Below, one piece after another: positions 1 to 63,260 of a DNA stretch of 63,260 bases. The position numbers and the translations under genes were made by a program. The notes under the pieces were generated by a model. That model saw only the letters and a program-made list of their open reading frames with translations. It ran no database searches and was not told the origin of the DNA. Source of the DNA: ANME-2 cluster archaeon. Lineage in GTDB: Archaea; Halobacteriota; Methanosarcinia; Methanosarcinales; Methanocomedenaceae. The stretch spans positions 1 through 63,260 of the forward strand of contig JAAXOC010000088.1 of NCBI GenBank assembly GCA_014237145.1, read 5' to 3'. How positions within the stretch are numbered: position 1 is the stretch's first letter; every line of letters starts with the position of its first letter.

Positions 1-788
1 CGACCCCGCCTCCTACGCCTCTTATCATCCATCCGGTAGATCCAGTCCCTGCTCCTGTGCTTCTCACTCAAACGCTGTGCCAGTTCGATCTCCGAATCCG
101 TCAGCACACCGTGCTGCGCCTCTATCCCGAGCGCATCTTCAAATCCGCGTTTCAATACCCCTTTAACATGATCGATATCATAACCAGCGCCATCCAGAAG
201 CTCCGAAAGCGTGATCATCCCGTCCCGTGCGCACTCTACACCCTCTGCCAGGTTCTTTGTGGGGTTCTTAAGCACCCTGTCCATCTCATCAAAAACAAAA
301 TCCAGCAGGAAACTGCCGTTTACCAGCACCGCACCGTCCAACCTCCCCTGTGCATTCCCTGATATCTTGCGCCTCATCGAATACACTGCATTGCGCGTTG
401 GTTCGAGCTTGCCGTCAAACCCGAGCGCCCTGAGCGTGTTTATCAGCCCGCCAAGGACGCGTGAATATGCCCCCTGGATGTCTGTGGGAACCGAGCCGCT
501 GCCCTCACGGGAGATCACGGAGAACAGGATCTGGTCCTCATCACAGAACCCGCACCCTCCGCCGAGCACTCGTCGTACCACCTGGATACCGTTGGCTGCA
601 CAGTAGTCCTCGTGTATCTCATCTTCCACGTACTGGTGGTATCCAAGGTAGACGGCAGGGGTCCTGACGCGCCAGAACAGGATAGTATCGTCAACTTCGC
701 TGTTGCCAACGTGTTTTGCGATTGATTCGAACAGGGCTGCGCTGTAGAAGCCGTCTGTCATGTTGGTGTCGATGAATCTCCAGGTCAT
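1..788 (-). CDS. lplA: Lipoate-protein ligase A family protein, 3' end beyond window
   Basis: The minus strand is open from an ATG at 788 to the left edge (262 codons), so the C-terminus is missing. The product looks like a BPL/LPL catalytic-domain protein that attaches lipoate (or octanoate) to a carrier-protein lysine. Seen: VVRRVLGGGCGF around residues 72-83, where the family has RR-x-SGGG-x-V-x-H, and RKISGNAQ around residues 135-142, holding the catalytic lysine. A Cys stands where many LplA proteins have His, so substrate preference could differ. A GTG three codons upstream (797) is an alternative start. It follows hdrA on the same strand after 110 bp and may be co-transcribed. The family is fairly sure; the substrate is not. 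Confidence 0.8.
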   Translation of the reverse strand, partial: MTWRFIDTNMTDGFYSAALFESIAKHVGNSEVDDTILFWRVRTPAVYLGYHQYVEDEIHEDYCAANGIQVVRRVLGGGCGFCDEDQILFSVISREGSGSVPTDIQGAYSRVLGGLINTLRALGFDGKLEPTRNAVYSMRRKISGNAQGRLDGAVLVNGSFLLDFVFDEMDRVLKNPTKNLAEGVECARDGMITLSELLDGAGYDIDHVKGVLKRGFEDALGIEAQHGVLTDSEIELAQRLSEKHRSRDWIYRMDDKRRRRRG

Positions 789-898
789 GTTTTTCACGTG
801 GGTAATCCGGATTTGCAGAATATAAATTGAACCCACTGTTTTATAAACGATTGGCTGCAACCAAATTCTCTGAAAAATAATTAGAAGATGGCGTACCT

Positions 899-3169
899 TC
901 ACGCCTCTTTCTTCCCGGCCTTCTTTGCCGCCTTCGCAGCCACCTGTTCAGCAAACACATTCAAAAGATTCATCAACTTCTCGTACTGCGCAGTCTCGAT
1001 ATGCGAGTACCTGATAGGCCTTTTGTGTTCTTTCGTAGCCTTCTTTAGTTTGCTGTACAGGTCCTTGGACCTTGAGGTAAGTGCCTCATCAGTCGTGCCC
1101 TCGATCATCATCACACCACCGGCACCGTGCTCGTATGCATGGTTCACGATATCCGCATCCAGCACATGAATGGACGGCACCTGGACAAACCTAATAAGCG
1201 GCGAATATGGACTCCTGTTCACACCCGCAATATCGGCAGCCGCATACGCAGCAGGGTCGATGTACACGATCACGCCCATACCCGCATCAAGTATCCCTTC
1301 AGCCTGCGCCTTCAACTGTTTGCGCGTGTAGTTTGCGATCTCCACCGCTTCCTGCGGACATACGGCTGCACATATCCCGCATGCATTGCATGAAAGCGCT
1401 TCGAGTACTGGCGCTTTGTTCTCCATTGAAAGTGCACCATAGGGACATTCCTTCACACAGATACCGCACCCATCGCAGGCATCCTTGATCACCGGCTTTT
1501 CAGGCGAGATCGAGATCATGCCTTTACCAAGGAACCCTGAAACCTTGAGTGCCGCACTCATGGCTTCAGTCACAGAATCATGGATGTCTTTGGGTCCAAG
1601 CGCACATCCTGCCGCAAACACTCCCTGGTTAAGCGTGTTCACTGGATCGATCTTGACATGCTTCTCTTCGATAAAACCATCACTGCCAACATGCACACCC
1701 AGCTGGTCGGCAAGCTCGTGTGTCCCGGCTGACGGGTTCAGCGACGGACACAGCACAACCATATCGAATTCATCGCTTCCTATCTCACCAAGCAACGTGT
1801 CCTCATACCGAAGCTGCAACACGCCGCCATCCAGCGGATTCACCTCAGCCACGCGCCCGCGGATAAAGTTCACTCCCACCTCCTGCGCATGCTGGTAGAA
1901 CTCCTCCATCCGCCTGCCTGCTGCACGCATATCGATGTAAAAAACTGTCACATCCGCATCCTTGTTCATCTTCAGCACCAACTGCGCCTGTTTCTGCGAA
2001 TATAGGCAGCATACCTTCGAGCAGTACTTGTTCGCACGGTTAAAATCGCGCGAACCCACACACAGCACAAAAGCAACCTTCTGCGGCATCGTACCATCCG
2101 ACTTCTGTAAACGCATACCGGTCCTGCTCATAGCAGAAAGCATCTCCTCAAACTCAATTGCGGTTATGATATCCGGATGCCGCCCGTAATTGTACTCCTC
2201 AATGATCGATGGGTCGATCGGCTCAAAGCCTGTGGCTATGGTGATCGCACCGACATTAACCTCAATGTTCTCCTCCCTGTCATCGAGTTTGACCGCGCCA
2301 ACGTCACACACCTTTTCGCAAAGACCGCATTCCACGCATTTTTCCATATTAATAATGTATGCCTGTGGAATCGCCTGCACAAACGGCAGTGCGATCGCAT
2401 CCTCCGGACACTCCTGTGCACACCTGCCGCATGAGGTACATGCATCAACATCCACGTACCGCGGCATACGGCGCAGGGTTACCTTGAAATCCCCCACATT
2501 TCCATTAACCGATGCAACCTCGGTCTGGGTGTATAGTGTGATATTAGGATGGTTGAACACCTCAACCATCTTCGGCGTCAGGGTACACTGCGAGCAGTCA
2601 AACGTCGGAAACGTTTTTGACAGACCGATCATCTGACCTCCGATATATGCTTTATTTTCTACAAGGATAACCTCGTGCTCGTTGGCCATCTCAAGTGCTG
2701 CTGTAATGCCGCTAATACCACCGCCAACAACCAGCACGCGGTCTTCAAGATCTTTAATGATCGGCTCAAGCGACTCAAGACTGTTCATTCTAAAAACAGC
2801 GCCAGTGATAAGTCCTTTCGCTTTCCTTGTAGCCTCTTGTTGGTCCTCATGCACCCATGAACACTGCTCGCGGATGTTAGCGATCTCAAGAAGCATCGGG
2901 TTGATACCTGCCATTTTTGCCATGGCACGGAATGTTTCAAGATGCAGCTTTGGAGAACACGAACCGATCACCACGCGGTCGATCATCCCTGTCTCGATAT
3001 CGCTTTTGATCTTACCTTGTCCTGCGCTGCTGCACAGGTAATCCTGGACGTTCGCTATCGCCACACTGTCCATTCCTGAAACTTTTTCGGCGATCGCTTC
3101 AACATCCACTGCATCCGAGATATTGCCGCCGCACCTGCAAAGGTACACACCTGTTTTTTGGCCACTCAT
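899..3169 (-). CDS. hdrA: Heterodisulfide reductase subunit A with C-terminal FlpD/MvhD-like domain
   Basis: 756 residues; the flavin subunit that would bifurcate or pass electrons to HdrBC in the cytoplasm. Domains in order: N-terminal CRCGGN Fe-S motif (residues 11-16); FAD Rossmann motif GGGISG (149-154); the HdrA-specific cluster around C192/C195; a 2x[4Fe-4S] ferredoxin domain (about 234-290); the thioredoxin-reductase-like core; a second 2x[4Fe-4S] domain (about 575-614); and a tail of about 110 residues (640-750) that aligns by eye with MvhD/FlpD. The tail lacks every cysteine that normally binds the [2Fe-2S] cluster: the usual CNWCSYAAAD-type segment reads YIDPAAYAAAD. Last gene of the hdr/glutamate synthase operon, 18 bp after hdrB. 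HdrA identity is firm; its electron partner is not visible here. Confidence 0.95.
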   Translation of the reverse strand: MSGQKTGVYLCRCGGNISDAVDVEAIAEKVSGMDSVAIANVQDYLCSSAGQGKIKSDIETGMIDRVVIGSCSPKLHLETFRAMAKMAGINPMLLEIANIREQCSWVHEDQQEATRKAKGLITGAVFRMNSLESLEPIIKDLEDRVLVVGGGISGITAALEMANEHEVILVENKAYIGGQMIGLSKTFPTFDCSQCTLTPKMVEVFNHPNITLYTQTEVASVNGNVGDFKVTLRRMPRYVDVDACTSCGRCAQECPEDAIALPFVQAIPQAYIINMEKCVECGLCEKVCDVGAVKLDDREENIEVNVGAITIATGFEPIDPSIIEEYNYGRHPDIITAIEFEEMLSAMSRTGMRLQKSDGTMPQKVAFVLCVGSRDFNRANKYCSKVCCLYSQKQAQLVLKMNKDADVTVFYIDMRAAGRRMEEFYQHAQEVGVNFIRGRVAEVNPLDGGVLQLRYEDTLLGEIGSDEFDMVVLCPSLNPSAGTHELADQLGVHVGSDGFIEEKHVKIDPVNTLNQGVFAAGCALGPKDIHDSVTEAMSAALKVSGFLGKGMISISPEKPVIKDACDGCGICVKECPYGALSMENKAPVLEALSCNACGICAAVCPQEAVEIANYTRKQLKAQAEGILDAGMGVIVYIDPAAYAAADIAGVNRSPYSPLIRFVQVPSIHVLDADIVNHAYEHGAGGVMMIEGTTDEALTSRSKDLYSKLKKATKEHKRPIRYSHIETAQYEKLMNLLNVFAEQVAAKAAKKAGKKEA

Positions 3170-3187
3170 ATCTTCACAACCTCATCA

Positions 3188-4081
3188 CTATTCTATACGT
3201 CCTCTGAGCTTCTCAAAGAATTCTTTGTTCGTTATGATATTCAGGTCAATTCCAAGTTCCACAGGTGGAAATCCAAGCGCAAGCCCAAGGAGCTGGCTGT
3301 AATGCAATACCGGGATATTATACTCTAAAGCGAACTTCTCCCTGATCTCGGCCTGTCCGCTGTCAAACTGCAGGTGGCAGAACGGGCATGCATTCACAAT
3401 GCAGTCCGCACCGGCATCACGGATACGTGAGAGCTTATGTTTTGTCATTTCAAGCGATCTTTCAAGTAGTGCCGAGCGCACGCCTCCGCCGGCGCCGCAG
3501 CATGCCATCTTATCAGGATAATCTATACTTTTTGCACCTGTAGCTTCGATCAGTTCATCAAAAAAAGTCGGTTGTTCCACACTTCCAAGCTGGCGCTCTT
3601 TCGAAGGTTTTACGAGATGACAGCCGTAATGCAGCGCAACCTTAAGGTCAAGTGGCTTTACCACCATCTCCTTTATCTTTTCAGGTCCGAACTCGTCATA
3701 GAGAAATTCCACGATGTGCCGCACATCCACAGTTCCCTCGTACTTTTTACCTATCTTCCCAAGATGGACATTCGTGCTTTTTTTAAGCGCTACGTTCTCT
3801 TTGAGTTCATGATTTGCATCAGTGAGTGAACCGTAACAGCCGTTGCATATTGTCAGGACATCGCACCCGAGTTCCTCGGATAGTACAATGTTACGGCCTG
3901 CAAGTGCAAGCCATGTCGGTTTATCGAACGACCTGAACACACCGGGCGCCGGACAGCACGACGCACCCGGCAGATCCGAACAGTCGATATCTAATTTATC
4001 GAGGCACAACTGTGTAGCTTTTTCGATTCCAGGATAACGGTTCGGGACAATGCAGCCCAGGAAAAGTGATAACTTTGACAT
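3188..4081 (-). CDS. hdrB: CoB-CoM heterodisulfide reductase subunit B
   Basis: 297 residues with the two cysteine-rich CCG-type domains that hold the non-cubane [4Fe-4S] clusters of HdrB. Seen: GASCCP near residue 40, CNGCYGSL near 80, YGCH near 153, CCGAGGG near 195 and CPFCH near 233. In methanogens HdrB reduces the CoM-S-S-CoB disulfide. It sits between hdrC (38 bp upstream) and hdrA, so a complete hdrCBA set is encoded contiguously. It ends in a TAG stop. The full motif set argues for an active subunit, though the physiological disulfide in this operon could differ. Confidence 0.93.
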   Translation of the reverse strand: MSKLSLFLGCIVPNRYPGIEKATQLCLDKLDIDCSDLPGASCCPAPGVFRSFDKPTWLALAGRNIVLSEELGCDVLTICNGCYGSLTDANHELKENVALKKSTNVHLGKIGKKYEGTVDVRHIVEFLYDEFGPEKIKEMVVKPLDLKVALHYGCHLVKPSKERQLGSVEQPTFFDELIEATGAKSIDYPDKMACCGAGGGVRSALLERSLEMTKHKLSRIRDAGADCIVNACPFCHLQFDSGQAEIREKFALEYNIPVLHYSQLLGLALGFPPVELGIDLNIITNKEFFEKLRGRIE

Positions 4082-4119
4082 GATAACGTCTCCTCTTTCT
4101 CATCTATACGTTCTGCTCT

Positions 4120-4599
4120 TCAGGCCACCAGTTTGTCAAATTCGCACGACCGTAAAAGCGTCTGCACATCAGCCAGTGCCTCCGGGTATTTATGAACTGT
4201 CCCGGGGATGGGGTCCATTTTGAGCTTTTCACGTTTTTCTTTTACGTCATCATTGATGGGTACAGCGTGACCGTACTTAAGCACCAGCTGGCTGACCTTC
4301 CTGTGTGCCGGCAGCATGATACCTTCATGCACAGCAATTGTCCTAATCGCCAGTATCGTATCAGCGATCTTTATCTCGCGCGGACACCGCTCCTGGCATG
4401 TATAACAGGTAGTGCACATCCAGAGATCTTCGTCATGCAGTATGTCCCTGCCTACACATGTTCCTCTTACAATTCTTCGTGTGTTCAGGCTCGTATAACG
4501 TCCTGACGGGCAGCTACTGCTGCATGTACCGCACTGCATGCAGGTAAGTACATCAAGACCTGCGTTTTGCAGCGTATTTAACACATCTGATTTACTCAT
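4120..4599 (-). CDS. hdrC: CoB-CoM heterodisulfide reductase subunit C
   Basis: 159 residues; a small ferredoxin-like subunit that wires HdrA to HdrB. Seen: two classical [4Fe-4S] motifs, CMQCGTCSSSCP near residues 20-31 and CTTCYTCQERCP near 62-73, followed by a helical tail typical of HdrC. The ATG at 4599 is preceded by GGACGGTGAATAAAA, a plausible ribosome-binding region. It follows the last glutamate synthase subunit by 60 bp and precedes hdrB by 38 bp on the same strand, so it is an internal operon gene. Confidence 0.93.
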   Translation of the reverse strand: MSKSDVLNTLQNAGLDVLTCMQCGTCSSSCPSGRYTSLNTRRIVRGTCVGRDILHDEDLWMCTTCYTCQERCPREIKIADTILAIRTIAVHEGIMLPAHRKVSQLVLKYGHAVPINDDVKEKREKLKMDPIPGTVHKYPEALADVQTLLRSCEFDKLVA

Positions 4600-4659
4600 T
4601 TTTATTCACCGTCCCACATTACTTATTTGACATCTAAAGACACGATCTGACCTTGATAA

Positions 4660-5400
4660 TTAATATGCATACATATTCCCGTAAGGTCTGCAGGATACAG
4701 GAAGCAGTTTGATGAAAGGCTTGCTTAGCAATTCATCAAGGTCGAGTTCGAAGTGTTTGCAGTATTCACTGAGGTGTTTCTTTAAAAGTTTTTCATCCTT
4801 TGCATCCAGGTCCAGCACACTTACTTCTTTACCCAACGTGTATTCCTCTACCTCGCCCCTGATGTAGATCACGCCTCCGTGCATGCCTGTTCCGAGATAA
4901 TCACCAGCGATCGGTGTATTCTCGTCCCTGTCCAGACCAAGGAGGACCAGGATACCGCCAGCCATGTATTCACCCAAGAAATCACCTGCATTACCACCGG
5001 CAATGATCACAGGTATTTGTTTTTTATACTGTTTCATATGAATTCCGGTGCGGTATCCCACATTGCCTTTAATATACATTTTTCCGCCGCGCATACCATA
5101 TCCTAACACGTCCCCTGCGCTTCCGTGTATAATGATCTCACCTGCATTCATAGTATTTGCGACGCCGTCCTGTGCATTGGCATTAATAACAAGAGCAGGA
5201 CCGTTCATAAACATTGCAAGGTCGTTTCCTGGTACTCCGTTTATAGTAATACTAACCTTCTCATTGATCCCGTTGCCTATGTAGCGCTGACCGTTCACAT
5301 TATCGAGTATGAACTCGGTCTCACCTTCTTCCACTGCATCACGGATCATACTGTTCAGTTTCCGGTAGTACATTCCTTTGCAGTCGATTCTCATCACCAT
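4660..5400 (-). CDS. Glutamate synthase GXGXG-domain subunit (archaeal GltB domain 3)
   Basis: About 247 residues. The protein is almost entirely the right-handed beta-helix GXGXG domain that forms the C-terminal structural part of bacterial GltB and is a free-standing subunit in many archaea. Seen: repeated G-x-G-D-x-x-G patterns such as GNAGDFLGEYMAGG and DYLGTGMHGG. I chose the ATG at 5400 over the GTG at 5409 because GAGGTGGT lies at good spacing before it. It begins within 15 bp of the stop of the FMN-domain subunit, so the two are co-translated. Expected to assemble with the glutaminase and FMN/Fe-S subunits. Confidence 0.9.
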   Translation of the reverse strand: MVMRIDCKGMYYRKLNSMIRDAVEEGETEFILDNVNGQRYIGNGINEKVSITINGVPGNDLAMFMNGPALVINANAQDGVANTMNAGEIIIHGSAGDVLGYGMRGGKMYIKGNVGYRTGIHMKQYKKQIPVIIAGGNAGDFLGEYMAGGILVLLGLDRDENTPIAGDYLGTGMHGGVIYIRGEVEEYTLGKEVSVLDLDAKDEKLLKKHLSEYCKHFELDLDELLSKPFIKLLPVSCRPYGNMYAY

Positions 5401-5410
5401 TGCTACCACC

Positions 5411-6922
5411 TCACTGCCCTATCCCTGCAGGTTTGATCCCAAGCAGTTCCAGGGTCTGTTCATCAAGATCGATACCTCGCAGCCGTTCACGGCTGCCGCG
5501 CAGGGATTCGATTGAATTGACTCCAAGTGAACCCAGGATTTCCTGCAGTTCATAACCCCATGCCGTCACGAGGTTCGATAACCGCTCTGCACCGACCTGC
5601 GGATCTAACCTGCGCACAAGTTCTGGTTTCTGGGTTGCAATTCCCCATGCACAGTTGCCTGTATAACACTTCTGGCACACCCGGCATCCCATTGCCACAA
5701 GAGCCGCAGTTCCGATAACAACCGCATCCGCACCAAGAGCGATCGCCTTTGCCACATCACCGCTGTTCCTTATACTTCCTGCACAAAGTATCGAGGCATG
5801 GCTCCTGATACCTTCATCACGCAGTCGCTGGTCGACCGCAGCCAGTGCAAGTTCGATCGGTATCCCTACATTGTCCCTGATCACCATTGGTGCTGCACCT
5901 GTACCGCCGCGGAACCCGTCGATGGTAACGGCATCCGCACCCGCACGTACGATCCCGCTGGCAATAGCAGCCACATTGTGCACTGCAGAGATCTTGACAG
6001 AAACGGGTTTAGTATAATCCGTGGCTTCCTTGATCGCATAGATGAGCTGCGATAGGTCTTCTATTGAATATATATCGTGGTGTGGTGCAGGAGAGAGGGC
6101 ATCTGTCCCAACAGGGATCATCCGGGTCTTTGATATATCTTCTCCTACCTTCTCACCTGGAAGATGTCCGCCGATTCCAGGTTTTGCACCCTGTCCTATT
6201 TTGATCTCAACCATCGCACTCGAGTTCAGGTATTCGCTGGTTACACCGAACCGGCCGGATGCGACCTGGACTACAATATTATCCGTATATGAGTTCAGGT
6301 CTTTGTGGATTCCACCTTCACCTGTGTTCATAAGTGTTCCTGAATTTTTAGCAGCCATTGCAAGTGCCCTGTGCGCATTCAGGCTTATCGCACCATACGA
6401 CATTGCTGCAAAGACGATCGGCACATCCAGTTTAACCTGGGGTTGAAGTTCGGTGGACAGTTTGATCTCATCATTCCCGTCCCTGGTAAACTCCAGGCGG
6501 TTTGGTTTGCGGCCGAGGAATGTCCGCAGTTCCATTGGTTCACGGAGTGGATCAATAGATGGGTTTGTGACCTGGCACGCATCAATTAACATATGATCCC
6601 AAAGTATCTGGTACGGTCTGGGATTACCCATTCCTGTTAAGAGAATGCCGCCTGTTTCTGCTTGTTTTAAGATGTTCTGCCGGGTCTCAGGCAGCCAGTT
6701 AGCACTGTCCTTGTAAGTTAGTTCGTTTTTAGTGATCGATATTGCGGATTCCGGACAGAAAGTTACGCACCTGTGACATGCCACACATTTTTTGTGGTCA
6801 GGTACCACCCTGTCCTTGAATTGCATGCATCCAAAACTACAGTTCATGACACAGCGCCTGCACCGTCTGCACGTGTCATAGTCGATCTTCACTATAAATT
6901 CCGGTGGTATCTGGGACATCAT
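5411..6922 (-). CDS. gltB: Glutamate synthase FMN/Fe-S subunit with N-terminal ferredoxin domain
   Basis: 503 residues. Residues about 15-65 hold a 2x[4Fe-4S] ferredoxin domain (CRRCRRCVMNC and CVACHRCVTFC). The rest is the FMN-binding TIM barrel of glutamate synthase, with a cysteine-rich segment CRVCQKCYTGNCAWG that in the family binds a [3Fe-4S] cluster. It converts 2-oxoglutarate plus ammonia (channelled from glutamine) to glutamate using two electrons. No NAD(P)H-binding GltD subunit is encoded nearby, so the donor is presumably ferredoxin or the Hdr proteins of the same operon (inference). It starts directly after the TAA of the glutaminase gene. Confidence 0.93.
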   Translation of the reverse strand: MMSQIPPEFIVKIDYDTCRRCRRCVMNCSFGCMQFKDRVVPDHKKCVACHRCVTFCPESAISITKNELTYKDSANWLPETRQNILKQAETGGILLTGMGNPRPYQILWDHMLIDACQVTNPSIDPLREPMELRTFLGRKPNRLEFTRDGNDEIKLSTELQPQVKLDVPIVFAAMSYGAISLNAHRALAMAAKNSGTLMNTGEGGIHKDLNSYTDNIVVQVASGRFGVTSEYLNSSAMVEIKIGQGAKPGIGGHLPGEKVGEDISKTRMIPVGTDALSPAPHHDIYSIEDLSQLIYAIKEATDYTKPVSVKISAVHNVAAIASGIVRAGADAVTIDGFRGGTGAAPMVIRDNVGIPIELALAAVDQRLRDEGIRSHASILCAGSIRNSGDVAKAIALGADAVVIGTAALVAMGCRVCQKCYTGNCAWGIATQKPELVRRLDPQVGAERLSNLVTAWGYELQEILGSLGVNSIESLRGSRERLRGIDLDEQTLELLGIKPAGIGQ

Positions 6923-8050
6923 TTATTCCACCTCCCAATTTAATTCGCCTATAACTGCTGTTCCGGCTTTCGGGCTCCATACCGTATCCGGGTCTGCGAT
7001 CTCCCGGATTGCCGATTCCTCTGATGACATATACAGCATGTCATCACCTTTTGTGGCACAGGTCATGGGCCGCAGTTTGATACGGTCATTGAATCCAACC
7101 ATACCGCGACTGTATCCGAGAATGATGCTGAACGGTCCGTTTAAGAGTGCACCACCATAAACTTGCCTGATCGCAGTTGCAATTTTCTGTTCGCGTTTTG
7201 GCATCCTGTCAATATCTTTCCAGAAAGGTGATGCAAGTGCCCTGACAGCCAGGTCCATTGGCATTTTGTGCCTGCGGACAAGCAGGTCGAACAGGTATGC
7301 CACGACTTCGGTATCTGTTCGAAGTTCTAACTTGTATCCAAACGGCTCAAGGTAGCGTTTGTTGATCCCGTAGGATGATATCTCGCCATTGTGGACAATT
7401 GACCAGTCAAGAAGGCAGAATGGATGTGCTCCGCCCCACCATCCCGGCGTGTTTGTCGGGAACCTGCCGTGTGCTGTCCAGATATATCCTTTATACTCGT
7501 CTAATTTGTAGAACATTCCAATGTCTTCCGGATATCCTACACCCTTGAAGGCTCCCATATTCTTACCTGATGATGCAACAAAAGTACCGGTGAACTTTGA
7601 GTTGATATCCATCACCTTTTCAACAACATATTCACGTTCTGAAACGAATGTCGTTCTATGCTCGGGGACATCCATGAAATAGCGCCACAGTATAGGGGGA
7701 GACGTGATCGGCTGCGTTCCACATTCGGCAGACCTTCCAGAGGTATCCTGTTCAAAGACAGCACCGGGACGCGTAGGTATCTCCTCATCAAGAACGATGT
7801 CGAACGTATCCTTGAGATATTCCTCGCACTGATCCTTTGCCTCCATATTGTCAAACATCATGTGGAATGCATATTCATTAGCATGTCTCGGGTATATCCC
7901 GTATGCTGCAAAACCGCCTCCAAGACCGTTCGAGCGGTCATGCATTAAGGCAATTGACCTGATAATATCGTTTCCATCCATTCGCTCTCCCGCTTTACTC
8001 ATTATACCGGAAACGGCACACCCTGACGGAATATAACAATCACATCTCAT
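6923..8050 (-). CDS. Glutamate synthase glutaminase subunit (class II amidotransferase)
   Basis: 375 residues, resembling the glutamine amidotransferase type 2 domain of GltB, which releases ammonia from glutamine for the synthase. Seen: a Cys-rich start (MRCDCYIPSGCAVSG) and the downstream class II blocks GRFPTNTPGWWGGAHPF, LDWSIVHNGEISSYG and LRTDTEVVAYL. As in other archaeal split enzymes, the nucleophile would be an internal N-terminal Cys rather than Cys2 exposed by a leader; which one cannot be read here. The ATG immediately follows the TAA of the hdrBC fusion, indicating tight co-translation. Confidence 0.88.
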   Translation of the reverse strand: MRCDCYIPSGCAVSGIMSKAGERMDGNDIIRSIALMHDRSNGLGGGFAAYGIYPRHANEYAFHMMFDNMEAKDQCEEYLKDTFDIVLDEEIPTRPGAVFEQDTSGRSAECGTQPITSPPILWRYFMDVPEHRTTFVSEREYVVEKVMDINSKFTGTFVASSGKNMGAFKGVGYPEDIGMFYKLDEYKGYIWTAHGRFPTNTPGWWGGAHPFCLLDWSIVHNGEISSYGINKRYLEPFGYKLELRTDTEVVAYLFDLLVRRHKMPMDLAVRALASPFWKDIDRMPKREQKIATAIRQVYGGALLNGPFSIILGYSRGMVGFNDRIKLRPMTCATKGDDMLYMSSEESAIREIADPDTVWSPKAGTAVIGELNWEVE

Positions 8051-9562
8051 TTACTCGCCTGCCTCCTGTTTCTCTTTATTAGCATCAACTTCACGAAGCT
8101 TATCTTTACGAGTTTCATCTTCATGAAGCTCATCCTCAAGAATTTCATCTTCACGAACTTCATTTTCACGAAGCTCATCTTCACTGACTTTATCTGGTTT
8201 TGTTGAACTTGATCCCGATCCGGATTTTAATCCGGACTTTTTTCGTTTTTTGATGACCTTCATCAATTCCCTGAGATCATCCGCACCGCTTTTTGGCGGT
8301 TTAGGTAATTTCAATTTTTTACGCATGGCTGTTGGCTCGCCCAGCTTCCCGGTATCCATGAACATTTGAAGTCCGCCTTTGAAACCTTCCGGAGCCGTCT
8401 CGCGCTCACAGGAGAGGGTTTTCAGACGGTCAAAGACTTTTACCATACCGAACTTCTGCGGGCAGAGTTCATAACATGTATAGCAGTTTATGCAGTACCA
8501 GATATCGGGAGATTCCACGATCTGGTCAAGTTTCCCGTGTAATACATCACCGATTATCCTGTTCGGTTCGAACTGCGGGATGATCTTGGTAACAGGGCAA
8601 TCGTCAATGCATGCTGCACATTCATAGCAGCTCCGCAGAGCTGTCAGGTCAAAATGCTCCCGTGCACTTTCAAGATGCTTTGAACGTTCATACCATGTTT
8701 CAAGAAATGAGTCGGTTTCGACCCTGTGCATATCCATGCCAAGTTCGGCGGCTTCAAATCCAAATGCAAGCCCCATAAGTTCTGTGAAATATACGATCGG
8801 CAGGTGTACCCGCTCACCGCTTTTTTGCATAAGATACTGTTTGGAGTCGAACTGGGCAAAGCATGCCGGGCACATCATTGTCATGGCATCTGCAAGTTCC
8901 TGGACCTCAAGTATCTTTTCACGGGAGAGTGTGACCGCATCTGAAGGGTTGTCTGCGTTGTTCAGGTCGCTGCCGCAGCAGAGCATCTTTGTCGGATAGT
9001 CCATACTGTTGGCTCCCAGTGCTTCGACGAGCAGATCGAACTTTGTCGGGTGGTTCGGATCATCAAAGTGTATGGCTGAACTTGGACGGATCATGTGACA
9101 TCCGTAGTGAACTGCGATTTTTATCCCATCAAGCGGTCTGGTTATATGCTTTTTGACCTCGTCTGTACCAAGATCGTCATATAATACTTCAACGAGATGT
9201 TTGATCTGCAAATTCCCGGTGTACTTCAATCCTGCATTTGCAAGCACCTCATTTACATCCCGCTGGAGTCGATGATTAATATGAAGTTCGGCTGCTGCTG
9301 CTTTTAAGCTACTGTAACAGCCATTGCATGGTGTTAAAAGATCCATGCCCATATTTTCTGCCAGACAGAGGTTCCTTGCTGCTGTGACATACCAGGTGAA
9401 TTCATCTCCAACTTTGATGATCGATTTTGTGGGACAGCAGGTGGCACCCTCAATATCATGAAGTCCGACTCCCATTTTGTCAACTACGAGCCGGATTGAT
9501 TTTTCCATAAATGGAAATCGTGCCGGAATGGTGCATCCCCAGAACATTGCATAATCAGTCAT
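8051..9562 (-). CDS. HdrB-HdrC fusion protein with repetitive acidic tail
   Basis: 503 residues; first gene of the operon. Residues 1-290 are an HdrB unit with CCP (about 42), CNGCYSSL (about 79), YGCH (about 155), CCGSDLN (about 198) and CPACF (about 234). Residues about 315-400 are an HdrC unit with CYECAACIDDCP and CINCYTCYELCP. This order is the reverse of the separate hdrC-hdrB genes downstream. The last 80 or so residues are low-complexity: a Lys/Gly/Ser linker, then degenerate E-D-E-L-R/H-E-like repeats encoded by near-repeats of about 15 bp. With hdrCBA the operon encodes two HdrBC modules for one HdrA, suggesting alternative or double HdrBC arms (inference). Confidence 0.88.
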   Translation of the reverse strand: MTDYAMFWGCTIPARFPFMEKSIRLVVDKMGVGLHDIEGATCCPTKSIIKVGDEFTWYVTAARNLCLAENMGMDLLTPCNGCYSSLKAAAAELHINHRLQRDVNEVLANAGLKYTGNLQIKHLVEVLYDDLGTDEVKKHITRPLDGIKIAVHYGCHMIRPSSAIHFDDPNHPTKFDLLVEALGANSMDYPTKMLCCGSDLNNADNPSDAVTLSREKILEVQELADAMTMMCPACFAQFDSKQYLMQKSGERVHLPIVYFTELMGLAFGFEAAELGMDMHRVETDSFLETWYERSKHLESAREHFDLTALRSCYECAACIDDCPVTKIIPQFEPNRIIGDVLHGKLDQIVESPDIWYCINCYTCYELCPQKFGMVKVFDRLKTLSCERETAPEGFKGGLQMFMDTGKLGEPTAMRKKLKLPKPPKSGADDLRELMKVIKKRKKSGLKSGSGSSSTKPDKVSEDELRENEVREDEILEDELHEDETRKDKLREVDANKEKQEAGE

Positions 9563-9631
9563 TTCGTAATTGCTCCTGTTTTTGTTTCGTAACGTGTTTA
9601 GGTGGTGATTTTTAATCCTATCTATTCAATA

Positions 9632-9650
9632 TTCGTTTATATGTAATACA
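9632..9650 (-). promoter_or_regulatory. Probable TATA box of the hdr/glutamate synthase operon
   Basis: On the minus strand TTACATATAAACGAAT lies about 75-85 bp upstream of the hdrBC fusion ATG, in otherwise AT-rich DNA, and fits an archaeal TATA element. An AGGAG-like ribosome-binding site (ACAGGAGCAATTACGAA) sits just before the ATG. A short imperfect hairpin (GAGGTGTTACGC / GCGGTAACCTC, about 9674-9703) lies just upstream. Confidence 0.45.
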
Positions 9651-9746
9651 TATTGGTCGGTTCAAGACAATGCGAGGTGTTACGCTGGAAAGCGGTAACC
9701 TCATAGATACTTTCTAGTATATAAAACTAACTAAAGCAGCACTAAG

Positions 9747-10007
9747 ATGGGAATTCAATTCAGCATTATTTTATTCAGATCACATGGAATTAATATCATG
9801 GCTGTTGCCCATAATGAAATATTTATGAAGATCATAGGAGTACTACGGATCGATACGGTGAAGAAGTGCGTGGATAAACTGGGAACCGAAAGTCTGATGA
9901 TGGGGTCAGATTCATCGAATTATTCCATAGGGGTTGATGCCAGGAAGTGGAATCTCTGGAAATATCCGAGAATGATGAACAAGTCACATACCCCGGACAA
10001 GATGTAA
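9747..10007 (+). pseudogene. C-terminal remnant of an amidohydrolase (PF04909-like)
   Basis: An 86-codon frame whose sequence aligns residue by residue with the C-terminal part of the amidohydrolase at 41941-42681: AVAHNEIFMK against TAAHDNIFIQ, and CVDKLGTESLMMGSDS against CVDELGADRVIMGLDS. The N-terminal two thirds, with the metal-binding HxH, are absent and no ribosome-binding site is evident, so I read it as a decayed paralogue. The rest of 9563-10144 contains only the hdr promoter. Confidence 0.6.
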
Positions 10008-10144
10008 CGAAGCCTGAAAAGAGTGCTGTGCTGGCGGGAGTAGTTATGGTGTAGATGGTGTAGTCACAGGCTGCCGGGCTGATGGGGTGAAACATCAGGG
10101 TTGATGCTCATGTTAGCAGGTGCAAAGGCAAGCAAAAATGATAC

Positions 10145-11575
10145 CTAAGCCGTGAATATCAACAGGAACATCCACACAGGAATGCACAGGATGTTCGTCC
10201 TCACCTCAAACAGGTTCCTGGTAACCACCACTCCAAAATCCAGACCCTGTGCTTTCATGAAATAGTGCAGGTGCTTTAGGTCATGCTCATAGATATTGTT
10301 CTGGTATTTCACTTCTACTGGCAAGATCTTCCCGTCAACGTCAAGCACAATATCCACTTCATGCTTTTGCTTATCAGTAAAATATGAGATATTCCTGATA
10401 TCGAAAAATCTCCTGAACTCCTTTACAGTTAGCAGGTTGGAATCTACTACAGATTCTACCAATAGCCCAGTGTTTTCATCCATTAAACTGCGATTCTTGA
10501 GCAAGGCATTCCGTAATCCTGAATCGATCACAAAGAATTTCCGGTTGGAACGTATTTGTTTTTTCACGTTCTTTGAGAAAAGAGGTAAACTTCCTATCAA
10601 ATGCGTGGATTCCAGGTAATCGATCATGTTTATGAGCGTATCTGTGCTGATAGAGAGTGCCTGTGCTATCCGGTTATACGATGCAGTCTGGCAGTTGTTC
10701 TGGGCAATGTATGTGAGTATCTTTTCAAGATACTGGGGGTGCTTTATCTGGTACAGTACAGCAATATCGCGGTATATGGTCTTTTCAACCACGTCGGCAA
10801 TAAGGATATCCTGCCACAGCCGTATGTCTTTTGCAGGATGATATTCAGGATAGCCGCCTGATAGGAGATATTCGTTGAAATAAAGTACCAGTTCGTTCTG
10901 GAATTTTGTGAGTTCGAATTTGTCCCTGTTTACATCAATTTTGAAAATATCCTTGCCGCCATAGGGTTTTAGCAATTCGGTCTTGCCTTTGAATTTGATG
11001 AATTCCTTGAAGTTAAGGGGTAGTATCTTTATTTCGGAAATCCTCCCAACAAGTGATTCCCTTGAGTATTTTAATAGATGTGTGGCACTTGAACTGGATA
11101 TTATGAATTTGATGTTGTATTTCAGGTCAAAATATCTTTTTAACCACAGGTTCCAGTCGGCCAGGAAATGTATTTCGTCGATGAAGATGTATAACTTTTC
11201 AACATCCCGTATTGGCTTTTTGACAATTTTTTCGAGATATTCGTCTATTATGGTCTTCAGGGGGTCTGTCATCATCTTGACCAGGGGGTCGTCCATTGAT
11301 GCGAACAGGATATGCTCTTTTTTTGTGCCTGTGTCCAGAAGATGGTCTATCAACTGGTACATGAGTGTGGTCTTCCCAACCCGTCGCGGCCCTATGACGG
11401 CTGTGATGCGTTCGCTTTCAAGGAGCTCTGCCAGTTCGTGGAATTCGTCCCTGTGGAGTTTTTGGAGTAATACGGGGTTAACGCTTCCGCTGGTCCACCA
11501 TTCGTTTACTTCCTGAAGGTAATGCAACGGCTCCATGGTAGGTGGGTTGGTTTGTGAGCGCTTATAAGTTTCCAT
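10145..11575 (-). CDS. AAA_14/DUF4143-type ATPase
   Basis: 476 residues. An N-terminal AAA_14 ATPase domain carries Walker A GPRRVGKTT (near residue 62) and Walker B LYIFIDEIH (near 128). The C-terminal part, with VDIVLDVDGKILPVEVKY, resembles the DUF4143 restriction-endonuclease-like fold (D..E-V-K). The family is abundant in archaeal accessory regions; its function is not established. Transcribed alone. The paralogue at 27969-29285 has the same layout but is clearly divergent. Confidence 0.85.
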   Translation of the reverse strand: METYKRSQTNPPTMEPLHYLQEVNEWWTSGSVNPVLLQKLHRDEFHELAELLESERITAVIGPRRVGKTTLMYQLIDHLLDTGTKKEHILFASMDDPLVKMMTDPLKTIIDEYLEKIVKKPIRDVEKLYIFIDEIHFLADWNLWLKRYFDLKYNIKFIISSSSATHLLKYSRESLVGRISEIKILPLNFKEFIKFKGKTELLKPYGGKDIFKIDVNRDKFELTKFQNELVLYFNEYLLSGGYPEYHPAKDIRLWQDILIADVVEKTIYRDIAVLYQIKHPQYLEKILTYIAQNNCQTASYNRIAQALSISTDTLINMIDYLESTHLIGSLPLFSKNVKKQIRSNRKFFVIDSGLRNALLKNRSLMDENTGLLVESVVDSNLLTVKEFRRFFDIRNISYFTDKQKHEVDIVLDVDGKILPVEVKYQNNIYEHDLKHLHYFMKAQGLDFGVVVTRNLFEVRTNILCIPVWMFLLIFTA

Positions 11576-11670
11576 TGAAATGGATGAAAAGACGGAATTT
11601 TATCGAGTATACTTGATGGATTGGAGTGATTGAGGGTAGGGGTATGGATGTGAGGGGGTGGTTATGCTAT

Positions 11671-11710
11671 GATGACATAGCTTGATAAGAGATGACATAG
11701 CTTGATAAGA
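11671..11710. repeat. 20-bp perfect tandem duplication
   Basis: GATGACATAGCTTGATAAGA occurs twice head to tail, then starts a third time (GATAAC). It lies about 100 bp upstream of the AAA_14 ATPase start. It could be a paired protein-binding site or simple slippage. Confidence 0.8.
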
Positions 11711-12255
11711 GATAACTATCTCTGTACTAACAGTACCGAGTCTTTCTATACTTAAGTAAATCGGTTTGTTGCTTTGAATCCCACTTTCCGCAGGTATCTG
11801 AAAATTTTAAATAATTTCTCTTGTCAGTGGTTTTCATATTTATAAATAATTATATTTATATTGTGAATACATAATATACACTTTTTGAATATACAATTTG
11901 CCAATTTTAGCAGAAAATAAAAATGCATTTTTTCAAACCGTTTATCTAAAAAATACCGAAAACCACATCCATTCGGCATCATTCAATGTTAAAAATAAAG
12001 ATTTGTTTTCAAAGTATACCTGCGGAATATAAGTTGAATCCTGTTCAATAGTTATTTATCAGAGAGCCTATAAAACACGAAATTATTTTCGTTCCTTTAA
12101 TGCTGGTAGCCCTTACACATTAATTCAGTCATACTCAACACCATCCTCTAAGGTCCTAGCTCAAGGCCCATGCTTCTCTACCCAGGTTTCCCCGGTAGCC
12201 AACATCTCTTAACCCGATGAATGTCTCAATCCCCGTTCGGGGGGTAAAAAGGCAC

Positions 12256-12354
12256 AAAGTGCTCCCTAATTCCTATGATATGTAAGTGTAGGACTGGGGG
12301 GCTAGTCCCCCCCATAAGCCCGGAAAGATATCATATAGGAGGCAGATCAGCACT
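12256..12354. repeat. About 100-nt imperfect inverted repeat with GC-rich core
   Basis: Nested arms: AGTGCT (12258-12263) with AGCACT (12349-12354); CCTATGATAT (12272-12281) with ATATCATATAGG (12328-12339); and a core where GGGGGG (12296-12301) can pair with CCCCCC (12308-12313), or GGACT with AGTCC. It could fold as a long hairpin in RNA or cruciform DNA. It could be a short mobile element or a structured RNA; no coding potential is seen. Confidence 0.6.
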
Positions 12355-12592
12355 ACTTTTAGATGCCTATCCATCTAATTTGCAGCACCAACAAATACGT
12401 CATATTCCATTGATCTCGATCCGGGCCATATATCCATATGCCACAATCGTGAAAATGGCATACAGATGCCATAACCCTGATAATAATACTTCCCTATTTG
12501 CCAGATTATACCTGTGTACCAGGTAAATGGTCTATCGGGTGAAAACAACCGGGGTTAATGACCTTGAAGCTGTTTGCATATATTCTATTTCT

Positions 12593-13915
12593 CTACAGTA
12601 CACCCAGGTATTTTTCAAGCTCGTACGGTGTGACCTGGATCCTGTAATCATCCCATTCGCGTTTCTTTATCTCAATGAACCTTTCAAAGACATGGTCACC
12701 AAGAGCCTTTCGTACAAGTTCGCTCTTTTCAGTAGCCTGGATGGCTTCCCCAAGACTGGACGGCAGGGAGACTATACCCTCTTCTTTCATCTCGGACTTA
12801 CTCATCTTGAAAATGTTCTTCTCTACCGGGTCAGGCAGTTCATACCCTTTCTCAATCCCATCAAGACCCGCACACAGCATAACCGAGAATGCCAGGTATG
12901 GGTTACAAGCAGGGTCAGGACAGCGCAATTCCATTCTGGTAGCCAGTTCCTTGCCAGGCTTATACATGGGTACTCTCACCAGTGCACTGCGGTTCCTCCT
13001 GGCCCATGCCACATAGACCGGGGCTTCATAACCGGGCACCAGCCGCTTGTAACTGTTCACGGTCTGGGCCAGCACACAACACATCTCGTTGGAATGTTTC
13101 AGGATACCTGCAATGTAGCTCTTTCCAATACCAGAAAGACTGTACTCGTCATTTGTATCAAAGAAAGCATTTGTTTCCCCCTTAAAGAGACTCTGGTGGA
13201 CATGCATCCCGCTTCCGTTTTCCCCGAAAATAGGTTTAGGCATGAAAGTGGCATACAGGTCATTCTGTGTTGCTATCTCCTTAGCGATAAGCTTGTAGGT
13301 CATTGTATTGTCTGCCATTTGCAGCCCTTCTGCATACCTCAGGTCGATCTCATGCTGGCTGGGTGCAACTTCATGGTGGCTGTATTCCACCCTGATGCCC
13401 ATATCCTCAAGTGCGAACACAGTTTCCCTGCGCAGGTCTGTGGCCAGGTCAAGGGGTGAAAGGTCGAAATATCCGCCTTTGTCAATAGTCTGGGTTGAAT
13501 CACATGAATCAAAATAAAAGTATTCCAGTTCAGGACCCACATATAATGTATAGCCCAAATTCCGGGCACGTTCCAGGTTCTGTTTAAGTATATACCTGGG
13601 GTCACCTTCAAAGGGACTTCCGTCAGGGTTCAGTATGTCCACGAACATCCTGGCAGTGGCCCGCTCCTTTGGCCTCCAGGGAAGTATCCTGAAGGTAGTT
13701 GGATCGGGCATGGCCACCATATCGCTCTCTTCGATATCCCGGTAGCCTTCGATTGAGGAACCGTCAAATCCCATTCCTTCATCAAGTGCGCCTTCCAGTT
13801 CTTCTTTGGTTATTGCGAAACTTTTCATGGTTCCCAGGATATCTGTGAACCACAACCGGATGAACTTTACATCCATTTCTTCAACTGCTTGAAGTACGTC
13901 ATCTTTTGTTTGCAT
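12593..13915 (-). CDS. glnA: Glutamine synthetase type I
   Basis: 440 residues, the usual length of GlnA-I. It makes glutamine from glutamate, ammonia and ATP in the cytoplasm and supplies the glutamate synthase of the hdr operon. Seen: MGFDGSSIEGY near residue 50, GPELEYFYF near 127, EVAPSQHEIDLRY near 200, GENGSGMHVHQS near 250, and NSYKRLVPGYEAP near 310. I did not locate an adenylylation-type tyrosine motif, and archaeal enzymes are normally controlled by feedback and PII instead. It ends in a TAG stop. Confidence 0.95.
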   Translation of the reverse strand: MQTKDDVLQAVEEMDVKFIRLWFTDILGTMKSFAITKEELEGALDEGMGFDGSSIEGYRDIEESDMVAMPDPTTFRILPWRPKERATARMFVDILNPDGSPFEGDPRYILKQNLERARNLGYTLYVGPELEYFYFDSCDSTQTIDKGGYFDLSPLDLATDLRRETVFALEDMGIRVEYSHHEVAPSQHEIDLRYAEGLQMADNTMTYKLIAKEIATQNDLYATFMPKPIFGENGSGMHVHQSLFKGETNAFFDTNDEYSLSGIGKSYIAGILKHSNEMCCVLAQTVNSYKRLVPGYEAPVYVAWARRNRSALVRVPMYKPGKELATRMELRCPDPACNPYLAFSVMLCAGLDGIEKGYELPDPVEKNIFKMSKSEMKEEGIVSLPSSLGEAIQATEKSELVRKALGDHVFERFIEIKKREWDDYRIQVTPYELEKYLGVL

Positions 13916-13941
13916 TTCATTACCTCTAGTATTGTGGGTAG

Positions 13942-13975
13942 ACTATGGCATAGTTCCTATTTAATAGTATATAAT
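13942..13975 (-). promoter_or_regulatory. glnA promoter with near-palindromic operator
   Basis: On the minus strand a TATA-like TTATATAC (about 13966-13973) is followed about 20 bp downstream by the palindrome ACTATGgCATAGT (13942-13954), where transcription would start, 27 bp before the ATG. NrpR operators in Methanosarcinales overlap start regions of nitrogen genes. This site does not match the GGTA-N6-TACC operator reported for Methanosarcina, so the assignment to NrpR is inference. Confidence 0.4.
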
Positions 13976-13976
13976 G

Positions 13977-14192
13977 TTAACTATAACGTTTGTATCCTGT
14001 GTAGTCCCGAAAAGATTTCGCATCAGGTTTTACCAGGAAATATTTGTTCAGAGCGTGAAGCTGAATAAAAGCCTGTAAAACCCTCTGAGTAATAGGAATA
14101 GAGTGGGCATGTTTTCGTGCATCAACCATGGGTATGGCGCAGTGCCTGCCTGGTTTTAATACCTTGATGTACTCAGCCGCCACCGGCAGCAC
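13977..14192 (-). pseudogene. Fragment of an adenine-type DNA methyltransferase
   Basis: A frame of 71 codons containing EYIKVLKPGRHCAI followed by DARKHAHSIPITQRVLQAF. It resembles the KVLKPGK-CAI-x-GDTRR-x-HY-PI-x-RVLQ-F segment of N6/N4 methyltransferases. The catalytic (D/N)PP(Y/F) part is absent, and the frame opens out of repeat DNA upstream. A decayed fragment; the family call rests on this one segment. Confidence 0.45.
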
Positions 14193-14261
14193 CCCATTCC
14201 CAACCCATGTTCAACGCTTGTGCCAAATGAAATCAGGCAGGGATTATTTCAATTTCATTAT

Positions 14262-14640
14262 TAACCGCAGATGAACACAGATGAACGCAGATAATGGTTA
14301 TTTTGGGTTTAAATTTTGATTATACGGTATAAATTCAAGTATAATCTAAATTTGGCTGCAATATCTGCGTTCACCCGCGGTTCTAAACTCGCTCGCATCC
14401 ACAAGGCTGGCTGCCACCCAGCCGCCCTGACGGGCTGCGGTGGCAGGGTATAGTGCAGAGAGGCCGGGCGGCGGGAGAGCAGAGGTAAGACCACAACACA
14501 ACACACCCCGCCCCAACCCACACTAAGCGCATGAGCACCCGCACCCGGTCCGCAACACCAGGGATGGGCAGCCGGGGAAGTGCAGGAGGAGCAGCGCAGG
14601 CGGGCGGCGAGAGAAGCCTATGAAGGAAGAAGGGCTGGAT
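14262..14640. repeat. Palindrome plus GC-rich dispersed repeat
   Basis: 14262-14382 is an imperfect palindrome: left arm AACCGCAGATGAACACAGAT, right arm ATCTGCGTTCACCCGCGGTT, separated by an AT-rich loop. It abuts a GC-rich stretch whose hairpin (GGCTGGCTGCCACC...GGTGGCAGG, 14405-14446) recurs at 44574-44617 and in part near 42975. The rest (14447-14640, G/C-rich, GGCGGCGGGAGAG) resembles the array repeats at 43-49 kb. No gene supported. Confidence 0.7.
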
Positions 14641-14728
14641 TTTAGTTTTCAGTTATGGAGTTCCAGGCTAATTTACATAGGTTGAATGAATGTTTTTGAT
14701 TGGCCAGTGTGAGCTGATCGTAAAAAAT

Positions 14729-14956
14729 CTATAGCAACTCAACGAACTCTTCCGTTGTGAGGCCAGAGCTTTTGATTATACTTTTGAGAGTTCCCCTGTC
14801 AATAGTCCCATGGAGGGGAATGGTTAGTTTGATCGTAAATTCAGGCGTAACTTTTTTCATCCTGATATGACTGCCCCGCTGCTTGAATATAACAAATCCA
14901 TTCCGTTCTAAAACCTTGACGGCTTTTTTTCCTGAGATAACAGGCAATCTGGTCAA
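14729..14956 (-). CDS. hicA: HicA-type mRNA interferase toxin
   Basis: 75 residues. The HicA double-stranded-RNA-binding-like fold is recognisable from LPVISGKKAVKVLERNGF near the N-terminus and the QRGSHIRM motif containing the catalytic histidine. HicA toxins cut mRNA and are neutralised by HicB. The TTG start at 14956 overlaps the TGA stop of the upstream hicB, a classic coupled arrangement, though here antitoxin precedes toxin. Confidence 0.88.
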   Translation of the reverse strand: MTRLPVISGKKAVKVLERNGFVIFKQRGSHIRMKKVTPEFTIKLTIPLHGTIDRGTLKSIIKSSGLTTEEFVELL

Positions 14957-15153
14957 ACAGTTACCTCTGCAATTTGCCCGGAACCTACTGTAATAAAGTC
15001 TTCATCTGGTTCCAGATGGAGTTCAATAGCTTCTTTGATATTCTCCAAAGCTTCTTCGATTGTTTTTCCCTGGGAAATGCACCCTGGAAGGGAGGGGACT
15101 TCAACTACATACCATCCGTCTTCGCCTTCCCTGATAACAACTTTGAATTTCAT
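14953..15153 (-). CDS. hicB: HicB-type antitoxin
   Basis: 66 residues from the ATG at 15153 (a TTG at 15168 is also possible). It has the HicB partial RNase-H-like fold, seen as VVIREGEDGWYVVEVPSLPGC and the IEEALENIKEAIELHLE helix. No C-terminal DNA-binding domain is present, so autoregulation would need another factor. Partner of the overlapping hicA. Confidence 0.88.
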   Translation of the reverse strand: MKFKVVIREGEDGWYVVEVPSLPGCISQGKTIEEALENIKEAIELHLEPDEDFITVGSGQIAEVTV

Positions 15154-15168
15154 AGTTATAACCTGCAA

Positions 15169-15553
15169 TTTCTATTATAGAGCTTCATACTAATATACTC
15201 TACTTGTTACAATCTCCACTTCCATTTTGATTGCCGGGTGGCCAATCCAGTTTTAGGGTGGCACAGCAGGCAAGCGGAGACGAGGGGCGGGTACAGCAGG
15301 AACGGAGGCATGGATTGATTAGAAGCTGCAGTGGGTTGGCTTATTTCATCGAACTACGGAGTGTGGGAGTTAGTATTTTAAAATAGAGATTAACACTGGT
15401 TTAAGTGACTTGAAAATTTCTTTGTGAAGATTTGATTTCCATCGGCTATTATAGGTTTAATCAAAATTATAACTTTAATAAAACCGCATACTTATTATAT
15501 AATTACATTAAGTTATATGTATAAATGAAATCAATATCATTTTTAGTTGAGGT
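15169..15553. promoter_or_regulatory. Intergenic region with hsdM promoter
   Basis: 15230-15330 is G-rich repeat-like DNA. 15400-15545 is AT-rich, and TATTATATAATT (15493-15504) is a good TATA element about 50 bp before the hsdM start, reading right. No other gene seen. Confidence 0.45.
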
Positions 15554-17209
15554 GTGCATATAGTAAGCAATAATAACGAAATTGAAAAACGCTTATGGGA
15601 AGCTGCAGACGAGCTCCGCGCCAATTCCAAACTAAAATCATCCGAATATTCAACACCTGTATTGGGCCTGATCTTTCTTCGCTACGCCGATCATAAATTC
15701 ACTATAGCCAGGCAGGAATTAGAAGGCAAGAGCACCGGCCGCCGCACAATCGGTAAAGCCGATTACCAGGCCCGAGGTGTCCTATATCTCCCGGAAGCTG
15801 CCCGGTTCTCGACTTTACTAAATCTGCCTGAAGGTGAAGATATCGGTAAAGTCATCAACGATGCCATGCGTGCTATCGAAGCTGATAATGAGGAACTAAG
15901 GGGCATACTACCCAAGACCTACAACCATTTTTGGCATAAAACATTATTCACGTTATTGAAGACCTTCAACTCAATAGTTATGGACATTGAAGGTGATGTT
16001 TTTGGCAAGATATACGAATATTTCTTAGGCAAATTTGCCATGAGTGAGGGCCAGAAAGGCGGTGAGTTCTTTACTCCAACTTCTATTGTGAAACTTATAG
16101 TTGAGGTCATAGAACCCTTCCACGGTCGTATCTTTGACCCTGCCTGTGGTTCAGGCGGTATGTTCGTCCAAAGTGCCCGCTTTGTGGAAAAACACAAGGC
16201 AAACCCAAACTCTGAGATCAGTATTTATGGTGAGGAAAAAACAGCAGAGACCGTCCGGCTCTGCAAGATGAACCTGGCTGTTCACGGCCTTTCAGGTGAT
16301 ATTCGTGAGGGGAACTCATATTATGAGGATATCCACAACACTGTGGAAAAGTTCGATTTCGTGATGTCCAATCCTCCTTTTAATGTTAATAAAATTGATA
16401 AGGAGCGGATAAAGGATGACCCCCGTTTCCCATTTGGTATGCCTACACCTGATAATGGCAATTATATCTGGATCCAGATATTCTACAGTGCATTAAATCA
16501 AGGAGGTCGGGCTGGTTTTGTGATGGCAAACTCTGCCAGTGATGCCAGGGGGACTGAACTGGAGATCAGGAAGAAGATCATTAAAGCGGGCGAGGTGGAT
16601 GTGATGGTAGCAGTGGGCTCCAATTTCTTCAGTACTGTCACGCTGCCATGTACCCTCTGGTTCTTTGACAAGGGAAAAAAGGATACTGACAGGCAGGATA
16701 CGGTGCTGTTCCTTGACGCACGGCATATCTTCAAACAGGTTGATCGTGCCCATCGTGAATTTACTCCTGAGCAAATTCAGTATCTGGCATATATAGTCCG
16801 GCTTTACCGCGGTGAAAAAGTAGAAGATTTTATCCATCATATTGATTCAGCTATCGATTATTTGAGAAATTACGAAACATCAGATGAACAAAAAAAGAGG
16901 GAGATCTTAGAACGGCTTTCCATTGCTGAAGAGCTTAGATTACAGTGGCAGGAGCAATTCGGAGGAAATAGTTACCAAGATATTCCAGGTCTGTGCAGAG
17001 TAGCTGCACTTTCAGACATCGAGACACAGGGATGGAGTTTGAATCCCGGGCGGTATGTGGGTGTGGCTGAGCGTGAGGAGGATGATTTTAATTTTTTCGA
17101 GCGGCTGGAGGAACTGAATGAGGAGCTTGAGGTGCTGAACGTTGAGGCGAGGGATCTGGAAGATAGGATTGCTGAGAATGTTGCGCAGCTATTGGAAGGA
17201 GATAATTGA
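15554..17209 (+). CDS. hsdM: Type I restriction-modification methyltransferase subunit HsdM
   Basis: 551 residues from a GTG start. N-terminal HsdM helical domain, then the N6-adenine methyltransferase domain with the SAM motif [10 protein letters not shown] (about residues 194-203) and the catalytic NPPF (about 275-278). A C-terminal coiled region ends in [19 protein letters not shown]. With HsdS it methylates the recognition site to protect host DNA. The stop overlaps the next gene by ATGA, and the operon continues rightward. Confidence 0.95.
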
Positions 17210-18228
17210 TGAGCGAACTTGTTTCTGATGAATATGTGGTACTTCTTGCTGAGATAAAACAGCGTATTCGCTCTGCCCAATATGAAGCCCTAAAGGCAGT
17301 CAATAAGGAACTAATTTCGCTATACTGGGACATTGGAAAGGTGATTGTAGAGAGACAGGAAGGGGAGACATGGGGAAAGTCTGTAGTTAAAAGGCTTGCT
17401 GAAGATCTGCAAAACGAATTTCCGGGGATTGGAGGCTTTTCATCACAGAATCTCTGGAAGATGAAACAATTTTACCAGGCATATTCCCGAAATGAAAAAC
17501 TCTCACCATTGGTGAGAGAAATTGGGTGGACTCATAATCATATAATTCTGACGAAATGTAAGGACTATCTGGAGCGCGAATTCTATATCCGCATGACCCG
17601 GAAATTCGGGTGGACCAAGAACGTTTTGATACACAAGATTGAGAACCAGACCTATGAAAAAACCCTGCTCAACCAGAATAATTTTGAACGAACCTTACCT
17701 GTTGAAATAAGCACCCAGGCTAAACTTGCAGTTAAGGATGAGTACACATTTGATTTTCTGGAACTTGGTGATGAACACAGCGAGCGCCAGTTAGAGCAGG
17801 CGATTCTTTCTAAGATCGAGCCTTTCCTGCACGAGATGGGCGGGGTGTTTTCTTTTATTGGCAGCCAGTACCGGCTGGAGGTCAGCGATAAGGAATATTT
17901 CATTGACCTTTTGCTGTATCATCGTCATCTGAAGTGCCTGATAGCACTTGAACTGAAGATTGGGGAGTTTATCCCTGAGTATGTGGGTAAGATGCAGTTT
18001 TACCTGGCTGCGCTGGATGATACTGTTAGGATGGAGGATGAAATGCCCTCTATTGGTATTATCCTGTGCAAATCCAGGGATAAAACCATTGTTGAGTATG
18101 CGCTGAGGGAGTCGAATAAGCCTATTGGTGTGGGTGCTTATCGGATGGTTTCTACTCTGCCAAAGGAACTGGAAGGGGAACTTCCTGCACCTGAGCAGAT
18201 TGCTAAGTTGTTGGAGGGGGTGGAGTGA
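17206..18228 (+). CDS. DUF1016 (YhcG-like) PDDEXK nuclease-family protein
   Basis: 340 residues. N-terminal DUF1016 segment with [12 protein letters not shown] and GWTHNHIIL, and a C-terminal PD-(D/E)XK nuclease fold with [25 protein letters not shown] (D..ELK). The family is often embedded in type I restriction operons; its role is not established. It overlaps hsdM by four bases upstream and hsdS by four bases downstream, so it is translationally coupled into the operon. Confidence 0.9.
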
Positions 18229-19574
18229 TGGTGAATAAATCCTTGCGAACCATTGGAACGAATTACCGTAAAAATTGCATGGTTTCTGAAGATGCAGTTC
18301 CAATTCATTCAAAAATGCAAAATTCCGCCTTAAGAGATGTTTGTTATTTGGTTACAGATGGTACACATGATACACCGAAAACTTTGAAAAATGGTGTTCC
18401 ACTTATAAAAGCTAAAGAAATTGTCGGTGGTATTATTGATTTTGAAAATTGTGAATACATTAGTTATGAAGACCATCTAAAAGTAATTGCGCGATCCAAT
18501 CCTGAAAAAGGTGATATATTATTCGCTCATATCGGTGCATCTCTTGGAGAGACAGCTTTTATCAAAACTAATAAAGAATTTAGTATTAAGAACGTTGCAC
18601 TTTTTAAACCAAACCCATCTAAAATCGACAATCGATATTTATTTTACTATGTCATCAGCTCAAAATTTCAAAATGAAATAAAAAATTGTAGAACGGGCTC
18701 AGCACAACCATTTGTTAGTCTTGATTTTTTAAGAAATCATCCTATTAAGTATCACACTAACCTCGAAACCCAGCACAAAATCGCCGCTATCCTCTCCGCC
18801 TACGACGACCTCATCGAGAACAACACGCGGCGCATAAAGATTCTGGAAGAGATGGTGCAGACGCTCTACCGCGAGTGGTTTGTGAAGTTCAGGTTTCCGG
18901 GGCATGAAAGAGTGAAGATGGTGGAGTCGGAGCTGGGGATGGTACCGGAGGGGTGGGAAGTTAATAAAGTAAAAGAAACATTTGAAATTTTGGGTGGAGG
19001 CACACCTTCCAAGAAAGTTGATGAATATTGGGAAAATGGAGAGATTGTGTGGTATACACCATCTGACCTCACATCATCTAATACAATGTTTATGGAACAA
19101 TCATCAAACAAAATCACAGAACTTGGACTTAAAAAAAGCTCAGCAAAGTTATTTCCTCCTTATTCCATTATGATGACAAGCCGAGCCACCCTCGGAATTG
19201 TTGCAATTAATACAACACCTGCATGTACAAATCAAGGATTTATTACATGCTTACCAAATGAGAGAGTCCCTATTTATTACATATATTATTGGCTTCTTGA
19301 AAATACAAGCACTTTTCTAAATATGGCATCAGGAGCTACATTTAAAGAAATAAGCAAAACAGTTTTTAAAACTATTGATATAATTCTACCATCACAAAAT
19401 ATCCGTGATGATTTTCAAAGAATAGTAGAACCATTAGTTGATAAAATCCTAAATCTTCAGAGAAAAAACACCAACCTCCGCCGCACCCGCAACCTGCTGC
19501 TGCCGAAGCTCATATCAGGCAAGGTGGACGTGGAGAATATCGATGTGCAGATGCCGAATAATGGAGGAGCATGA
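18225..19574 (+). CDS. hsdS: Type I restriction specificity subunit HsdS
   Basis: 449 residues; recognises the bipartite DNA target for HsdM/HsdR. Two target-recognition domains are separated and followed by the conserved helices: QHKIAAILSAYDDLIENN (about residues 183-200) and, at the C-terminus, NLRRTRNLLLPKLISGKVD. The recognition-domain DNA is more AT-rich than the conserved helices, as expected for exchanged specificity domains. Starts at an ATGA overlap with the DUF1016 gene. Confidence 0.93.
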   Translation: MMVNKSLRTIGTNYRKNCMVSEDAVPIHSKMQNSALRDVCYLVTDGTHDTPKTLKNGVPLIKAKEIVGGIIDFENCEYISYEDHLKVIARSNPEKGDILFAHIGASLGETAFIKTNKEFSIKNVALFKPNPSKIDNRYLFYYVISSKFQNEIKNCRTGSAQPFVSLDFLRNHPIKYHTNLETQHKIAAILSAYDDLIENNTRRIKILEEMVQTLYREWFVKFRFPGHERVKMVESELGMVPEGWEVNKVKETFEILGGGTPSKKVDEYWENGEIVWYTPSDLTSSNTMFMEQSSNKITELGLKKSSAKLFPPYSIMMTSRATLGIVAINTTPACTNQGFITCLPNERVPIYYIYYWLLENTSTFLNMASGATFKEISKTVFKTIDIILPSQNIRDDFQRIVEPLVDKILNLQRKNTNLRRTRNLLLPKLISGKVDVENIDVQMPNNGGA

Positions 19575-19915
19575 AAATCAAAATCATTGGAACTGAAGAC
19601 AAAACAAAAGGCAGGCTTTATAAGATCGAGGTTGCAGCCAAAATAGTTGAACTTCGGCTTACATGGCACTCATTAGACCGCATAACTATATGGGATTTAA
19701 AACCTGAACATGTTCTTGAGACTTTGCTATTTCCGGAAGAAGTTGTGACCGGTCATAATAACAGATTTATTGCTCATAAAAGATATAATGGACATATAAT
19801 TTGAGCAGTCTATGAATATGATCTTAATTTACCAGTTCTTGTAACGGAATATTATCCAACAGCGAAAAGATACTTTAAAGGAGGTAGAAACTTTGCAGAT
19901 AAAATACTCCCCTGA
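19571..19915 (+). pseudogene. DUF4258-like small protein interrupted by in-frame TGA
   Basis: Starts at an ATGA overlap with hsdS. The first 77 codons end at a TGA (19802-19804). The same frame then continues with AVYEYDLNLPVLVTEYYPTA to a TGA at 19913-19915, giving about 114 residues. The two parts read as one domain (RYNGHII-*-AVYEYD). It is paired with a DUF2283 gene, a common toxin-antitoxin-like pairing. A simple CGA-to-TGA change would explain it; readthrough cannot be excluded. Confidence 0.6.
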
Positions 19916-20108
19916 TGCAGATGCATTGATAATACGACTCAGAGAAGGTAAACCAGTGGATTCTGTTGACCTTGCTGAGGGGATTATCGCGCATTACTCG
20001 AAAGACAAGAAGATACTTGAGATAGAAATTCTGGATGCATCAACGGTTGTGCAAATGAGTGAATTGAATGTGTCGCTAAAGGGTGCACAGGCCGCAGTGG
20101 TGACTTGA
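19893..20108 (+). CDS. DUF2283 family protein
   Basis: 71 residues from a TTG start preceded by AAAGGAGGT (19877-19885). Typical DUF2283 sequence: KYSPDADALIIRLREGK and a central LAEGIIAHYSKD. The family is a small, often DUF4258-linked protein of unknown function, possibly an antitoxin. It overlaps the end of the upstream interrupted frame by 23 bases, showing the two were designed as a pair. Confidence 0.8.
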   Translation: MQIKYSPDADALIIRLREGKPVDSVDLAEGIIAHYSKDKKILEIEILDASTVVQMSELNVSLKGAQAAVVT

Positions 20109-20130
20109 CACTTTAATTTGTGTCTTAAAA

Positions 20131-20292
20131 ATGACAATCTGGCTCCCCACCTACACGATAACCCCTGCCACAGCCGCCGCCCTCATGCAGATCGAAGCTG
20201 ACCGGACCGTGGTGGAACAAACACCGCTCCCCCTGGCGGTCCGGGAAGAACTGCGCTGCCGCGCCCGGCAAAGCGAACGAATAGGGAGGTAA
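20131..20292 (+). pseudogene. N-terminal remnant of a Fic/DOC-family protein
   Basis: 53 codons with YTITPATAAALMQIEADRTVVE and a PLPLAVREELRCRAR stretch. This is the N-terminal helix region typical of Fic-family AMPylators (I-T-x-x-A-A-L-M-x-I-E-x-x-x). The catalytic HPFxxGNGR core is missing, because the frame stops directly before the duplicated hsdR start. A truncated remnant. Confidence 0.5.
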
Positions 20293-20293
20293 G

Positions 20294-20503
20294 ATGAGCA
20301 GTCTATTCTCAGAAGATGCATTGGTTGAGCAGCCTGCTATTGCTCTATTTGCCGGATTAGGGTGGGAAACTTCCAATTGCTTTGATGAAAAGTTCGGTGA
20401 AAATAGTACACTTGGTCGCGAGACATCCAGCGAAGTAGTGCTATTGCCCCGATTACTGCCAATGCCAACCGCGAAGTTAGAGACTGTTGGGAGAGAAACA
20501 TGA
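20294..20503 (+). pseudogene. Truncated duplicate of the hsdR 5' end
   Basis: The first 53 or so codons match the hsdR gene at 21486 almost base for base (VEQPAIALFAGLGWET and GRETSSEVVLLPRL). About 95 bp are then missing relative to hsdR, with the junction at a short shared CTGCC, after which codons drift out of frame and stop. The stop overlaps the start of the DUF429 gene (ATGA). Together with the intact hsdR it brackets that gene as a partial direct duplication. Confidence 0.85.
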
Positions 20504-21327
20504 AAATATATGGTATGGACTTTACCAGTGCTCCACGCCGGAAGAAGCCTATCACCTATACAGAATGCATACTTGAAAACGGCATTCTAAGAGTTAATAA
20601 CTTAAGACATCTTGAATATTTTAAACAGTTTGAAGATTTCCTCGATATTGAAGGAGATTGGATATTGGGGATTGACTTTCCTTTCAGCTTGCCGAGAAAG
20701 CTGATCATCAATTTGGAATTACCTCTTTCATGGGAAGGCTATGTTGAGATCATAGCCAAAATGGATAAACAAGCATTTGAGGATCTGCTGACAGAATATT
20801 GTCATTCTCGTCCAAAGGGAGATAAACACCATTTCCGAGTAACCGACAAAAAAGCGAAATCTTGCAGCCCGATGACATTATACGGTACTCCGGTTGGAAA
20901 AATGTTCTATCAGGGAGCACCTCGACTTCTAAAGTCCAGAGTAAGCATACTTCCAAGCCGTCCCACAAATGGGAACAGTATTGTGGTAGAAGCCTATCCA
21001 AAACTTGTCGCCATGAAGTGGATCGGCAAGCGCGGATATAAAAATGATACCAAAAAGAAGCAATCAGATGAGCAGAAGACCGCTCGTACTGAAATTGTGC
21101 GCGGGCTATGCTCAGGGAAACTTCGAGACTACTATGGATTCGATATCGAATTGAGTGAGAAATTGAGGGCAACTCTCATTGAAGATCCCACTGGCGATAA
21201 TCTGGATGCTTTACTTTGTGCTGTTCAAACTGGGTGGGCTTATGAACAGCGAGATCAAGGATATGGGATTCCAGCAGATTGTGATCCTCTTGAGGGATGG
21301 ATTGTAGATCCTGATTTGTTAGACTAA
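20500..21327 (+). CDS. DUF429 predicted nuclease
   Basis: 275 residues. It fits DUF429, a predicted RNase-H-fold nuclease family: N-terminal YGMDFTSAPRRKKPI with a conserved acidic residue, WILGIDFPFSLP, VVEAYPKLVA, and the C-terminal DPTGDNLDALLCAVQ with further acidic residues. A GGAGAG precedes the ATG. It sits between a partial hsdR duplicate and the full hsdR, so it was probably inserted into the restriction operon. Activity unknown. Confidence 0.8.
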   Translation: MKIYGMDFTSAPRRKKPITYTECILENGILRVNNLRHLEYFKQFEDFLDIEGDWILGIDFPFSLPRKLIINLELPLSWEGYVEIIAKMDKQAFEDLLTEYCHSRPKGDKHHFRVTDKKAKSCSPMTLYGTPVGKMFYQGAPRLLKSRVSILPSRPTNGNSIVVEAYPKLVAMKWIGKRGYKNDTKKKQSDEQKTARTEIVRGLCSGKLRDYYGFDIELSEKLRATLIEDPTGDNLDALLCAVQTGWAYEQRDQGYGIPADCDPLEGWIVDPDLLD

Positions 21328-21344
21328 GGACAATTCAATAAAGT

Positions 21345-21485
21345 GGATATATATATAAAAATAACAATAGTGTTAGTATATGTATGTAGGATGTCCCGCA
21401 GGACTGTAGCTCAAAAAATTGCTGACGAACTTAAAAGACGTGAATCTGAAAATAAATAGTCTAAAATTGAAGGATAAATTGAAAA
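21345..21485 (+). promoter_or_regulatory. hsdR promoter region with a possible micro-ORF
   Basis: TATATATATAAAAA (about 21347-21360) is a strong TATA-like element 125 bp before hsdR, so hsdR may have its own promoter. Between them a 22-codon frame (21391-21459, MSRRTVAQKIADELKRRE...) could encode a basic micropeptide, but its ribosome-binding site is weak and it may be chance. Confidence 0.35.
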
Positions 21486-24400
21486 ATGGTAAATGACTAT
21501 TCAGAAGACAATCTTGTTGAACAACCCGCTATTGCTCTATTTGCCGGATTAGGGTGGGAAACAGAAAACTGTTTCTATGAAAAGTTCGGTGAAAATAGCA
21601 CACATGGTCGCGAGACATCCAGCGAAGTAGTGCTGTTACCCCGATTACGTTCGGCATTGGAAGGATTAAATCCTGCTCTCCCAAAAGAAGCCATTGAGCT
21701 GGCTATTGAAAAACTGGTACGCGATAGAAGCATTATGAGCCCTGCCAATGCCAACCGCGAAATATACCAATTATTAAAAAATGGAGTCAAAGTCTTATTT
21801 CAGGATACTGAGAATAAGGAAATTGTAGAAACTGTTCAGGTCATTGACTGGAAATATCCTTCAAATAATAACTTCTTCCTTGCCTCACAGTTCTGGGTGT
21901 CAGGTGATATGTATAAGCGCCGGGCTGATCTTGTGGGTTTTGTCAATGGACTACCCCTCGTTTTCATTGAACTTAAAGCATCCCACAAGCGACTGGAACG
22001 TGCTTATCAGGATAATCTGCGCGATTATAAATCAACCATCCCCAAGATCTTCTGGTATAATGCAATTATCTTACTCTCAAATGGCAGTTTCAGCAAGATC
22101 GGCAGTATGACTGCTGCGTGGGAGCACTTTGCAGAATGGAAAAAGATTAACAGCGAAGGGGAAGAGGGTATCATTTCACTGGATACCATGATCCGCGGAA
22201 CCTGTGAACCTTCCCGCCTGCTGGATATGATAGAGAACTTCACCATTTTCAGTGAGGTCAGTGGCGGTCTCGCAAAATTCGTTGCAAAGAACCATCAATA
22301 CCTGGGTGTAAATAATGCCACTGAAGCGCTATTACAGATTAAAGAGAATCAGGGGAAACTGGGAGTTTTCTGGCATACACAAGGAAGTGGGAAGAGTTAT
22401 TCAATGATCTTCTTTTCCCAGAAGATACTGCGCAAAATTCCCGGAAACTACACTTTTGTTATCATAACCGACAGACAGGAACTGGACGACCAGATCTATA
22501 AAAATTTTGCCAATACGGGAATTGTTACAGAAGAACACATACAGGCCACAAGTGGCAAACACCTGCAGCAGCTTCTGAGTGAAGACCACCGGTTCATTTT
22601 CACATTGATCCAGAAATTTCGAACTGATAAAGATGAAACCTACCCCGAAATCTCAGATCGGGATGATATTATTGTAATCACTGACGAAGCACACCGCAGC
22701 CAGTACGATATACTTGCCACCAATATGCGTAATGCCCTTCCCAAAGCAGCTTTTATAGCCTTTACCGGTACACCTCTTATCGTTGGGGAAGAAAAAACAA
22801 AAGAAGTTTTCGGGGATTATATCAGCATCTATGATTTCAAACAATCGGTAGAGGACGGGGCTACAGTACCGCTGTATTATGAAAACCGCATTCCTGAACT
22901 CCAGCTTACCAATAAAGACCTCAATAAAGATCTGGAATGCTTGATAGAAGAAGCAGAATTGGATGAAGAACAGGAAAATAAAGTTGCTCGGGAATTTGCC
23001 AGGGAATACCATTTAATCACCAGGAACGACCGGCTTGAGAAGATCGCAGAAGATATTGTTGCACATTTCATGGGCCGTGGGACTACTGGCAAGGCAATGG
23101 TCATTTCCATAGATAAAGCCACTGCGGTAAAGATGTATGATAAAGTGCAGGAGTACTGGCAAAAATATCTCAACGAACTTGAGTCTAGGCCAGTCCCCTC
23201 GTACGAAAGTGAAAGAAATGAACACATGGCCAGAATCAAATTCATGAAAGAGACCGACATGGCAGTGGTGGTCTCCCAGGAACAGAATGAAATTGAAACC
23301 TTCAAAGAAAAAGGATTGGATATTGCCCCACATAGAAGGCGGCTGGTAAATGAAGACCTGGATAAAAAGTTCAAGGACCCGGATAATCCCTTGCGCATTG
23401 TATTTGTCTGTGCTATGTGGATGACCGGTTTTGATGTCCCTTCCTGTTCCACCATCTATCTCGACAAACCCATGCGCAACCATACATTAATGCAAACCAT
23501 TGCCAGGGCGAACCGTGTTTTTGGAGACAAATTAAATGGTCTGATAGTGGATTATATCGGAGTATTCCGGAACTTGGAAAAAGCTTTGGCAATCTATGGA
23601 TCAGCAGCAAGTGGAAAAATCAAAGAGGGTGAAACTCCGGTAATGGATAAAAGTGAGCTTGTTAAGTACCTTAAACAGGCGATCGATGAAACCATAATAT
23701 TTTGTAAAAAACGGGGTATAAACCTGACTCAAATTCAAGCTGTTGATGGTTTTAAAAGGGTGAAATTGCTTGATAATGCTGTTGAAGCAATTTTAATTAA
23801 TGATGATTCGAAGAAAAAATACCTGTCACTGTCAGTGAACGTAGCTAAAATATACAGAGCGATTCTCCCAGACCCGGCCGCAAATGAGTTTGGACCCAGC
23901 CAAAAACTCATCACTATAATAGCTGCAAAAATTCGTTCCCTGGCACCAAAAGCAGATATTTCAGATATTATGGGTGAAGTTGAGGAATTATTAGATCAGT
24001 CAATTGCTACAGAAGGATATATCATCCAAGATCCATCTGAACAATCTGATGTAAGCAAATACCTTGATTTGAGCCAGGTTAATTTTGAAGCATTAAAGGA
24101 AGCTTTTAAAAAAGGCCATAAACGGATCGAAACAGAAAAATTAAGAGCTTCAATTGAAAATAAATTGGCACAATTGGTTCGTTTAAATAAAAGTCGGATG
24201 GATTATCTGGAGAAGTTCCAGGAAATGATTGATGAGTATAATTCAGGCTCACATAATGTGGAGTTTTTTTTCACTAAACTAATGGCTTTTGCACAAGAAC
24301 TAAATGCAGAAGAAAAACGGGGAATTGTTGAAAAACTTAGCGAAGAGGAACTCGCAATATTTGATCTATTGACCAGGCCAGAAATGACTTTGGGCAAGAA

Positions 24401-24650
24401 AGAGGAATTACAGGTTAAAAGGGTCGCACAGAAGCTTTTGGAAACTCTTAAAGAGGAGATGTTTGTGCTGGATTGGCGTAAAAGGCAGCAATCCCGGGCT
24501 GCGGTCCTTGTATCTATTGAAGAGACTTTAGATCTTCTGCCTCGAATTTATACTCCAGATTTATTTCAAAATAAGTGTGATTTAGTATATCAGCACGTAT
24601 ATGACTCATATTTTGGGCCGGAACAAAGTATTTACGCTCTTGCTGATTGA
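21486..24650 (+). CDS. hsdR: Type I restriction endonuclease subunit HsdR
   Basis: 1054 residues. N-terminal PD-(D/E)XK nuclease domain (DLVGFVNGLPLVFIELK, about residues 146-162), then the SF2 translocase: Walker A TQGSGKS (about 299-305), DEAH box ITDEAHRSQ (about 400), FTGTPL, and helicase motif VI-like QTIARANRVFGD. A C-terminal helical region probably docks to HsdM. It completes the hsdMSR set and would cleave unmodified DNA after ATP-driven translocation. No disruption seen. Confidence 0.95.
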   Translation: MVNDYSEDNLVEQPAIALFAGLGWETENCFYEKFGENSTHGRETSSEVVLLPRLRSALEGLNPALPKEAIELAIEKLVRDRSIMSPANANREIYQLLKNGVKVLFQDTENKEIVETVQVIDWKYPSNNNFFLASQFWVSGDMYKRRADLVGFVNGLPLVFIELKASHKRLERAYQDNLRDYKSTIPKIFWYNAIILLSNGSFSKIGSMTAAWEHFAEWKKINSEGEEGIISLDTMIRGTCEPSRLLDMIENFTIFSEVSGGLAKFVAKNHQYLGVNNATEALLQIKENQGKLGVFWHTQGSGKSYSMIFFSQKILRKIPGNYTFVIITDRQELDDQIYKNFANTGIVTEEHIQATSGKHLQQLLSEDHRFIFTLIQKFRTDKDETYPEISDRDDIIVITDEAHRSQYDILATNMRNALPKAAFIAFTGTPLIVGEEKTKEVFGDYISIYDFKQSVEDGATVPLYYENRIPELQLTNKDLNKDLECLIEEAELDEEQENKVAREFAREYHLITRNDRLEKIAEDIVAHFMGRGTTGKAMVISIDKATAVKMYDKVQEYWQKYLNELESRPVPSYESERNEHMARIKFMKETDMAVVVSQEQNEIETFKEKGLDIAPHRRRLVNEDLDKKFKDPDNPLRIVFVCAMWMTGFDVPSCSTIYLDKPMRNHTLMQTIARANRVFGDKLNGLIVDYIGVFRNLEKALAIYGSAASGKIKEGETPVMDKSELVKYLKQAIDETIIFCKKRGINLTQIQAVDGFKRVKLLDNAVEAILINDDSKKKYLSLSVNVAKIYRAILPDPAANEFGPSQKLITIIAAKIRSLAPKADISDIMGEVEELLDQSIATEGYIIQDPSEQSDVSKYLDLSQVNFEALKEAFKKGHKRIETEKLRASIENKLAQLVRLNKSRMDYLEKFQEMIDEYNSGSHNVEFFFTKLMAFAQELNAEEKRGIVEKLSEEELAIFDLLTRPEMTLGKKEELQVKRVAQKLLETLKEEMFVLDWRKRQQSRAAVLVSIEETLDLLPRIYTPDLFQNKCDLVYQHVYDSYFGPEQSIYALAD

Positions 24651-24754
24651 AGCACCAACTGAAACATATTTCATTTACTTAACCTCCCGCCCCCCGCCAA
24701 ACCCTTATCAAGCCCCACACTTCAATATACCCTTCATGCTCACCATCGAAGTCA

Positions 24755-24991
24755 TCACCCGCCGTCCGGACAGCGAACAGGCACACCAAACACCCCCGCC
24801 TTCCAGCCATAGGGTAAGTACCTTGGGGGTGTCTGAATCACAAGCTGGGCCAGTGACCGCACCGCCTGGCTCCATACCAAACACCCGAGCCGCCGCCTGC
24901 ATCATGCACCGCCCTCCACCCGCCGCCCGGACTGTGAGCAAGCACACCAAACACCCTCGCGTCCCAGCCACAGGGTCAGGACCGTGCAAGT
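24755..24991. repeat. Two copies of a GC-rich dispersed repeat
   Basis: Units at 24755-24870 and 24916-24991 share CACCCGCCG-CCGGAC, AG-AGGCACACCAAACACC and an inner CCATAGGGT/CCTTGGGGG-type inverted motif. A third copy is at 25719-25831. The 24651-25033 interval has no supported gene; weak frames inside it are by-products of the C-rich repeat. Confidence 0.75.
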
Positions 24992-25033
24992 GACCAGGCT
25001 GTTTAAAAGGTGGAAAAAATCACCAAAACAATC

Positions 25034-25399
25034 CTAATCACTAAAACAGAAGTCCTCTCCTTTTGTAAAACATATCTCGAAAACATCAAAAACATCTAAC
25101 CTGCCCAATAAATTAGGGACCTCTGATATGGCAAAAGCAACTCTTGTTTCAACCTTTCTTCCGTTGATTAACATTTGGATACTGTGGACGTATGCAATCA
25201 ATTCACCCACAATTCCCCGGAATATCTTCTCATCACCCTGTTCCACATCCACCCACATAATGTCGCCAATCCTCTTAGAAAAAATAGAAATATCAGCACC
25301 CGAATCCACCAGCATACTAAGTTCAAAAAGATCTCCATTGGCATCAATAAGTCCAACTTTTACGATCGGCCTATAAACAACCCCCAGACTTGAAGAATT
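25034..25399 (-). CDS. Retropepsin-like aspartyl protease-family protein, start uncertain
   Basis: The catalytic motif MLVDSGADISIF and the later NLLGRLDVFD match clan AA retropepsin-like proteases of archaea and bacteria. The first in-frame ATG (25315) falls only three codons before the catalytic Asp, but the frame stays open upstream to 25399 with homologous-looking VVYRPIVKVGLIDANG and has no ATG there. A run of five G (25381-25385 region) suggests a frameshift, since the other frame gives KVKFFKSGG before it. It follows a DUF5678 gene closely. Probably a decayed or non-ATG-started gene. Confidence 0.6.
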   Translation of the reverse strand, partial: NSSSLGVVYRPIVKVGLIDANGDLFELSMLVDSGADISIFSKRIGDIMWVDVEQGDEKIFRGIVGELIAYVHSIQMLINGRKVETRVAFAISEVPNLLGRLDVFDVFEICFTKGEDFCFSD

Positions 25400-25425
25400 T
25401 TACTTTGCGAATTTAAAACATTTTT

Positions 25426-25629
25426 TCAAAGGATCATGGCCTCTTTTCTTGGGACCTGGCCTAAGAAAACAACCATTTTCGGGAATTTGGTCTTTGCTTC
25501 GTTGTAGACCTTTTTAGCATCAATACCATGAGCTATGATATCATCTTCTATGATAGCGACATATTCACCTTCATATTCAGCGACCATGTCCATAAGATGT
25601 GTTCTGAAATATTCCATGGCATCTTTCAT
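25426..25629 (-). CDS. DUF5678 family small protein
   Basis: 67 residues with the family signature AEYEGEYVAIIEDDIIAHG, then AKKVYNEAKTKFP and a hydrophobic VVFLGQVP end. Function unknown; such proteins are frequently encoded just upstream of retropepsin-like genes in archaea, as here (27 bp gap to the open frame). Likely a pair acting together, perhaps toxin-antitoxin-like (inference). Confidence 0.75.
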   Translation of the reverse strand: MKDAMEYFRTHLMDMVAEYEGEYVAIIEDDIIAHGIDAKKVYNEAKTKFPKMVVFLGQVPRKEAMIL

Positions 25630-25718
25630 ATTAATATGTTGGAATCGATTGATTAAAAACTTTTAGGTTAGATTTTCAATCCCGGTTTTACAAGCAATAA
25701 CCACCCACGAAGCATCCC

Positions 25719-25831
25719 CACCCGCCGCCCGGACAGCGAGCAGGCACACCAACCCCCCGCGTCCCGGCCATGGGGTCAGGACCATGGGGGTGCCTGAATC
25801 ATAAGCTGGGGCAGTGACTACATCGCCTGGC
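25719..25831. repeat. Third copy of the 24.8-kb GC-rich repeat
   Basis: Same order of blocks as the copies at 24755 and 24916, with an inner CCATGGGGTCAGGACCATGG hairpin. The best-preserved copy of the three. It lies between the DUF5678 gene and a palindrome at 25853. Confidence 0.75.
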
Positions 25832-25852
25832 GATTTTTTTTGCCTGAATTAA

Positions 25853-25925
25853 TGGACAGGATTAACTGGATTGACAAGATATGAAAGTGGCTCGCATCAT
25901 CCTGTAAATTTTGTAAATCCTGTCT
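25853..25925. repeat. Imperfect palindrome of GGATT/AATCC decamers
   Basis: Left arm GACAGGATTAACTGGATT, right arm AAATCCTGTC and related AATCCTG/TGTAAAT blocks: a hairpin built from a short repeated word. Same architecture, but a different word, from the CGCAGA/CGCAAA palindromes elsewhere in the window. The rest of 25630-26131 is AT-rich and contains the upstream region of the reductase gene. Confidence 0.7.
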
Positions 25926-26131
25926 AATAATTTTTAAATTACCCTTAGATTTGAAGTGGATACATCATATCTCTAATTTCAGCAGCAGGATACACAAATG
26001 TGTTTATACTTTCCTATACGTTAATCAATCATAAGAAGAAAGAAAAATCATGTGAAATAATCACAACAGTTTACAATGGCGCAGCAATCAGAATTCAAAA
26101 CATTAAATACCATATCTCACGATGTATTGCT

Positions 26132-27172
26132 ATGAACTATGATCTAGTAGTAGCTGGCGCCGGTCCTGGCGGGTTGATGACCGCTTCAGTAGTGGCACAG
26201 GCCGGATACCGTGTACTGGTGGTGGAAAAAAACACAACATGCAGGTCACCATGTGCAGGATACATCAGCAATACCATCAACTTTGAACTGCCTGATAACT
26301 GTATCATCCAGTCAAAAATAAGGAAAATGCGCACCTATTTTCCGGATCTATCCTATCACGATTTCCAGCTGAACGGTTTTGTGGTTGACAGGCCGTCCTT
26401 TGATATGGCACTGGCAGTGAGAACAAAAGAACTGGGTGCACACATTAAATGGGGCTCTCCCCTGGTCGACCTGATACCCCGGGGTGTCAGGTACGACGGT
26501 GGTGAGGCTTGCGGGAAAATTATCGTTGGTGCGGATGGTGTTTTTTCAAAGACTGCATCACTTATGGGAGCGGATAAGCAGAGAGTTGCATTTTGCGCCC
26601 AGTATCACCTCAGGGGAATTGAGGTGTTACCAGATACCTGCAAGATATTATTTGATGCCGATTATGCGCCAGGCGGATATGTATGGATCTATCCCACAGG
26701 TGAAAATTCGGCCAAAGTGGGTCTGGGGGTAACAGAAGCGGGCACAAGGTCTGCGCGCGAATACCTGGATGCATTTATCAGTGAGTCCATTATTGCCAAG
26801 CGGCTTAATGGTGAAAAGACAGAATACATAACAGGCGGTTTGCCAGTAAGTGGACTTCGTAAAAAGTTATGCTACGGGAATATCCTGCTTGTGGGTGACA
26901 GTGCAGGCATGGCAGACCCGATCACAGGTGCGGGCATCAATAATGCACTGCTGGCAGGCGGGATAGCAGGCAAAACAATAATCAACGCACTTGAAAACGA
27001 CGATATGGCAGTGCTCGGGCAGTATGAGATAAAGATTAACAGGTTGCTTGCAAGACCGCTAACAAGATCACTCGATAAAAGAAAAAAGCTGGACGAATAC
27101 TGTACTTCAAACGAGCTGTTACAGGAACATCTGCCAGAGGTCTGGGTAACTTTCAGGCAGTACTGGGTATAA
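26132..27172 (+). CDS. Geranylgeranyl reductase family FAD-dependent protein
   Basis: 346 residues from the ATG at 26132; the open frame extends to 26000, but the preceding part lacks homology-like sequence. N-terminal FAD-binding VVAGAGPGGLMTA, then the family's CRSPCAGYIS segment, a GADGVFS motif, and the C-terminal VGDSAGMADPITGAGINNAL. Archaeal members reduce geranylgeranyl chains of membrane lipids, or act on quinone and polyprenol side chains. Monocistronic. The family is secure; the substrate is not. Confidence 0.88.
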   Translation: MNYDLVVAGAGPGGLMTASVVAQAGYRVLVVEKNTTCRSPCAGYISNTINFELPDNCIIQSKIRKMRTYFPDLSYHDFQLNGFVVDRPSFDMALAVRTKELGAHIKWGSPLVDLIPRGVRYDGGEACGKIIVGADGVFSKTASLMGADKQRVAFCAQYHLRGIEVLPDTCKILFDADYAPGGYVWIYPTGENSAKVGLGVTEAGTRSAREYLDAFISESIIAKRLNGEKTEYITGGLPVSGLRKKLCYGNILLVGDSAGMADPITGAGINNALLAGGIAGKTIINALENDDMAVLGQYEIKINRLLARPLTRSLDKRKKLDEYCTSNELLQEHLPEVWVTFRQYWV

Positions 27173-27227
27173 TATTTAGTGACTTTTTAATTTTTTCTGG
27201 ATAAATGGATCGTGGCGAATAAAATTC

Positions 27228-27296
27228 ACCGCAGTGGACGCAGAGAGGCGCAGAGATGTGTTGTTTTTCTCTGCGTGTCTCTGCGCTCTCTGCGGT
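27228..27296. repeat. CGCAGAG palindrome
   Basis: ACCGCAGTGGACGCAGAGAG pairs with CTCTGCGCTCTCTGCGGT through a short T-rich loop. It lies 55 bp after the reductase stop, where it could act as a transcription or mRNA-end hairpin, followed by TTTTTT. Confidence 0.75.
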
Positions 27297-27309
27297 TTTT
27301 TGAATCGTC

Positions 27310-27587
27310 CTAGTGTCAAGTCAACCATACAATATCACTAGATATATTATCTGACACTGTTCCATTTCCCAGTTATTTTTAAGACGCAGATTTACACTGA
27401 TTTACGCAGATTTAAGGTTGCATCTGCGTAACCTGCACGCCCTTAAGGCGTAGCAGGCATTCACTTCCCGCGGAAGTGAATGTATCAGTGTAAATCTGCG
27501 TCTAATATTATTATTGAAATAATTTGATTTTAGAATTGTGCCCTATTCCCTTCATAATCTGACACTTTGATGTTGACTTGACACTAG
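27310..27587. mobile_element. 278-bp MITE-like element with perfect 16-bp terminal inverted repeats
   Basis: CTAGTGTCAAGTCAAC (27310-27325) is the exact reverse complement of GTTGACTTGACACTAG (27572-27587). Near the ends TGACACTG/TGACACTT sub-terminal motifs also occur. The interior (27381-27503) is a nested palindrome with arms GACGCAGATTTACACTGAT / ATCAGTGTAAATCTGCGTC. No transposase frame is inside, so it would be non-autonomous. No target-site duplication is obvious. Confidence 0.75.
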
Positions 27588-27650
27588 AAAACGTACATGA
27601 AATTCTTCGAATGACATGCTCAAAAAATGAAAGAACCCAAGGGTACTTTC

Positions 27651-27788
27651 ATGCTAAATAATAAAAAGTCTCAATATTTACTGGGCCCTGAAGAAGGGTT
27701 TGTAGTTGCAAATTTACATATTCCAATATCATATATCAACAAGATATCCTTCAGAGCTGCAGAGGAGAGGGTATCAATGGCAGTCTAA
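27651..27788 (+). pseudogene. Short conserved-looking remnant (GFVVANLHIP)
   Basis: A 45-codon frame containing GPEEGFVVANLHIPISY. A similar short frame at 29915-30046 reads GFAVANKHIPVPY, and both are followed by GGCAGTCTAAAA and about 90 bp of alignable sequence. Evidently two decayed copies of the same unknown unit. Family not recognised. Confidence 0.4.
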
Positions 27789-27968
27789 AATTTCCCACTC
27801 TTCCAAAGGTTTACTTATATCATAAAATTGAACTGTGTACTGCACTGGTAGATAGTAGCATTTGTCCGATTCAGAACAAACAAAGTAGAAGCCTTTAATC
27901 ATGATCGAACTTGGATGTCTGGGTGAATGAATCTTGCGTCAAAAAGAACGTTAAGTTGAAGGTCTCGT

Positions 27969-29285
27969 TCAGACCATTCGATCAAGCAACAACCACTTCC
28001 ACATAGGAACATACTTTATCTTAAATCCCTTGATCTCTTCTTCACTTTCAAAATCGTCTGTGATTATGAGTCCTTCCGTCAATTTAAACTCTTTCATAGC
28101 CCGTATCAATGATTTGGTCTCTCTTTCTTTTGTCCCTATACTGGTGATGTCGTGACATATCTGGATCAACTGTACCACATCTAAGCCTTTTTTCACAACA
28201 AAATCAACTTCTCTTTGCTGGTAATCCTTCCAGTAATATATCTCGATCTGCGGATCGAACGATTGTCTTCTTTTCAATTCTACTGCTGCGATGTTCTCCA
28301 TGATCTTACCGAGATTTTCCGAGAACCTAAAGCCAATAGTATTTGATAGACCAACGTCTGCCGAATATATTTTCCTTTGGGCCTTTTCCTGTTCTTTAAA
28401 TGAAAAAGAGAATTTCTTAAGGAAAAACACAACATTTGCAGTTTCGAGGTGACCTGAGAACCGTTCCACAGTTGTGAGCGGTATATTGAGAAAGCCGGAG
28501 ATTTTATTGAAACTGATAGGGGATGAGATGTTTGTGAGGTAGAATTTTGCGATCGTTCTTATTTTTTCCCTTTCACGTATGTTGAACCTCTCTATAACAT
28601 CTCTAACGATCATTGTTTCAAAGTAACTCAAAAGGATTCTCTGCTTATCGTGGGACTGTACGACTTCCGGAAAGCCGCCATATTCCTTGTACTCATCAAG
28701 CATTTGCATTATTGTGGTTCGATTTGTCAGGATTTCAATTTCGTTTGCTATTGGTATATTTTTAAATTTCAGAAACTCTTTGAAAGAGAGGGGATATATA
28801 AAAAACATAATGTGCCTGCCGGTCAGCAGTGTAGCGAGTTCTGCACTGAGCAATTTTGATGATGAACCTGATACGATTATCTTCGTCCCTGTCCGCTCAT
28901 GTACTCCTCTTGCAAACCGTTCCCATCCTGGAATGTTCTGTATCTCATCAAGAAATATGAAGGGTTTGCCTTTTGGTTTTACTTTTTCAAGGTACGTATT
29001 GTAAGTATCTATCAGCAATTTAAGATCTCTTTGCAGGAACCGTTCATCCTCGAAGTTCACTATAAGGGTGTCAGCATTTTGCTGGTCGATCAGTTGTCTG
29101 GCGATCTGCTTTATAAGAGTTGACTTCCCGCTTCGCCTGATTCCTGCGATACAGATTATCTGGTTCGTTTTTGTAATAAGGCTTATGAGAGTGTTCAGGT
29201 ATTCTTCTCTTGTTATCCCTGTATTCACTTCTTTAGCCCAAAAATTCCAGTCTAAAAGGATTTCGAGAATTTGATTTTTTTGCAT
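27969..29285 (-). CDS. AAA_14/DUF4143-type ATPase
   Basis: 438 residues; Walker A GIRRSGKSTL (about residues 47-56), Walker B FIFLDEIQ (about 110-117), and a C-terminal nuclease-like segment WKDYQQREVDFVVKKGLDVVQLIQI. Same family and layout as the gene at 10145-11575 but divergent. Its DNA is AT-richer than the operons around it. It lies between the two halves of a decayed direct repeat (27.7 and 30.0 kb), consistent with insertion as a cargo gene. Function unknown. Confidence 0.85.
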   Translation of the reverse strand: MQKNQILEILLDWNFWAKEVNTGITREEYLNTLISLITKTNQIICIAGIRRSGKSTLIKQIARQLIDQQNADTLIVNFEDERFLQRDLKLLIDTYNTYLEKVKPKGKPFIFLDEIQNIPGWERFARGVHERTGTKIIVSGSSSKLLSAELATLLTGRHIMFFIYPLSFKEFLKFKNIPIANEIEILTNRTTIMQMLDEYKEYGGFPEVVQSHDKQRILLSYFETMIVRDVIERFNIREREKIRTIAKFYLTNISSPISFNKISGFLNIPLTTVERFSGHLETANVVFFLKKFSFSFKEQEKAQRKIYSADVGLSNTIGFRFSENLGKIMENIAAVELKRRQSFDPQIEIYYWKDYQQREVDFVVKKGLDVVQLIQICHDITSIGTKERETKSLIRAMKEFKLTEGLIITDDFESEEEIKGFKIKYVPMWKWLLLDRMV

Positions 29286-29632
29286 AATTGTCTATTATGT
29301 GGGTTAAATATTTAAGTTTTTAGTTCACAAGTAGATTAAAAATCATGTTTTTTGATTTATTTGTGGATTGGGCTACCTTCACCTTAAGGATTTATTGACT
29401 TAAATCACCACCCACTCTCCATTAATTCAAAAATTCAACCGTTGCGTTTTGGTATAAAAATGAACGGTTGTCTGAAGCGGTGGTGATGAAAGCCTGGGCC
29501 GGGAATCTGAAACAGCTTTATTGAAGCTGTAAAATTCGGCGCACTTGGGAAGTCAAGAATCTTTTTTGCAACATGTGTTTTTTCTATTGAGTGTGTGTTT
29601 CTACTAAATCATATCTGTTTTTTGTAACTTTC

Positions 29633-29697
29633 TGCCACAGAGTGCACAGAGGTGTTTTATCTGCCCCAAACTCCTCTCTCTGTGAGCTCTGTGGCAG
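29633..29697. repeat. CACAGAG palindrome
   Basis: TGCCACAGAGTGCACAGAG pairs with CTCTGTGAGCTCTGTGGCA around a 20-nt loop. Member of the same architectural class as the other short-word palindromes in this window. Confidence 0.75.
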
Positions 29698-29914
29698 TCA
29701 TATAGAGTTCCAAATTATACTTACGGAGTAGTATCTACTCACCACGTAATAAGGAAAATCAACGATGTGTGACGGCATAATTTAGTACAGTTTGTATGAA
29801 AACAAAATAAAATATCTGGATTTGCTGATAAAACCTCAAATTTCGTAATCCTGTGGCTTGAATTTTATACTATTATTATAAATCTATGCTTATAAATACA
29901 TTTTTTTGTGTTAA

Positions 29915-30120
29915 ATGGTTTATGGATTTGCAGTTGCAAACAAACACATTCCTGTACCCTATAGAACAATTGGCATGTCAGGAAATGATGTCATTGGCGA
30001 TGTAAAAAATCCCAATTGTGGCAGTCTAAAAATCCCCACCCATTAAAAAGTTTACTTTTAGCATAAAACTAAACAGTAGATGGCAGCATTTGCTGGATCC
30101 AAAAATTGGACGAAAGATTC
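29915..30120. repeat. Second decayed copy of the 27.7-kb unit
   Basis: The frame at 29915-30046 (GFAVANKHIPVPY) and the following GGCAGTCTAAAAATCCCCACC...GTTTACTT-TAGCATAAAAC align with 27700-27880. The two copies bracket the AAA_14 ATPase in direct orientation, about 2.2 kb apart. Confidence 0.55.
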
Positions 30121-30212
30121 AAAAGGAGTTTTAAGTGAAGATAGTTAAATTTAAATAATATAAGATCTACAGTAACCAGCCGTATACCTTATAAGATGGA
30201 GGCATTAAATAT

Positions 30213-31628
30213 ATGGTGCAAAATAATATTATCAAAAAATGTTGCAGTGTAGTATTACTATCACTAATACTTGGAACTGTAATCATGACGCTTGTCGCGC
30301 CCGTATCTGCGGCAACCGTTGATGAAAATACCGACTCGATCATCAGTGTGCAGACCGCTCTGACATTTGTCTGGCTGCTGATGTGTGGTGGGCTTGTCTT
30401 CCTGATGCATGCCGGTTTCTCGCTTGTTGAAGCCGGGCTCACCAGGACAAAGAACACCGCAAATATCCTCATGAAGAACCTGATGACGATCTGTCTCGGT
30501 GTCCTGATCTACTGGCTGGTGGGCTGGGCAGTCATGTACGGAGATGACGTCGCAGGTCTTTTCGGATTCAGCCAGTTCTTCCTGAGCGGTGCTGATAACG
30601 CTCTCTGGAACTCATGGTTCTTCCAGATGGTCTTTGCAGCGACAGGTGCGACTATCGTATCAGGTGCCATGGCAGAGCGAACTAAGTTTAAAGCATACCT
30701 GGTCTTCACCGTGCTGCTCGTTGCGATCATCTACCCTGTCTACGGACATTGGGTATGGTCCGGAGCTGATCTCGCACTTCTGACAGGGGATGGAAGTCCG
30801 CTCGTCCAACTGGCCGGTGCAAGTTTTCATGACTTTGCAGGCTCAGGGGTCGTACACTCGATCGGTGGCTATGCAGCCCTTGCCGGTGTGATCGTACTGG
30901 GTCCCAGGCTCGGCAAGTTCAAAAATAAGAAACCTGTAGCTATTCCAGGTCACAGCATTACGCTTGCATTCCTTGGAACGCTGCTTCTATGGTGGGGCTG
31001 GCTCGGTTTTAACTGTGGCTCGACCCTTGACGGCAGCGACGCTTACATGAACCTTGTGGTTGTAAATACATTCCTTGCAGCTGCTGCTGCTGCTGTGATC
31101 GCAATGCTTATTACATGGGCAAAGACCGGAAAGCCAGACCCATCGCTCACTGCGAACGGTGTGCTTGCAGGACTTGTCGCGATCACCGCGCCCTGCGGCT
31201 CTGTTGAGAACTGGGCAGCGATCCTTATCGGCCTTATTGCAGGCGCAATCGTCTATGCCGGTGTGATGTTCAATGAATCCGTCCTCAAGGTCGATGACCC
31301 GGTCGGTGCGATCGCTGTACACGGTTACTGCGGTACATGGGGTGTCCTGTCAGTCGGGATATTCTCTGTTGGCATGGGTAACGGAATACTTGCAGATGCA
31401 GTATATGCGGCAGGTGCACCCGGATTGTTGTACGGTGGTGTGAGCCAGTTCGTGATCCAGGCTATAGGAGCACTCGCAGCCATTATCTGGGCATTTGTGG
31501 TGGCTTTTATCGTGTTCAAGATCATCGATGTGATCATAGGACTACGTGTGTCTGAGACTGAGGAGATAGAAGGACTGGACATTACAGAACACGGGATACG
31601 GGCGTACCCCGAATACATAATCGAGTGA
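30213..31628 (+). CDS. amt: Ammonium transporter
   Basis: 471 residues. An N-terminal signal-like hydrophobic segment (residues 10-34, ending PVSAA) precedes the eleven membrane segments of the Amt fold. Seen: GGLVFLMHAGFSLVEAGLTR near residue 60, GAMAERTKF near 155, HSIGGYAALAG near 215, and the pore-histidine regions DFAGSGVVH and AVHGYCGTWG. It imports ammonium and is coupled to a PII protein, whose gene starts 11 bp downstream. Expected to be repressed by NrpR when nitrogen is plentiful (family knowledge). Confidence 0.95.
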   Translation: MVQNNIIKKCCSVVLLSLILGTVIMTLVAPVSAATVDENTDSIISVQTALTFVWLLMCGGLVFLMHAGFSLVEAGLTRTKNTANILMKNLMTICLGVLIYWLVGWAVMYGDDVAGLFGFSQFFLSGADNALWNSWFFQMVFAATGATIVSGAMAERTKFKAYLVFTVLLVAIIYPVYGHWVWSGADLALLTGDGSPLVQLAGASFHDFAGSGVVHSIGGYAALAGVIVLGPRLGKFKNKKPVAIPGHSITLAFLGTLLLWWGWLGFNCGSTLDGSDAYMNLVVVNTFLAAAAAAVIAMLITWAKTGKPDPSLTANGVLAGLVAITAPCGSVENWAAILIGLIAGAIVYAGVMFNESVLKVDDPVGAIAVHGYCGTWGVLSVGIFSVGMGNGILADAVYAAGAPGLLYGGVSQFVIQAIGALAAIIWAFVVAFIVFKIIDVIIGLRVSETEEIEGLDITEHGIRAYPEYIIE

Positions 31629-31633
31629 GGTGA

Positions 31634-31987
<354 letters not shown>

Positions 31988-31989
31988 CG

Positions 31990-32010
31990 TCCTTTCCTTT
32001 TTTTTTATTT
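31990..32010 (+). terminator. T-rich terminator after glnK
   Basis: Right after the glnK stop comes CGTCCTTTCC followed by nine T and ATTTT, the oligo-T signal on which archaeal RNA polymerase terminates. Confidence 0.55.
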
Positions 32011-32013
32011 TCA

Positions 32014-32195
32014 TGTTTCCGGGATTCAGTTTTTCAGTTGAAAAACTATTAGGCTCCCTTGTTGATATGGGAAGTATGATGTTGTTCATTCCTGGTACAG
32101 TACTAGTTATAGGTTTCAAGCTTGCTCCAGTGATGCTATTGTTCGAAGCGGCCTACTATAAGTTAGGGGACGGGACAGGAAAATACCTACGTTAA
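32014..32195 (+). CDS. Possible small membrane protein
   Basis: 60 codons from ATG at 32014, encoding one long hydrophobic stretch (MLFIPGTVLVIGFKLAPVML). Such membrane peptides occur as chance frames, but this lies in a gap between two genes on the same strand and does not shadow another gene. No recognisable family and no clear RBS. Confidence 0.25.
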
Positions 32196-32213
32196 ATATG
32201 GGGATTACAGATA

Positions 32214-33011
32214 ATGTATTTAAGGGAGATGGAAACTGATGATCTTGGTATCCTGCTTGATATGGCACATGTTGAGGGGTGGTCATCAGAAATATTTGAA
32301 TTCGAACTTTACCATAAGCTTAATCCTGGCGGATGTTTTACCTCTATTGCAGATAAAAAAGTAGTGGGGGGCGTTATGACATTCACTTATCCCAACAGCG
32401 GCTGGATAGGTAATCTGATTGTTGAGAAAAAATACCGCCTCAAGGGATTCGGGAAAGCCCTTTTTTGCAGGGGTCTGCGACACTTGTCCTCCTTGCCTAC
32501 AATTTTCTTGTGCGCATCTCCAATGGCAGTGGGATTATATTCAGAATTCGGGTTCAGGAAAGTATCGAACATCAACAGGTGGGAACATAAAGTTATGACC
32601 CTTAATGTGCCTGGGACTAACAGGAATCTTGAACTTGTGCTTGCTATGGATAGTAAGTACTGGCGTGAGGATAGGTCGCTGATGCTATCTCGGATGCTGA
32701 CAAACCGCTCTTATGTATTCAATGAGGGTGCATGGCTGGGATTCGGACTGGTGGATGACCACTGGACCATAGGGCCGTGGGAGGCATACAATAAAGATTC
32801 TGCACTTGACCTCTTAAAAGGGGCCATTGTAGATGGCAACGACCAGCGTATACTGGTGGATGTACCTGCACAGAATACGGGGGCATGGGATATACTGACA
32901 ATTATGGGTTTTGAAGTTGTTGGCAAAACAGTGCTTATGTGCAGGGGCCTGCTTCCTGATATTGCCTTTGGCAATATCTATGGTCTTGCCAGTATGGGTT
33001 CAAAGGGATGA
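32214..33011 (+). CDS. GNAT-family N-acetyltransferase (two-domain)
   Basis: 265 residues. The N-terminal GNAT domain has the acetyl-CoA-binding pattern VEKKYRLKGFGKALF (R-x-x-G-x-G-x-A) and LYSEFGFRK. The C-terminal half, with GVxAWLGFGLVDD-like and ILVDVPAQNTGAWDILTIMGF, resembles the second domain of YitH-type acetyltransferases. Substrate unknown. It lies between glnK and nrpR on the same strand, which hints at a nitrogen-related role but proves none. Confidence 0.8.
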   Translation: MYLREMETDDLGILLDMAHVEGWSSEIFEFELYHKLNPGGCFTSIADKKVVGGVMTFTYPNSGWIGNLIVEKKYRLKGFGKALFCRGLRHLSSLPTIFLCASPMAVGLYSEFGFRKVSNINRWEHKVMTLNVPGTNRNLELVLAMDSKYWREDRSLMLSRMLTNRSYVFNEGAWLGFGLVDDHWTIGPWEAYNKDSALDLLKGAIVDGNDQRILVDVPAQNTGAWDILTIMGFEVVGKTVLMCRGLLPDIAFGNIYGLASMGSKG

Positions 33012-33020
33012 ATAGTTAAT

Positions 33021-33044
33021 ACTATATATTATAAAATCTATAGT
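33021..33044. promoter_or_regulatory. Inverted repeat in the nrpR promoter
   Basis: ACTATA-N12-TATAGT surrounds the TATA-like ATATATTATAAAA about 50-70 bp before nrpR. Its half-site resembles the ACTATG/CATAGT of the glnA promoter, so a shared regulator is possible but unproven. Confidence 0.3.
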
Positions 33045-33093
33045 AGTTTACCGACTTAATTATCTTGATATGTGAAATCCGGGATTGGAGCAT

Positions 33094-34074
33094 ATGACTG
33101 AATTTACTACCCAAAGATTAATAATCGGGATATTGAAAACAATTTATGAAAACAATGATCCTATAGGTGCACGGCTGATTGCTGATAAAATGGATGGTAG
33201 GGGATATTCCCTGGGGGAAAGGGGTGTCAGGTATCACCTGAAGATACTGGATGCCAATGGATTTACCCAAAGGGTAGGCTATTCCGGAAGGATCATTACA
33301 AAAAAGGGGATTGCTGAGATAAACAATGCTCTTGTCGGGGATAGGATGGGTTTTGTCATCAGCCGTATCCATGAAATGCTATACAGTACGACTTTTGATC
33401 CCTATAAAAAAAGCGGGAACATAATCATCAATCTGTCTATTATGGATCAAGATGATCTGGATAGAAATAAGGAATTGATCCATACCGTTATCCAGAAAGG
33501 TTATACGGTCAGTCCAAGGTGCCATATTTTTGAAGGAGGGGAAAATGTTTCTAATATCGCCATCCCGCAAGGATCAGTAGGGATTGCTACCATATGCGCT
33601 TTAACCATTGATGGGGTCCTTCTTAAACAGGGTATTCCTATTGAGACCAAATATGGAGGTATCATCCAGGTAGATAATGGTACACCTGTGCGTTTCACAG
33701 ATTTGATATCATATACTGGGACTTCACTTGACCCGATCACGATATTCATGTCTAAAAGGATGACAGATGTTATGGGTATATTGGAAAATGATAGCGGCCT
33801 ACTTCTGGGCAACCTTAGGGAAGCCCCTATTATTGCTCATGAAAAAATCATGGATATTATTTCCCTGCTTAATGGGGCAGATATCGGTGGTGTTATCGGA
33901 CATATTCATGCAGGGGATACAGTTCTTTCTGCCCCCATCAGTCCGGGTAAAATTGGAATACCCATATATGCCGGAGTTAACCCTCTGGCGGTATTGGTTG
34001 AAAAGGGGATTGAAGTGACAACACATCCGGTCAGTTTGATAATGGATTATAGTGAAATGAATACAATATTTTAG
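33094..34074 (+). CDS. nrpR: Nitrogen repressor NrpR (winged-helix plus one NRD domain)
   Basis: 326 residues from the ATG at 33094 (GGAG 4 bp upstream; a TTG at 33085 is an alternative). N-terminal winged helix about residues 1-75 (ERGVRYHLKILDANGF), then a single NRD effector domain with GGVIGHIHAGDTVLS and GIPIYAGVNPLAVL. One NRD rather than two matches the NrpRI form of Methanosarcina, which works with a separate NrpRII. It represses nif, glnA and amt-glnK and is released by 2-oxoglutarate (family knowledge). It sits 330 bp upstream of nifH. Confidence 0.92.
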   Translation: MTEFTTQRLIIGILKTIYENNDPIGARLIADKMDGRGYSLGERGVRYHLKILDANGFTQRVGYSGRIITKKGIAEINNALVGDRMGFVISRIHEMLYSTTFDPYKKSGNIIINLSIMDQDDLDRNKELIHTVIQKGYTVSPRCHIFEGGENVSNIAIPQGSVGIATICALTIDGVLLKQGIPIETKYGGIIQVDNGTPVRFTDLISYTGTSLDPITIFMSKRMTDVMGILENDSGLLLGNLREAPIIAHEKIMDIISLLNGADIGGVIGHIHAGDTVLSAPISPGKIGIPIYAGVNPLAVLVEKGIEVTTHPVSLIMDYSEMNTIF

Positions 34075-34319
34075 GACCTTTACAGCATAATATTCTGAAG
34101 TTTGCAAATAGAATTTTGTCTTGACACCTGAAATGCCCTGGACTTGTTTTTCATTAAATATATCGCCAAATCTAAGATTGTTTTTTAGTACCTAAAATCA
34201 TTACATTATTTTGATATTGATTATATATTTTTTTATAATTAGTCTATTGATGTCGATTAATATTTCTGAAAACATTTATATTAATTTATATTTATAGATT
34301 TATATTTTTTTGATAGAAA

Positions 34320-35222
<903 letters not shown>

Positions 35223-35236
35223 GACAGGGTGATGTT

Positions 35237-35554
35237 ATGCAGCTAATAAGAGCGATCATACGGCCCGAAAAAGTGGATGAAGTGGTGGACAGTCTCGATG
35301 CTAAGGGCTTCTCTGCATTTACCAGGATCGATGTCTTTGGCAGGGGTAAGCAGAAGGGTATACAAATCGGACCGACCGTTTATGATGAACTGGCAAAGGT
35401 GATGCTGATGATAGCTGTCAATGATGATGACAGCGATGAAATTGTCAGAATCATCGAAGAAAGTGCACGAACAGGAAGTTTCGGTGATGGTAAGATCTTT
35501 ATCGGTCCGATAGATGAGGCGTATACCATCCGTACAGGCGAGATGGGACTATGA
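35237..35554 (+). CDS. nifI1: Nitrogenase-associated PII protein NifI1
   Basis: 105 residues from the ATG at 35237, preceded by GGTGATGTT; a TTG at 35219 would overlap nifH. PII-type sequence (IIRPEKVDEVVDSLDAKG; ARTGSFGDGKIFIGPID) with the NifI1 T-loop GRGKQKGIQIGPTVYDEL. Together with NifI2 it forms the complex that inhibits NifDK after ammonium addition and is relieved by 2-oxoglutarate (known in methanogens). Stop overlaps nifI2 (ATGA). Confidence 0.93.
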   Translation: MQLIRAIIRPEKVDEVVDSLDAKGFSAFTRIDVFGRGKQKGIQIGPTVYDELAKVMLMIAVNDDDSDEIVRIIEESARTGSFGDGKIFIGPIDEAYTIRTGEMGL

Positions 35555-35907
35555 AAGAAGTGATAGCCGTCCTCCGGATGAATAAGATACAGCTAACCAA
35601 GGATGCCCTGGCAGAGGCGGGATATACCTGCCTTACTGCCAACCTCGTCTACGGCCGCGGGAAACAGAAAGGATTATACATCAATCCGCTTGGCAATATC
35701 ACACCCGATGATAAAAGAGCAACTATCAGGTTCCTTCCGAAAAGGATGCTCACCCTTGTGGTGGATGATGCATCCGTTTCACCAGTGGTTGAGTTGATCA
35801 TGCAGACCAACCGGACCGGAATGATCGGTGATGGAAGGATATTTGTCTGTCCTATGAACGATGCGGTCCGTGTCCGGACAGGAGAGCGGGGTAATGATGC
35901 ACTGTAA
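35551..35907 (+). CDS. nifI2: Nitrogenase-associated PII protein NifI2
   Basis: 118 residues; PII fold with the longer T-loop of NifI2 (VYGRGKQKGLYINPLGN) and the C-terminal TGMIGDGRIFVCPMNDAVRVRTGE. Partner of NifI1 in switching off nitrogenase. Located between nifH and nifD, the position that marks archaeal and clostridial nitrogenase operons and is not usual for CfbCD or chlorophyll-type homologues. The next gene starts 60 bp later with its own strong RBS. Confidence 0.93.
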   Translation: MKEVIAVLRMNKIQLTKDALAEAGYTCLTANLVYGRGKQKGLYINPLGNITPDDKRATIRFLPKRMLTLVVDDASVSPVVELIMQTNRTGMIGDGRIFVCPMNDAVRVRTGERGNDAL

Positions 35908-35967
35908 CAATAATTGTAACTACAATCGTAACTCAGACTCTAAGCCTGATATTACAAGGAGGAGATC

Positions 35968-37338
35968 ATGCCGCTGACATTACTTGAATGTGATAAACCG
36001 ATACCTGAACGGGAGAAACATACCTACATTAAAAAGTCAGGTGAATCCATCGTACCGGCGTGCAATGTCCAGACAACGCCTGGTGACCTGACCGAGCGCG
36101 GATGCACCTATGCAGGATGCATGGGCGTGGTCGGGGGTCCGGTAAAAGATGTCATACATCTGGTACACGGACCCATTGGCTGTGCTTTCTACACATGGGG
36201 CGGGGGACGCAGGCAGAACCTGTCCGATAACACGGAATTCCACCGGAAGTACTGCTTTTCGACAAGTATGCAGGAAGCAAACATCATATTTGGTGGAGAG
36301 CAGAAACTGCACAAAGCGATCCTTGAAGCATACGAGCGTTTTCCTGATGTGAACGGTGTGTTCGTCTATGCGACATGCGTGATCGGACTTATCGGGGACG
36401 ATATAAATAATGTCTGCAAGCAGGCATCAAAAGAGATCGGAGTTCCTGTGATCCCGTTCAGTTGCGAAGGCTTTCGGGGCGTCAGCCAGTCACTCGGACA
36501 CCACATTGCAAACGATGTTATCTTTGAGCGTATCGTGGGCACAAAAGAACCCGACGAAGTTACTCCGTATGACATAAACATCATCGGTGACTATAATATC
36601 CAGGGTGACCTGTGGATCATTGCTCCGTTATTCGAAGCGATGGGACTTAGAATACTCTGCACATTCACAGGAAATGCTTCGATCGATGATCTTGCCATGG
36701 CGCACAGAGCGAAGCTGAATGTCATGCACTGCCAGCGTTCCACTCCATATATCTGCCAGTTGATGGAAGAGAAATATGAACTTCCTTACATGCCGGTATC
36801 ACTCTTTGGAATTGAGCAGACATCTAAGGCACTTCGTGATGTTGCATCCTTCTTCGGTCTTGAAGATAAGGCAGAGGAGGTCATAGAGAGTGAGGTTGCA
36901 AAAATACTACCTGAAATTGAGTATTACAAAGAACAACTCCGTGGAAAACGAGTCTTCATCTATCAGGGTGCGCCGCGTGCGTGGCACTGGATCAAGCTGA
37001 TGGAGGAACTTGGAATGGAGGTAGTAGGCGCTGCAACGACGTTCGGGCACACCGATGACTATGAGAAGATCATCGAACGGATCGGTGATGGAGCCCTGGT
37101 GATCGACAACCCCAATTCAGTGGAACTTCGGGAGATCCTCATCGGATACAAGCCCGACCTCTTCATCTCAGGACTCAAGGAAAAGTTCCTTGCATACAAA
37201 CTCGGGGTGCCATTCGTCAATGGTCACTCGTACGAGAGAGGACCGTATGCCGTGTACAGCGGATTTCTGAAGTTCGCAAAGGACATACACACGACGATCA
37301 ACCATCCGGCATGGAAATTAATCGAGGGAAGAGCATGA
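35968..37338 (+). CDS. nifD: Nitrogenase alpha chain (short, Nif/Vnf-like mosaic)
   Basis: 456 residues, shorter than typical Mo-NifD. P-cluster cysteines C46 (GCTYAGC), C72 (GPIGC) and C137 (ATCVIG), and cofactor ligands C245 (NVMHCQRS) and H420 (NGHSYERGPY), are all present, as are Q174 and H178 in GVSQSLGHH. Around the cofactor it mixes features: GVSQSLGHHIAND is as in Mo-NifD, while GPIGCAFYTWG and YCFSTSMQE are closer to VnfD/AnfD. RBS AAGGAGGAG. No gamma subunit gene (vnfG/anfG) follows. Probably a cofactor-bearing nitrogenase; metal and substrate cannot be told from sequence alone. Confidence 0.92.
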   Translation: MPLTLLECDKPIPEREKHTYIKKSGESIVPACNVQTTPGDLTERGCTYAGCMGVVGGPVKDVIHLVHGPIGCAFYTWGGGRRQNLSDNTEFHRKYCFSTSMQEANIIFGGEQKLHKAILEAYERFPDVNGVFVYATCVIGLIGDDINNVCKQASKEIGVPVIPFSCEGFRGVSQSLGHHIANDVIFERIVGTKEPDEVTPYDINIIGDYNIQGDLWIIAPLFEAMGLRILCTFTGNASIDDLAMAHRAKLNVMHCQRSTPYICQLMEEKYELPYMPVSLFGIEQTSKALRDVASFFGLEDKAEEVIESEVAKILPEIEYYKEQLRGKRVFIYQGAPRAWHWIKLMEELGMEVVGAATTFGHTDDYEKIIERIGDGALVIDNPNSVELREILIGYKPDLFISGLKEKFLAYKLGVPFVNGHSYERGPYAVYSGFLKFAKDIHTTINHPAWKLIEGRA

Positions 37339-38684
37339 CTCAGGTAACAGCGAAAGCGAAAACAGAGACAAAGACGAAAACAAAGGCAAAGGTAAAGAGA
37401 TCGGTCACGATCAATCCAGGCATGATATGCCAGCCGATCGGTGCAATGCAGGCGGTGCTCGGCGTACACGGCGCAATCTCGCTTGTGCACGGATCACAGG
37501 GCTGCGCAGCCTATCCAATGAGGATGTTCAACCGACATTTCCAGGAGCCGGTCGAGATCGCATTAAGCTCACTTGGCGAGGACGCTGCGGTCTTTGGCGG
37601 AGCAGACAACCTTGTAAAGGGAGTACACGCGCTTGTGGCAAGGAGGCAGCCTGAACTGATCGCAGTTCTCACAACCTGCCTCTCAGAGACGATCGGGGAT
37701 GATGTCAACGGAATCCTCCGAAAGATCGACCTACCTACCACACTGGTCCCAGTGCATACACCGAGTTATATCGGTTCCCATGTCACAGGATACGACAACG
37801 CAGTGAAAGCGCTTGTTACGCATCTTGCAGAGCAGACCGGACCTAACAGCAAGATCAACATCGCTGTCGGGCTCTTAAACCCGGGAGATATCAGGGAACT
37901 CAAGAACATGCTTGCTGCGATGCGGGTAAAAGCGATCATCTTAACCGACATCTCAGAAACCCTTGATGCGCCGCTGATATTGCCAAGACCGCGGTTTCCA
38001 GATGGCGGGACAACGCTTGCCGAGATCGCTGACACAGCCAACTCGATTGGATCGATCGCCATGTGCAAGCATGCAGGCGGAGGCGCGGTAACGTATCTTA
38101 CGAACAAGCACAAGGTGCCGATGATTTCAGGTTCATGCCCGATCGGTGTTGCCAACACTGATGCGTTCATCGGGAACGTGAGCCACCTTTCGGGAAGACC
38201 GATCCCGGATGAACTGCGAAAGGAGAGGGGACGGCTCATTGATGCAATGGTCGATGTGCAGTTCAAGATCGCACAGAAGAGGGTTGCGATCCATGCAGAC
38301 CCGGACGTTGCATCTGGAATGGCACGGTTTGTGCATGAACTCGGGATGGAGCCGACAATCGTTGCGACCGGAACCGAGAGCAAGGAGTTTGTTGCGGATG
38401 TACAGGCGGTCGCAAGCCAGACAGGGCATGAGATCGAGATTATCTCGGGATGCGACCTTTACGAGTTGCATGAGGCAGTGAAAGCGGTTGGCGTCGATCT
38501 GCTGATGGGAAATTCGCAAGCAAAATATATCGGAGACGACGAGAAAATAGCTTTCGCAAGGATTGGATTCCCGGTCTATGACCGTGTGGGCTATCAAAGG
38601 AGGGCGATCATCGGGTACAATGGCGGGATCAATCTTATGGACCTGATCACCAACTCGATCCTGGAGCATGGGGATGCGTCGTAA
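37335..38684 (+). CDS. nifK: Nitrogenase beta chain
   Basis: 449 residues from the ATG at 37335, which overlaps the nifD stop (ATGA); an ATG at 37311 inside nifD is less likely. P-cluster cysteines C32 (MICQPIG), C57 (GSQGCAAY) and C115 (TTCLSETIGDD) are conserved, as are NRHFQEP and the C-terminal ARIGFPVYDRVGY. The first 22 or so residues are an unusual Lys/Thr-rich low-complexity tail (KAKTETKTKTKAK). It lacks the long N-terminal extension of Mo-NifK from proteobacteria. Pairs with NifD. Confidence 0.93.
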   Translation: MTQVTAKAKTETKTKTKAKVKRSVTINPGMICQPIGAMQAVLGVHGAISLVHGSQGCAAYPMRMFNRHFQEPVEIALSSLGEDAAVFGGADNLVKGVHALVARRQPELIAVLTTCLSETIGDDVNGILRKIDLPTTLVPVHTPSYIGSHVTGYDNAVKALVTHLAEQTGPNSKINIAVGLLNPGDIRELKNMLAAMRVKAIILTDISETLDAPLILPRPRFPDGGTTLAEIADTANSIGSIAMCKHAGGGAVTYLTNKHKVPMISGSCPIGVANTDAFIGNVSHLSGRPIPDELRKERGRLIDAMVDVQFKIAQKRVAIHADPDVASGMARFVHELGMEPTIVATGTESKEFVADVQAVASQTGHEIEIISGCDLYELHEAVKAVGVDLLMGNSQAKYIGDDEKIAFARIGFPVYDRVGYQRRAIIGYNGGINLMDLITNSILEHGDAS

Positions 38685-39615
38685 TTACCCAGTACTGTTG
38701 AGGATGGGTTTACTAGGTTTACTCATCCTGGCAGTCCTTGCGTCAGGTTGTATGGAGAAAAGCAGTGATATCGGCATGGCTGTTGAGTTCAATGACCACG
38801 CCGCATGTGCTTATGTAGCAAGGGAGAACAACTGGTACGAAGATGAAGGGATCAATCTAACAACTTACGAGAACTATGCCACAGGAATGCAGCTTACCAG
38901 TGCACTTGCAAGGGGTGACATACAGGTTGCCTATATCTGTCTGTCTCCGGCTATACTTGCATATTCAAGGGGCGTTCCGTTGGTGATCGTTGCCGGATCA
39001 CATAAACACGGCTATGGCCTGGTTGCCAGTCCTGATATCACAAATATCTCTGATCTGAATGGTGCAACCATAGGATGCGTGCGGGAAGGCGGCATGGTGG
39101 ATATCCTGCTAAACCGCATGATCAGGGAATATGATCTCAAGGATGTCCGGATCCAGCGAATGGAACCTTTAAAACAAGTCATTGCCCTGGAAACGGGCAG
39201 GATCGATGCAGCATTTTTGCCTGAGCATCATGCAACTGCTGCCGAGTCCAACGGCTTTCACATGCTTATCACAAGCCATGAACTGTGGGATGATATGCAG
39301 GGCAGTGTCCTGATCGTTAAGCAAGAACTTATTGAAGACGATCCCAAAACCGTAAGAAAACTGGTTCAGGTTACACAGAGAGCAACTGACCGGATAAATG
39401 ATGATCCGGATGAAGCGGCTGCAGTCCTTGCTGAAGAACTGGACACCGAACTTGAGATTATTAAAAAATCGATGGGCCGGCTGAATTACACCACCCAAAT
39501 CGATGCAGGGTCTGTCCAGGAGATGATCGACTTCATGGTTGAACTTGGGTATATCGAAGAGGGTATGAAAGCCGAGGATATGCTGGATACTACATTCCTG
39601 GGGGAAGATATATGA
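38668..39615 (+). CDS. NitT/TauT-type ABC transporter substrate-binding lipoprotein
   Basis: 315 residues. Signal peptide with lipobox LASGC (Cys near residue 28), then an NMT1/SsuA-like periplasmic binding fold (MAVEFNDHAACAYVARENNWYEDEGI; GATIGCVREGGMVDILLN). Overlaps the nifK stop, so it is part of the nif transcript. Such proteins bind nitrate, sulfonates, pyrimidines or metal-oxyanion-like ligands; the ligand here is unknown. Its position directly after nifK suggests it supplies something the nitrogenase needs or acts on (inference). Confidence 0.87.
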   Translation: MGMRRNYPVLLRMGLLGLLILAVLASGCMEKSSDIGMAVEFNDHAACAYVARENNWYEDEGINLTTYENYATGMQLTSALARGDIQVAYICLSPAILAYSRGVPLVIVAGSHKHGYGLVASPDITNISDLNGATIGCVREGGMVDILLNRMIREYDLKDVRIQRMEPLKQVIALETGRIDAAFLPEHHATAAESNGFHMLITSHELWDDMQGSVLIVKQELIEDDPKTVRKLVQVTQRATDRINDDPDEAAAVLAEELDTELEIIKKSMGRLNYTTQIDAGSVQEMIDFMVELGYIEEGMKAEDMLDTTFLGEDI

Positions 39616-40457
39616 GAACCAAAAATATGAGACTTTTTACTAACTTTGGGAACGGTTCTAAAATAAATGATCTTCTTTACCATGACCCATTTATGTGGAA
39701 TAAAATAAAAAGTCTGCGAAATATACTGGATGGACTTATCCCGATCATCATATTTATCCTGGTATGGGAGAGCATTGTCAGGCTGCATATTGTTCCCGAA
39801 TATATATTCCCTTCATTCTCTGCTGTGATAAGGGAATTCTACCACCTGACAGTTAATGGGGTCCTGCTGAATAATCTTGCAAGCAGCCTGTTCAGGGTAC
39901 TGGCAGGATTTCTGCTTGGTTCTATGGCTGGTATTATGATGGGGACTGTGATGGGATGTAGGCAGATTATGAACAGGTCGTTTAACCCGATATTCAGTTT
40001 GCTCTATCCAATACCAACGCTTGGCTGGGCACCGCTGTTGATGATCTGGATAGGGATCAATGAGATGCTGCCCATCATATTGATATTCTTGTGTTCCTTC
40101 TTTCCTGTGCTCTATAACACGATCACAGGCATCAGGAGTGTTGATAGTGATGTCATCAAAGCGGCAAGAACCCTGGGTGCATCAGATCGAAAGATACTGA
40201 CCAGTATTATCCTGCCGCTTGCCGTGCCAAACATCTTTACAGGGCTTAGACTTGAAGCCGGTATGGCATGGCGTGTTGTGATAGCAGCTGAGATGGTTGC
40301 GATCCCGACAGGCATCGGCGCACTGCTGATACGCTCGGAGAGTCTGCTTAGGGTGGATATTATCATCGTCTGCTTGATGGTGCTTTCGGTAATGTGCCTG
40401 GTCTTTGAGCGGTTCTTCCAGTATATCGAAACTAAAATGACAAAAGAATGGAGGTAG
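39612..40457 (+). CDS. NitT/TauT-type ABC transporter permease
   Basis: 281 residues, about six membrane segments. The cytoplasmic EAA-like loop AARTLGASDRKILTSIILPLAVPNIFTGLRLEAGMAW (split here: residues about 190-225) matches SsuC/TauC permeases. It starts at an ATGA overlap with the binding protein gene and ends just before the ATPase gene. Part of the nif-linked transporter. Confidence 0.9.
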   Translation: MRTKNMRLFTNFGNGSKINDLLYHDPFMWNKIKSLRNILDGLIPIIIFILVWESIVRLHIVPEYIFPSFSAVIREFYHLTVNGVLLNNLASSLFRVLAGFLLGSMAGIMMGTVMGCRQIMNRSFNPIFSLLYPIPTLGWAPLLMIWIGINEMLPIILIFLCSFFPVLYNTITGIRSVDSDVIKAARTLGASDRKILTSIILPLAVPNIFTGLRLEAGMAWRVVIAAEMVAIPTGIGALLIRSESLLRVDIIIVCLMVLSVMCLVFERFFQYIETKMTKEWR

Positions 40458-40460
40458 ATT

Positions 40461-41150
40461 ATGCCGGATATTGAATTGAAGAATATCAGTAATTATGTAT
40501 TCAATGGTCTGAACATGGAAATATTTGATAAGGAGTTGCTGGTCGTGATCGGTCAAAACGGAGCAGGAAAATCAACACTGCTTAATATCATTGCCGGGCT
40601 TGTGGATTATGAAGGTAGCGTGCTCTTTGACGGGGTTTCGGTCAACAGGATGTTAACCGATAAGCGGCGGGTCGGTTATCTATTCCAGAATCTTGCACTG
40701 TTTCCGCATCTTGATGTTGCATCCAATATAGGATATGGACCTGCAGTGAACGGCAGCGGAAGGGAAAACATTGCACAGAGTGTGGACGAATTGCTCAGGT
40801 TAATGAAGATCGAGCATCTGAGAGACCGCTATCCAAAGAATTTGAGCGGAGGGGAGCGCCAGAGGGTGGCTCTGGCACGGACGCTTGCCGTATCGCCGCG
40901 GGTACTGCTCCTTGATGAGCCATTCAGCAGTCTGGACACTGGAATGTGCAGTTGTATCAGGCAGGAGATCAAAAGGATACAGAGGGGGCTTGGGATCACA
41001 ACTGTGCTTGTTACACATGACATGGCAGAGGCTAAAGAGATGGGGGACAGGATAGTGACTATAAATGGTGGAGAGGTCCATGAGGTGGCTGATCTTCAGC
41101 CTGAACACGGATGTAGCGGGTGCACTATTGATTGTCACTGCAAGAGGTGA
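40461..41150 (+). CDS. ABC transporter ATP-binding protein with Cys-rich tail
   Basis: 229 residues. Walker A GQNGAGKST (about 32-40), signature LSGGERQRVALART (about 128-141), Walker B VLLLDEPFSSLD. It energises the adjacent permease. The last residues, HGCSGCTIDCHCKR, contain four cysteines and two histidines, unusual for this family and suggestive of metal binding or sensing. The RBS GGAGG lies just before the start. Confidence 0.9.
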   Translation: MPDIELKNISNYVFNGLNMEIFDKELLVVIGQNGAGKSTLLNIIAGLVDYEGSVLFDGVSVNRMLTDKRRVGYLFQNLALFPHLDVASNIGYGPAVNGSGRENIAQSVDELLRLMKIEHLRDRYPKNLSGGERQRVALARTLAVSPRVLLLDEPFSSLDTGMCSCIRQEIKRIQRGLGITTVLVTHDMAEAKEMGDRIVTINGGEVHEVADLQPEHGCSGCTIDCHCKR

Positions 41151-41155
41151 ATAAA

Positions 41156-41878
41156 ATGTACAGGGAAATAAAGGATAGATTCGAGAAGATTGTAGCAGAG
41201 CATAACCTGTTAGATGAGACTGTGACGATCAGGGCAAAGCCCCTGACTCCTGAAGAAGCGATAGGAAATCCGGAAAGTGAGGACTTTCCGATACTAAAAG
41301 GGCATGAGCGGTTGATGCAGGCAGAGTTTAAAGGCAGCTTTGGCCAGGCATTCACAGATATGCATGGCGACTTCGAAGGAACACTTCAGGACGTTCTCTA
41401 TATGGAACTTAATAACAACTTCAGGAGGGCAATTTTCATTTCAACCCTGAATGCAGTGATGCGAAATCTTGGTCTGATAGAGGGAAGTGTTCACTGCAAG
41501 GACCGCGGTCCTGAGGAGTGTGGTCAGGATCTGGTTGAGTTTCTTGAGGGATGCAAAATATCAAGGATAGCACTGGTAGGATTCCAACCGGTACATGCAC
41601 GATGTTGCTCCGGATCTCACGAACTTAAGATACTGGACCTGGATAAGGAGAATATTGGGAAAGAGAAATTTGGTGTTGTCGTGCTGGATGGTGACAAGAA
41701 TGCCAAAGAGGTGCTGAAATGGTGCGATCTGGCACTTGTCACAGGAACTACAGTTGTAAACGGGACCATCGAACAGATACTTGATATGGCAGGAGAGAAA
41801 GTGGTGTTCTATGGCATCAGTATAGCTGGGGTTGCACAGTTGTTTGATCTTAACAGATTCTGTCCAAGATCGACATGA
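41156..41878 (+). CDS. DUF364 (PF04016) protein, possible metal-chelation family
   Basis: 240 residues from the ATG at 41156 (AGGTG six bases upstream). It shows the DUF364 pattern: an N-terminal enolase-like part and a C-terminal Rossmann-like part with RIALVGFQPVHARC, DLDKENIG and LALVTGTTVVNGT. The one structurally studied family member was proposed to act in heavy-metal chelation; no activity is proven. It follows the ABC genes by 5 bp and is the last gene of the nif-transporter transcript, so it probably handles the transported ligand or a metal (inference). Confidence 0.85.
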   Translation: MYREIKDRFEKIVAEHNLLDETVTIRAKPLTPEEAIGNPESEDFPILKGHERLMQAEFKGSFGQAFTDMHGDFEGTLQDVLYMELNNNFRRAIFISTLNAVMRNLGLIEGSVHCKDRGPEECGQDLVEFLEGCKISRIALVGFQPVHARCCSGSHELKILDLDKENIGKEKFGVVVLDGDKNAKEVLKWCDLALVTGTTVVNGTIEQILDMAGEKVVFYGISIAGVAQLFDLNRFCPRST

Positions 41879-41940
41879 TGAAGTAGAAATTAATAATGCC
41901 TACAATGAGATAATCAGGAATCAATCAATGAGGAATTTAT

Positions 41941-42681
41941 ATGACTTTAGTAATTGATGCCCATAACCATCTGGGCGGACCTGATAAAGGCGACGGCATG
42001 AGCCAGAGTGCAGGTGATATCATTGCCAGGATGGATGCCGCAGGCATTCATAAGGCTGTGGTGTTCCCATTCAATGATGAGGACCAGGGGATTTCATTTT
42101 CCAGAAGTAATGACCAAATCTATAGTGAAGTGGCCCGGAATCCTGACAGGCTGATAGGATTTGGACGCCTTGACCCCAACCAGGGGGAGTAGGCAGTGGC
42201 AGAGGCCCGACGCTGTGTTGTAGAACTGGGATTGTCAGGAATTAAACTACATCCCCATGCCCAGAAGTTTGCTATTGACAGTGCGACCGTGTACAGGATA
42301 GCAGAATGGGTGGCGGCCGCACGGCCTGACATTCCCATAATTTTCGACAACGGCAAGCCGGCATCGCCTAATCAGCTTATTGGCAACCTTGCAGAGACAT
42401 TCCCTGATGTTACGTTCATTCTGGCACACATGCGGGGCGGCGACTTCATTGAAGTGACTGCAGCCCATGATAATATATTTATCCAGACCACAGTGGTGCC
42501 GCAGGTAGAAGTGGTGCAGCAGTGCGTGGATGAATTGGGAGCTGACAGGGTTATAATGGGGTTGGATTCGCCATATCATTCCATGGAGGATGAAGTGACG
42601 AAGGTGGAAGCGCTGCAGTTGCCCGAAGCTGAGAAGTTAATGGTCTTTAGTGGAACTGCAAAAAAAGTACTGAATATCTAA
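41941..42681 (+). CDS. Amidohydrolase (PF04909-like), interrupted by an in-frame TAG
   Basis: 247 codons in one frame. The start has the metal-binding DAHNHLGG (HxH), the middle GIKLHPHAQKF, and the end CVDELGADRVIMGLDSPYHS with the catalytic Asp. Codon 84 is TAG (42190-42192), after LDPNQGE and before AVAEARRCVVELG. Both sides are clearly one protein and no frameshift is needed. Either a nonsense mutation (for example from GAG) or amber readthrough as pyrrolysine. TAG is a normal stop for several genes here, which weakens the pyrrolysine case. A decayed paralogue lies at 9747. Confidence 0.75.
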
Positions 42682-42697
42682 TCCGCTTGCCACCTTA

Positions 42698-42860
42698 TTT
42701 GCAATAATAACACCTGCTCTTATCTCTGGTGCTATTGCCAGTCGCATCAAGTTCAAGTCATATATCGCATAAGGGGGTATCCACTTATCGCATTTGTTGC
42801 ACTATGGGGCCTTATCGTCTATGCACTGTCTGTCACTGGGTATGGGGCGGCGGGAGAGCC
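42698..42860 (+). pseudogene. Ammonium transporter fragment
   Basis: FAIITPALISGAIASRIKFKSYIA, a TAA, then in another frame YPLIAFVALWGLIVY. This is the Amt segment around membrane helix 4 (compare GAMAERTKF in the intact amt at 30213). Only about 160 bp survive, with a frameshift, so it is a dead fragment of a second amt, unlike the intact copy in sequence. Confidence 0.6.
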
Positions 42861-42896
42861 GAAGAAGGGATGAGGGATTGGAATAAGTTCAATACT

Positions 42897-42967
42897 AACC
42901 GCAGAGTTCGCTGAGGTACGCAGAGAGGGGTAAAAATGCTTTGCGCACTCCGCGTCCTTGGCGGTTT
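42897..42967. repeat. CGCAGAG palindrome
   Basis: AACCGCAGAGTTCGCTGAGG pairs imperfectly with CCGCGTCCTTGGCGGTT. It follows a G-rich patch (42838-42875, GGCGGCGGGAGAG) shared with the 43-49 kb repeats and precedes a partial GGTTGGCTGCCGCC copy. Confidence 0.65.
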
Positions 42968-43039
42968 TTAAAGTTCACATAAATCCACAAGGTTGGCTGC
43001 CGCCAAAAAAATCCAACACCCCTTCACTCTAAACCATCC

Positions 43040-43477
43040 TCACAATTCTATTATCCCAAAATCCAGCGCAAGCGACAGTACAATAGCAGTCACTGAAAAC
43101 GCGAAGATAACAAGGTAATTCAAACGCTCCTTCGATACCGAAAGACTCCACATAATATAATTCAACCCCTCAAAATCCTCTTCAGTAAGAGCTTCCCGTC
43201 GGTCTATCTTCTCAAGTAATCCCAGGTCCCTTATCACCCCGAACCTGCGCTTACCAATATGATACCTGTGCGCAAAGAACCACAGATACCCAACAACCCC
43301 AAGATACCATAGTATCCGTGCATAAACATCCCCGTAATGGTCGGCAATGATCACCAGTCTGAGCAGCAGTGCTGAAATAAGCCCTACCCAGAAATACATT
43401 TTTATTACAGACATCCGGTACCCTTTTGGTATCTTCACTCTGGCCCGGTCTGATTTAAACTCCTTCATAAACACCAT
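43040..43477 (-). CDS. Small membrane protein of unknown function
   Basis: 145 residues with about four hydrophobic segments: two around residues 25-70 and two near the C-terminus (LNYLVIFAFSVTAIVLSLAL). A soluble helical middle contains RREALTEEDFEGLNYIMW. I do not recognise the family. A TATA-like TTTATAGTATATAAAG lies upstream near 43486-43501 (reading left). Flanked by repeats on both sides. Confidence 0.65.
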   Translation of the reverse strand: MVFMKEFKSDRARVKIPKGYRMSVIKMYFWVGLISALLLRLVIIADHYGDVYARILWYLGVVGYLWFFAHRYHIGKRRFGVIRDLGLLEKIDRREALTEEDFEGLNYIMWSLSVSKERLNYLVIFAFSVTAIVLSLALDFGIIEL

Positions 43478-43580
43478 TTACTCCTATTTATAGTATATAA
43501 AGTACAAGAAAATCCTATCTTCTGTTGGATTATAGTCTGGAACCAAATATTCTATACAAATCATATGGACTCTTTTGGCT

Positions 43581-43835
43581 CTTAGCGTCCTTTGCTATAC
43601 AGTATTTCATAAATAATATATTTTAACAGCCGCTGGCAGCGAACAAACACAACTTCCATTCCGCACTCCGGGACCGCCGGATACCCATTCACCCATAAGG
43701 CACCGAAAAGCGCCTGCCAGCCCCCACACCACAGGGGCGGGAGGAGCAGATCGGGACGGGGCACCCGGGTGGAGTGAAGATAAGAGGGGGCGGCGGGAGA
43801 GTCGAAGAAGGGACGTGGGCTGGAGAGTACAGGTA
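43581..43835. repeat. Array repeat, copy A
   Basis: One copy of the repeat found between nearly every gene from 42.8 to 49.7 kb. Order of blocks: CTTAGCGTCCTTTG; ATTTCATAAATAATATATTTTAAC; a GCAGCGAACAAACACAAC block; GGACCGCCGGATACCC; CGCCTGCCAGCCCCCACACC; GATCGGGA-GGGGCACCCGGG; and G-rich GGCGGCGGGAGAG. No coding function. Confidence 0.8.
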
Positions 43836-43883
43836 AGATGTATTATGGGTGCATAAAGAATTTAAAAATCACTCACTTATTCA

Positions 43884-44111
43884 TTAAAGTATTTCTAACA
43901 GATTACCTCGACTCATTCCTGTTTGATGTAAAATATCTAGCAATGTCCCTTTCGCCAGTTCTTTATGCAAAGGAACAACGGTTCTGTAGGTTTTATCCGG
44001 AGTGATTTTTTGTATTGAGACATGGCTCCCCTTTTGCCGCACCTCAACAAAACCCGCTTTTTTTAACGCAGTCACGAGTTCCTTTCCAGACAGTACTGGT
44101 AATCTAGGCAT
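43884..44111 (-). CDS. hicA: HicA-type toxin
   Basis: 75 residues from the ATG at 44111. LPVLSGKELVTALKKAGFVEVRQKGSH contains the catalytic His; VVPLHKELAKGTLLDIL is the C-terminal strand and helix. The start overlaps the end of hicB. Second of three HicAB pairs in the window. The three are similar in length but not close copies, arguing against recent duplication. Confidence 0.88.
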   Translation of the reverse strand: MPRLPVLSGKELVTALKKAGFVEVRQKGSHVSIQKITPDKTYRTVVPLHKELAKGTLLDILHQTGMSRGNLLEIL

Positions 44112-44319
44112 GAGCAACTTCTACAGTAGTCCAGAACGGTCTTGATGTTTCACTTGGCAGGTCTTCTGTACCGAAACTTTCAATATAAAGTTCTATAGCT
44201 TCTTTGATGTTTATTTGTACTTCATCAAGGGTTTCACCCTGGGATGTCACTCCAAGCTCAGGACATCTTGCAATAAAGAATTTATCTTCTTTTTGAATGG
44301 AAATCAGAAATGTATTCAT
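44104..44319 (-). CDS. hicB: HicB-type antitoxin
   Basis: 71 residues: FLISIQKEDKFFIARCPELG and GETLDEVQINIKEAIELYIE are typical of the short HicB fold without a DNA-binding domain. Ends in a TAG that overlaps the hicA start region. The upstream DNA has an AT-rich promoter-like stretch (44330-44360). Confidence 0.87.
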   Translation of the reverse strand: MNTFLISIQKEDKFFIARCPELGVTSQGETLDEVQINIKEAIELYIESFGTEDLPSETSRPFWTTVEVAHA

Positions 44320-44389
44320 AATGTCCTCCAGTTTTGTGATAATATATTATCTTACTATATTTTAACTTCACTGCTTATCTATGATTTTA

Positions 44390-44575
44390 CTAAAATAAAG
44401 TAGTCTCATAAAATGTTGAATTGCGGCCAAAAGCATTGGGAGTAAGAGTTGTCCGGTCAAGTACATTAAGGGCAACGCATGGAGCAAAAAATGGCGGGAG
44501 GCAGAAATCACAATCATATTCAGTACACTGTTTCACATTCCAGACCATCCGGACCCAGGCAACAAGAATCAACAA
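44390..44575 (-). other. Unidentified short ORF between repeats
   Basis: 61 codons on the minus strand, not shadowing another gene, with a Cys/Pro-rich middle (YDCDFCLPPFFAPC) and ALNVLDRTTLTPNAFGR. I do not recognise it. It may be the end of a decayed transposase or another gene cut by the GGCTGCC hairpin repeat that starts at 44574. Confidence 0.25.
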
Positions 44576-44830
44576 GGTTGGCTGCCACCTGCCGCCCTAA
44601 TGGGCTGCGTTGGCAGGGGTAGGGGGTGCCATATGTATTTCTATTGCTATATATTTTTACAGCCGCCGGCGGATAACAAAACATCCACTCCGCACCCACA
44701 GACCGCTGGTACCCATGTATCAGCGAGGCACCGAAAAGCGCCTGCTAGTCCCCACACCACAAGGGAGGTGGAGCAGATCAGGACGGGCACCCGGGCAGAG
44801 TGAAGGCGAGAGGAGGGCTGAAGGCCTGAG
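44574..44830. repeat. GGCTGCC hairpin plus array repeat, copy B
   Basis: 44574-44617 repeats the hairpin of 14405-14446 (GGTTGGCTGCCACC...GGCAGG). 44640-44830 is a copy of the array repeat beginning at TATATTTTTACAGCCGCCGG and running through the CGCCTGCTAGTCCCCACACC and GGCACCCGGGCAGAG blocks. Confidence 0.8.
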
Positions 44831-44960
44831 GTATTTCAAAAAACATACACTTCCTCCGGTATTGGGGGATGGCAGTAAATTTAATCTGCTAACCAGTCAA
44901 TCAAAAGGTTAGCGCCATTTATCATCGGCGTTACCAATTCAGAAATAACGGAGAGATATT

Positions 44961-45503
44961 TTGCAAATAAGACCTACTAAAGAATCAGATTTACATGATG
45001 TATTACTTGTAGAAAAAGCTGCTTTCGGTACTGAAGAAGGCAAAGAAATAGCAGATCTTGTAAATGATTTACTTGTTGATCCAAGTGCAATGCCAATATT
45101 ATCCCTTATCGCAATCAAAGATTATCAGGCCATTGGGCACATCCTATTCACAAAGGCAATAATTGATTCAAATCTTTCAATCTCAGCAGTAATTCTAGCA
45201 CCACTTGCTGTTATTCCTGCTGCTCAATCACAAGGTGTTGGCGGTCAGCTTATTAATGAAGGTCTGAAGTGCTTGTCAGAATCAGGTGTTGATCTGGTAT
45301 TTGTCCTCGGTCACCCAGATTATTACCCACGGCATGGCTTTAAACCAGCAAGTATTCTTGGTTTTGATGCACCTTATCCAATTCAACAAGAGCATGCGGA
45401 TGCATGGATGGTTAAAGAACTTCGCTTTGGTGTTATCGGTAGCGTAAGTGGTAAGGTTCAATGTTCTGATGTGCTAAATCAACCAGAGCATTGGCGTGAA
45501 TAA
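44961..45503 (+). CDS. GNAT-family N-acetyltransferase
   Basis: 180 residues, a YhbS-like GNAT. Starts from TTG/ATG-less context at 44961 (TTGCAAATAAGACC, with GGAGAG upstream). LAPLAVIPAAQSQGVGGQLINEGL is the acetyl-CoA-binding segment (Q-x-x-G-x-G). DLVFVLGHPDYYPRHGFKPA is the conserved GNAT end of this subgroup. Intact. It lies in the array between copies B and C of the repeat. Substrate unknown; no adjacent antitoxin. Confidence 0.85.
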   Translation: MQIRPTKESDLHDVLLVEKAAFGTEEGKEIADLVNDLLVDPSAMPILSLIAIKDYQAIGHILFTKAIIDSNLSISAVILAPLAVIPAAQSQGVGGQLINEGLKCLSESGVDLVFVLGHPDYYPRHGFKPASILGFDAPYPIQQEHADAWMVKELRFGVIGSVSGKVQCSDVLNQPEHWRE

Positions 45504-45539
45504 GCAAATAAATGCTAACAATGCCATAAAAACGGCTGG

Positions 45540-45840
45540 AATTCATTAGTATCTCACCGCAAAGGGTGCAAAGATCGCAAAGGATTATGTTGCATTGGCT
45601 TTGCGTCCTTAGTGTTCTTTGGGATGTATTATTTCATGAAAATTATATTTTAGCAGCCATATGGGCACTTCCCCCGCCAATAACCAGCTTAACATTAATC
45701 AATGAGGCACCACAAAAGCGCCTGCCAGCCCTCACACCACAAGGGCGGGCGGAGAGAGCGGGATAGGCACTCGGACAGAGTGAAGATGAGAGGAGCACCC
45801 GGGCAGAGTGGAGGAGATAGGTGGCGTAAAAAGGGATGGG
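45540..45840. repeat. Array repeat, copy C, with CGCAAAG palindrome
   Basis: 45554-45632 is an imperfect palindrome (ACCGCAAAGGGTGCAAAGATCG / GGCTTTGCGTCCTTAGTG), followed by the TTTTAGCAGCC, CGCCTGCCAGCCCTCACACC and GGGCAGAG blocks of the array repeat. The remaining 45841-46013 is AT-rich promoter-like DNA for the RelB gene. Confidence 0.8.
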
Positions 45841-46013
45841 AGCAAAAATTTTAATTGTATATCTATAAGATTATGTACTCAAGTAAATCTGACCGTAGCG
45901 AGGGATTTCTTGTAAGTCATAAGCTGAGTTAGTTATTTTTAGTATAATGTGTGAGTTGAACAAGGGAGAATTAGAAATAGTTGAAGATAGTATATTATAT
46001 TCAGGCGATTCAC

Positions 46014-46220
46014 ATGGATTCAATAGTCGAGGATAAAAATGCCGTCAATATTCTATTAGGAACACTTGAAAAACTGGATGATGAGATTGAATCAGCAATA
46101 GACACCCTTGAGATTATGAGTGACCCTGAAACTTTGAACAACATCGAAGAAGGTTTAAGGGACATAAAAGAAGGACGGTTTATAACATTTGAGGATTTTC
46201 TGAGTAAACATGGATGCTGA
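46014..46220 (+). CDS. RelB-like antitoxin
   Basis: 68 residues from the ATG at 46014. Acidic and helical, with the C-terminal NIEEGLRDIKEGRFITFEDFL pattern common in archaeal RelB-type antitoxins (compare the gene at 47092). The stop codon lies inside the toxin start region (10-bp overlap). No clear DNA-binding N-terminus can be read. Confidence 0.75.
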   Translation: MDSIVEDKNAVNILLGTLEKLDDEIESAIDTLEIMSDPETLNNIEEGLRDIKEGRFITFEDFLSKHGC

Positions 46221-46470
46221 ATACAGTATAATTTTATCAAATAAATTTGATAAGACTTTTTCTCAATTGGATAGAGTTTCTCAGAAGCGAATCATTGAAA
46301 GATTAAAGGAACTTTCAAAGAATCCTAAATCTGGTAAGCCTTTGAAGGGCAGGTTCAAAGGTATTAGGTCATTGCGTGTAGGAAAGTACCGAATTTTATA
46401 TGATATTCAGGAAAATCACCTTATAATAGTGGTTATTGCTATGGGCCATCGAAGAAATGTTTATGATTAG
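46210..46470 (+). CDS. relE: RelE/ParE-type toxin
   Basis: 86 residues, canonical RelE fold: FDKTFSQLDRVSQKRIIERLKEL, then GKPLKGRFKGIRSLRVGKYRILYDI and the C-terminal VIAMGHRRNVYD with the catalytic Arg/Tyr region. Predicted ribosome-dependent mRNA nuclease. Paired with the overlapping antitoxin at 46014. Confidence 0.88.
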   Translation: MDAEYSIILSNKFDKTFSQLDRVSQKRIIERLKELSKNPKSGKPLKGRFKGIRSLRVGKYRILYDIQENHLIIVVIAMGHRRNVYD

Positions 46471-46499
46471 ACCTTTTTAATTCAACTGCTATTGAATAA

Positions 46500-47040
46500 A
46501 TCGTATATATCTTATATTTCAACAGCCATGGCGGCACTTGCCCTAACAACAACCAGCCGAACATGAATCCCCATCGTTTCACAGCAGATAGTGAGGTCTG
46601 GGCAATGACATTCATACATCCACGAGGCATCACAAAAGCACCTGCCAGCCCCCACACCACAAGGGCAGGCGAAGCATATCGGGAGGGGCACCCGAGCAGA
46701 GTAAAGGCGAGAGGGGGCGGAGGGAAAGACGAAGAGGGGACGGGGCTGGAGTTCATTAGTATCTCACCGCAAAGGATCCTAATGCACTGGCTTTGCGTCC
46801 TTTGCGATCTTTGCGGTGCAGTATTATATAAATAATATATTTTAACAGATTCCAGCAGCGAACAAACACAATTTCCATTCTGCACTCCAGGACCGCCGGA
46901 TACCCATGCATCCGCGAGGCACCACAAAAGCACCTGCAAGCCTCCACACCACAGGAGCGGTTGGAGCAGATTGGGAGGGGCACCCTGGTTGAGGGGAGGG
47001 AAGAGGGGGCGGAAGGAGAACTGAAGAATGGATCGGGAAG
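46500..47040. repeat. Array repeat, copies D and E in tandem
   Basis: D spans about 46500-46755 and E about 46765-47035, head to tail. E begins with the cleanest palindrome of the set (46765-46818, ACCGCAAAGGA...CTTTGCGGT). Both have the AACAGCC/ACAGATT start, the CCTGCCAGCCCCCACACC-like block, CGGGAGGGGCACCC and the G-rich end. The 46471-47091 interval has no supported gene. Confidence 0.82.
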
Positions 47041-47091
47041 TACCGTATATAGCAATATATATTAAACATATAACATCATATAGGCAACTAT

Positions 47092-47328
47092 ATGAATGCC
47101 ACAACAACAATCTGCCTAGATCCTAGAGTTAAGGATATGTTGACATCTCTAAAACATTATCCTCGTGAATCATATAGCTCCGTTGTGAAGAGATTGGCAA
47201 ATATGGCGATTGATGAAGAATCACTCAGCGACGAAGCGATAAATGGCATAGAAGAAGCACTGGAAGATATCAAACAGGGGCGACTGCACACCGAAGAAGA
47301 AATTCAGAAAGAGTTTGACCTGTCATGA
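47092..47328 (+). CDS. RelB-type antitoxin with ribbon-helix-helix-like start
   Basis: 78 residues: TTICLDPRVKDMLTSLKHYPRESYSSVVKRL looks like an RHH DNA-binding motif (residues 4-33), then an acidic helical tail GIEEALEDIKQGRLHTEEEI that would wrap the toxin. Probably autoregulates. The stop overlaps the toxin ATG. Confidence 0.85.
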   Translation: MNATTTICLDPRVKDMLTSLKHYPRESYSSVVKRLANMAIDEESLSDEAINGIEEALEDIKQGRLHTEEEIQKEFDLS

Positions 47329-47591
47329 GCTATAAGGTCAAGTACACATCTAAAGGGAAAATGGATCTTAAAAAGCTCCCTCTAGGTGTTGCACAGAGCA
47401 TAATTCTATCGATTCATGACATTAAAAATGACCCCTATTCTTATGTAAAAAAGATAAAAGGGACAAAAAGTCATCCTCTTTACACTCACCGCGTTGGTGA
47501 ATATCGGGTAATATTGGACATTATTGATGATAGTCTGTTGATCATAGTGATTGAAACGGGTCATCGAAGCAAAATCTACCGGAAATATTGA
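47325..47591 (+). CDS. relE: RelE/ParE-type toxin
   Basis: 88 residues: YKVKYTSKGKMDLKKLP, a KKIKGTKSHPLYTHRVGEYRVILDI core and VIETGHRSKIYRKY at the C-terminus, all typical of RelE. Second RelBE-type pair in the array. It differs clearly from the 46210 toxin, so the two came in independently. Confidence 0.88.
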   Translation: MSYKVKYTSKGKMDLKKLPLGVAQSIILSIHDIKNDPYSYVKKIKGTKSHPLYTHRVGEYRVILDIIDDSLLIIVIETGHRSKIYRKY

Positions 47592-47637
47592 TTCGATGAA
47601 ATTCACATTTTTTTCATACATTAATTGTCTAATTTAT

Positions 47638-48060
47638 TATTTATATAGCCATGGCGTAGCCCCCCACCTGCAACCACCCACCCAAGCATCCATTTCCATT
47701 TCGCACCCAAAGCCCGCAGGAATAATCGAAAAGCGCCTGCCAGCCCCCACACCACAAGGACGGGCGGAACAGATCGGGAGGGGCGACAGGAGAGCTGAAG
47801 AATGGATGGGGGCCGAGTTTCATTATTTGGTTCAGCGCAAAGGATTCTACTGCCATGGCTTATCGTCCTTAGCGATCTTTTCGGCATAGTATTTCATATA
47901 CAATATATTTTAACTGCCGTCGGTAGCTAACAAACATAACATCCACTCCGCACCCTCGGACCGCCAGATAACTGTGCATCCATATGGCACCACAAAATCG
48001 CCTGATGGGCCTGCATAGCACAAGGGGGGAAGTCGAGGCTTGGAGTACGTTGAAATGGGT
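47638..48060. repeat. Array repeat, copies F and G in tandem
   Basis: F (about 47638-47830) and G (about 47833-48060) are head to tail. G opens with a degraded palindrome (GCGCAAAGGATTC...CCTTAGCGATC) and the ATTTCATATACAATATATTTTAAC block. No gene supported in 47592-48102. Confidence 0.78.
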
Positions 48061-48102
48061 AGCAGGCTTGAGTTAAGCAAGAAGAGGAGTTAGAGTATAA
48101 AA

Positions 48103-48327
48103 TCACAAAAGTTTAACAAATTCATCGATTGTTAAACCAGCATCTTTAATTAATCTACTTAGGGTCTCTTTCTTCATTGGATTATGTAATGGAACTGTAA
48201 GTTTAATTATATCATCACCTTCAATCTTTTCCAATCTTACATGGCTTCCACGCTGCCTGACTTTTACAAAACCAGCATTTAAAAACGCCTTAATTGCTTT
48301 CTCGCCTGAAATGACTGGTAACTTCAT
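48103..48327 (-). CDS. hicA: HicA-type toxin
   Basis: 74 residues: LPVISGEKAIKAFLNAGFVKVRQRGSHVRLEK with the catalytic His, then LTVPLHNPMKKETLSRLIKDAGL. Closest in pattern to the pair at 14729. Its start is 13 bp after the hicB stop. Confidence 0.88.
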   Translation of the reverse strand: MKLPVISGEKAIKAFLNAGFVKVRQRGSHVRLEKIEGDDIIKLTVPLHNPMKKETLSRLIKDAGLTIDEFVKLL

Positions 48328-48340
48328 TTGATATACCTAG

Positions 48341-48550
48341 CTAGACAGCAACTTCAGCGACTTCGGCACTATTAGCTAAAACCGGATTTTCGATTGGTTC
48401 CAAATATAATTCAATAGCCTCTTTGATGTTCTCCAGTGCTTCTTCTTTACTATCACCTTCAGAAATACATCCGGGAAGAGAAGGTACATATACTACATAG
48501 CCACCCTCTTCAGCTAATTCCAAGACTACTTTAAAAATCAATATTTTCAC
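48341..48550 (-). CDS. hicB: HicB-type antitoxin
   Basis: 69 residues with VVLELAEEGGYVVYVPSLPGC and SKEEALENIKEAIELYLEP, very like the HicB at 14953. Upstream AT-rich DNA (48545-48585, reading left) gives room for a promoter before the next repeat copy. Confidence 0.88.
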   Translation of the reverse strand: MKILIFKVVLELAEEGGYVVYVPSLPGCISEGDSKEEALENIKEAIELYLEPIENPVLANSAEVAEVAV

Positions 48551-48584
48551 CTTGCAATTAATTAGGTGTTTTTAGATATAAATA

Positions 48585-49035
48585 TGGCGACATCTGCCCC
48601 ACCACCAACCAACAGAACATGAATCCCCATCATTCTACAGTAGAATATGAGGTCCGGGCACTGACACCCATGCATCTACGAGGCACCACGAAAGCGCCTA
48701 CCAGCCCTAAACCACAAGGGCGGTTGGAGCAGATCGGGAGGGGCACCCGGGCAGAGTGGAGGGAGGAGGGGGCGGAAGGAGAGCTGAAGAATAGGGGGGG
48801 CTGGAGTTCATTAGTATCTCATCGCAAAGGATTCTAATGCCCTGGTTTTTCGTCCTTTGCGGTGCAATATTTCATAAATAATATATTTTAACAATCGCCG
48901 GCAGCTAACAAACATAACATCCACTTTGCACCCCCGGGCCGCTGGATACCTATGTATCAGCGAGGTACCACAAAAGCGCCTGCCAGCCCGCACACCACAA
49001 GGGCAGGCGATATGGGGCGGCAGACCCAACCATGC
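48585..49035. repeat. Array repeat, copies H and I in tandem
   Basis: H is about 48585-48810 and I about 48821-49035. A palindrome (48821-48864) and the ATTTCATAAATAATATATTTTAAC block mark the junction. The remaining 49036-49194 is the leader of the NTF2-like gene with GGAGGGAG before its start. Confidence 0.82.
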
Positions 49036-49194
49036 AATCATCCCCGCTTCGCACACACCGCCCACACTCAGCCGAGCCAGAATCCCATGCATTTCGCACA
49101 GGCCCATCTTGTCAGTAATTACTGCATAACTATCTGCATCCCAAAACGAGCCCTTTTTTGTATAATTAACACATAATTTGAGAGAGGAGGGAGA

Positions 49195-49614
49195 ATGATG
49201 AATAAACAAGAGAATGTCCGGTTATTGAAGCAACACTTTGAGGCCTTTGGCAGGGGTGACCTCCCTGCTGCACTGGATTTTGTAGCAGACGATGTAGATT
49301 GGCAATCACCGGTAACGCGAACTGAATCACAGAATATCTCATGGGCCAAACCTTGTCATAGCCGTGAAGAGGTTTCTTTATTTTTCAAAGAATTATATGA
49401 AAAAGTACAACCGGAAGGTATGGAGATATTTGATTTTACTGCCCAAGGTGATCGAGTAATTGTAGAGGGAAGAAATCGTGGTATTGTAAAGTCCACGGGC
49501 CATAGTTACGACCATGATTGGGTGATGGTATTCACTTTCAAGAACGGAAAAATTGTACGGCATAGACACTATTATGATACAAATGACATACTGGCAGCTT
49601 TTCGTAAGAAATGA
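49195..49614 (+). CDS. SnoaL/NTF2-like fold protein
   Basis: 139 residues, a single NTF2-like (ketosteroid-isomerase) domain: VRLLKQHFEAFGRGDLPAALDFVADDVDWQSP, the FFKELYEKVQPEGMEIFDFTAQGDRVIVEG core, and DHDWVMVFTFKNGKIVRHRHYYDT. Such proteins bind small hydrophobic ligands or act as isomerases or dehydratases. GGAGGGAGA precedes the ATG ATG start. Function here unknown. Confidence 0.85.
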   Translation: MMNKQENVRLLKQHFEAFGRGDLPAALDFVADDVDWQSPVTRTESQNISWAKPCHSREEVSLFFKELYEKVQPEGMEIFDFTAQGDRVIVEGRNRGIVKSTGHSYDHDWVMVFTFKNGKIVRHRHYYDTNDILAAFRKK

Positions 49615-49629
49615 ATCCTATAGAATGCC

Positions 49630-49715
49630 TAATTAATCAAAAAGCTCCTGCCAGCCCCCACACCACAAGGGCGGTTGGAGCAGAGGGGGATGGCAGGGGA
49701 GCTGGAGGAATAGTA
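49630..49715. repeat. Array repeat, partial copy J
   Basis: Only the CTCCTGCCAGCCCCCACACC ... GGTTGGAGCAGAGGGGGA ... GGAGCTGGAGGAA part is present. It marks the right boundary of the repeat array; no further copies are seen in the defence cluster beyond. Confidence 0.75.
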
Positions 49716-49770
49716 GAAAAAACAAATTTTGAACAATGAGAATAAATAACTAAAGCTTTATAAGGAAAAT

Positions 49771-50433
49771 ATGAACCTTTCATTAAAAAAAGATTTTTTT
49801 AACGGTGCCCTTCTGAAATGGTATGAGCAAAACCACAGAGACTTTCCATGGAGAGGAGTATTAGATCCATATGCAATATTAATCTCAGAAATACTACTAC
49901 AAAAAACAAGAGCTGAAAATGTCGTTACAGTGTTTAATAAGTTTATTGTGAAATATCCCGATGTTGACAAACTTTCTACAGCTTCCTTTGCCGATATAAA
50001 AAATGAAATAAAAATACTAGGTTTATATACCCAACGAACCACTAAAATCCAGAATTTAGCAAAAATCTTGAGTGAAAAATATAATGGAAAAATTCCAGAT
50101 AATAAAAAAGAATTATTAGAACTTCCAGGTGTTGGTATTTATATTGCAAATGCAGTACTATGTTTTGCATTTAATTGTGATGTTCCTTTATTAGATACAA
50201 ATATTGGTAGAATTATTGAAAGAGTTTTCTCAGTTAAAGTGACTGGAGAAGAGAGGAAAAAAATTCGGGTGTGGAACTTAATAGCTGAATTCCTACCAGA
50301 GGGTAAATCGAGGGAATATAATTATTCTTTAATAGATTTTGGGGCCAAGGTATGCACAGCTAGAAATCCTAAACATAATTTGTGCCCGCTGATTGAAATC
50401 TGTGATTATTATTCAAAGATAAGGAATAAATAA
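49771..50433 (+). CDS. HhH-GPD mismatch DNA glycosylase, MIG (T/G)-like
   Basis: 220 residues of the MutY/Nth superfamily. HhH motif LPGVGIYIANAVLCFAF around residues 120-136, catalytic Asp in LLDTNIGRIIERVF, and the N-terminal FPWRG and LLQKTRAENV blocks. After LPGVG stands Tyr, as in the archaeal T/G-mismatch glycosylase MIG, where MutY has Ser. The C-terminal cluster motif reads C-x6-H-x2-C-x5-C, with His at the second of the four usual cysteines. It faces a C5-cytosine methyltransferase gene 54 bp away, as MIG does in Methanothermobacter, fitting repair of deaminated 5-methylcytosine. Confidence 0.85.
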   Translation: MNLSLKKDFFNGALLKWYEQNHRDFPWRGVLDPYAILISEILLQKTRAENVVTVFNKFIVKYPDVDKLSTASFADIKNEIKILGLYTQRTTKIQNLAKILSEKYNGKIPDNKKELLELPGVGIYIANAVLCFAFNCDVPLLDTNIGRIIERVFSVKVTGEERKKIRVWNLIAEFLPEGKSREYNYSLIDFGAKVCTARNPKHNLCPLIEICDYYSKIRNK

Positions 50434-50487
50434 CAATATAAATAAGTGGTACAGTTGAAATAAGTTTTTTAATTGTTTTATAATGTG

Positions 50488-51654
50488 TTATATAAATGCT
50501 TTCAACAGAAGATCATAAAGTGATTTTGCTACATGTCTGGCAAGTGGAACTGGGACGCCATTTGCTATCAAAGCATATTTTTGGGTTAATGCTATTTCAG
50601 AAGGTAGTATATATGTATCAGGTATTCCCTGTAACCTCATTGTTTCCCTAACTGTAAGCCTCCGTTTTTCCCAAGGATGGATATGAACTTCATTATGTCC
50701 ATAACAAGCAGTTGGACTATATCTATAACGGTGAAGGCGCTTGAAGGACTTTCTGTTTGTATCTCCTTCCTCTATTGTATTAAATTTATTTGAATATGGC
50801 TTAAATCCTTCTTTTCCATTTGGCAGTTTGTCTGGTGGATTGCTGCCGCTAAGTATATGGTATATCATTAGTTCATCAGGTATTCCGGCAGGTTTTTCAG
50901 GGATCTTATTTTTTTGTACAATAGTTGGCCAATCAAACATTTTTTTTGCATTTTTATACTGAGGGCATTCAGGCCATGGAAACCACCCCCTTTCTTTTTG
51001 TTCTAACTCCCGATTAAGAAATGTTTCTGAAAGATGATGCTTTATACCAATGATAAATAATCTCTCGCGGTCTTGTGGTAGTCCCAGTTCAAGCGCATTC
51101 AAAATACGCAAATCAAGATTGTATCCATTTTCTTCAAGCTGATTCTCTAGCTTTGCAAGAAACTTTCGATGTTTTTTGGTCCGGAAGAGCCCTGCCACGT
51201 TTTCAAACAAAAAAAAATCTGGTTTGATTTCACATATGCGGTCAATATAAACATTGGATAGAGGGCCATGAATACCATTATGCCCCCGATTCTTTCCCCC
51301 TATGCTGAAATCTGGGCAAGGCGGTCCTCCAATCATCCCGAATAGTTCTGGTATTTTCAGCGGAAAAGCTGCTTCAATAATATCACACGTAGCTATATCA
51401 ACAATACTACGTCGGTCGCTGATCTTCGCTTGTTTCGAATTTGGACTGGAAGAATGTCTCCATGTCGTCATACCATATTCATGCATGTCAGCAAAAACTG
51501 GATTACACTCATTGTTCCAGACAATTTTAAAACCAGCTTGCTCGAACCCCAAGTCAAGAAATCCTCCACCTGTAAAGAAAGAAAGTACAGGAATCTCTTT
51601 CATTTTAAATTTTTTATTTGCAAATTCCTGAGTATTAACTGATTGAGATACCAT
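50488..51654 (-). CDS. DNA (cytosine-5) methyltransferase
   Basis: 388 residues with the C5-MTase motifs: I FFTGGGFLDLGF (about 27-38), IV GGPPCPDFS (about 109-117) with the catalytic Cys, VI FENVAGL (about 149-155), VIII QDRERLFIIG (about 195-204), IX/X RRLTVRETMRLQGIPD and IANGVPVPLA. Gly and Pro instead of the usual Q after the catalytic Cys (PPCP not PPCQ) is a variant. It starts 4 bp after the nuclease gene and is the last gene of the defence transcript, where it would mark self DNA. Confidence 0.93.
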   Translation of the reverse strand: MVSQSVNTQEFANKKFKMKEIPVLSFFTGGGFLDLGFEQAGFKIVWNNECNPVFADMHEYGMTTWRHSSSPNSKQAKISDRRSIVDIATCDIIEAAFPLKIPELFGMIGGPPCPDFSIGGKNRGHNGIHGPLSNVYIDRICEIKPDFFLFENVAGLFRTKKHRKFLAKLENQLEENGYNLDLRILNALELGLPQDRERLFIIGIKHHLSETFLNRELEQKERGWFPWPECPQYKNAKKMFDWPTIVQKNKIPEKPAGIPDELMIYHILSGSNPPDKLPNGKEGFKPYSNKFNTIEEGDTNRKSFKRLHRYRYSPTACYGHNEVHIHPWEKRRLTVRETMRLQGIPDTYILPSEIALTQKYALIANGVPVPLARHVAKSLYDLLLKAFI

Positions 51655-51658
51655 TTTA

Positions 51659-52747
51659 TCAGCTCATCGAATAGATGGTGGTAAAAAGTCCTTCTTCATA
51701 GTTGCCGGAGATATTATCTGCAATTAAAGAATATATGAATACTTTATCATAAGAATTATTAAGAACTGGATGTCTTTTGGGGTGCAAACCCCTAACTTTT
51801 ATGGTATTAGACTGACCGTCAGGTATGATTGTAATTAATATAAGTCCATTTCCCAATCTCTTTTTATCTACAACTATTCCTTTTACATCATACGGCCAAT
51901 CAATTTCTTGTTCAACCTCTCTCTGTTCCCAGTAAGGGAGGCAGCCCGGCCGATAGGAACAAAACCTACATCTTTGTGGGGAGGGTGATGCTAGCCGATT
52001 TAACATCAATTCATAACTTTCGGTCGTATTCGTGATTATTGAATTGATCTTTTTTAGAATATGACCAGCTTCAATTAATAAATCTGAACATTCATCTTCA
52101 TCAAACTGAATCTCATAAGATTCTCCATTCGTCCCTACGACTTTTAAAGACACTGGCCACTTAGCATACATTGAATTATATAAAGCAGCATAGAGTTTTA
52201 ATTGTAATTGAATATTTTCATGAATACTTGGTTCAGGCGAGTTATTCTCGGATTCAATTATTGAGCCTGTTTTATAGTCTACTATTACATCTCCTGCATC
52301 TGTAGATATTATTGCATCTGCATATCCTCCGACTTTTCCGTCTGGAGTCTGTAACCAAACTTCTTCTGATTTTGTTGTATGGAAATTGCCCGTAATCTCA
52401 AAATGTGGTAATTGAGATGGAATCATATTACGCATAATTAGTAAGCATTGTTGTTTTTTAACTTCGTAGTTTTGAACAGATTTTTCAAGGGGTACAAAAT
52501 GTTTCTCCATCCAAGAAAGACTCATCTGAACCTCCTCTTCCTGTATATAACTATCCCAATCAGTTTTGAAATCATCATCTCCAGTGATTTCTCCACCGCT
52601 TGATTTCTCGAATATTTTATGAATAACTGTCCCAAGATGAGCTGAAGGATGGGTAGGCAGTAGTGTGTTAGCTTTGTTGGATTGCAAAATTGCTTTTAGC
52701 TTGCATTCATTGAAGGCAGAAAACTTGCTCGGAGTAATTCGTTTCAA
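51659..52747 (-). CDS. PD-(D/E)XK nuclease (RecB/Cas4-like)
   Basis: 362 residues. ITPSKFSAFNECKLKAIL at the N-terminus, a conserved HLGTVIHKIFE (His-containing motif I), GGYADAIISTDAGDVIVDYKTG (catalytic D...D-Y-K), and the C-terminal cysteines CRFCSYRPGC with the N-terminal Cys that could bind an Fe-S cluster as in Cas4/AddB. It lies between the giant helicase and the methyltransferase on the same strand. The candidate effector nuclease of the system (inference). Confidence 0.85.
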   Translation of the reverse strand: MKRITPSKFSAFNECKLKAILQSNKANTLLPTHPSAHLGTVIHKIFEKSSGGEITGDDDFKTDWDSYIQEEEVQMSLSWMEKHFVPLEKSVQNYEVKKQQCLLIMRNMIPSQLPHFEITGNFHTTKSEEVWLQTPDGKVGGYADAIISTDAGDVIVDYKTGSIIESENNSPEPSIHENIQLQLKLYAALYNSMYAKWPVSLKVVGTNGESYEIQFDEDECSDLLIEAGHILKKINSIITNTTESYELMLNRLASPSPQRCRFCSYRPGCLPYWEQREVEQEIDWPYDVKGIVVDKKRLGNGLILITIIPDGQSNTIKVRGLHPKRHPVLNNSYDKVFIYSLIADNISGNYEEGLFTTIYSMS

Positions 52748-52785
52748 TGGTTCAATTGATAAGATGACCGGAAGTATGCAAGATG

Positions 52786-55700
52786 TTATGAATCCACATC
52801 CTTTTCAAGTTCAGTGCGACACCATCCTGGTCTTCGTAGCAGATTAAAAGTATCCAAGTAGTCCGGTTCCGGTCCGTTTCCTGCATTTGCAACTGCTTCT
52901 GCAAGAATTCCACGCGGACTATGCGTATCCCAGAGTGGATGGACAATAATGACATTTCTGTTTCCAGCTTTAAACCCAGGCAAAGAGCCAAATGTATGGG
53001 GTTGGTATTTAAATTGTGAGGCAAATGTATCTGATTCTTTTTTGGCGAAATCCAACCAACCATCTAATTCTGGTGTTTCAAAATGGCAATCAAGCCCGCA
53101 TAAATACTTTTGGTCATGCAGTACACGCAGGTAAGCCAAGCCAAGACGCCAATCTAGTAGACCGTGATATGTCATGTTGCGGTACACTTTGAGGCAATCA
53201 TAACACGCGGAATTGCATTTTTTACGGTGTGACTCAGAAGCAATTACCCATGGAAATGAATGTGGGTCAGGGTGCAGGATTCCATATAACAGTTTATCCC
53301 AGTCACTGCAGGCTTCGCGAACAAAACCTGCACCGTTAGCTAGACGGTCACTCAAAGCAATTTCACCTACATATTCACCATCAATTTCATGACGCTGTAA
53401 ATTGCAGATTTCGATTTCTTCAGGATCTATATCCATATTATCTGCGATAGTTGCTCTCAAAAGGAATGCAGCAGAGTAAATAGCTGCTTTAACACCGCCT
53501 TTTGATCTCATATGATCAAGGTTTAAACCCAGAGGAACTTGGGAAGGCATGAATCTTAAAACATCTGTAGTCTTACCAGCTAGAATTGCTATTTTTTCTA
53601 ATTTTTTTGGTTGCTCTGTGCTAACACCAGCAATATATTCTGATGATATCCATTGATTGTGAAAATTGAGATAAGGCTTTTTTATTAACCCGCTTGTTGG
53701 GTATGAGTATCCTTCTGTTGTAACTTCTGCTCCCTCAAAAAAATTTCCTGCATTATCGTTGATACGCCATACACGGGAATCAGAAGAAAAATTCACTTTG
53801 CAGTTGGACCTCTCAATTGGAGAAAATCTTGTTCGGGAACTCTCTGTCACAGTGGACGGAATACCGGGAAAAATATCTCCCCATTCCTTTGCATCCTTAC
53901 CTCTTGATAAATCAGTCCGAAATGCTAAAGGTGTTACTGCACAATAACGTTTGAAATACTGTCCTTCTGGCTCTCCACAATTTCCACAATTAATACACTC
54001 AATAGATTCAGTTAAAGGTTGTTGAAATTCATTTGTTTCCATATTGCCACATTTAATACATCTTTCTATCCATATACGCATTGGCAAAGGATTATTAGAA
54101 ACAGTCTGCCATTTTCCGATTCTTTTTACAAAAGGTGCTGTAAATCCTATTGCAGTATGAACAGCCTTATCTTTTGTTTTTTGTGCACCTGGAGCAAACT
54201 CTGTGATGGCCAGCTCTAAGTCACGATCTATGGTAAGCGAATCGTCTTTACGTAATCCATGATACAGTAACCGGGTGCGTGATGGCATTCCGTACATAGG
54301 TAGGATACCAGCTTCTGCAAGTTTTTCTGCTAATCCATCTCCAGCAAGTTCTGGATTGTCGAATGCTTTGTTGATATCACAAGGTAGTTTACCACTAAGA
54401 TGGTGTAGCCATTCCTGGATTTCTTGCTGGTTCACATCTCCAATAAGTGCCCTAATAACTTCTTCTCTATACATGTCAGTTTGCAGCCAGCTAGTGACTT
54501 TTTGTTGAATGCTAGGCCAGCTAGTGACTTGCCCGAATTCACCGTGACTGTCAGTCGAGTTTGGATTGTCCCACCACCGCACATCAGCATTCCGAAATGC
54601 TTTGCGCAGGCATTCTTTGGCTAACAGACGCTGAATAATTCTCTGCTGACCCATAGTAAGGAAAGGTACAGGTGGAGAATCACCTGTAATACGACAGGGA
54701 TTGGCAAAATAATATTCATCATGGCTGCGGCCTCGACAGAGGGTGAGAACTGTAGCGAAAGCCTGACTGCGACGCCCTGCCCGCCCGACTCGTTGCTGGT
54801 AGTTAAAACGAACAGGAGGCATGTTTGCCAGCATAACAGCTTGCAAGTCTCCTATATCCACTCCCACTTCCATTGTAGTCGTAACGCTCAGGACATCAAT
54901 TTCATCGACTTGCTTTACATACTCCGTTTCCTGCCCTTCAACAAGCATACCGCGGAAAAGTCTCTGGCGTTCAGCCTGATCGTTTGTTTGTGCAGTTAAT
55001 TCCTCACAGTGTAACCTGAGTGGGAAGCGCCTGTCTGCAGCTGTACGTGCCAGATAATTGCGCTCCCAGATGTTTTCACAGGTATCACCGGGTTTTTCAT
55101 CGAGTTTTGATTGACAGTTTGTGCAGATGCCTGCTGAATAGTGCAAGTGCGTACGGTGACAGTCGGGACAAATCCAAACAGGATCATCTGAAAGACATAC
55201 TTTAATATCAAGGCTACTTATATGGATTTTACCGTTTTGATGGCCGACTTCGCGAAGTACAGAAAATATTGCAGATCCAACATCAGTTTCATTTTTTTCT
55301 AACTTCCTACAAACTGCCCGGACATAATTTTTGAATTTTGCACTGGAATCTTGATAATCTGGCCAGTCATTCGGCTCATAATCTGATCCTTCATGGCGGT
55401 ATGAATCACCCAATACCCTCAAAACAGAATCGCATATCTGCCGGAAAATCTCTAATTGTTCTTGCTGGATGCCTGCTTTAGCTGCATAGATTGAAAGTTC
55501 GCTGTTTTCAATCTTCAATTTTATAATGCCAAGCCCTGACGATTCCAGACTAAAATAAAGTCTGCTGAAAAACAGACTGGCCAGTCCTTTTCTAATTTCT
55601 GTGCGAATTCTCTCTTTTGCACGCTCTGCATCTGGTGGGAGCTTAGCATTCCATCTCTTTTCATTAAAATCAAAAAGGTTAGTCCATCGGTGCCAGTCAT

Positions 55701-57504
55701 CTTCCCACTTGAATTCCTGCACATCTAGATCATTTCCCGCCGGATTGATTCCTGTATCAATGAGTTTCTGGATAAGCCGTCCACACCCGGCATTACTATC
55801 TTGCGCCGGATAGATCAAATCGCTTACGGGAATTACCCTCAACTGCCCCCGCCTTTTTATGCCATCAATCCTTTTTTGAGCATCATTGAGAGCCTTGTAC
55901 ACAGGTTCACGGTACGCCTCATGCAAATTTGCAGGAATGCCAGCTTTAATTAATTCAATATCTTTAAGGATTGCAATATCCGCTCCTGGATATTCTTCTA
56001 AATATTCTAGTGCAAACGGAGAATATGCACGGTTCTGTTCAATATCATCAAGCAGCTTTGGCTCTCCTATTGCAGCAACGATTAGTTCCCGTATGAAAGA
56101 TTCCCTAAGTAAATCTGAATAATGGTTGCGCTCAACACCGTTTGAAATTTGCGCAGCGTCTTCGCGACTGTCAGAGAACGCTAAAAGTTTGCGGTTTTCT
56201 TCTGGCAGCTGGTAAAAAAGCTCTTTTGTAAATATCTGGCTAACCTTTGAAAAACCAGTCCTAAACCCGCGGACTGGTGATCTTCGCTGGCGTCCAGAGT
56301 GGTCTTTTGCACAAAAAGCACAGACTGAAGGGAGGGCAGCAAAAGAATCTTTTGATTCAGTCTCTACGAAGCTTTTTCTGCTTATAGAGCCTATTTGAAA
56401 AACATACCCTTTCACCCAATATTCTGGATCTTCCTCATGCAAAAGTCGAACCCTCCCTGAGCGTGAGTCGAGGCTTGCAGCATTCCAACATCCTTTTTCT
56501 TTGTCGCTTTTGCTTAAATTGGGCTGATTCCATTTCTCTGCCCCTTTATTAAAATTCGAATCGCCACATGGCCAGAATACAGCAAAATTTCGATATGTTT
56601 GGCGTTCCACAAACCGTGCTGCCTGCCTGTCGGGGATTCCTTCTATGTCTGGGTCTGAAGATAATATCTCAATATCACCATCCGGAAGATATAGCTTGTT
56701 TCCACCGAAATAAACTGTACCGCAGTGTTCGCAATAGAGTAGTTCTAACACTCTAATATGTGTATCACTAACGATTGTTGAGGATGGGTACAGTTTCCCC
56801 ACAGGCCTGCCATCGTCTGCATTTTCAGGTGGCTTGGTCGATGCCCAAAGTCCTTCTATATTGCGAAAAAACCAGTGAAGCCGGAATGAAGGCAGTGTTG
56901 ATTCCTGCCCGATAGTGTCGCATATGCTACGGGCTGCAAGAAGACCGCGCACAGCTTCACGTCTATTTTGATCATTTCCAAAAAGTCGTGATGCAAAGTA
57001 ATTAAGAGAAACGGCACGGGTAGTTCCTTCGTACTCACATGCATTCAGCATTCTGGAGGCAATGCACATATCATCCGATTCCATTTGTTCTTTCAAAGCC
57101 AACTTCCCTGATTGCACATCTCCTTTATAACCAAGAGAATATGCTGTATTCTGACAGGCATCCTCAGGAAAATCCGGTGCTTTTTTACCGAATGTAATAA
57201 AAGGTTCTGGTGGCAAAAAAGTATAGCCGGTAACAGGTGGAATCGGTTGGTTACGACCCTCTATTATCTCAAAACTATTCGCTGATGCACCAAAAAAGTC
57301 ATGCAAAAATTTACGGCTTTTTGGATCATTAGAATCTAGAGATGCGCTAGACCCAAGGATGCGTAATTTTGGATGATCTAGTGTAAGGCCTAGACGGAGC
57401 AGCAGCAACCTCAAAAGATATGCCACCTCAACGCCGGCTGTCCCCCGGTAAAGGTGCAGTTCATCGATAATCAGGTGGAATACTCTCTCTTCCCCTCCAG
57501 CCAA
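52786..57504 (-). CDS. Giant helicase, downstream part, with DUF1998 (DruE-like)
   Basis: 1572 residues in the same frame as the gene ending at 57511; the two are one protein split by a TGA. This part begins just before the DEAH-type box VIDELH-like [13 protein letters not shown], then SSAS (motif III), and later [11 protein letters not shown] (motif VI, about residue 905). Several CxxC pairs suggest zinc sites. The C-terminal third has the DUF1998 signature [14 protein letters not shown] and [10 protein letters not shown]. Combined length is about 1,910 residues, the size of DruE helicases of Druantia systems. The TTG at 57504 is only a formal start; the Walker A motif is in the other part. 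Confidence 0.85.
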
Positions 57505-57510
57505 CCATTG

Positions 57511-58521
57511 TCATGTTTTCTCGAAGATTGCTTCATCTGCTTCGCGCATGAGCATAATGCTCAACATTGAAAAGTTTGTTATTAACACGTCGGGTGGTGA
57601 ATCCTGCATATCCCAGCGGGAACGCATTTCAGAACCATCGAGTCTTGGAAAATAGAATTTAGCATCATTTTCACCAGTTTCCAAGGAATGTTTTTCGGCA
57701 GCTTTCGCAGCATAATCCATTTCCTTCAAAGATTTAGTAAGTTTTTCTATTCTCTTCTTATCTGGATTGCCAGGTTTTGTGAATTCATGTCCTGGAATAG
57801 GTGTGCTACTGTTATAACGTCCGAAATATATCTTGTTCCCTTGCCGATCATTCTGGAACCACTTTCTGGCATCATCTGAATCGAGAGCTTTTCGAAGCCT
57901 AGTAAGCTGATCTTCAACTAGAGCATTCATTGGATAAATAATAAGTGCGCGAACTGCTGCTTCACGCTTTTCATGACCGCGCTGAGGAATTCTATAAGTG
58001 TGCTGAATTCGTTTGTTATCACCGATACAGGAATTCTGCCATTGCGTATCATTCCACCAGTTATTGACACGGGAGTCTGGAGTGCCTGGAGCTTCCCACT
58101 TGGATGATTCGCGGGAAAGATAGGCAAAAAGGGGAAGAAGAAATGATTCAGTTTTGCCTGAACCTGTGCCTGCGGTAACAATACAATTATTGCAGTCTAG
58201 TGTTTTTTTAAGCATTTCGGCCTGATGGGCATGTAGTTCGTAGTCTTTGAACAAACCGCACGAAACTAAAGACTTAAAGTCAGTTATTTCCTGCTCATTC
58301 AATCCTGAAAGATCTTCTTCTGCTAAACTTGAAATAGTCTTTCCGGATTTTTGATACACTGGCAACGGTTCAATCCACGGTTCCTGGCACATAACCCTTG
58401 GTTCCCGCAGAAGTGCTTCCCTTTCATCCTCTATGTAAGGAAAACGAGTACCAAACGCGGTCTTTATGTATAAAATAAAGTTATCTCTTATTGTATCAAA
58501 TGCACCTATTTGATCTTTCAT
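57511..58521 (-). CDS. Giant helicase, upstream part, truncated at in-frame TGA
   Basis: 336 residues ending at TGA (57511-57513). Contains Walker A TAGTGSGKTESFLLPL (about 116-131), IIYPMNALVEDQL (motif Ia) and ITNFSMLSIMLMR. Its final EADEAIFEKT would continue without a gap into [13 protein letters not shown] of the downstream frame, the family's usual IF-x-x-T-x-x-WL. Alone it lacks the DEAH box, so it cannot be an ATPase. It overlaps the end of the 338-aa gene by 4 bp. Real nonsense mutation, readthrough or assembly error are the options. Confidence 0.85.
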   Translation of the reverse strand: MKDQIGAFDTIRDNFILYIKTAFGTRFPYIEDEREALLREPRVMCQEPWIEPLPVYQKSGKTISSLAEEDLSGLNEQEITDFKSLVSCGLFKDYELHAHQAEMLKKTLDCNNCIVTAGTGSGKTESFLLPLFAYLSRESSKWEAPGTPDSRVNNWWNDTQWQNSCIGDNKRIQHTYRIPQRGHEKREAAVRALIIYPMNALVEDQLTRLRKALDSDDARKWFQNDRQGNKIYFGRYNSSTPIPGHEFTKPGNPDKKRIEKLTKSLKEMDYAAKAAEKHSLETGENDAKFYFPRLDGSEMRSRWDMQDSPPDVLITNFSMLSIMLMREADEAIFEKT

Positions 58522-59534
58522 GATATCACTCCTTTTCTGTCAGACGAAATACTGTGCGGTACTAAATCTTGTGATAATTTTCTTGAAATCATTTTAGCAA
58601 TAGGCGGAGTGACGTCATAATAAATATCCATTTGATGTCCAGCAGGTAATCCTCCTATAGGTTCTTCGCCGATTGGTGCGGGTACTGGAGCCATTCCGGT
58701 ACAAAGTGTAACAGCTCTTGCCAAAAAACGGGGGAGAGGCACCGTTGACGGCACAGCTAATCGATGATACCGTTCATCATAAATCATGACATTCTTTTTT
58801 TGAGATGCAAGAATAATATATCTTCCCCAATCACGATCCACTTCAGCTGTCTGGTTATTATCCCACACCCAGTGCTTTCTTTGCTGGTTCACAGGATTGA
58901 CATAGGAAACGAGTTTTTGAATATTATCACAATTACGATTCGAAAATGTTAGTGAATCAGTAGAAAAAGTTTGTTTCTTCCAGTTAATATCATCTCTACG
59001 TTCAAAGATAAGATTTTCCATGATATTTTTAATCCCGACTGAAAAATTAGCCAAAGACCATGCTACAGGTGTCTCCAGATAATGATATATTTGAGTGGCA
59101 AGTGATACATTTTTTATGTATTCATAGTCAACTGCCTCTATGTAGATGGCTGAAGGCAAAAAAAGGTACTCGTTGTTCTGTTGTGTTTCGCTAAATGAAA
59201 TTGAATCACGATTTGTCCGCACGAAATTTTTTATATCCTTAATTAATGATGGAACTCTGGCCCCGGTCAATATCGCTTTAGGGAGGCCAGATGTCGGCAA
59301 TGCTACTAAAGAAGGTGAACAGGCGAAAACCCGGCGGTTATCAAAATCGAAATCACAATGACCCAGTGAATCGAAAAGCCTGATAGTTTGGCGTCGGACA
59401 TAATTCAGGTCAACTTCTCGATTAGACATCATCATTGATTGACTCAATCCATTAAAGGCAGTATTAAACTTGTCAATATTCATATTGCCAAATGTACTAA
59501 TGGTTTGTAAAAGGAGTTCAGACATGTTTTGCAA
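58518..59534 (-). CDS. Unrecognised defence-cluster protein (338 aa)
   Basis: 338 residues, starting 17 bp inside the end of the 687-aa gene and overlapping the helicase gene by 4 bp, so tightly coupled. I see no catalytic motif. Features: an N-terminal helical stretch with RRQTIRLFDSLGHCDFDF, LPTSGLPKAILTGARVPSLI, and a Pro-rich end APVPAPIGEEPIGGLPAG. By position it would match DruF or DruG of a Druantia II-like cluster. Function unknown. Confidence 0.7.
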   Translation of the reverse strand: MQNMSELLLQTISTFGNMNIDKFNTAFNGLSQSMMMSNREVDLNYVRRQTIRLFDSLGHCDFDFDNRRVFACSPSLVALPTSGLPKAILTGARVPSLIKDIKNFVRTNRDSISFSETQQNNEYLFLPSAIYIEAVDYEYIKNVSLATQIYHYLETPVAWSLANFSVGIKNIMENLIFERRDDINWKKQTFSTDSLTFSNRNCDNIQKLVSYVNPVNQQRKHWVWDNNQTAEVDRDWGRYIILASQKKNVMIYDERYHRLAVPSTVPLPRFLARAVTLCTGMAPVPAPIGEEPIGGLPAGHQMDIYYDVTPPIAKMISRKLSQDLVPHSISSDRKGVIS

Positions 59535-61581
59535 CCTCTTGGCATTTTATCCACATATCCTTGATTTTTTTAATTTTTGGAGCATTTGTCCTCCTACGCC
59601 TATTCCAGACAGCTTCCCTCCATCGCTTTATAGTTCTCGTATCAGGTGAAGCAAAATCTTGTTTGGAATTATCTTCTGTGATACCAAGTTGACCACAAAA
59701 ATGAACATTCCAGCTATCCTTTCCAGACTTTGCGACTGCCCACACAGGATGCCAGTCTTCTGGCATTTTCTCATTTGGCCATTCTACAATTTCACCAGGC
59801 TTGTTCCCTAAAAATACGATTGTTTTTGATAAGTAGGTAGGAAGTGTGTGTGGAAAAACGCCCCAATTCGATGGATCAATTCCTGCAACAATGGCACCAC
59901 TTGCATATGGAACTGAAATATCATTAATCAATATCTTGCCAGACATATCCCTCAGTGGTGTGTCTTTGAAATCAGCCGGAAGTTCTGGTTCCTTTAATTC
60001 GATTCTACGTCGTTTCAAAATAGTTCCGTTTTCATTAAACACTTCGATAATCAATGGACTCCCTATTTGTGTATCACTTGGAAGATCCCAATGAGGTATA
60101 GTCGTATCGTTTCGTATAAGCTCACACCCATCTAACATGACCTGCTCGTTACCATACCCTCTTTCTAAGATGATAGTCGGCGGTCCATAACTTAAAAAAG
60201 AATTGCTCCGACCAATTTTAATACCCCCATATAGGCGTAATTTTAAAAGTTTAGAAAGGGTTAACACATCAATACTTTTACATGAGGCATGTCCATCCTT
60301 GCCACCGAATAACAACCACTCATGAGGGAGCCCACTTGATGTTTTTTCGTGAAACTCTTCACATGATATGTCGCCCCATTCCCGTATTTTATTAGCTATA
60401 CTACTATGGCATGCTACTAGAAATTCACACCCCCTCTCCAGCTGTTGCGATTCAATCCAATCAGGAAGTCTTTCTCTCTTCCCTCGCAAAAAAAGCCTTA
60501 CTGGATTTGCTTTGAGTCGTGCAATAAACTTATTTTCTTTATCCTCAAATTTAGCACCATTTCCCCAATCAATTGTTGCAGCATCAAATGGCTGACTGTG
60601 TAGTACTCCTTTAAGTTTCGTTGACCAATTGGGCGGGGCAGTTTCCACGCATGAATATAATTCACCCTGATATTCAAAATTAAGCCCATCATCAGGAAAT
60701 GATCTATTAACCTTAAGTCTCAATGTCGAAGTGACCACACCTGAGAACTTGTCAAGTTCAAGGCATATTCGTAGTCCTACACGAGAATTTTGTTGGTGAG
60801 GCTGTGAAGAGTGTTGATTATCTAATAAAAAGTCCGGTAATGAACCATCCCACTCAGTGAGTTCATCAAGGACGAATTCTATTAGTGCATTTTTCATTTC
60901 AGTATTCTCGGTTTGTGAACTATCCAAAAGGCGTAGTGTGCGCTTTGCGAATATATTTTCTCCGTATTTTTGTAGTATTCGTGTCATCACATCATCAGAG
61001 GGATTATCGGTCGGATCGAGTTCAGCTTTATCAAATATTAAAGGCAAATATTTTCGTTCACTGTCTGAAAAGAGGGTCTGAGATAATGGACGTCCAATAT
61101 GCTTCATGCCCCCACGTATACGTGCAGTAAAGCGCCCCCATTCCTCATGCTTGTCTTCAGTACTCCATTTTTCTAGGTCTTCCCACAATATTTCAGTTTT
61201 ACCAAACTGTCGCGGGGTGCCAGACTTATCGATTTCACCCAGCAATTCCCAAAATCTAGGGTAATAAGCTTTTTGATTGAAATCCCCTTCAGTGGTTGCT
61301 GCAAGGACAAAAAATCCTAAATATGCTATATATGGTGGATACTCCAGTTCATAATCTCTCCAATTGCTAAATAATTTAAGAGCTTTCTGGCATAAACCTC
61401 CATTTTCGATCCAATCTGGGCCAACTTTAATACATTGAATAAAATCTTCAACATCAGCACCTGCTGCCATCCCCAACTGTTCTATCATTTCTTTATTGAC
61501 ATAAACTAATACTTCTCGGCCTGCCATTTCATTATTAAAGAATTTTCTTGCTATAAGGTCATTCCATTCGAAATATTTCAT
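59518..61581 (-). CDS. Unrecognised defence-cluster protein (687 aa)
   Basis: 687 residues, first gene of the defence transcript. The N-terminal 180 residues are helical and acidic (YPPYIAYLGFFVLAATTEGDF; FWELLGEIDKSGTPRQFGKT). The C-terminal 300 are strand-rich with many Trp/Pro, and the end is basic (RTIKRWREAVWNRRRRTNAPKIKKIK), possibly DNA-contacting. No family recognised. Position and size fit a DruF/DruG-type component (inference). The upstream 61590-61680 is very AT-rich and would carry the operon promoter. Confidence 0.7.
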   Translation of the reverse strand: MKYFEWNDLIARKFFNNEMAGREVLVYVNKEMIEQLGMAAGADVEDFIQCIKVGPDWIENGGLCQKALKLFSNWRDYELEYPPYIAYLGFFVLAATTEGDFNQKAYYPRFWELLGEIDKSGTPRQFGKTEILWEDLEKWSTEDKHEEWGRFTARIRGGMKHIGRPLSQTLFSDSERKYLPLIFDKAELDPTDNPSDDVMTRILQKYGENIFAKRTLRLLDSSQTENTEMKNALIEFVLDELTEWDGSLPDFLLDNQHSSQPHQQNSRVGLRICLELDKFSGVVTSTLRLKVNRSFPDDGLNFEYQGELYSCVETAPPNWSTKLKGVLHSQPFDAATIDWGNGAKFEDKENKFIARLKANPVRLFLRGKRERLPDWIESQQLERGCEFLVACHSSIANKIREWGDISCEEFHEKTSSGLPHEWLLFGGKDGHASCKSIDVLTLSKLLKLRLYGGIKIGRSNSFLSYGPPTIILERGYGNEQVMLDGCELIRNDTTIPHWDLPSDTQIGSPLIIEVFNENGTILKRRRIELKEPELPADFKDTPLRDMSGKILINDISVPYASGAIVAGIDPSNWGVFPHTLPTYLSKTIVFLGNKPGEIVEWPNEKMPEDWHPVWAVAKSGKDSWNVHFCGQLGITEDNSKQDFASPDTRTIKRWREAVWNRRRRTNAPKIKKIKDMWIKCQEVAKHV

Positions 61582-62124
61582 GTTTTTTCCCCATCTTTAA
61601 TTAATTAATTGATATAATAGTACAAATTAATTATATATTATTACTAATTTTCGTTCTAAGTATTTTAGAGTTTCTAATTAATACTCGAACAATCCTAAGA
61701 AATATTTAATTCTATGATCATTAAAGGTATCTTTAGACTGATATTATTACTATACTCTTCTCCTTTACCTCAATACAGTGCAGATCACACACCCTCATCA
61801 CCTAGCATCCCCTACCACATTTACTCTTCTTATAGCAAACCACACACCTCTCATCCTCACGAACCACCCTCTCCCCTATATCTCCTAAAACCCCCCGTCC
61901 ATATCTCCTCAAAGCTCCCGCTCCAACCCACCCTTCACCATACTTCCCAGGCTGGTCAGGACACCTCCATAACGTGCCGTCACATCCGGTACAACAATAA
62001 AGCATCCCCACCGGGGCAGAATCGTGGATGCCTTCGTCCTGTCACAAGGTCTCGGTTACGGAAAATACTTTCCCATATCCACGCGCAGGTCCTTTTTAGC
62101 ATCCATTCCTATACTGACACAGTA
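61582..62124. other. Promoter region plus C-rich, G-poor stretch without a supported gene
   Basis: 61590-61720 is AT-rich, a likely promoter zone for the minus-strand defence operon. From about 61750 to 62020 the plus strand is strongly C/T/A-rich and G-poor, which opens artefactual frames on both strands, including a Cys/Gly-rich minus frame at 61802-62011. I see no RBS or family resemblance. Confidence 0.5.
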
Positions 62125-62676
62125 CTACACCTCAAAATCCGAAAGAGATTCTTCCGGCTGCATCCTTTCCACAACAGGCCGCATATCAATGTACATTTTA
62201 GGAAAATCAGTCTGCCTGTACCTCTCCACCGCCCTGAACCCCAGCCTATCATAGAAACTCATACTCCCAGGCTTGGAATCCACAGTAAGGTACCGGCAGC
62301 CTATAATCTCAGACACTGACAGTGCCAGCCCGATAGCAGCCAGGAACCTGCCGAACCCCGCCTCTCTCAAGTTTCATCAACCGCCAGTCTGGCAATCTTG
62401 ATACTTGGGTATTTATGATACGGATAACCGTCAATGCCATCTGCTTCATCAATGGCCTGGACCTCAATGGTATCGGCAACAATAGTGAAAAAACCTGTAA
62501 TACTCTTATTAAGGCAGCAGAGATTTGTCCTGCTTCATTTCGTCCTGGTCATCCAGGGCATCATTTATCAAAAAGTCGTTAAGTTCGGCATTTGTGGACG
62601 TAAAAGAAGTTACATCGTACCTTTTTGTTAAAGGCACAATAGAAGGTTTATCTACAAAAAATGGTTCGGATTCCAT
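62125..62676 (-). pseudogene. GNAT acetyltransferase with at least two frameshifts
   Basis: From the ATG at 62676 the frame reads DKPSIVPLTKRYDVTSFTSTNAELNDFLINDA, breaks near 62515, resumes as LNKSITGFFTIVADTIEVQ and YPSIKIARLAVDET, then shifts again near 62373 into REAGFGRFLAAIGLA and FYDRLGFRAVERY. The pieces form one GNAT domain of the toxin-like (TacT/AtaT-like) type. The ATG overlaps the stop of the upstream small gene (TAATG). Inactive unless the frames are sequencing errors. Confidence 0.75.
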
Positions 62677-62957
62677 TACTGTTTAAAATTGCATTTATGT
62701 ATTTGCCTGGCTTCCTTGAACATGTCCACCTGTTCTCTGGTAACCTTTGGATTTTTTTTATCCATCCAGAACTGTCTGGCATCTTCGTCCTTCAGTATCA
62801 ATCCGAATTCTATGGGTTTTGCTATCCTTTTTCTCCAATTAAAGATTTCCTTTATTGTATTTATAGTATAACTATAGAGGAGACCGTTACAATTCGTGTT
62901 GGTGAATTTAATTAAACCACAGATAAACACAGATGAACACAGATTTTCAGGTAGCAT
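62676..62957 (-). CDS. Small protein upstream of the GNAT pseudogene, 5' end unclear
   Basis: The conserved-looking part is KRIAKPIEFGLILKDEDARQFW and KNPKVTREQVDMFKEARQIHK, charged and helical, ending at a TAA that overlaps the GNAT start. It may be the partner or antitoxin of the GNAT (inference from coupling). The only in-frame ATG (62957) falls inside the palindromic element at 62876-63023, so the first 27 or so codons are probably not native. The real start is either a non-ATG codon downstream of TATAGTTATACTATAAA or was lost when the element inserted. Confidence 0.5.
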   Translation of the reverse strand: MLPENLCSSVFICGLIKFTNTNCNGLLYSYTINTIKEIFNWRKRIAKPIEFGLILKDEDARQFWMDKKNPKVTREQVDMFKEARQIHKCNFKQ

Positions 62958-63023
62958 ATCCGCGTTTATCGGCGTTCGTCTGCGGTTAGTTTGATAATAC
63001 CAACATGTAATGTGACGGTCTCT
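62876..63023. mobile_element. About 148-bp MITE-like element with CACAGAT palindrome
   Basis: Ends GGAGACCGTTACAATT and AATGTGACGGTCTCT are imperfect inverted repeats. The interior (62915-62987) is the palindrome AACCACAGATAAACACAGAT / ATCCGCGTTTATCGGCGTTC, related in word to those at 14262 and 27381. No coding capacity. Confidence 0.6.
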
Positions 63024-63066
63024 ATTTTTTGTAACTTTTATATACTATGACTGCACTATATAGTAT

Positions 63067-63260
63067 ATGAGAAAAGGTGAACCATTTCAACGAGTTAGCA
63101 TTTCAGATGCAGAATATGAACAACTTAAAATTGCTGAGCCGAAAACCAAGTCTGTTAAAGTGCTGAAGCGCATTCAAGCGTTTAAGCTCATGTATCTTGG
63201 TTGGAAATATTCAGCTATTGCTGAATTCTTATCAGTTACGAATAATACCATCACTAATTG
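63067..63260 (+). CDS. IS630-type transposase, N-terminal part (runs off window)
   Basis: 64 codons from ATG at 63067 to the right edge. RVSISDAEYEQLKIAEP, then the helix-turn-helix VLKRIQAFKLMYLGWKYSAIAEFLSVTNNTI, typical of the N-terminus of IS630/Tc1-type transposases. The upstream TATACTA-N11-TATAGTATA inverted motif (63038-63067) may be the promoter or element end. The DDE catalytic domain is outside the window. Confidence 0.6.
   Translation, partial: MRKGEPFQRVSISDAEYEQLKIAEPKTKSVKVLKRIQAFKLMYLGWKYSAIAEFLSVTNNTITN

Follow-up and report, generated by a model that had tools for sequence, protein, structure and literature searches.

A nitrogenase of the methane seep group in an ANME-2 cluster archaeon, probably a molybdenum enzyme whose cofactor is finished without NifEN

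Described relatives and the nif locus

Much of the methane of marine sediments is consumed by ANME archaea, whose consortia are nourished by N2 fixation. A methane seep group of ANME nitrogenases has been described, in which NifEN is absent and for which Roseiflexus castenholzii is named as the closest relative (PMC9012536). The Roseiflexus nitrogenase is a Mo enzyme by experiment, and maturation of the FeMo-cofactor on its NifDK without NifEN has been demonstrated in vitro (PMC11573651). In PMC7216921, the clade named Clfx branches basally and is without NifEN, and the classifier of that paper reads the Clfx, F-Mc and Mb-Mc lineages as Nif-like. In the next lineage towards Vnf/Anf, diazotrophy of M. 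thermolithotrophicus is strictly Mo-dependent (PMC9765008). Moreover, an ANME-2 NifD has been assigned FeMo-co explicitly in PMC3578447, which covers the ANME-2 NifD ADF27322.1 and whose "uncharacterised" class includes an ANME-2 NifD. The lineage, its lack of NifEN and a prediction of Mo are already in print.

Here we compare with these systems a nif locus on a stretch of 63,260 nucleotides, called the window below, which is contig C88 of an ANME-2 cluster genome of 2.97 Mb (118 contigs, 99.95% complete, 1.92% contaminated). The McrA of this genome scores 980 and 973 bits against 9qqt and 9qr1, then 910-878 against 1e6y, 8gf5 and 7nkg, and only 739 against the ANME-2c MCR 9qm5. The host is most likely an ANME-2a/b-like archaeon. 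We think it probable that the locus encodes a seep-group Mo nitrogenase whose FeMo-cofactor is most likely finished on NifDK without NifEN.

The nifH-nifI1-nifI2-nifD-nifK operon is intact and has the gene order nifHI1I2DK of the seep group. Amt and PII genes and the NrpR regulator lie ahead of it, and transporter and DUF364 genes follow nifK:

33085-34074, + strand: NrpR-type nitrogen regulator, upstream of nifH (PF01995, 282.6 bits)
34404-35222, + strand: nifH, Fe protein (TIGR01287, 460.5 bits, exceeding the cut-off of 394.35)
35219-35554, + strand: nifI1, PII-type regulator (P-II family matches below cut-off; position between nifH and nifD)
35551-35907, + strand: nifI2, PII-type regulator (P-II family matches below cut-off; position)
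35968-37338, + strand: nifD, nitrogenase alpha subunit, methane seep group (ORF, NCBIfam, trees)
37311-38684, + strand: nifK, beta subunit (PF00148, 403 bits; NifK tree)
38668-39615, + strand: NMT1/SsuA-like ABC substrate-binding protein, overlapping nifK (PF09084, 90 bits)
39612-40457, + strand: ABC permease of the same transporter (profile match; 94% over 246 aa in locus L043)
40461-41150, + strand: ABC ATPase of the same transporter (profile match; 88% in L043)
41132-41878, + strand: DUF364 protein (putative heavy-metal chelation), apparent operon end (PF04016, 63.8 bits; 88% in L043)

The intergenic distances are -4, -4, +60 and -28 bases from nifH to nifK, and -17, -4, +3 and -19 bases from nifK through the binding protein, permease and ATPase to the DUF364 gene; an alternative in-frame nifK ATG at 37335 gives a nifD/nifK overlap of 4 bases. 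A copy of the substrate-binding protein, 88% identical, stands after nifK in L043, and a homologue (70%) lies about 7 kb downstream of nifK in the ANME-1 locus L044. No paper joining DUF364 with nitrogenase was found in a limited literature search. Near nifH there is no match to GGAA-N6-TTCC, which we take to be the Methanococcus NrpR site; for that consensus only, the window holds one match (62060), with 1.3 expected.

Some further features of these loci were observed. An amidohydrolase frame (41941-42681) is broken by a single in-frame TAG at 42190-42192; no PylB over cut-off is found in the genome (best 45.8, cut-off 348.2), and for this reason pyrrolysine was rejected and a broken gene or an assembly error is likelier. 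The L050 locus has, upstream of nifH, a 122-aa ORF without a Pfam family that shares 44% identity with the DUF364 protein across 118 aa. On the ANME-1 contig, a second partial copy of the nifK C-terminus (110 aa) lies about 0.5 kb downstream of nifK (L044:3817-5916).

Family, position and residues of NifD

NifD is a single complete ORF of 456 aa that matches PF00148 at 372 bits. Among the NCBIfam models, it scores above the cut-offs of TIGR01862 (603.9 bits, cut-off 486.05) and of the broad alternative-nitrogenase model TIGR01284 (570, cut-off 512.8), below that of the Mo equivalog TIGR01282 (522.7, cut-off 653.55), and far below those of the VNFD (480.6, cut-off 823.1) and ANFD (445.9, cut-off 873.8) equivalogs. 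In comparisons with its AlphaFold model, VnfD (Z 44.2) has a small lead over MoFe (Z 41.4), among 50 listed matches that do not include 9spz; matches of this predicted fold do not distinguish V from Mo enzymes. Around the cofactor loops the model is of low quality, with pLDDT below 50 at residues 77-85, and is too uncertain there to judge the insertion that is described below.

A NifD tree of 60 rows, rooted with NifE, was computed from 52 of 68 NifD-type and 8 of 18 NifE-type rows, leaving out the long branches L055_D, L052_E, L053_E and L084_E, near-duplicates and others. The relatives were the best 80 of 584, of which the first tree took loci L043-L099 (57 of 80) and not L100-L122. The labels Mo I/II, Vnf and Anf of the loci denote tree position relative to solved structures, not metal data, and the group names are partly presumed by us. 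Support of 100/99 was obtained for the seep group (window, G004, G015 and ANME-1 GoMg1), for a clade of Schekmanbacteria with four Methanoperedens, for the thermophile lineage with Vnf/Anf, and for all intermediate lineages together with Vnf and Anf, apart from Mo groups I and II. A single clade of seep and Methanoperedens/Schekmanbacteria rows appears in the best tree without support (73/32). The NifK tree, with SH-aLRT only and without G015, whose nifK is partly masked, gives the same order at SH-aLRT 97.

AU tests, for which the groups were named once a first tree had been seen, reject joining the four seep rows to MoI (p 3.7e-5), to MoII (p 2.8e-6) or to both (p 5.3e-4), as well as joining the seep and Methanoperedens/Schekmanbacteria rows to both Mo groups (p 0.0011). 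The window NifD lies outside Mo groups I and II, on the stem towards Vnf/Anf and within the published methane seep group. The initial annotation had proposed such a phylogeny and had regarded robust nesting inside a characterised Mo clade as fatal to its suggestion of a less characterised lineage; given the trees and AU tests, this did not occur for groups I and II. The suggestion stands as regards these two groups and fails in that the lineage is the methane seep group already published (PMC9012536). The topology found is that of PMC7216921.

The following residues and codons of NifD, all assigned by alignment, are important for the comparison; numbers other than those of the window are from A. 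vinelandii:

36103-36105, + strand: codon C46, P-cluster ligand Cys62
36181-36183, + strand: codon C72, P-cluster ligand Cys88
36196-36219, + strand: W77-G-G-G-R-R82-Q83-N84, with a two-residue insertion before the Arg96 motif; R82 is Arg96, and Q83 replaces Arg97
36376-36378, + strand: codon C137, P-cluster ligand Cys154
36730-36732, + strand: codon C255, cofactor ligand Cys275
36964-36978, + strand: Q333-G-A-P-R337, positions 355-359; Gly357 is changed to Ala, Arg359 is retained
37225-37227, + strand: codon H420, cofactor ligand His442

All P-cluster and cofactor ligands are thus present, as the initial annotation had noted, and the strings that it quoted are all found in NifD. Its claim of mixed Mo and V/Fe features is also borne out. 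Columns were called diagnostic when one residue is common to at least 80% of 28 Mo rows and a different one to at least 80% of 23 V/Fe rows; at the 30 such columns NifD has the Mo residue in 13, the V/Fe residue in 7 and neither in 10. True Mo rows score 27-30 Mo and true V/Fe rows 27-30 V/Fe, which follows from the construction of the columns. In the three intermediate groups (seep with the window included, Methanoperedens/Schekmanbacteria, and thermophile) each of the 15 rows shows such a mixture, with 10-14 Mo and 5-10 V/Fe residues. Mixing is therefore a property of the whole stem between the classical Mo enzymes and Vnf/Anf, rather than of this protein, and no evidence for another metal.

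Of the three motifs that had been called alternative-like, two are mislabelled. Asn440-Gly441 before His442 is indeed V-like. GPIGCAFYTWG is nearer to Mo group II and has Tyr at position 91, as do 23 of 28 Mo rows (Phe in the other five), and all 23 V/Fe rows have Asp; a Methanosarcina NifD (L072) reads GPIGCAYFTW. YCFSTSMQE is nearer to YCVSTDMQE of Mo group II than to YVWSTDMKE of VnfD or YTYATDVKE of AnfD.

The nine cofactor segments contain 15 diagnostic columns, of which nine are Mo-like (Ala65, Val71, Tyr91, Arg96, Asn98, Ser423, Lys426, Lys428 and Ser443), three V/Fe-like and three neither; Gly69 and Glu427 also differ from the V/Fe residues. The window agrees with Mo group I in Arg96, Asn98, Lys426, Glu427, Lys428, Gly69 and Ala65, seven positions that are occupied in every one of the 23 V/Fe rows by Lys, Tyr, Arg, Val/Pro, Gly, Leu/His and Cys, respectively. 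The Mo-enzyme set around FeMo-co (Cys275, His442, Arg96, Gly69 and Lys426/Glu427/Lys428) is complete, with G334-A335 in place of Gly356-Gly357. Gly357 is credited with preventing clashes with FeMo-co (PMC11573651); Ala occupies this position in all four seep rows, all five Methanoperedens/Schekmanbacteria rows and three of six thermophile rows. Besides, Glu380 is changed to Thr, and Q232, N440, G441, P358 and W361 are V-like.

The insertion beside Arg96 and the change of Arg97 to Gln (TWGGG[R/T]RQN) are found in six of six seep-type genomes, namely that of the window, G004, G006, G015, G016 and ANME-1 GoMg1; in the 62 other NifD/VnfD/AnfD rows the insertion never occurs and Arg97 always does. 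The available sections of the publications on this lineage mention neither this signature nor the operon tail of ABC transporter and DUF364 genes.

Metal and cofactor assembly

Molybdenum appears to be the best-supported metal for the window NifDK, because the protein is flanked in the phylogeny by Roseiflexus and the classical Mo enzymes in one direction and by M. thermolithotrophicus in the other, and because of its residues. No AnfG/VnfG match exists in the 99.95%-complete genome, and the same model detects the control M. acetivorans; the missing gamma gene of the initial annotation is confirmed, and is what a Mo enzyme shows. The genome also encodes a ModA that passes its cut-off, next to a ModB-like gene. 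The residues considered in PMC3578447 (Gly69, no positive charge at 380, Lys428) point to Mo in the window NifD. The opinion that the metal cannot be predicted is not supported, as Mo is predicted in print for the lineage and its neighbours are Mo enzymes (PMC3578447, PMC11573651, PMC9765008).

Several observations do count against Mo: the 7 of 30 V/Fe-like columns, the scores above the TIGR01284 and below the TIGR01282 cut-off, the VnfD-leaning fold, Ala357, Gln97 and Thr380. The TIGR01284 score and the fold, together with the five V-like residues and the position on the Vnf/Anf stem, would suit a vanadium or iron-only nitrogenase that lacks a gamma subunit, which we think unlikely in view of the gamma gene not found, the Mo group I residues at seven positions where all V/Fe rows differ, the VNFD and ANFD scores far under their cut-offs, and the Mo enzymes published for neighbouring lineages; Lys96, Cys65, Gly428 and a delta/gamma gene, which mark VnfD/AnfD, are all lacking. 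It is highly improbable that the protein is a nitrogenase-like reductase (methylthio-alkane reductase, CfbD or protochlorophyllide reductase), even if the PF00148 fold is shared and NifH passes the CfbC model too (408.9 bits, cut-off 402). NifD is not closest to MarD: it scores 563 bits against the solved nitrogenase 9spz vs 135.8 against 9fmg/9d9u, which we take to be methylthio-alkane reductase and which the search output labels Nitrogenase. Moreover, every P-cluster and cofactor ligand is present, CfbD is a separate gene on contig C115 (TIGR03282, 541.6 bits, over cut-off), and N2 fixation by ANME is tied to this nitrogenase type, as reported via earlier work (PMC9012536).

Returning to the seep-group Mo enzyme, the alpha-chain model matches only NifD, NifK and the C115 gene in this draft of 118 contigs; NifE and NifN were not found. 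With both absent, NifDK itself is the most likely site of cofactor completion, and by analogy with Roseiflexus it probably matures its own FeMo-cofactor. A stand-alone NifB would produce the Fe8S9C precursor, and NifH would assist the insertion of Mo and homocitrate on NifDK itself, as in the Roseiflexus system in vitro. NifDK, carrying P-cluster and FeMo-cofactor, would then reduce N2 with electrons from NifH, and NifI1/NifI2 would shut it off under sufficient nitrogen.

No NifE was found in any of 11 genomes with NifD of the seep or Methanoperedens/Schekmanbacteria type, counting once G004, which belongs to the same genus as the genome studied, and G017 (the CSMAG_2516 record, in which a nifD DNA stretch of G004 occurs identically). 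The genome-wide search covered 13 named genomes, and nothing was read as NifE in G017, ANME-1, Schekmanbacteria and the four Methanoperedens. Among 17 genomes of the family, including this one, five have a short NifD and no NifE match (the G006 copy is partial, that of G016 split by a frameshift), six have NifE and six neither. NifE passes its cut-off in G001, G002, G009 and G014 (670-672 bits), and fragments in G005 and G010 fit NifE best; four of these six genomes carry a long Methanosarcina-type NifD. An ANME-2a genome with nifHDK, nifE and nifN, like the long type of the sister genomes, has also been reported (PMC12622379). In the six deeper intermediate genomes L050-L055, a second alpha-like gene is always present; it passes the NifE cut-off only in L055 (Methanovirga) and is tentatively read as NifE throughout.

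The NifB of this genome, on contig C96, is of the stand-alone archaeal type: 129 of 272 aligned residues (47.4%) are identical to the solved archaeal NifB 7jma, all nine cysteines in the aligned part are kept, and it is 48% identical to a Schekmanbacteria NifB-like protein. It stays below the cut-off of TIGR01290 (277.9 bits, cut-off 343.65), and with the 7jma match, the cysteines and the longer protein of that model (441 positions), absence of NifB can be mostly dismissed. G015 has a canonical-type NifB only. Archaeal isopropylmalate/homocitrate-type synthases are present, none over the NifV cut-off. Some evidence counts against self-maturation, namely the TIGR01290 score, the lack of NifB in the seep-type genomes G004 (94% complete), G016 (99%) and G006 (57%), and NifB-like genes in relatives devoid of NifD. 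Genes of this second archaeal type, as on C96, occur in G008, G011 and G012 (L041, L035, L039), two of them near-complete, in which no NifD was found, and their retention suggests another role. One published ANME-2a genome has no clear nifB (PMC12622379).

A NifEN that is present and was missed through an assembly gap, or another protein serving as scaffold, seems very unlikely to us. MAGs are incomplete, G006 being just 57% complete, and the ANME-1 genome G018 gives eight further component-1-like matches to the NifE model (72-133 bits), which we read as probable nitrogenase-like paralogues; however, NifE was found in none of 11 genomes, the genome studied is nearly complete, the same model and its alpha-chain relative do detect NifE in four sister genomes, and the absence is also in print (PMC9012536). 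Another quite unlikely reading concerns the pocket, whose wall would have been rebuilt by the Gly-Gly insertion, R97 to Q and Q355/A357, so that the precursor may be matured, exchanged or used directly (as Fe8S9C or in a form with other metal) in Mo-poor sulfidic sediment, and the enzyme would not simply be a Roseiflexus-like Mo enzyme. If this were true, the co-operonic ABC transporter and DUF364 protein might be a dedicated supply of metal or organic acid.

Both kinds of nif loci occur in the family, even within one genus: the seep type without NifE in G000, G004, G006, G015 and G016, and the Methanosarcina type with NifE in G001, G002, G005 and G010 (loci L004-L013); none of the 17 genomes has both. 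A Schekmanbacteria MAG (L045:93-6966) carries an ANME/Methanoperedens-type nitrogenase without NifE, likely by transfer between archaea and bacteria unless the MAG is misbinned. Beside its nifDK are a NifB-like radical SAM gene, a NifX-like gene (PF02579) and a MOT1 molybdate transporter, and the gap between nifD and nifK holds a reverse-strand ORF that presumably resembles a four-helix rRNA-intron protein, not a gamma subunit. An Archaeoglobaceae MAG (L054/G028) has a thermophile-lineage nifHI1I2DK, and genes resembling NifE and NifN lie about 35 kb away on that contig.

We think that assembly of the cofactor without NifEN bears on the origin of nitrogenase and on the engineering of minimal nitrogenases. 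The Arg96-loop signature and the operon tail offer concrete residues and genes for testing.

Comparison with known systems

VnfD and AnfD share N440, Q232 and W361 with the window NifD, and VnfD also G441 and P358; they differ in Lys96, Tyr98, Gly428, Cys65 and a gamma subunit, none of which is found in the window. The Methanosarcina-type Mo NifD (group II; G001, G002, G005, G010) has the P-cluster and cofactor ligands in common with it, although it is about 526 aa long with an internal insertion, is 47-48% identical and is accompanied by NifE, and the AU test rejects a joint clade. Closer in character is the thermophile lineage (Methanothermococcus L053, Desulfovirgula L051, 9spz), named F-Mc in PMC7216921, with mixed Mo/V residues, about 49-55% identity and nifI1I2 in its loci. 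The genomes of L053 and L051, in contrast, have a NifE-like gene, and the NifD of this lineage has Lys193, Asp232-Trp233 and no Arg96-loop insertion.

NifDK of Roseiflexus (Clfx), whose kinship is taken from papers alone, is likewise NifEN-less and keeps Arg96 and the cofactor ligands, but comes from a thermophilic bacterium with the order nifHBDK (PMC11573651). The ANME methane seep group shares with the window the order nifHI1I2DK, the lack of nifEN, the ligands and the tree position (PMC9012536; PMC3578447). Among the best 80 of 584 relatives, the NifD of ANME-1 GoMg1 is 75% identical and falls in the same 100/99 clade. No essential difference was seen between the window and this group, to which it adds a genome, the Arg96-loop insertion with R97 to Q, and the ABC-DUF364 tail.

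Follow-up and report, generated by a model that had tools for sequence, protein, structure and literature searches.

Does the in-frame stop codon inside a giant helicase gene of an ANME-2 cluster archaeon mark a defence gene that was recently lost, or one that is switched, recoded, read through or misassembled? The window (i.e. the whole 63,260-nt stretch of contig JAAXOC010000088.1 that was analysed) carries on its minus strand a gene of 1,911 residues when read through, from an ATG at 58521 to a TAA at 52786, in which the sole internal stop is a TGA at codon 337. The minus strand from 57520 to 57501 reads GAAAACATGACAATGGTTGG, and the codons around the break are GAG AAA ACA TGA CAA TGG TTG with the TGA at 57513-57511 (-), as a first-pass annotation of this DNA had reported. 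That annotation had also claimed homology on both sides of the stop in a single frame, which was borne out by the DruE profile PDLC00014: profile positions 1-343 match residues 1-336 (E 1.9e-132) and positions 351-1925 match the 1,572 residues downstream of the TGA (E 0). Since both open stretches fit consecutive parts of one profile, the continuity of the frame across the TGA is not due to chance. The stop lies inside the first RecA domain, with motif I on one side (Walker A, GTGSGKT; residues 118-124, 58170-58150) and motif II on the other (DELH box; residues 353-356, 57465-57454), again as had been proposed.

The interrupted gene, which that annotation had called a giant helicase without naming it further, is druE of the Druantia antiphage systems. 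Its product, an SF2 helicase, is the sole component common to all Druantia subtypes (PMC13192584). It lies in a cluster with the gene order druF-druL-druE-druK-druM, joined by a gene for a Mig-like T:G glycosylase (Table 1). Each of the remaining Druantia genes (druF, druL, druK and druM) has an uninterrupted, full-length reading frame, in agreement with the earlier claim that the cluster is otherwise intact. PADLOC defines type IV Druantia as DruE together with DruF and DruL (PMC8565338), and all three were recovered here, with PDLC00014/15/51 matching DruE end to end across the TGA, and PDLC00054 and PDLC00056 matching DruF and DruL. The locus resembles type IV in that druF, druL and druE adjoin one another in a single operon and all three match their profiles strongly; it differs in the broken druE, the added druM and druK, and the Mig-like glycosylase, which is absent from the PADLOC definition. 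With type II (DruM, DruF, DruG, DruE) it has in common the DruM cytosine methylase (PDLC00030), a type II requisite, as well as DruF and a DruE2-type helicase, whereas DruL is found instead of DruG, for which there was no match among the six proteins scanned. The type III DruE of E. coli and M. smegmatis differs in being intact, with its own partner DruH and its own C-terminal nuclease domains. We refer to the cluster as type IV-like Druantia with an added methylase. A further archaeal genome, from the phylum of the window organism, shares the six genes and their order (locus L047). Our literature searches found no paper combining Druantia, ANME and defense systems, and nothing specific on inactivated antiphage systems.

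Table 1. Coordinates of the interrupted helicase gene, its neighbours and other features of the window.
Feature	Position	Strand	Remarks
GNAT acetyltransferase	44961-45503		among GC-rich repeats
SnoaL-like protein	49195-49614		among GC-rich repeats
Mig-like HhH-GPD mismatch glycosylase	49771..50433	+	adjoins druM; best PDB match 1kea, E=1e-48
druM, cytosine-5 DNA methyltransferase	50488..51654	-	PDLC00030 E=2.3e-132; PF00145
druK, PD-(D/E)XK nuclease	51659..52747	-	PDLC00060 E=3e-25; PF12705
druE, DruE2/DruE4-type YprA-family helicase, interrupted	52786..58521	-	1,911 codons; PADLOC DruE E=1.9e-132 (N part), E=0 (C part)
C-terminal druE fragment	52786..57504	-	1,572 aa from first in-frame TTG; with DELH box and Helicase_C
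In-frame TGA, druE codon 337	57511..57513	-	CGA (Arg) in L022; Arg/Lys in other homologues examined
N-terminal druE fragment	57511..58521	-	336 aa; with Walker A
druL	58518..59534	-	PDLC00056 DruL4 E=3.2e-107; its TGA stop overlaps druE ATG
druF	59518..61581	-	PDLC00054 DruF4 E=2.5e-225

Comparison with close relatives had been suggested as a check on the stop, and it proved informative. The only close relative found, L022 (JAUWQD010000062.1, Methanosarcinaceae archaeon CSMAG_2493, a metagenome-assembled contig with a stated coverage of 15), is 93% identical at the DNA level over 12 kb (window 49682-61735 versus L022 433-12495) and shares all six genes and their order. It differs from the window in carrying a sense codon, CGA (Arg), at the site of the TGA. 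The L022 druE has a lesion of its own, a 1-nt deletion at or next to window position 57595 (about codon 309), which shifts the frame 28 codons upstream of the TGA site, and no slippery heptamer that might allow frameshift rescue was seen there by eye; the other druE indels between the two loci, of 9 and 6 nt, are both in frame. Because each locus is sound at the lesion site of the other, the two lesions are independent, the TGA in the window copy and the deletion in the L022 copy. This parallel inactivation of a sister locus is the one mildly surprising point in a picture that is otherwise mostly ordinary. The L022 genome is rated as belonging to the order of the window genome, which would thus contain Methanosarcinaceae, and is filed under a different family, so that a 93%-identical block in both reflects either recent horizontal transfer of the cluster or a misbinned contig. 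One end of the block lies in the GC-rich repeat described below, the other a short way upstream of druF. No further close relatives of druE were found in a viral-contig protein scan or in a pattern scan, and phages yielded one distant, partial match only.

More distant homologues were used to gauge how often druE is interrupted. Three overlapping sets of archaeal genomes (100, 186 and 393) were searched and provided eight further full-length archaeal homologues, of which three are 65-68% identical (G049, G052, G358) and five 45-49% identical (G019, G308, G335, G437, G377), and all eight are uninterrupted. At the TGA site, L022 and seven of the eight have Arg, and G377 has Lys. Fifteen of the 16 plasmid-borne bacterial homologues examined are likewise whole, which indicates that breaks are uncommon. 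The remaining one, from a Hymenobacter plasmid (L102, NZ_CP095048.1 45539-51020), is annotated as two genes in overlapping frames, split at about residue 935. Breaks were thus seen in one of 24 other homologues as against both members of the window/L022 pair, a post hoc comparison that involves two loci.

Between the window and L022, dN/dS was 0.239 for druE overall and 0.236 for druF, druL, druK and druM pooled; within druE, it was 0.252 before the breaks and 0.237 after them. The share of druE divergence that could have been neutral was estimated at approximately zero, with a bootstrap upper bound of about 9%. Purifying selection equal to that on intact neighbours suggests that each lesion is recent and that druE was working until very recently in both lineages. 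This equality dates the lesion and does not prove it, as an equal dN/dS would also follow from an assembly error, a stop carried by a minority strain or readthrough of high efficiency.

The reading that we favor, with a probability of roughly two in three, is a recent nonsense inactivation of druE, the helicase gene of an archaeal type IV-like Druantia, through a C-to-T change at a CpG in an otherwise intact cluster. Recent inactivation was among the options offered by the first-pass annotation, and it is supported by a stop unique to the window, the CGA of L022, the Arg or Lys of the homologues and a dN/dS like that of the neighbouring genes. A single transition would have converted the Arg codon CGA to TGA. 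The first RecA domain would thereby have been cut after motif I and before motif II, which recently disabled the ATPase and left the other genes of the cluster whole. In the cell, DruE would then be truncated and the Druantia system of the window organism presumably off. In the mycobacterial type III system, five of six DruE point mutants tested (K119A, D225A, A292D, A1016D and C1516A) greatly reduced phage defence, the exception being P800A (PMC13316683). If point mutations can cripple defence in this way, then by analogy a stop that separates motif I from motif II should abolish the system here. We infer that its loss was neutral or favoured, owing to the cost or autoimmunity of an unneeded defence. 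Intact DruH-DruE is toxic to the host upon expression of a phage trigger protein (PMC13316683), which provides one reason why inactivation could be favoured; a comparable advantage in this cluster may be supposed from the type III case.

A route for the mutation itself is possible because the cluster encodes a cytosine-5 methyltransferase: deamination of a methylated cytosine may have aided the C-to-T change at the CpG. In the 12-kb comparison with L022, C/T differences (not polarised) affected 56 of 706 CpG cytosines versus 203 of 3,811 other cytosines, a mild CpG excess that is compatible with deamination of DruM-methylated cytosine and is no proof of it. The Mig-like glycosylase would normally counter such deamination. 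Its gene is divergent to druM and lies beyond it, and the nearest solved structure to its product is that of an archaeal G-T mismatch glycosylase (1kea), with the tyrosine of PGVGIY aligned with PGVGKY of that enzyme. A Mig-like T:G glycosylase gene next to druM was observed in the window, L022 and L047, and the pairing suggests that a safeguard against the deamination of methylated cytosines is conserved in this variant of Druantia.

The favored reading was weighed against several others. It is unlikely on balance that the TGA stems from a mistake in assembly or consensus calling, or from a base of a minority strain that entered the consensus, in a population whose druE is intact. The assembly of the window genome is a draft of 118 contigs, L022 is a metagenome-assembled contig, and the druE of each, constrained in all other respects, has a single lesion; yet the change is a plain C-to-T substitution away from long homopolymers, and no other broken gene was noticed in the druE cluster. 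Consensus substitution errors are rare in short-read assemblies, which also counts against such an error. Reassignment of TGA was rejected, as it terminates 19 of the 35 window genes, including three of the druE operon (druF, druL and druK). A selenoprotein was likewise rejected: no tRNA-Sec scored above cut-off in the genome, where the weak matches were ordinary Gly, Ser, Arg and Leu tRNAs, and the nine homologues aligned at the site have Arg (8/9) or Lys (1/9). Typing with ARAGORN, which needed to allow introns for several tRNAs, gave no suppressor with a UCA anticodon among the tRNAs typed, an incomplete set (no Trp tRNA typed, L090 untyped). Readthrough at TGA-C, basal or programmed, would yield some full-length DruE and make the stop a dampener rather than a knock-out. 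A passage of PMC10471768, citing Belinky et al. 2021, describes TGA as in general the leakiest stop, argues that basal readthrough of nonsense codons is common in prokaryotes and holds that nonsense substitutions there need not mean pseudogenization; the constraint on druE is also kept on both sides of the TGA. However, the stop is not conserved among relatives, the RNA downstream folds no better than shuffled sequences (z 0.15), no dedicated decoder was found among the tRNAs searched, and demonstrated stop-codon readthrough in archaea has been described only for selenocysteine and pyrrolysine (PMC8211752). We thus regard readthrough, which the first-pass annotation had listed as an option, as improbable, and its programmed form as being without positive support.

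The same holds for phase-variable switching, also raised in that annotation: there is no simple repeat tract in 57400-57620, and druE is present as a single copy in the window genome, leaving no donor for recombination. A broader version, in which this segment of druE is a switch or mutational hot spot and defence is toggled by frequent mutation, draws on the two independent lesions only 28 codons apart in sister loci (two random positions among 1,911 codons fall this close with a probability of about 0.03, a post hoc figure with n=2) and on the rarity of interruptions in other homologues. Given that the lesions differ in type, one a substitution and the other the loss of one base, and that neither repeat nor donor copy is at hand, we judge it highly unlikely. 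Only marginally better odds would be given to the related idea of a lineage of mobile archaeal Druantia IV clusters in which druE is inactivated time and again, perhaps reversibly, in the stretch from motif I to motif II, with defence mostly off, by mutation or recoding, and restored when needed. Lastly, the two halves might be made separately, by reinitiation at the TTG at 57504, and reassemble into a working split helicase. This in-frame TTG lies three codons past the TGA, and a figure legend in PMC12458937 describes split helicases elsewhere in the YprA family; the break, however, falls inside RecA1 and parts motif I from motif II, the eight other archaeal homologues all lack a split at this point, L022 has a sense codon, and translation of the C-terminal fragment would have to start from a rare start codon that shows no sign of use. 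We attach the least credence of all to this arrangement.

Profile matches usually decide whether a defence cluster is counted as present, and by that measure both the window and L022, a sister pair from archaeal draft genomes, score as Druantia despite a broken essential motor gene. If the lesions are true, recent nonsense or frameshift loss of druE in the two loci would be a clear, small case of parallel and very recent loss of a defence system in which the partner genes and the methyltransferase persist, and would caution against counting such loci as active. What is known of Druantia itself would be unchanged by the finding.

Beyond the cluster, nine copies of a GC-rich repeat (matching core of about 57-170 nt) occur in window 43545-49721, spaced 0.3-1 kb apart and parting small genes, among which HicAB-like and RelE/ParE-like toxin-antitoxin pairs were recognized by eye. 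In the host genome the repeat has 25 matches. Two relatives from the host's family have 21 and 9, the L022 genome has 11, and two other genomes of the host's order have none. The region resembles a cassette array; no integron integrase was found above cut-off. A Type I restriction-modification cluster (HsdM, HsdS and HsdR) spans 15554-24650; between M and S it includes a YhcG-family PDDEXK nuclease (DUF1016). A nitrogenase cluster is also located on the window.
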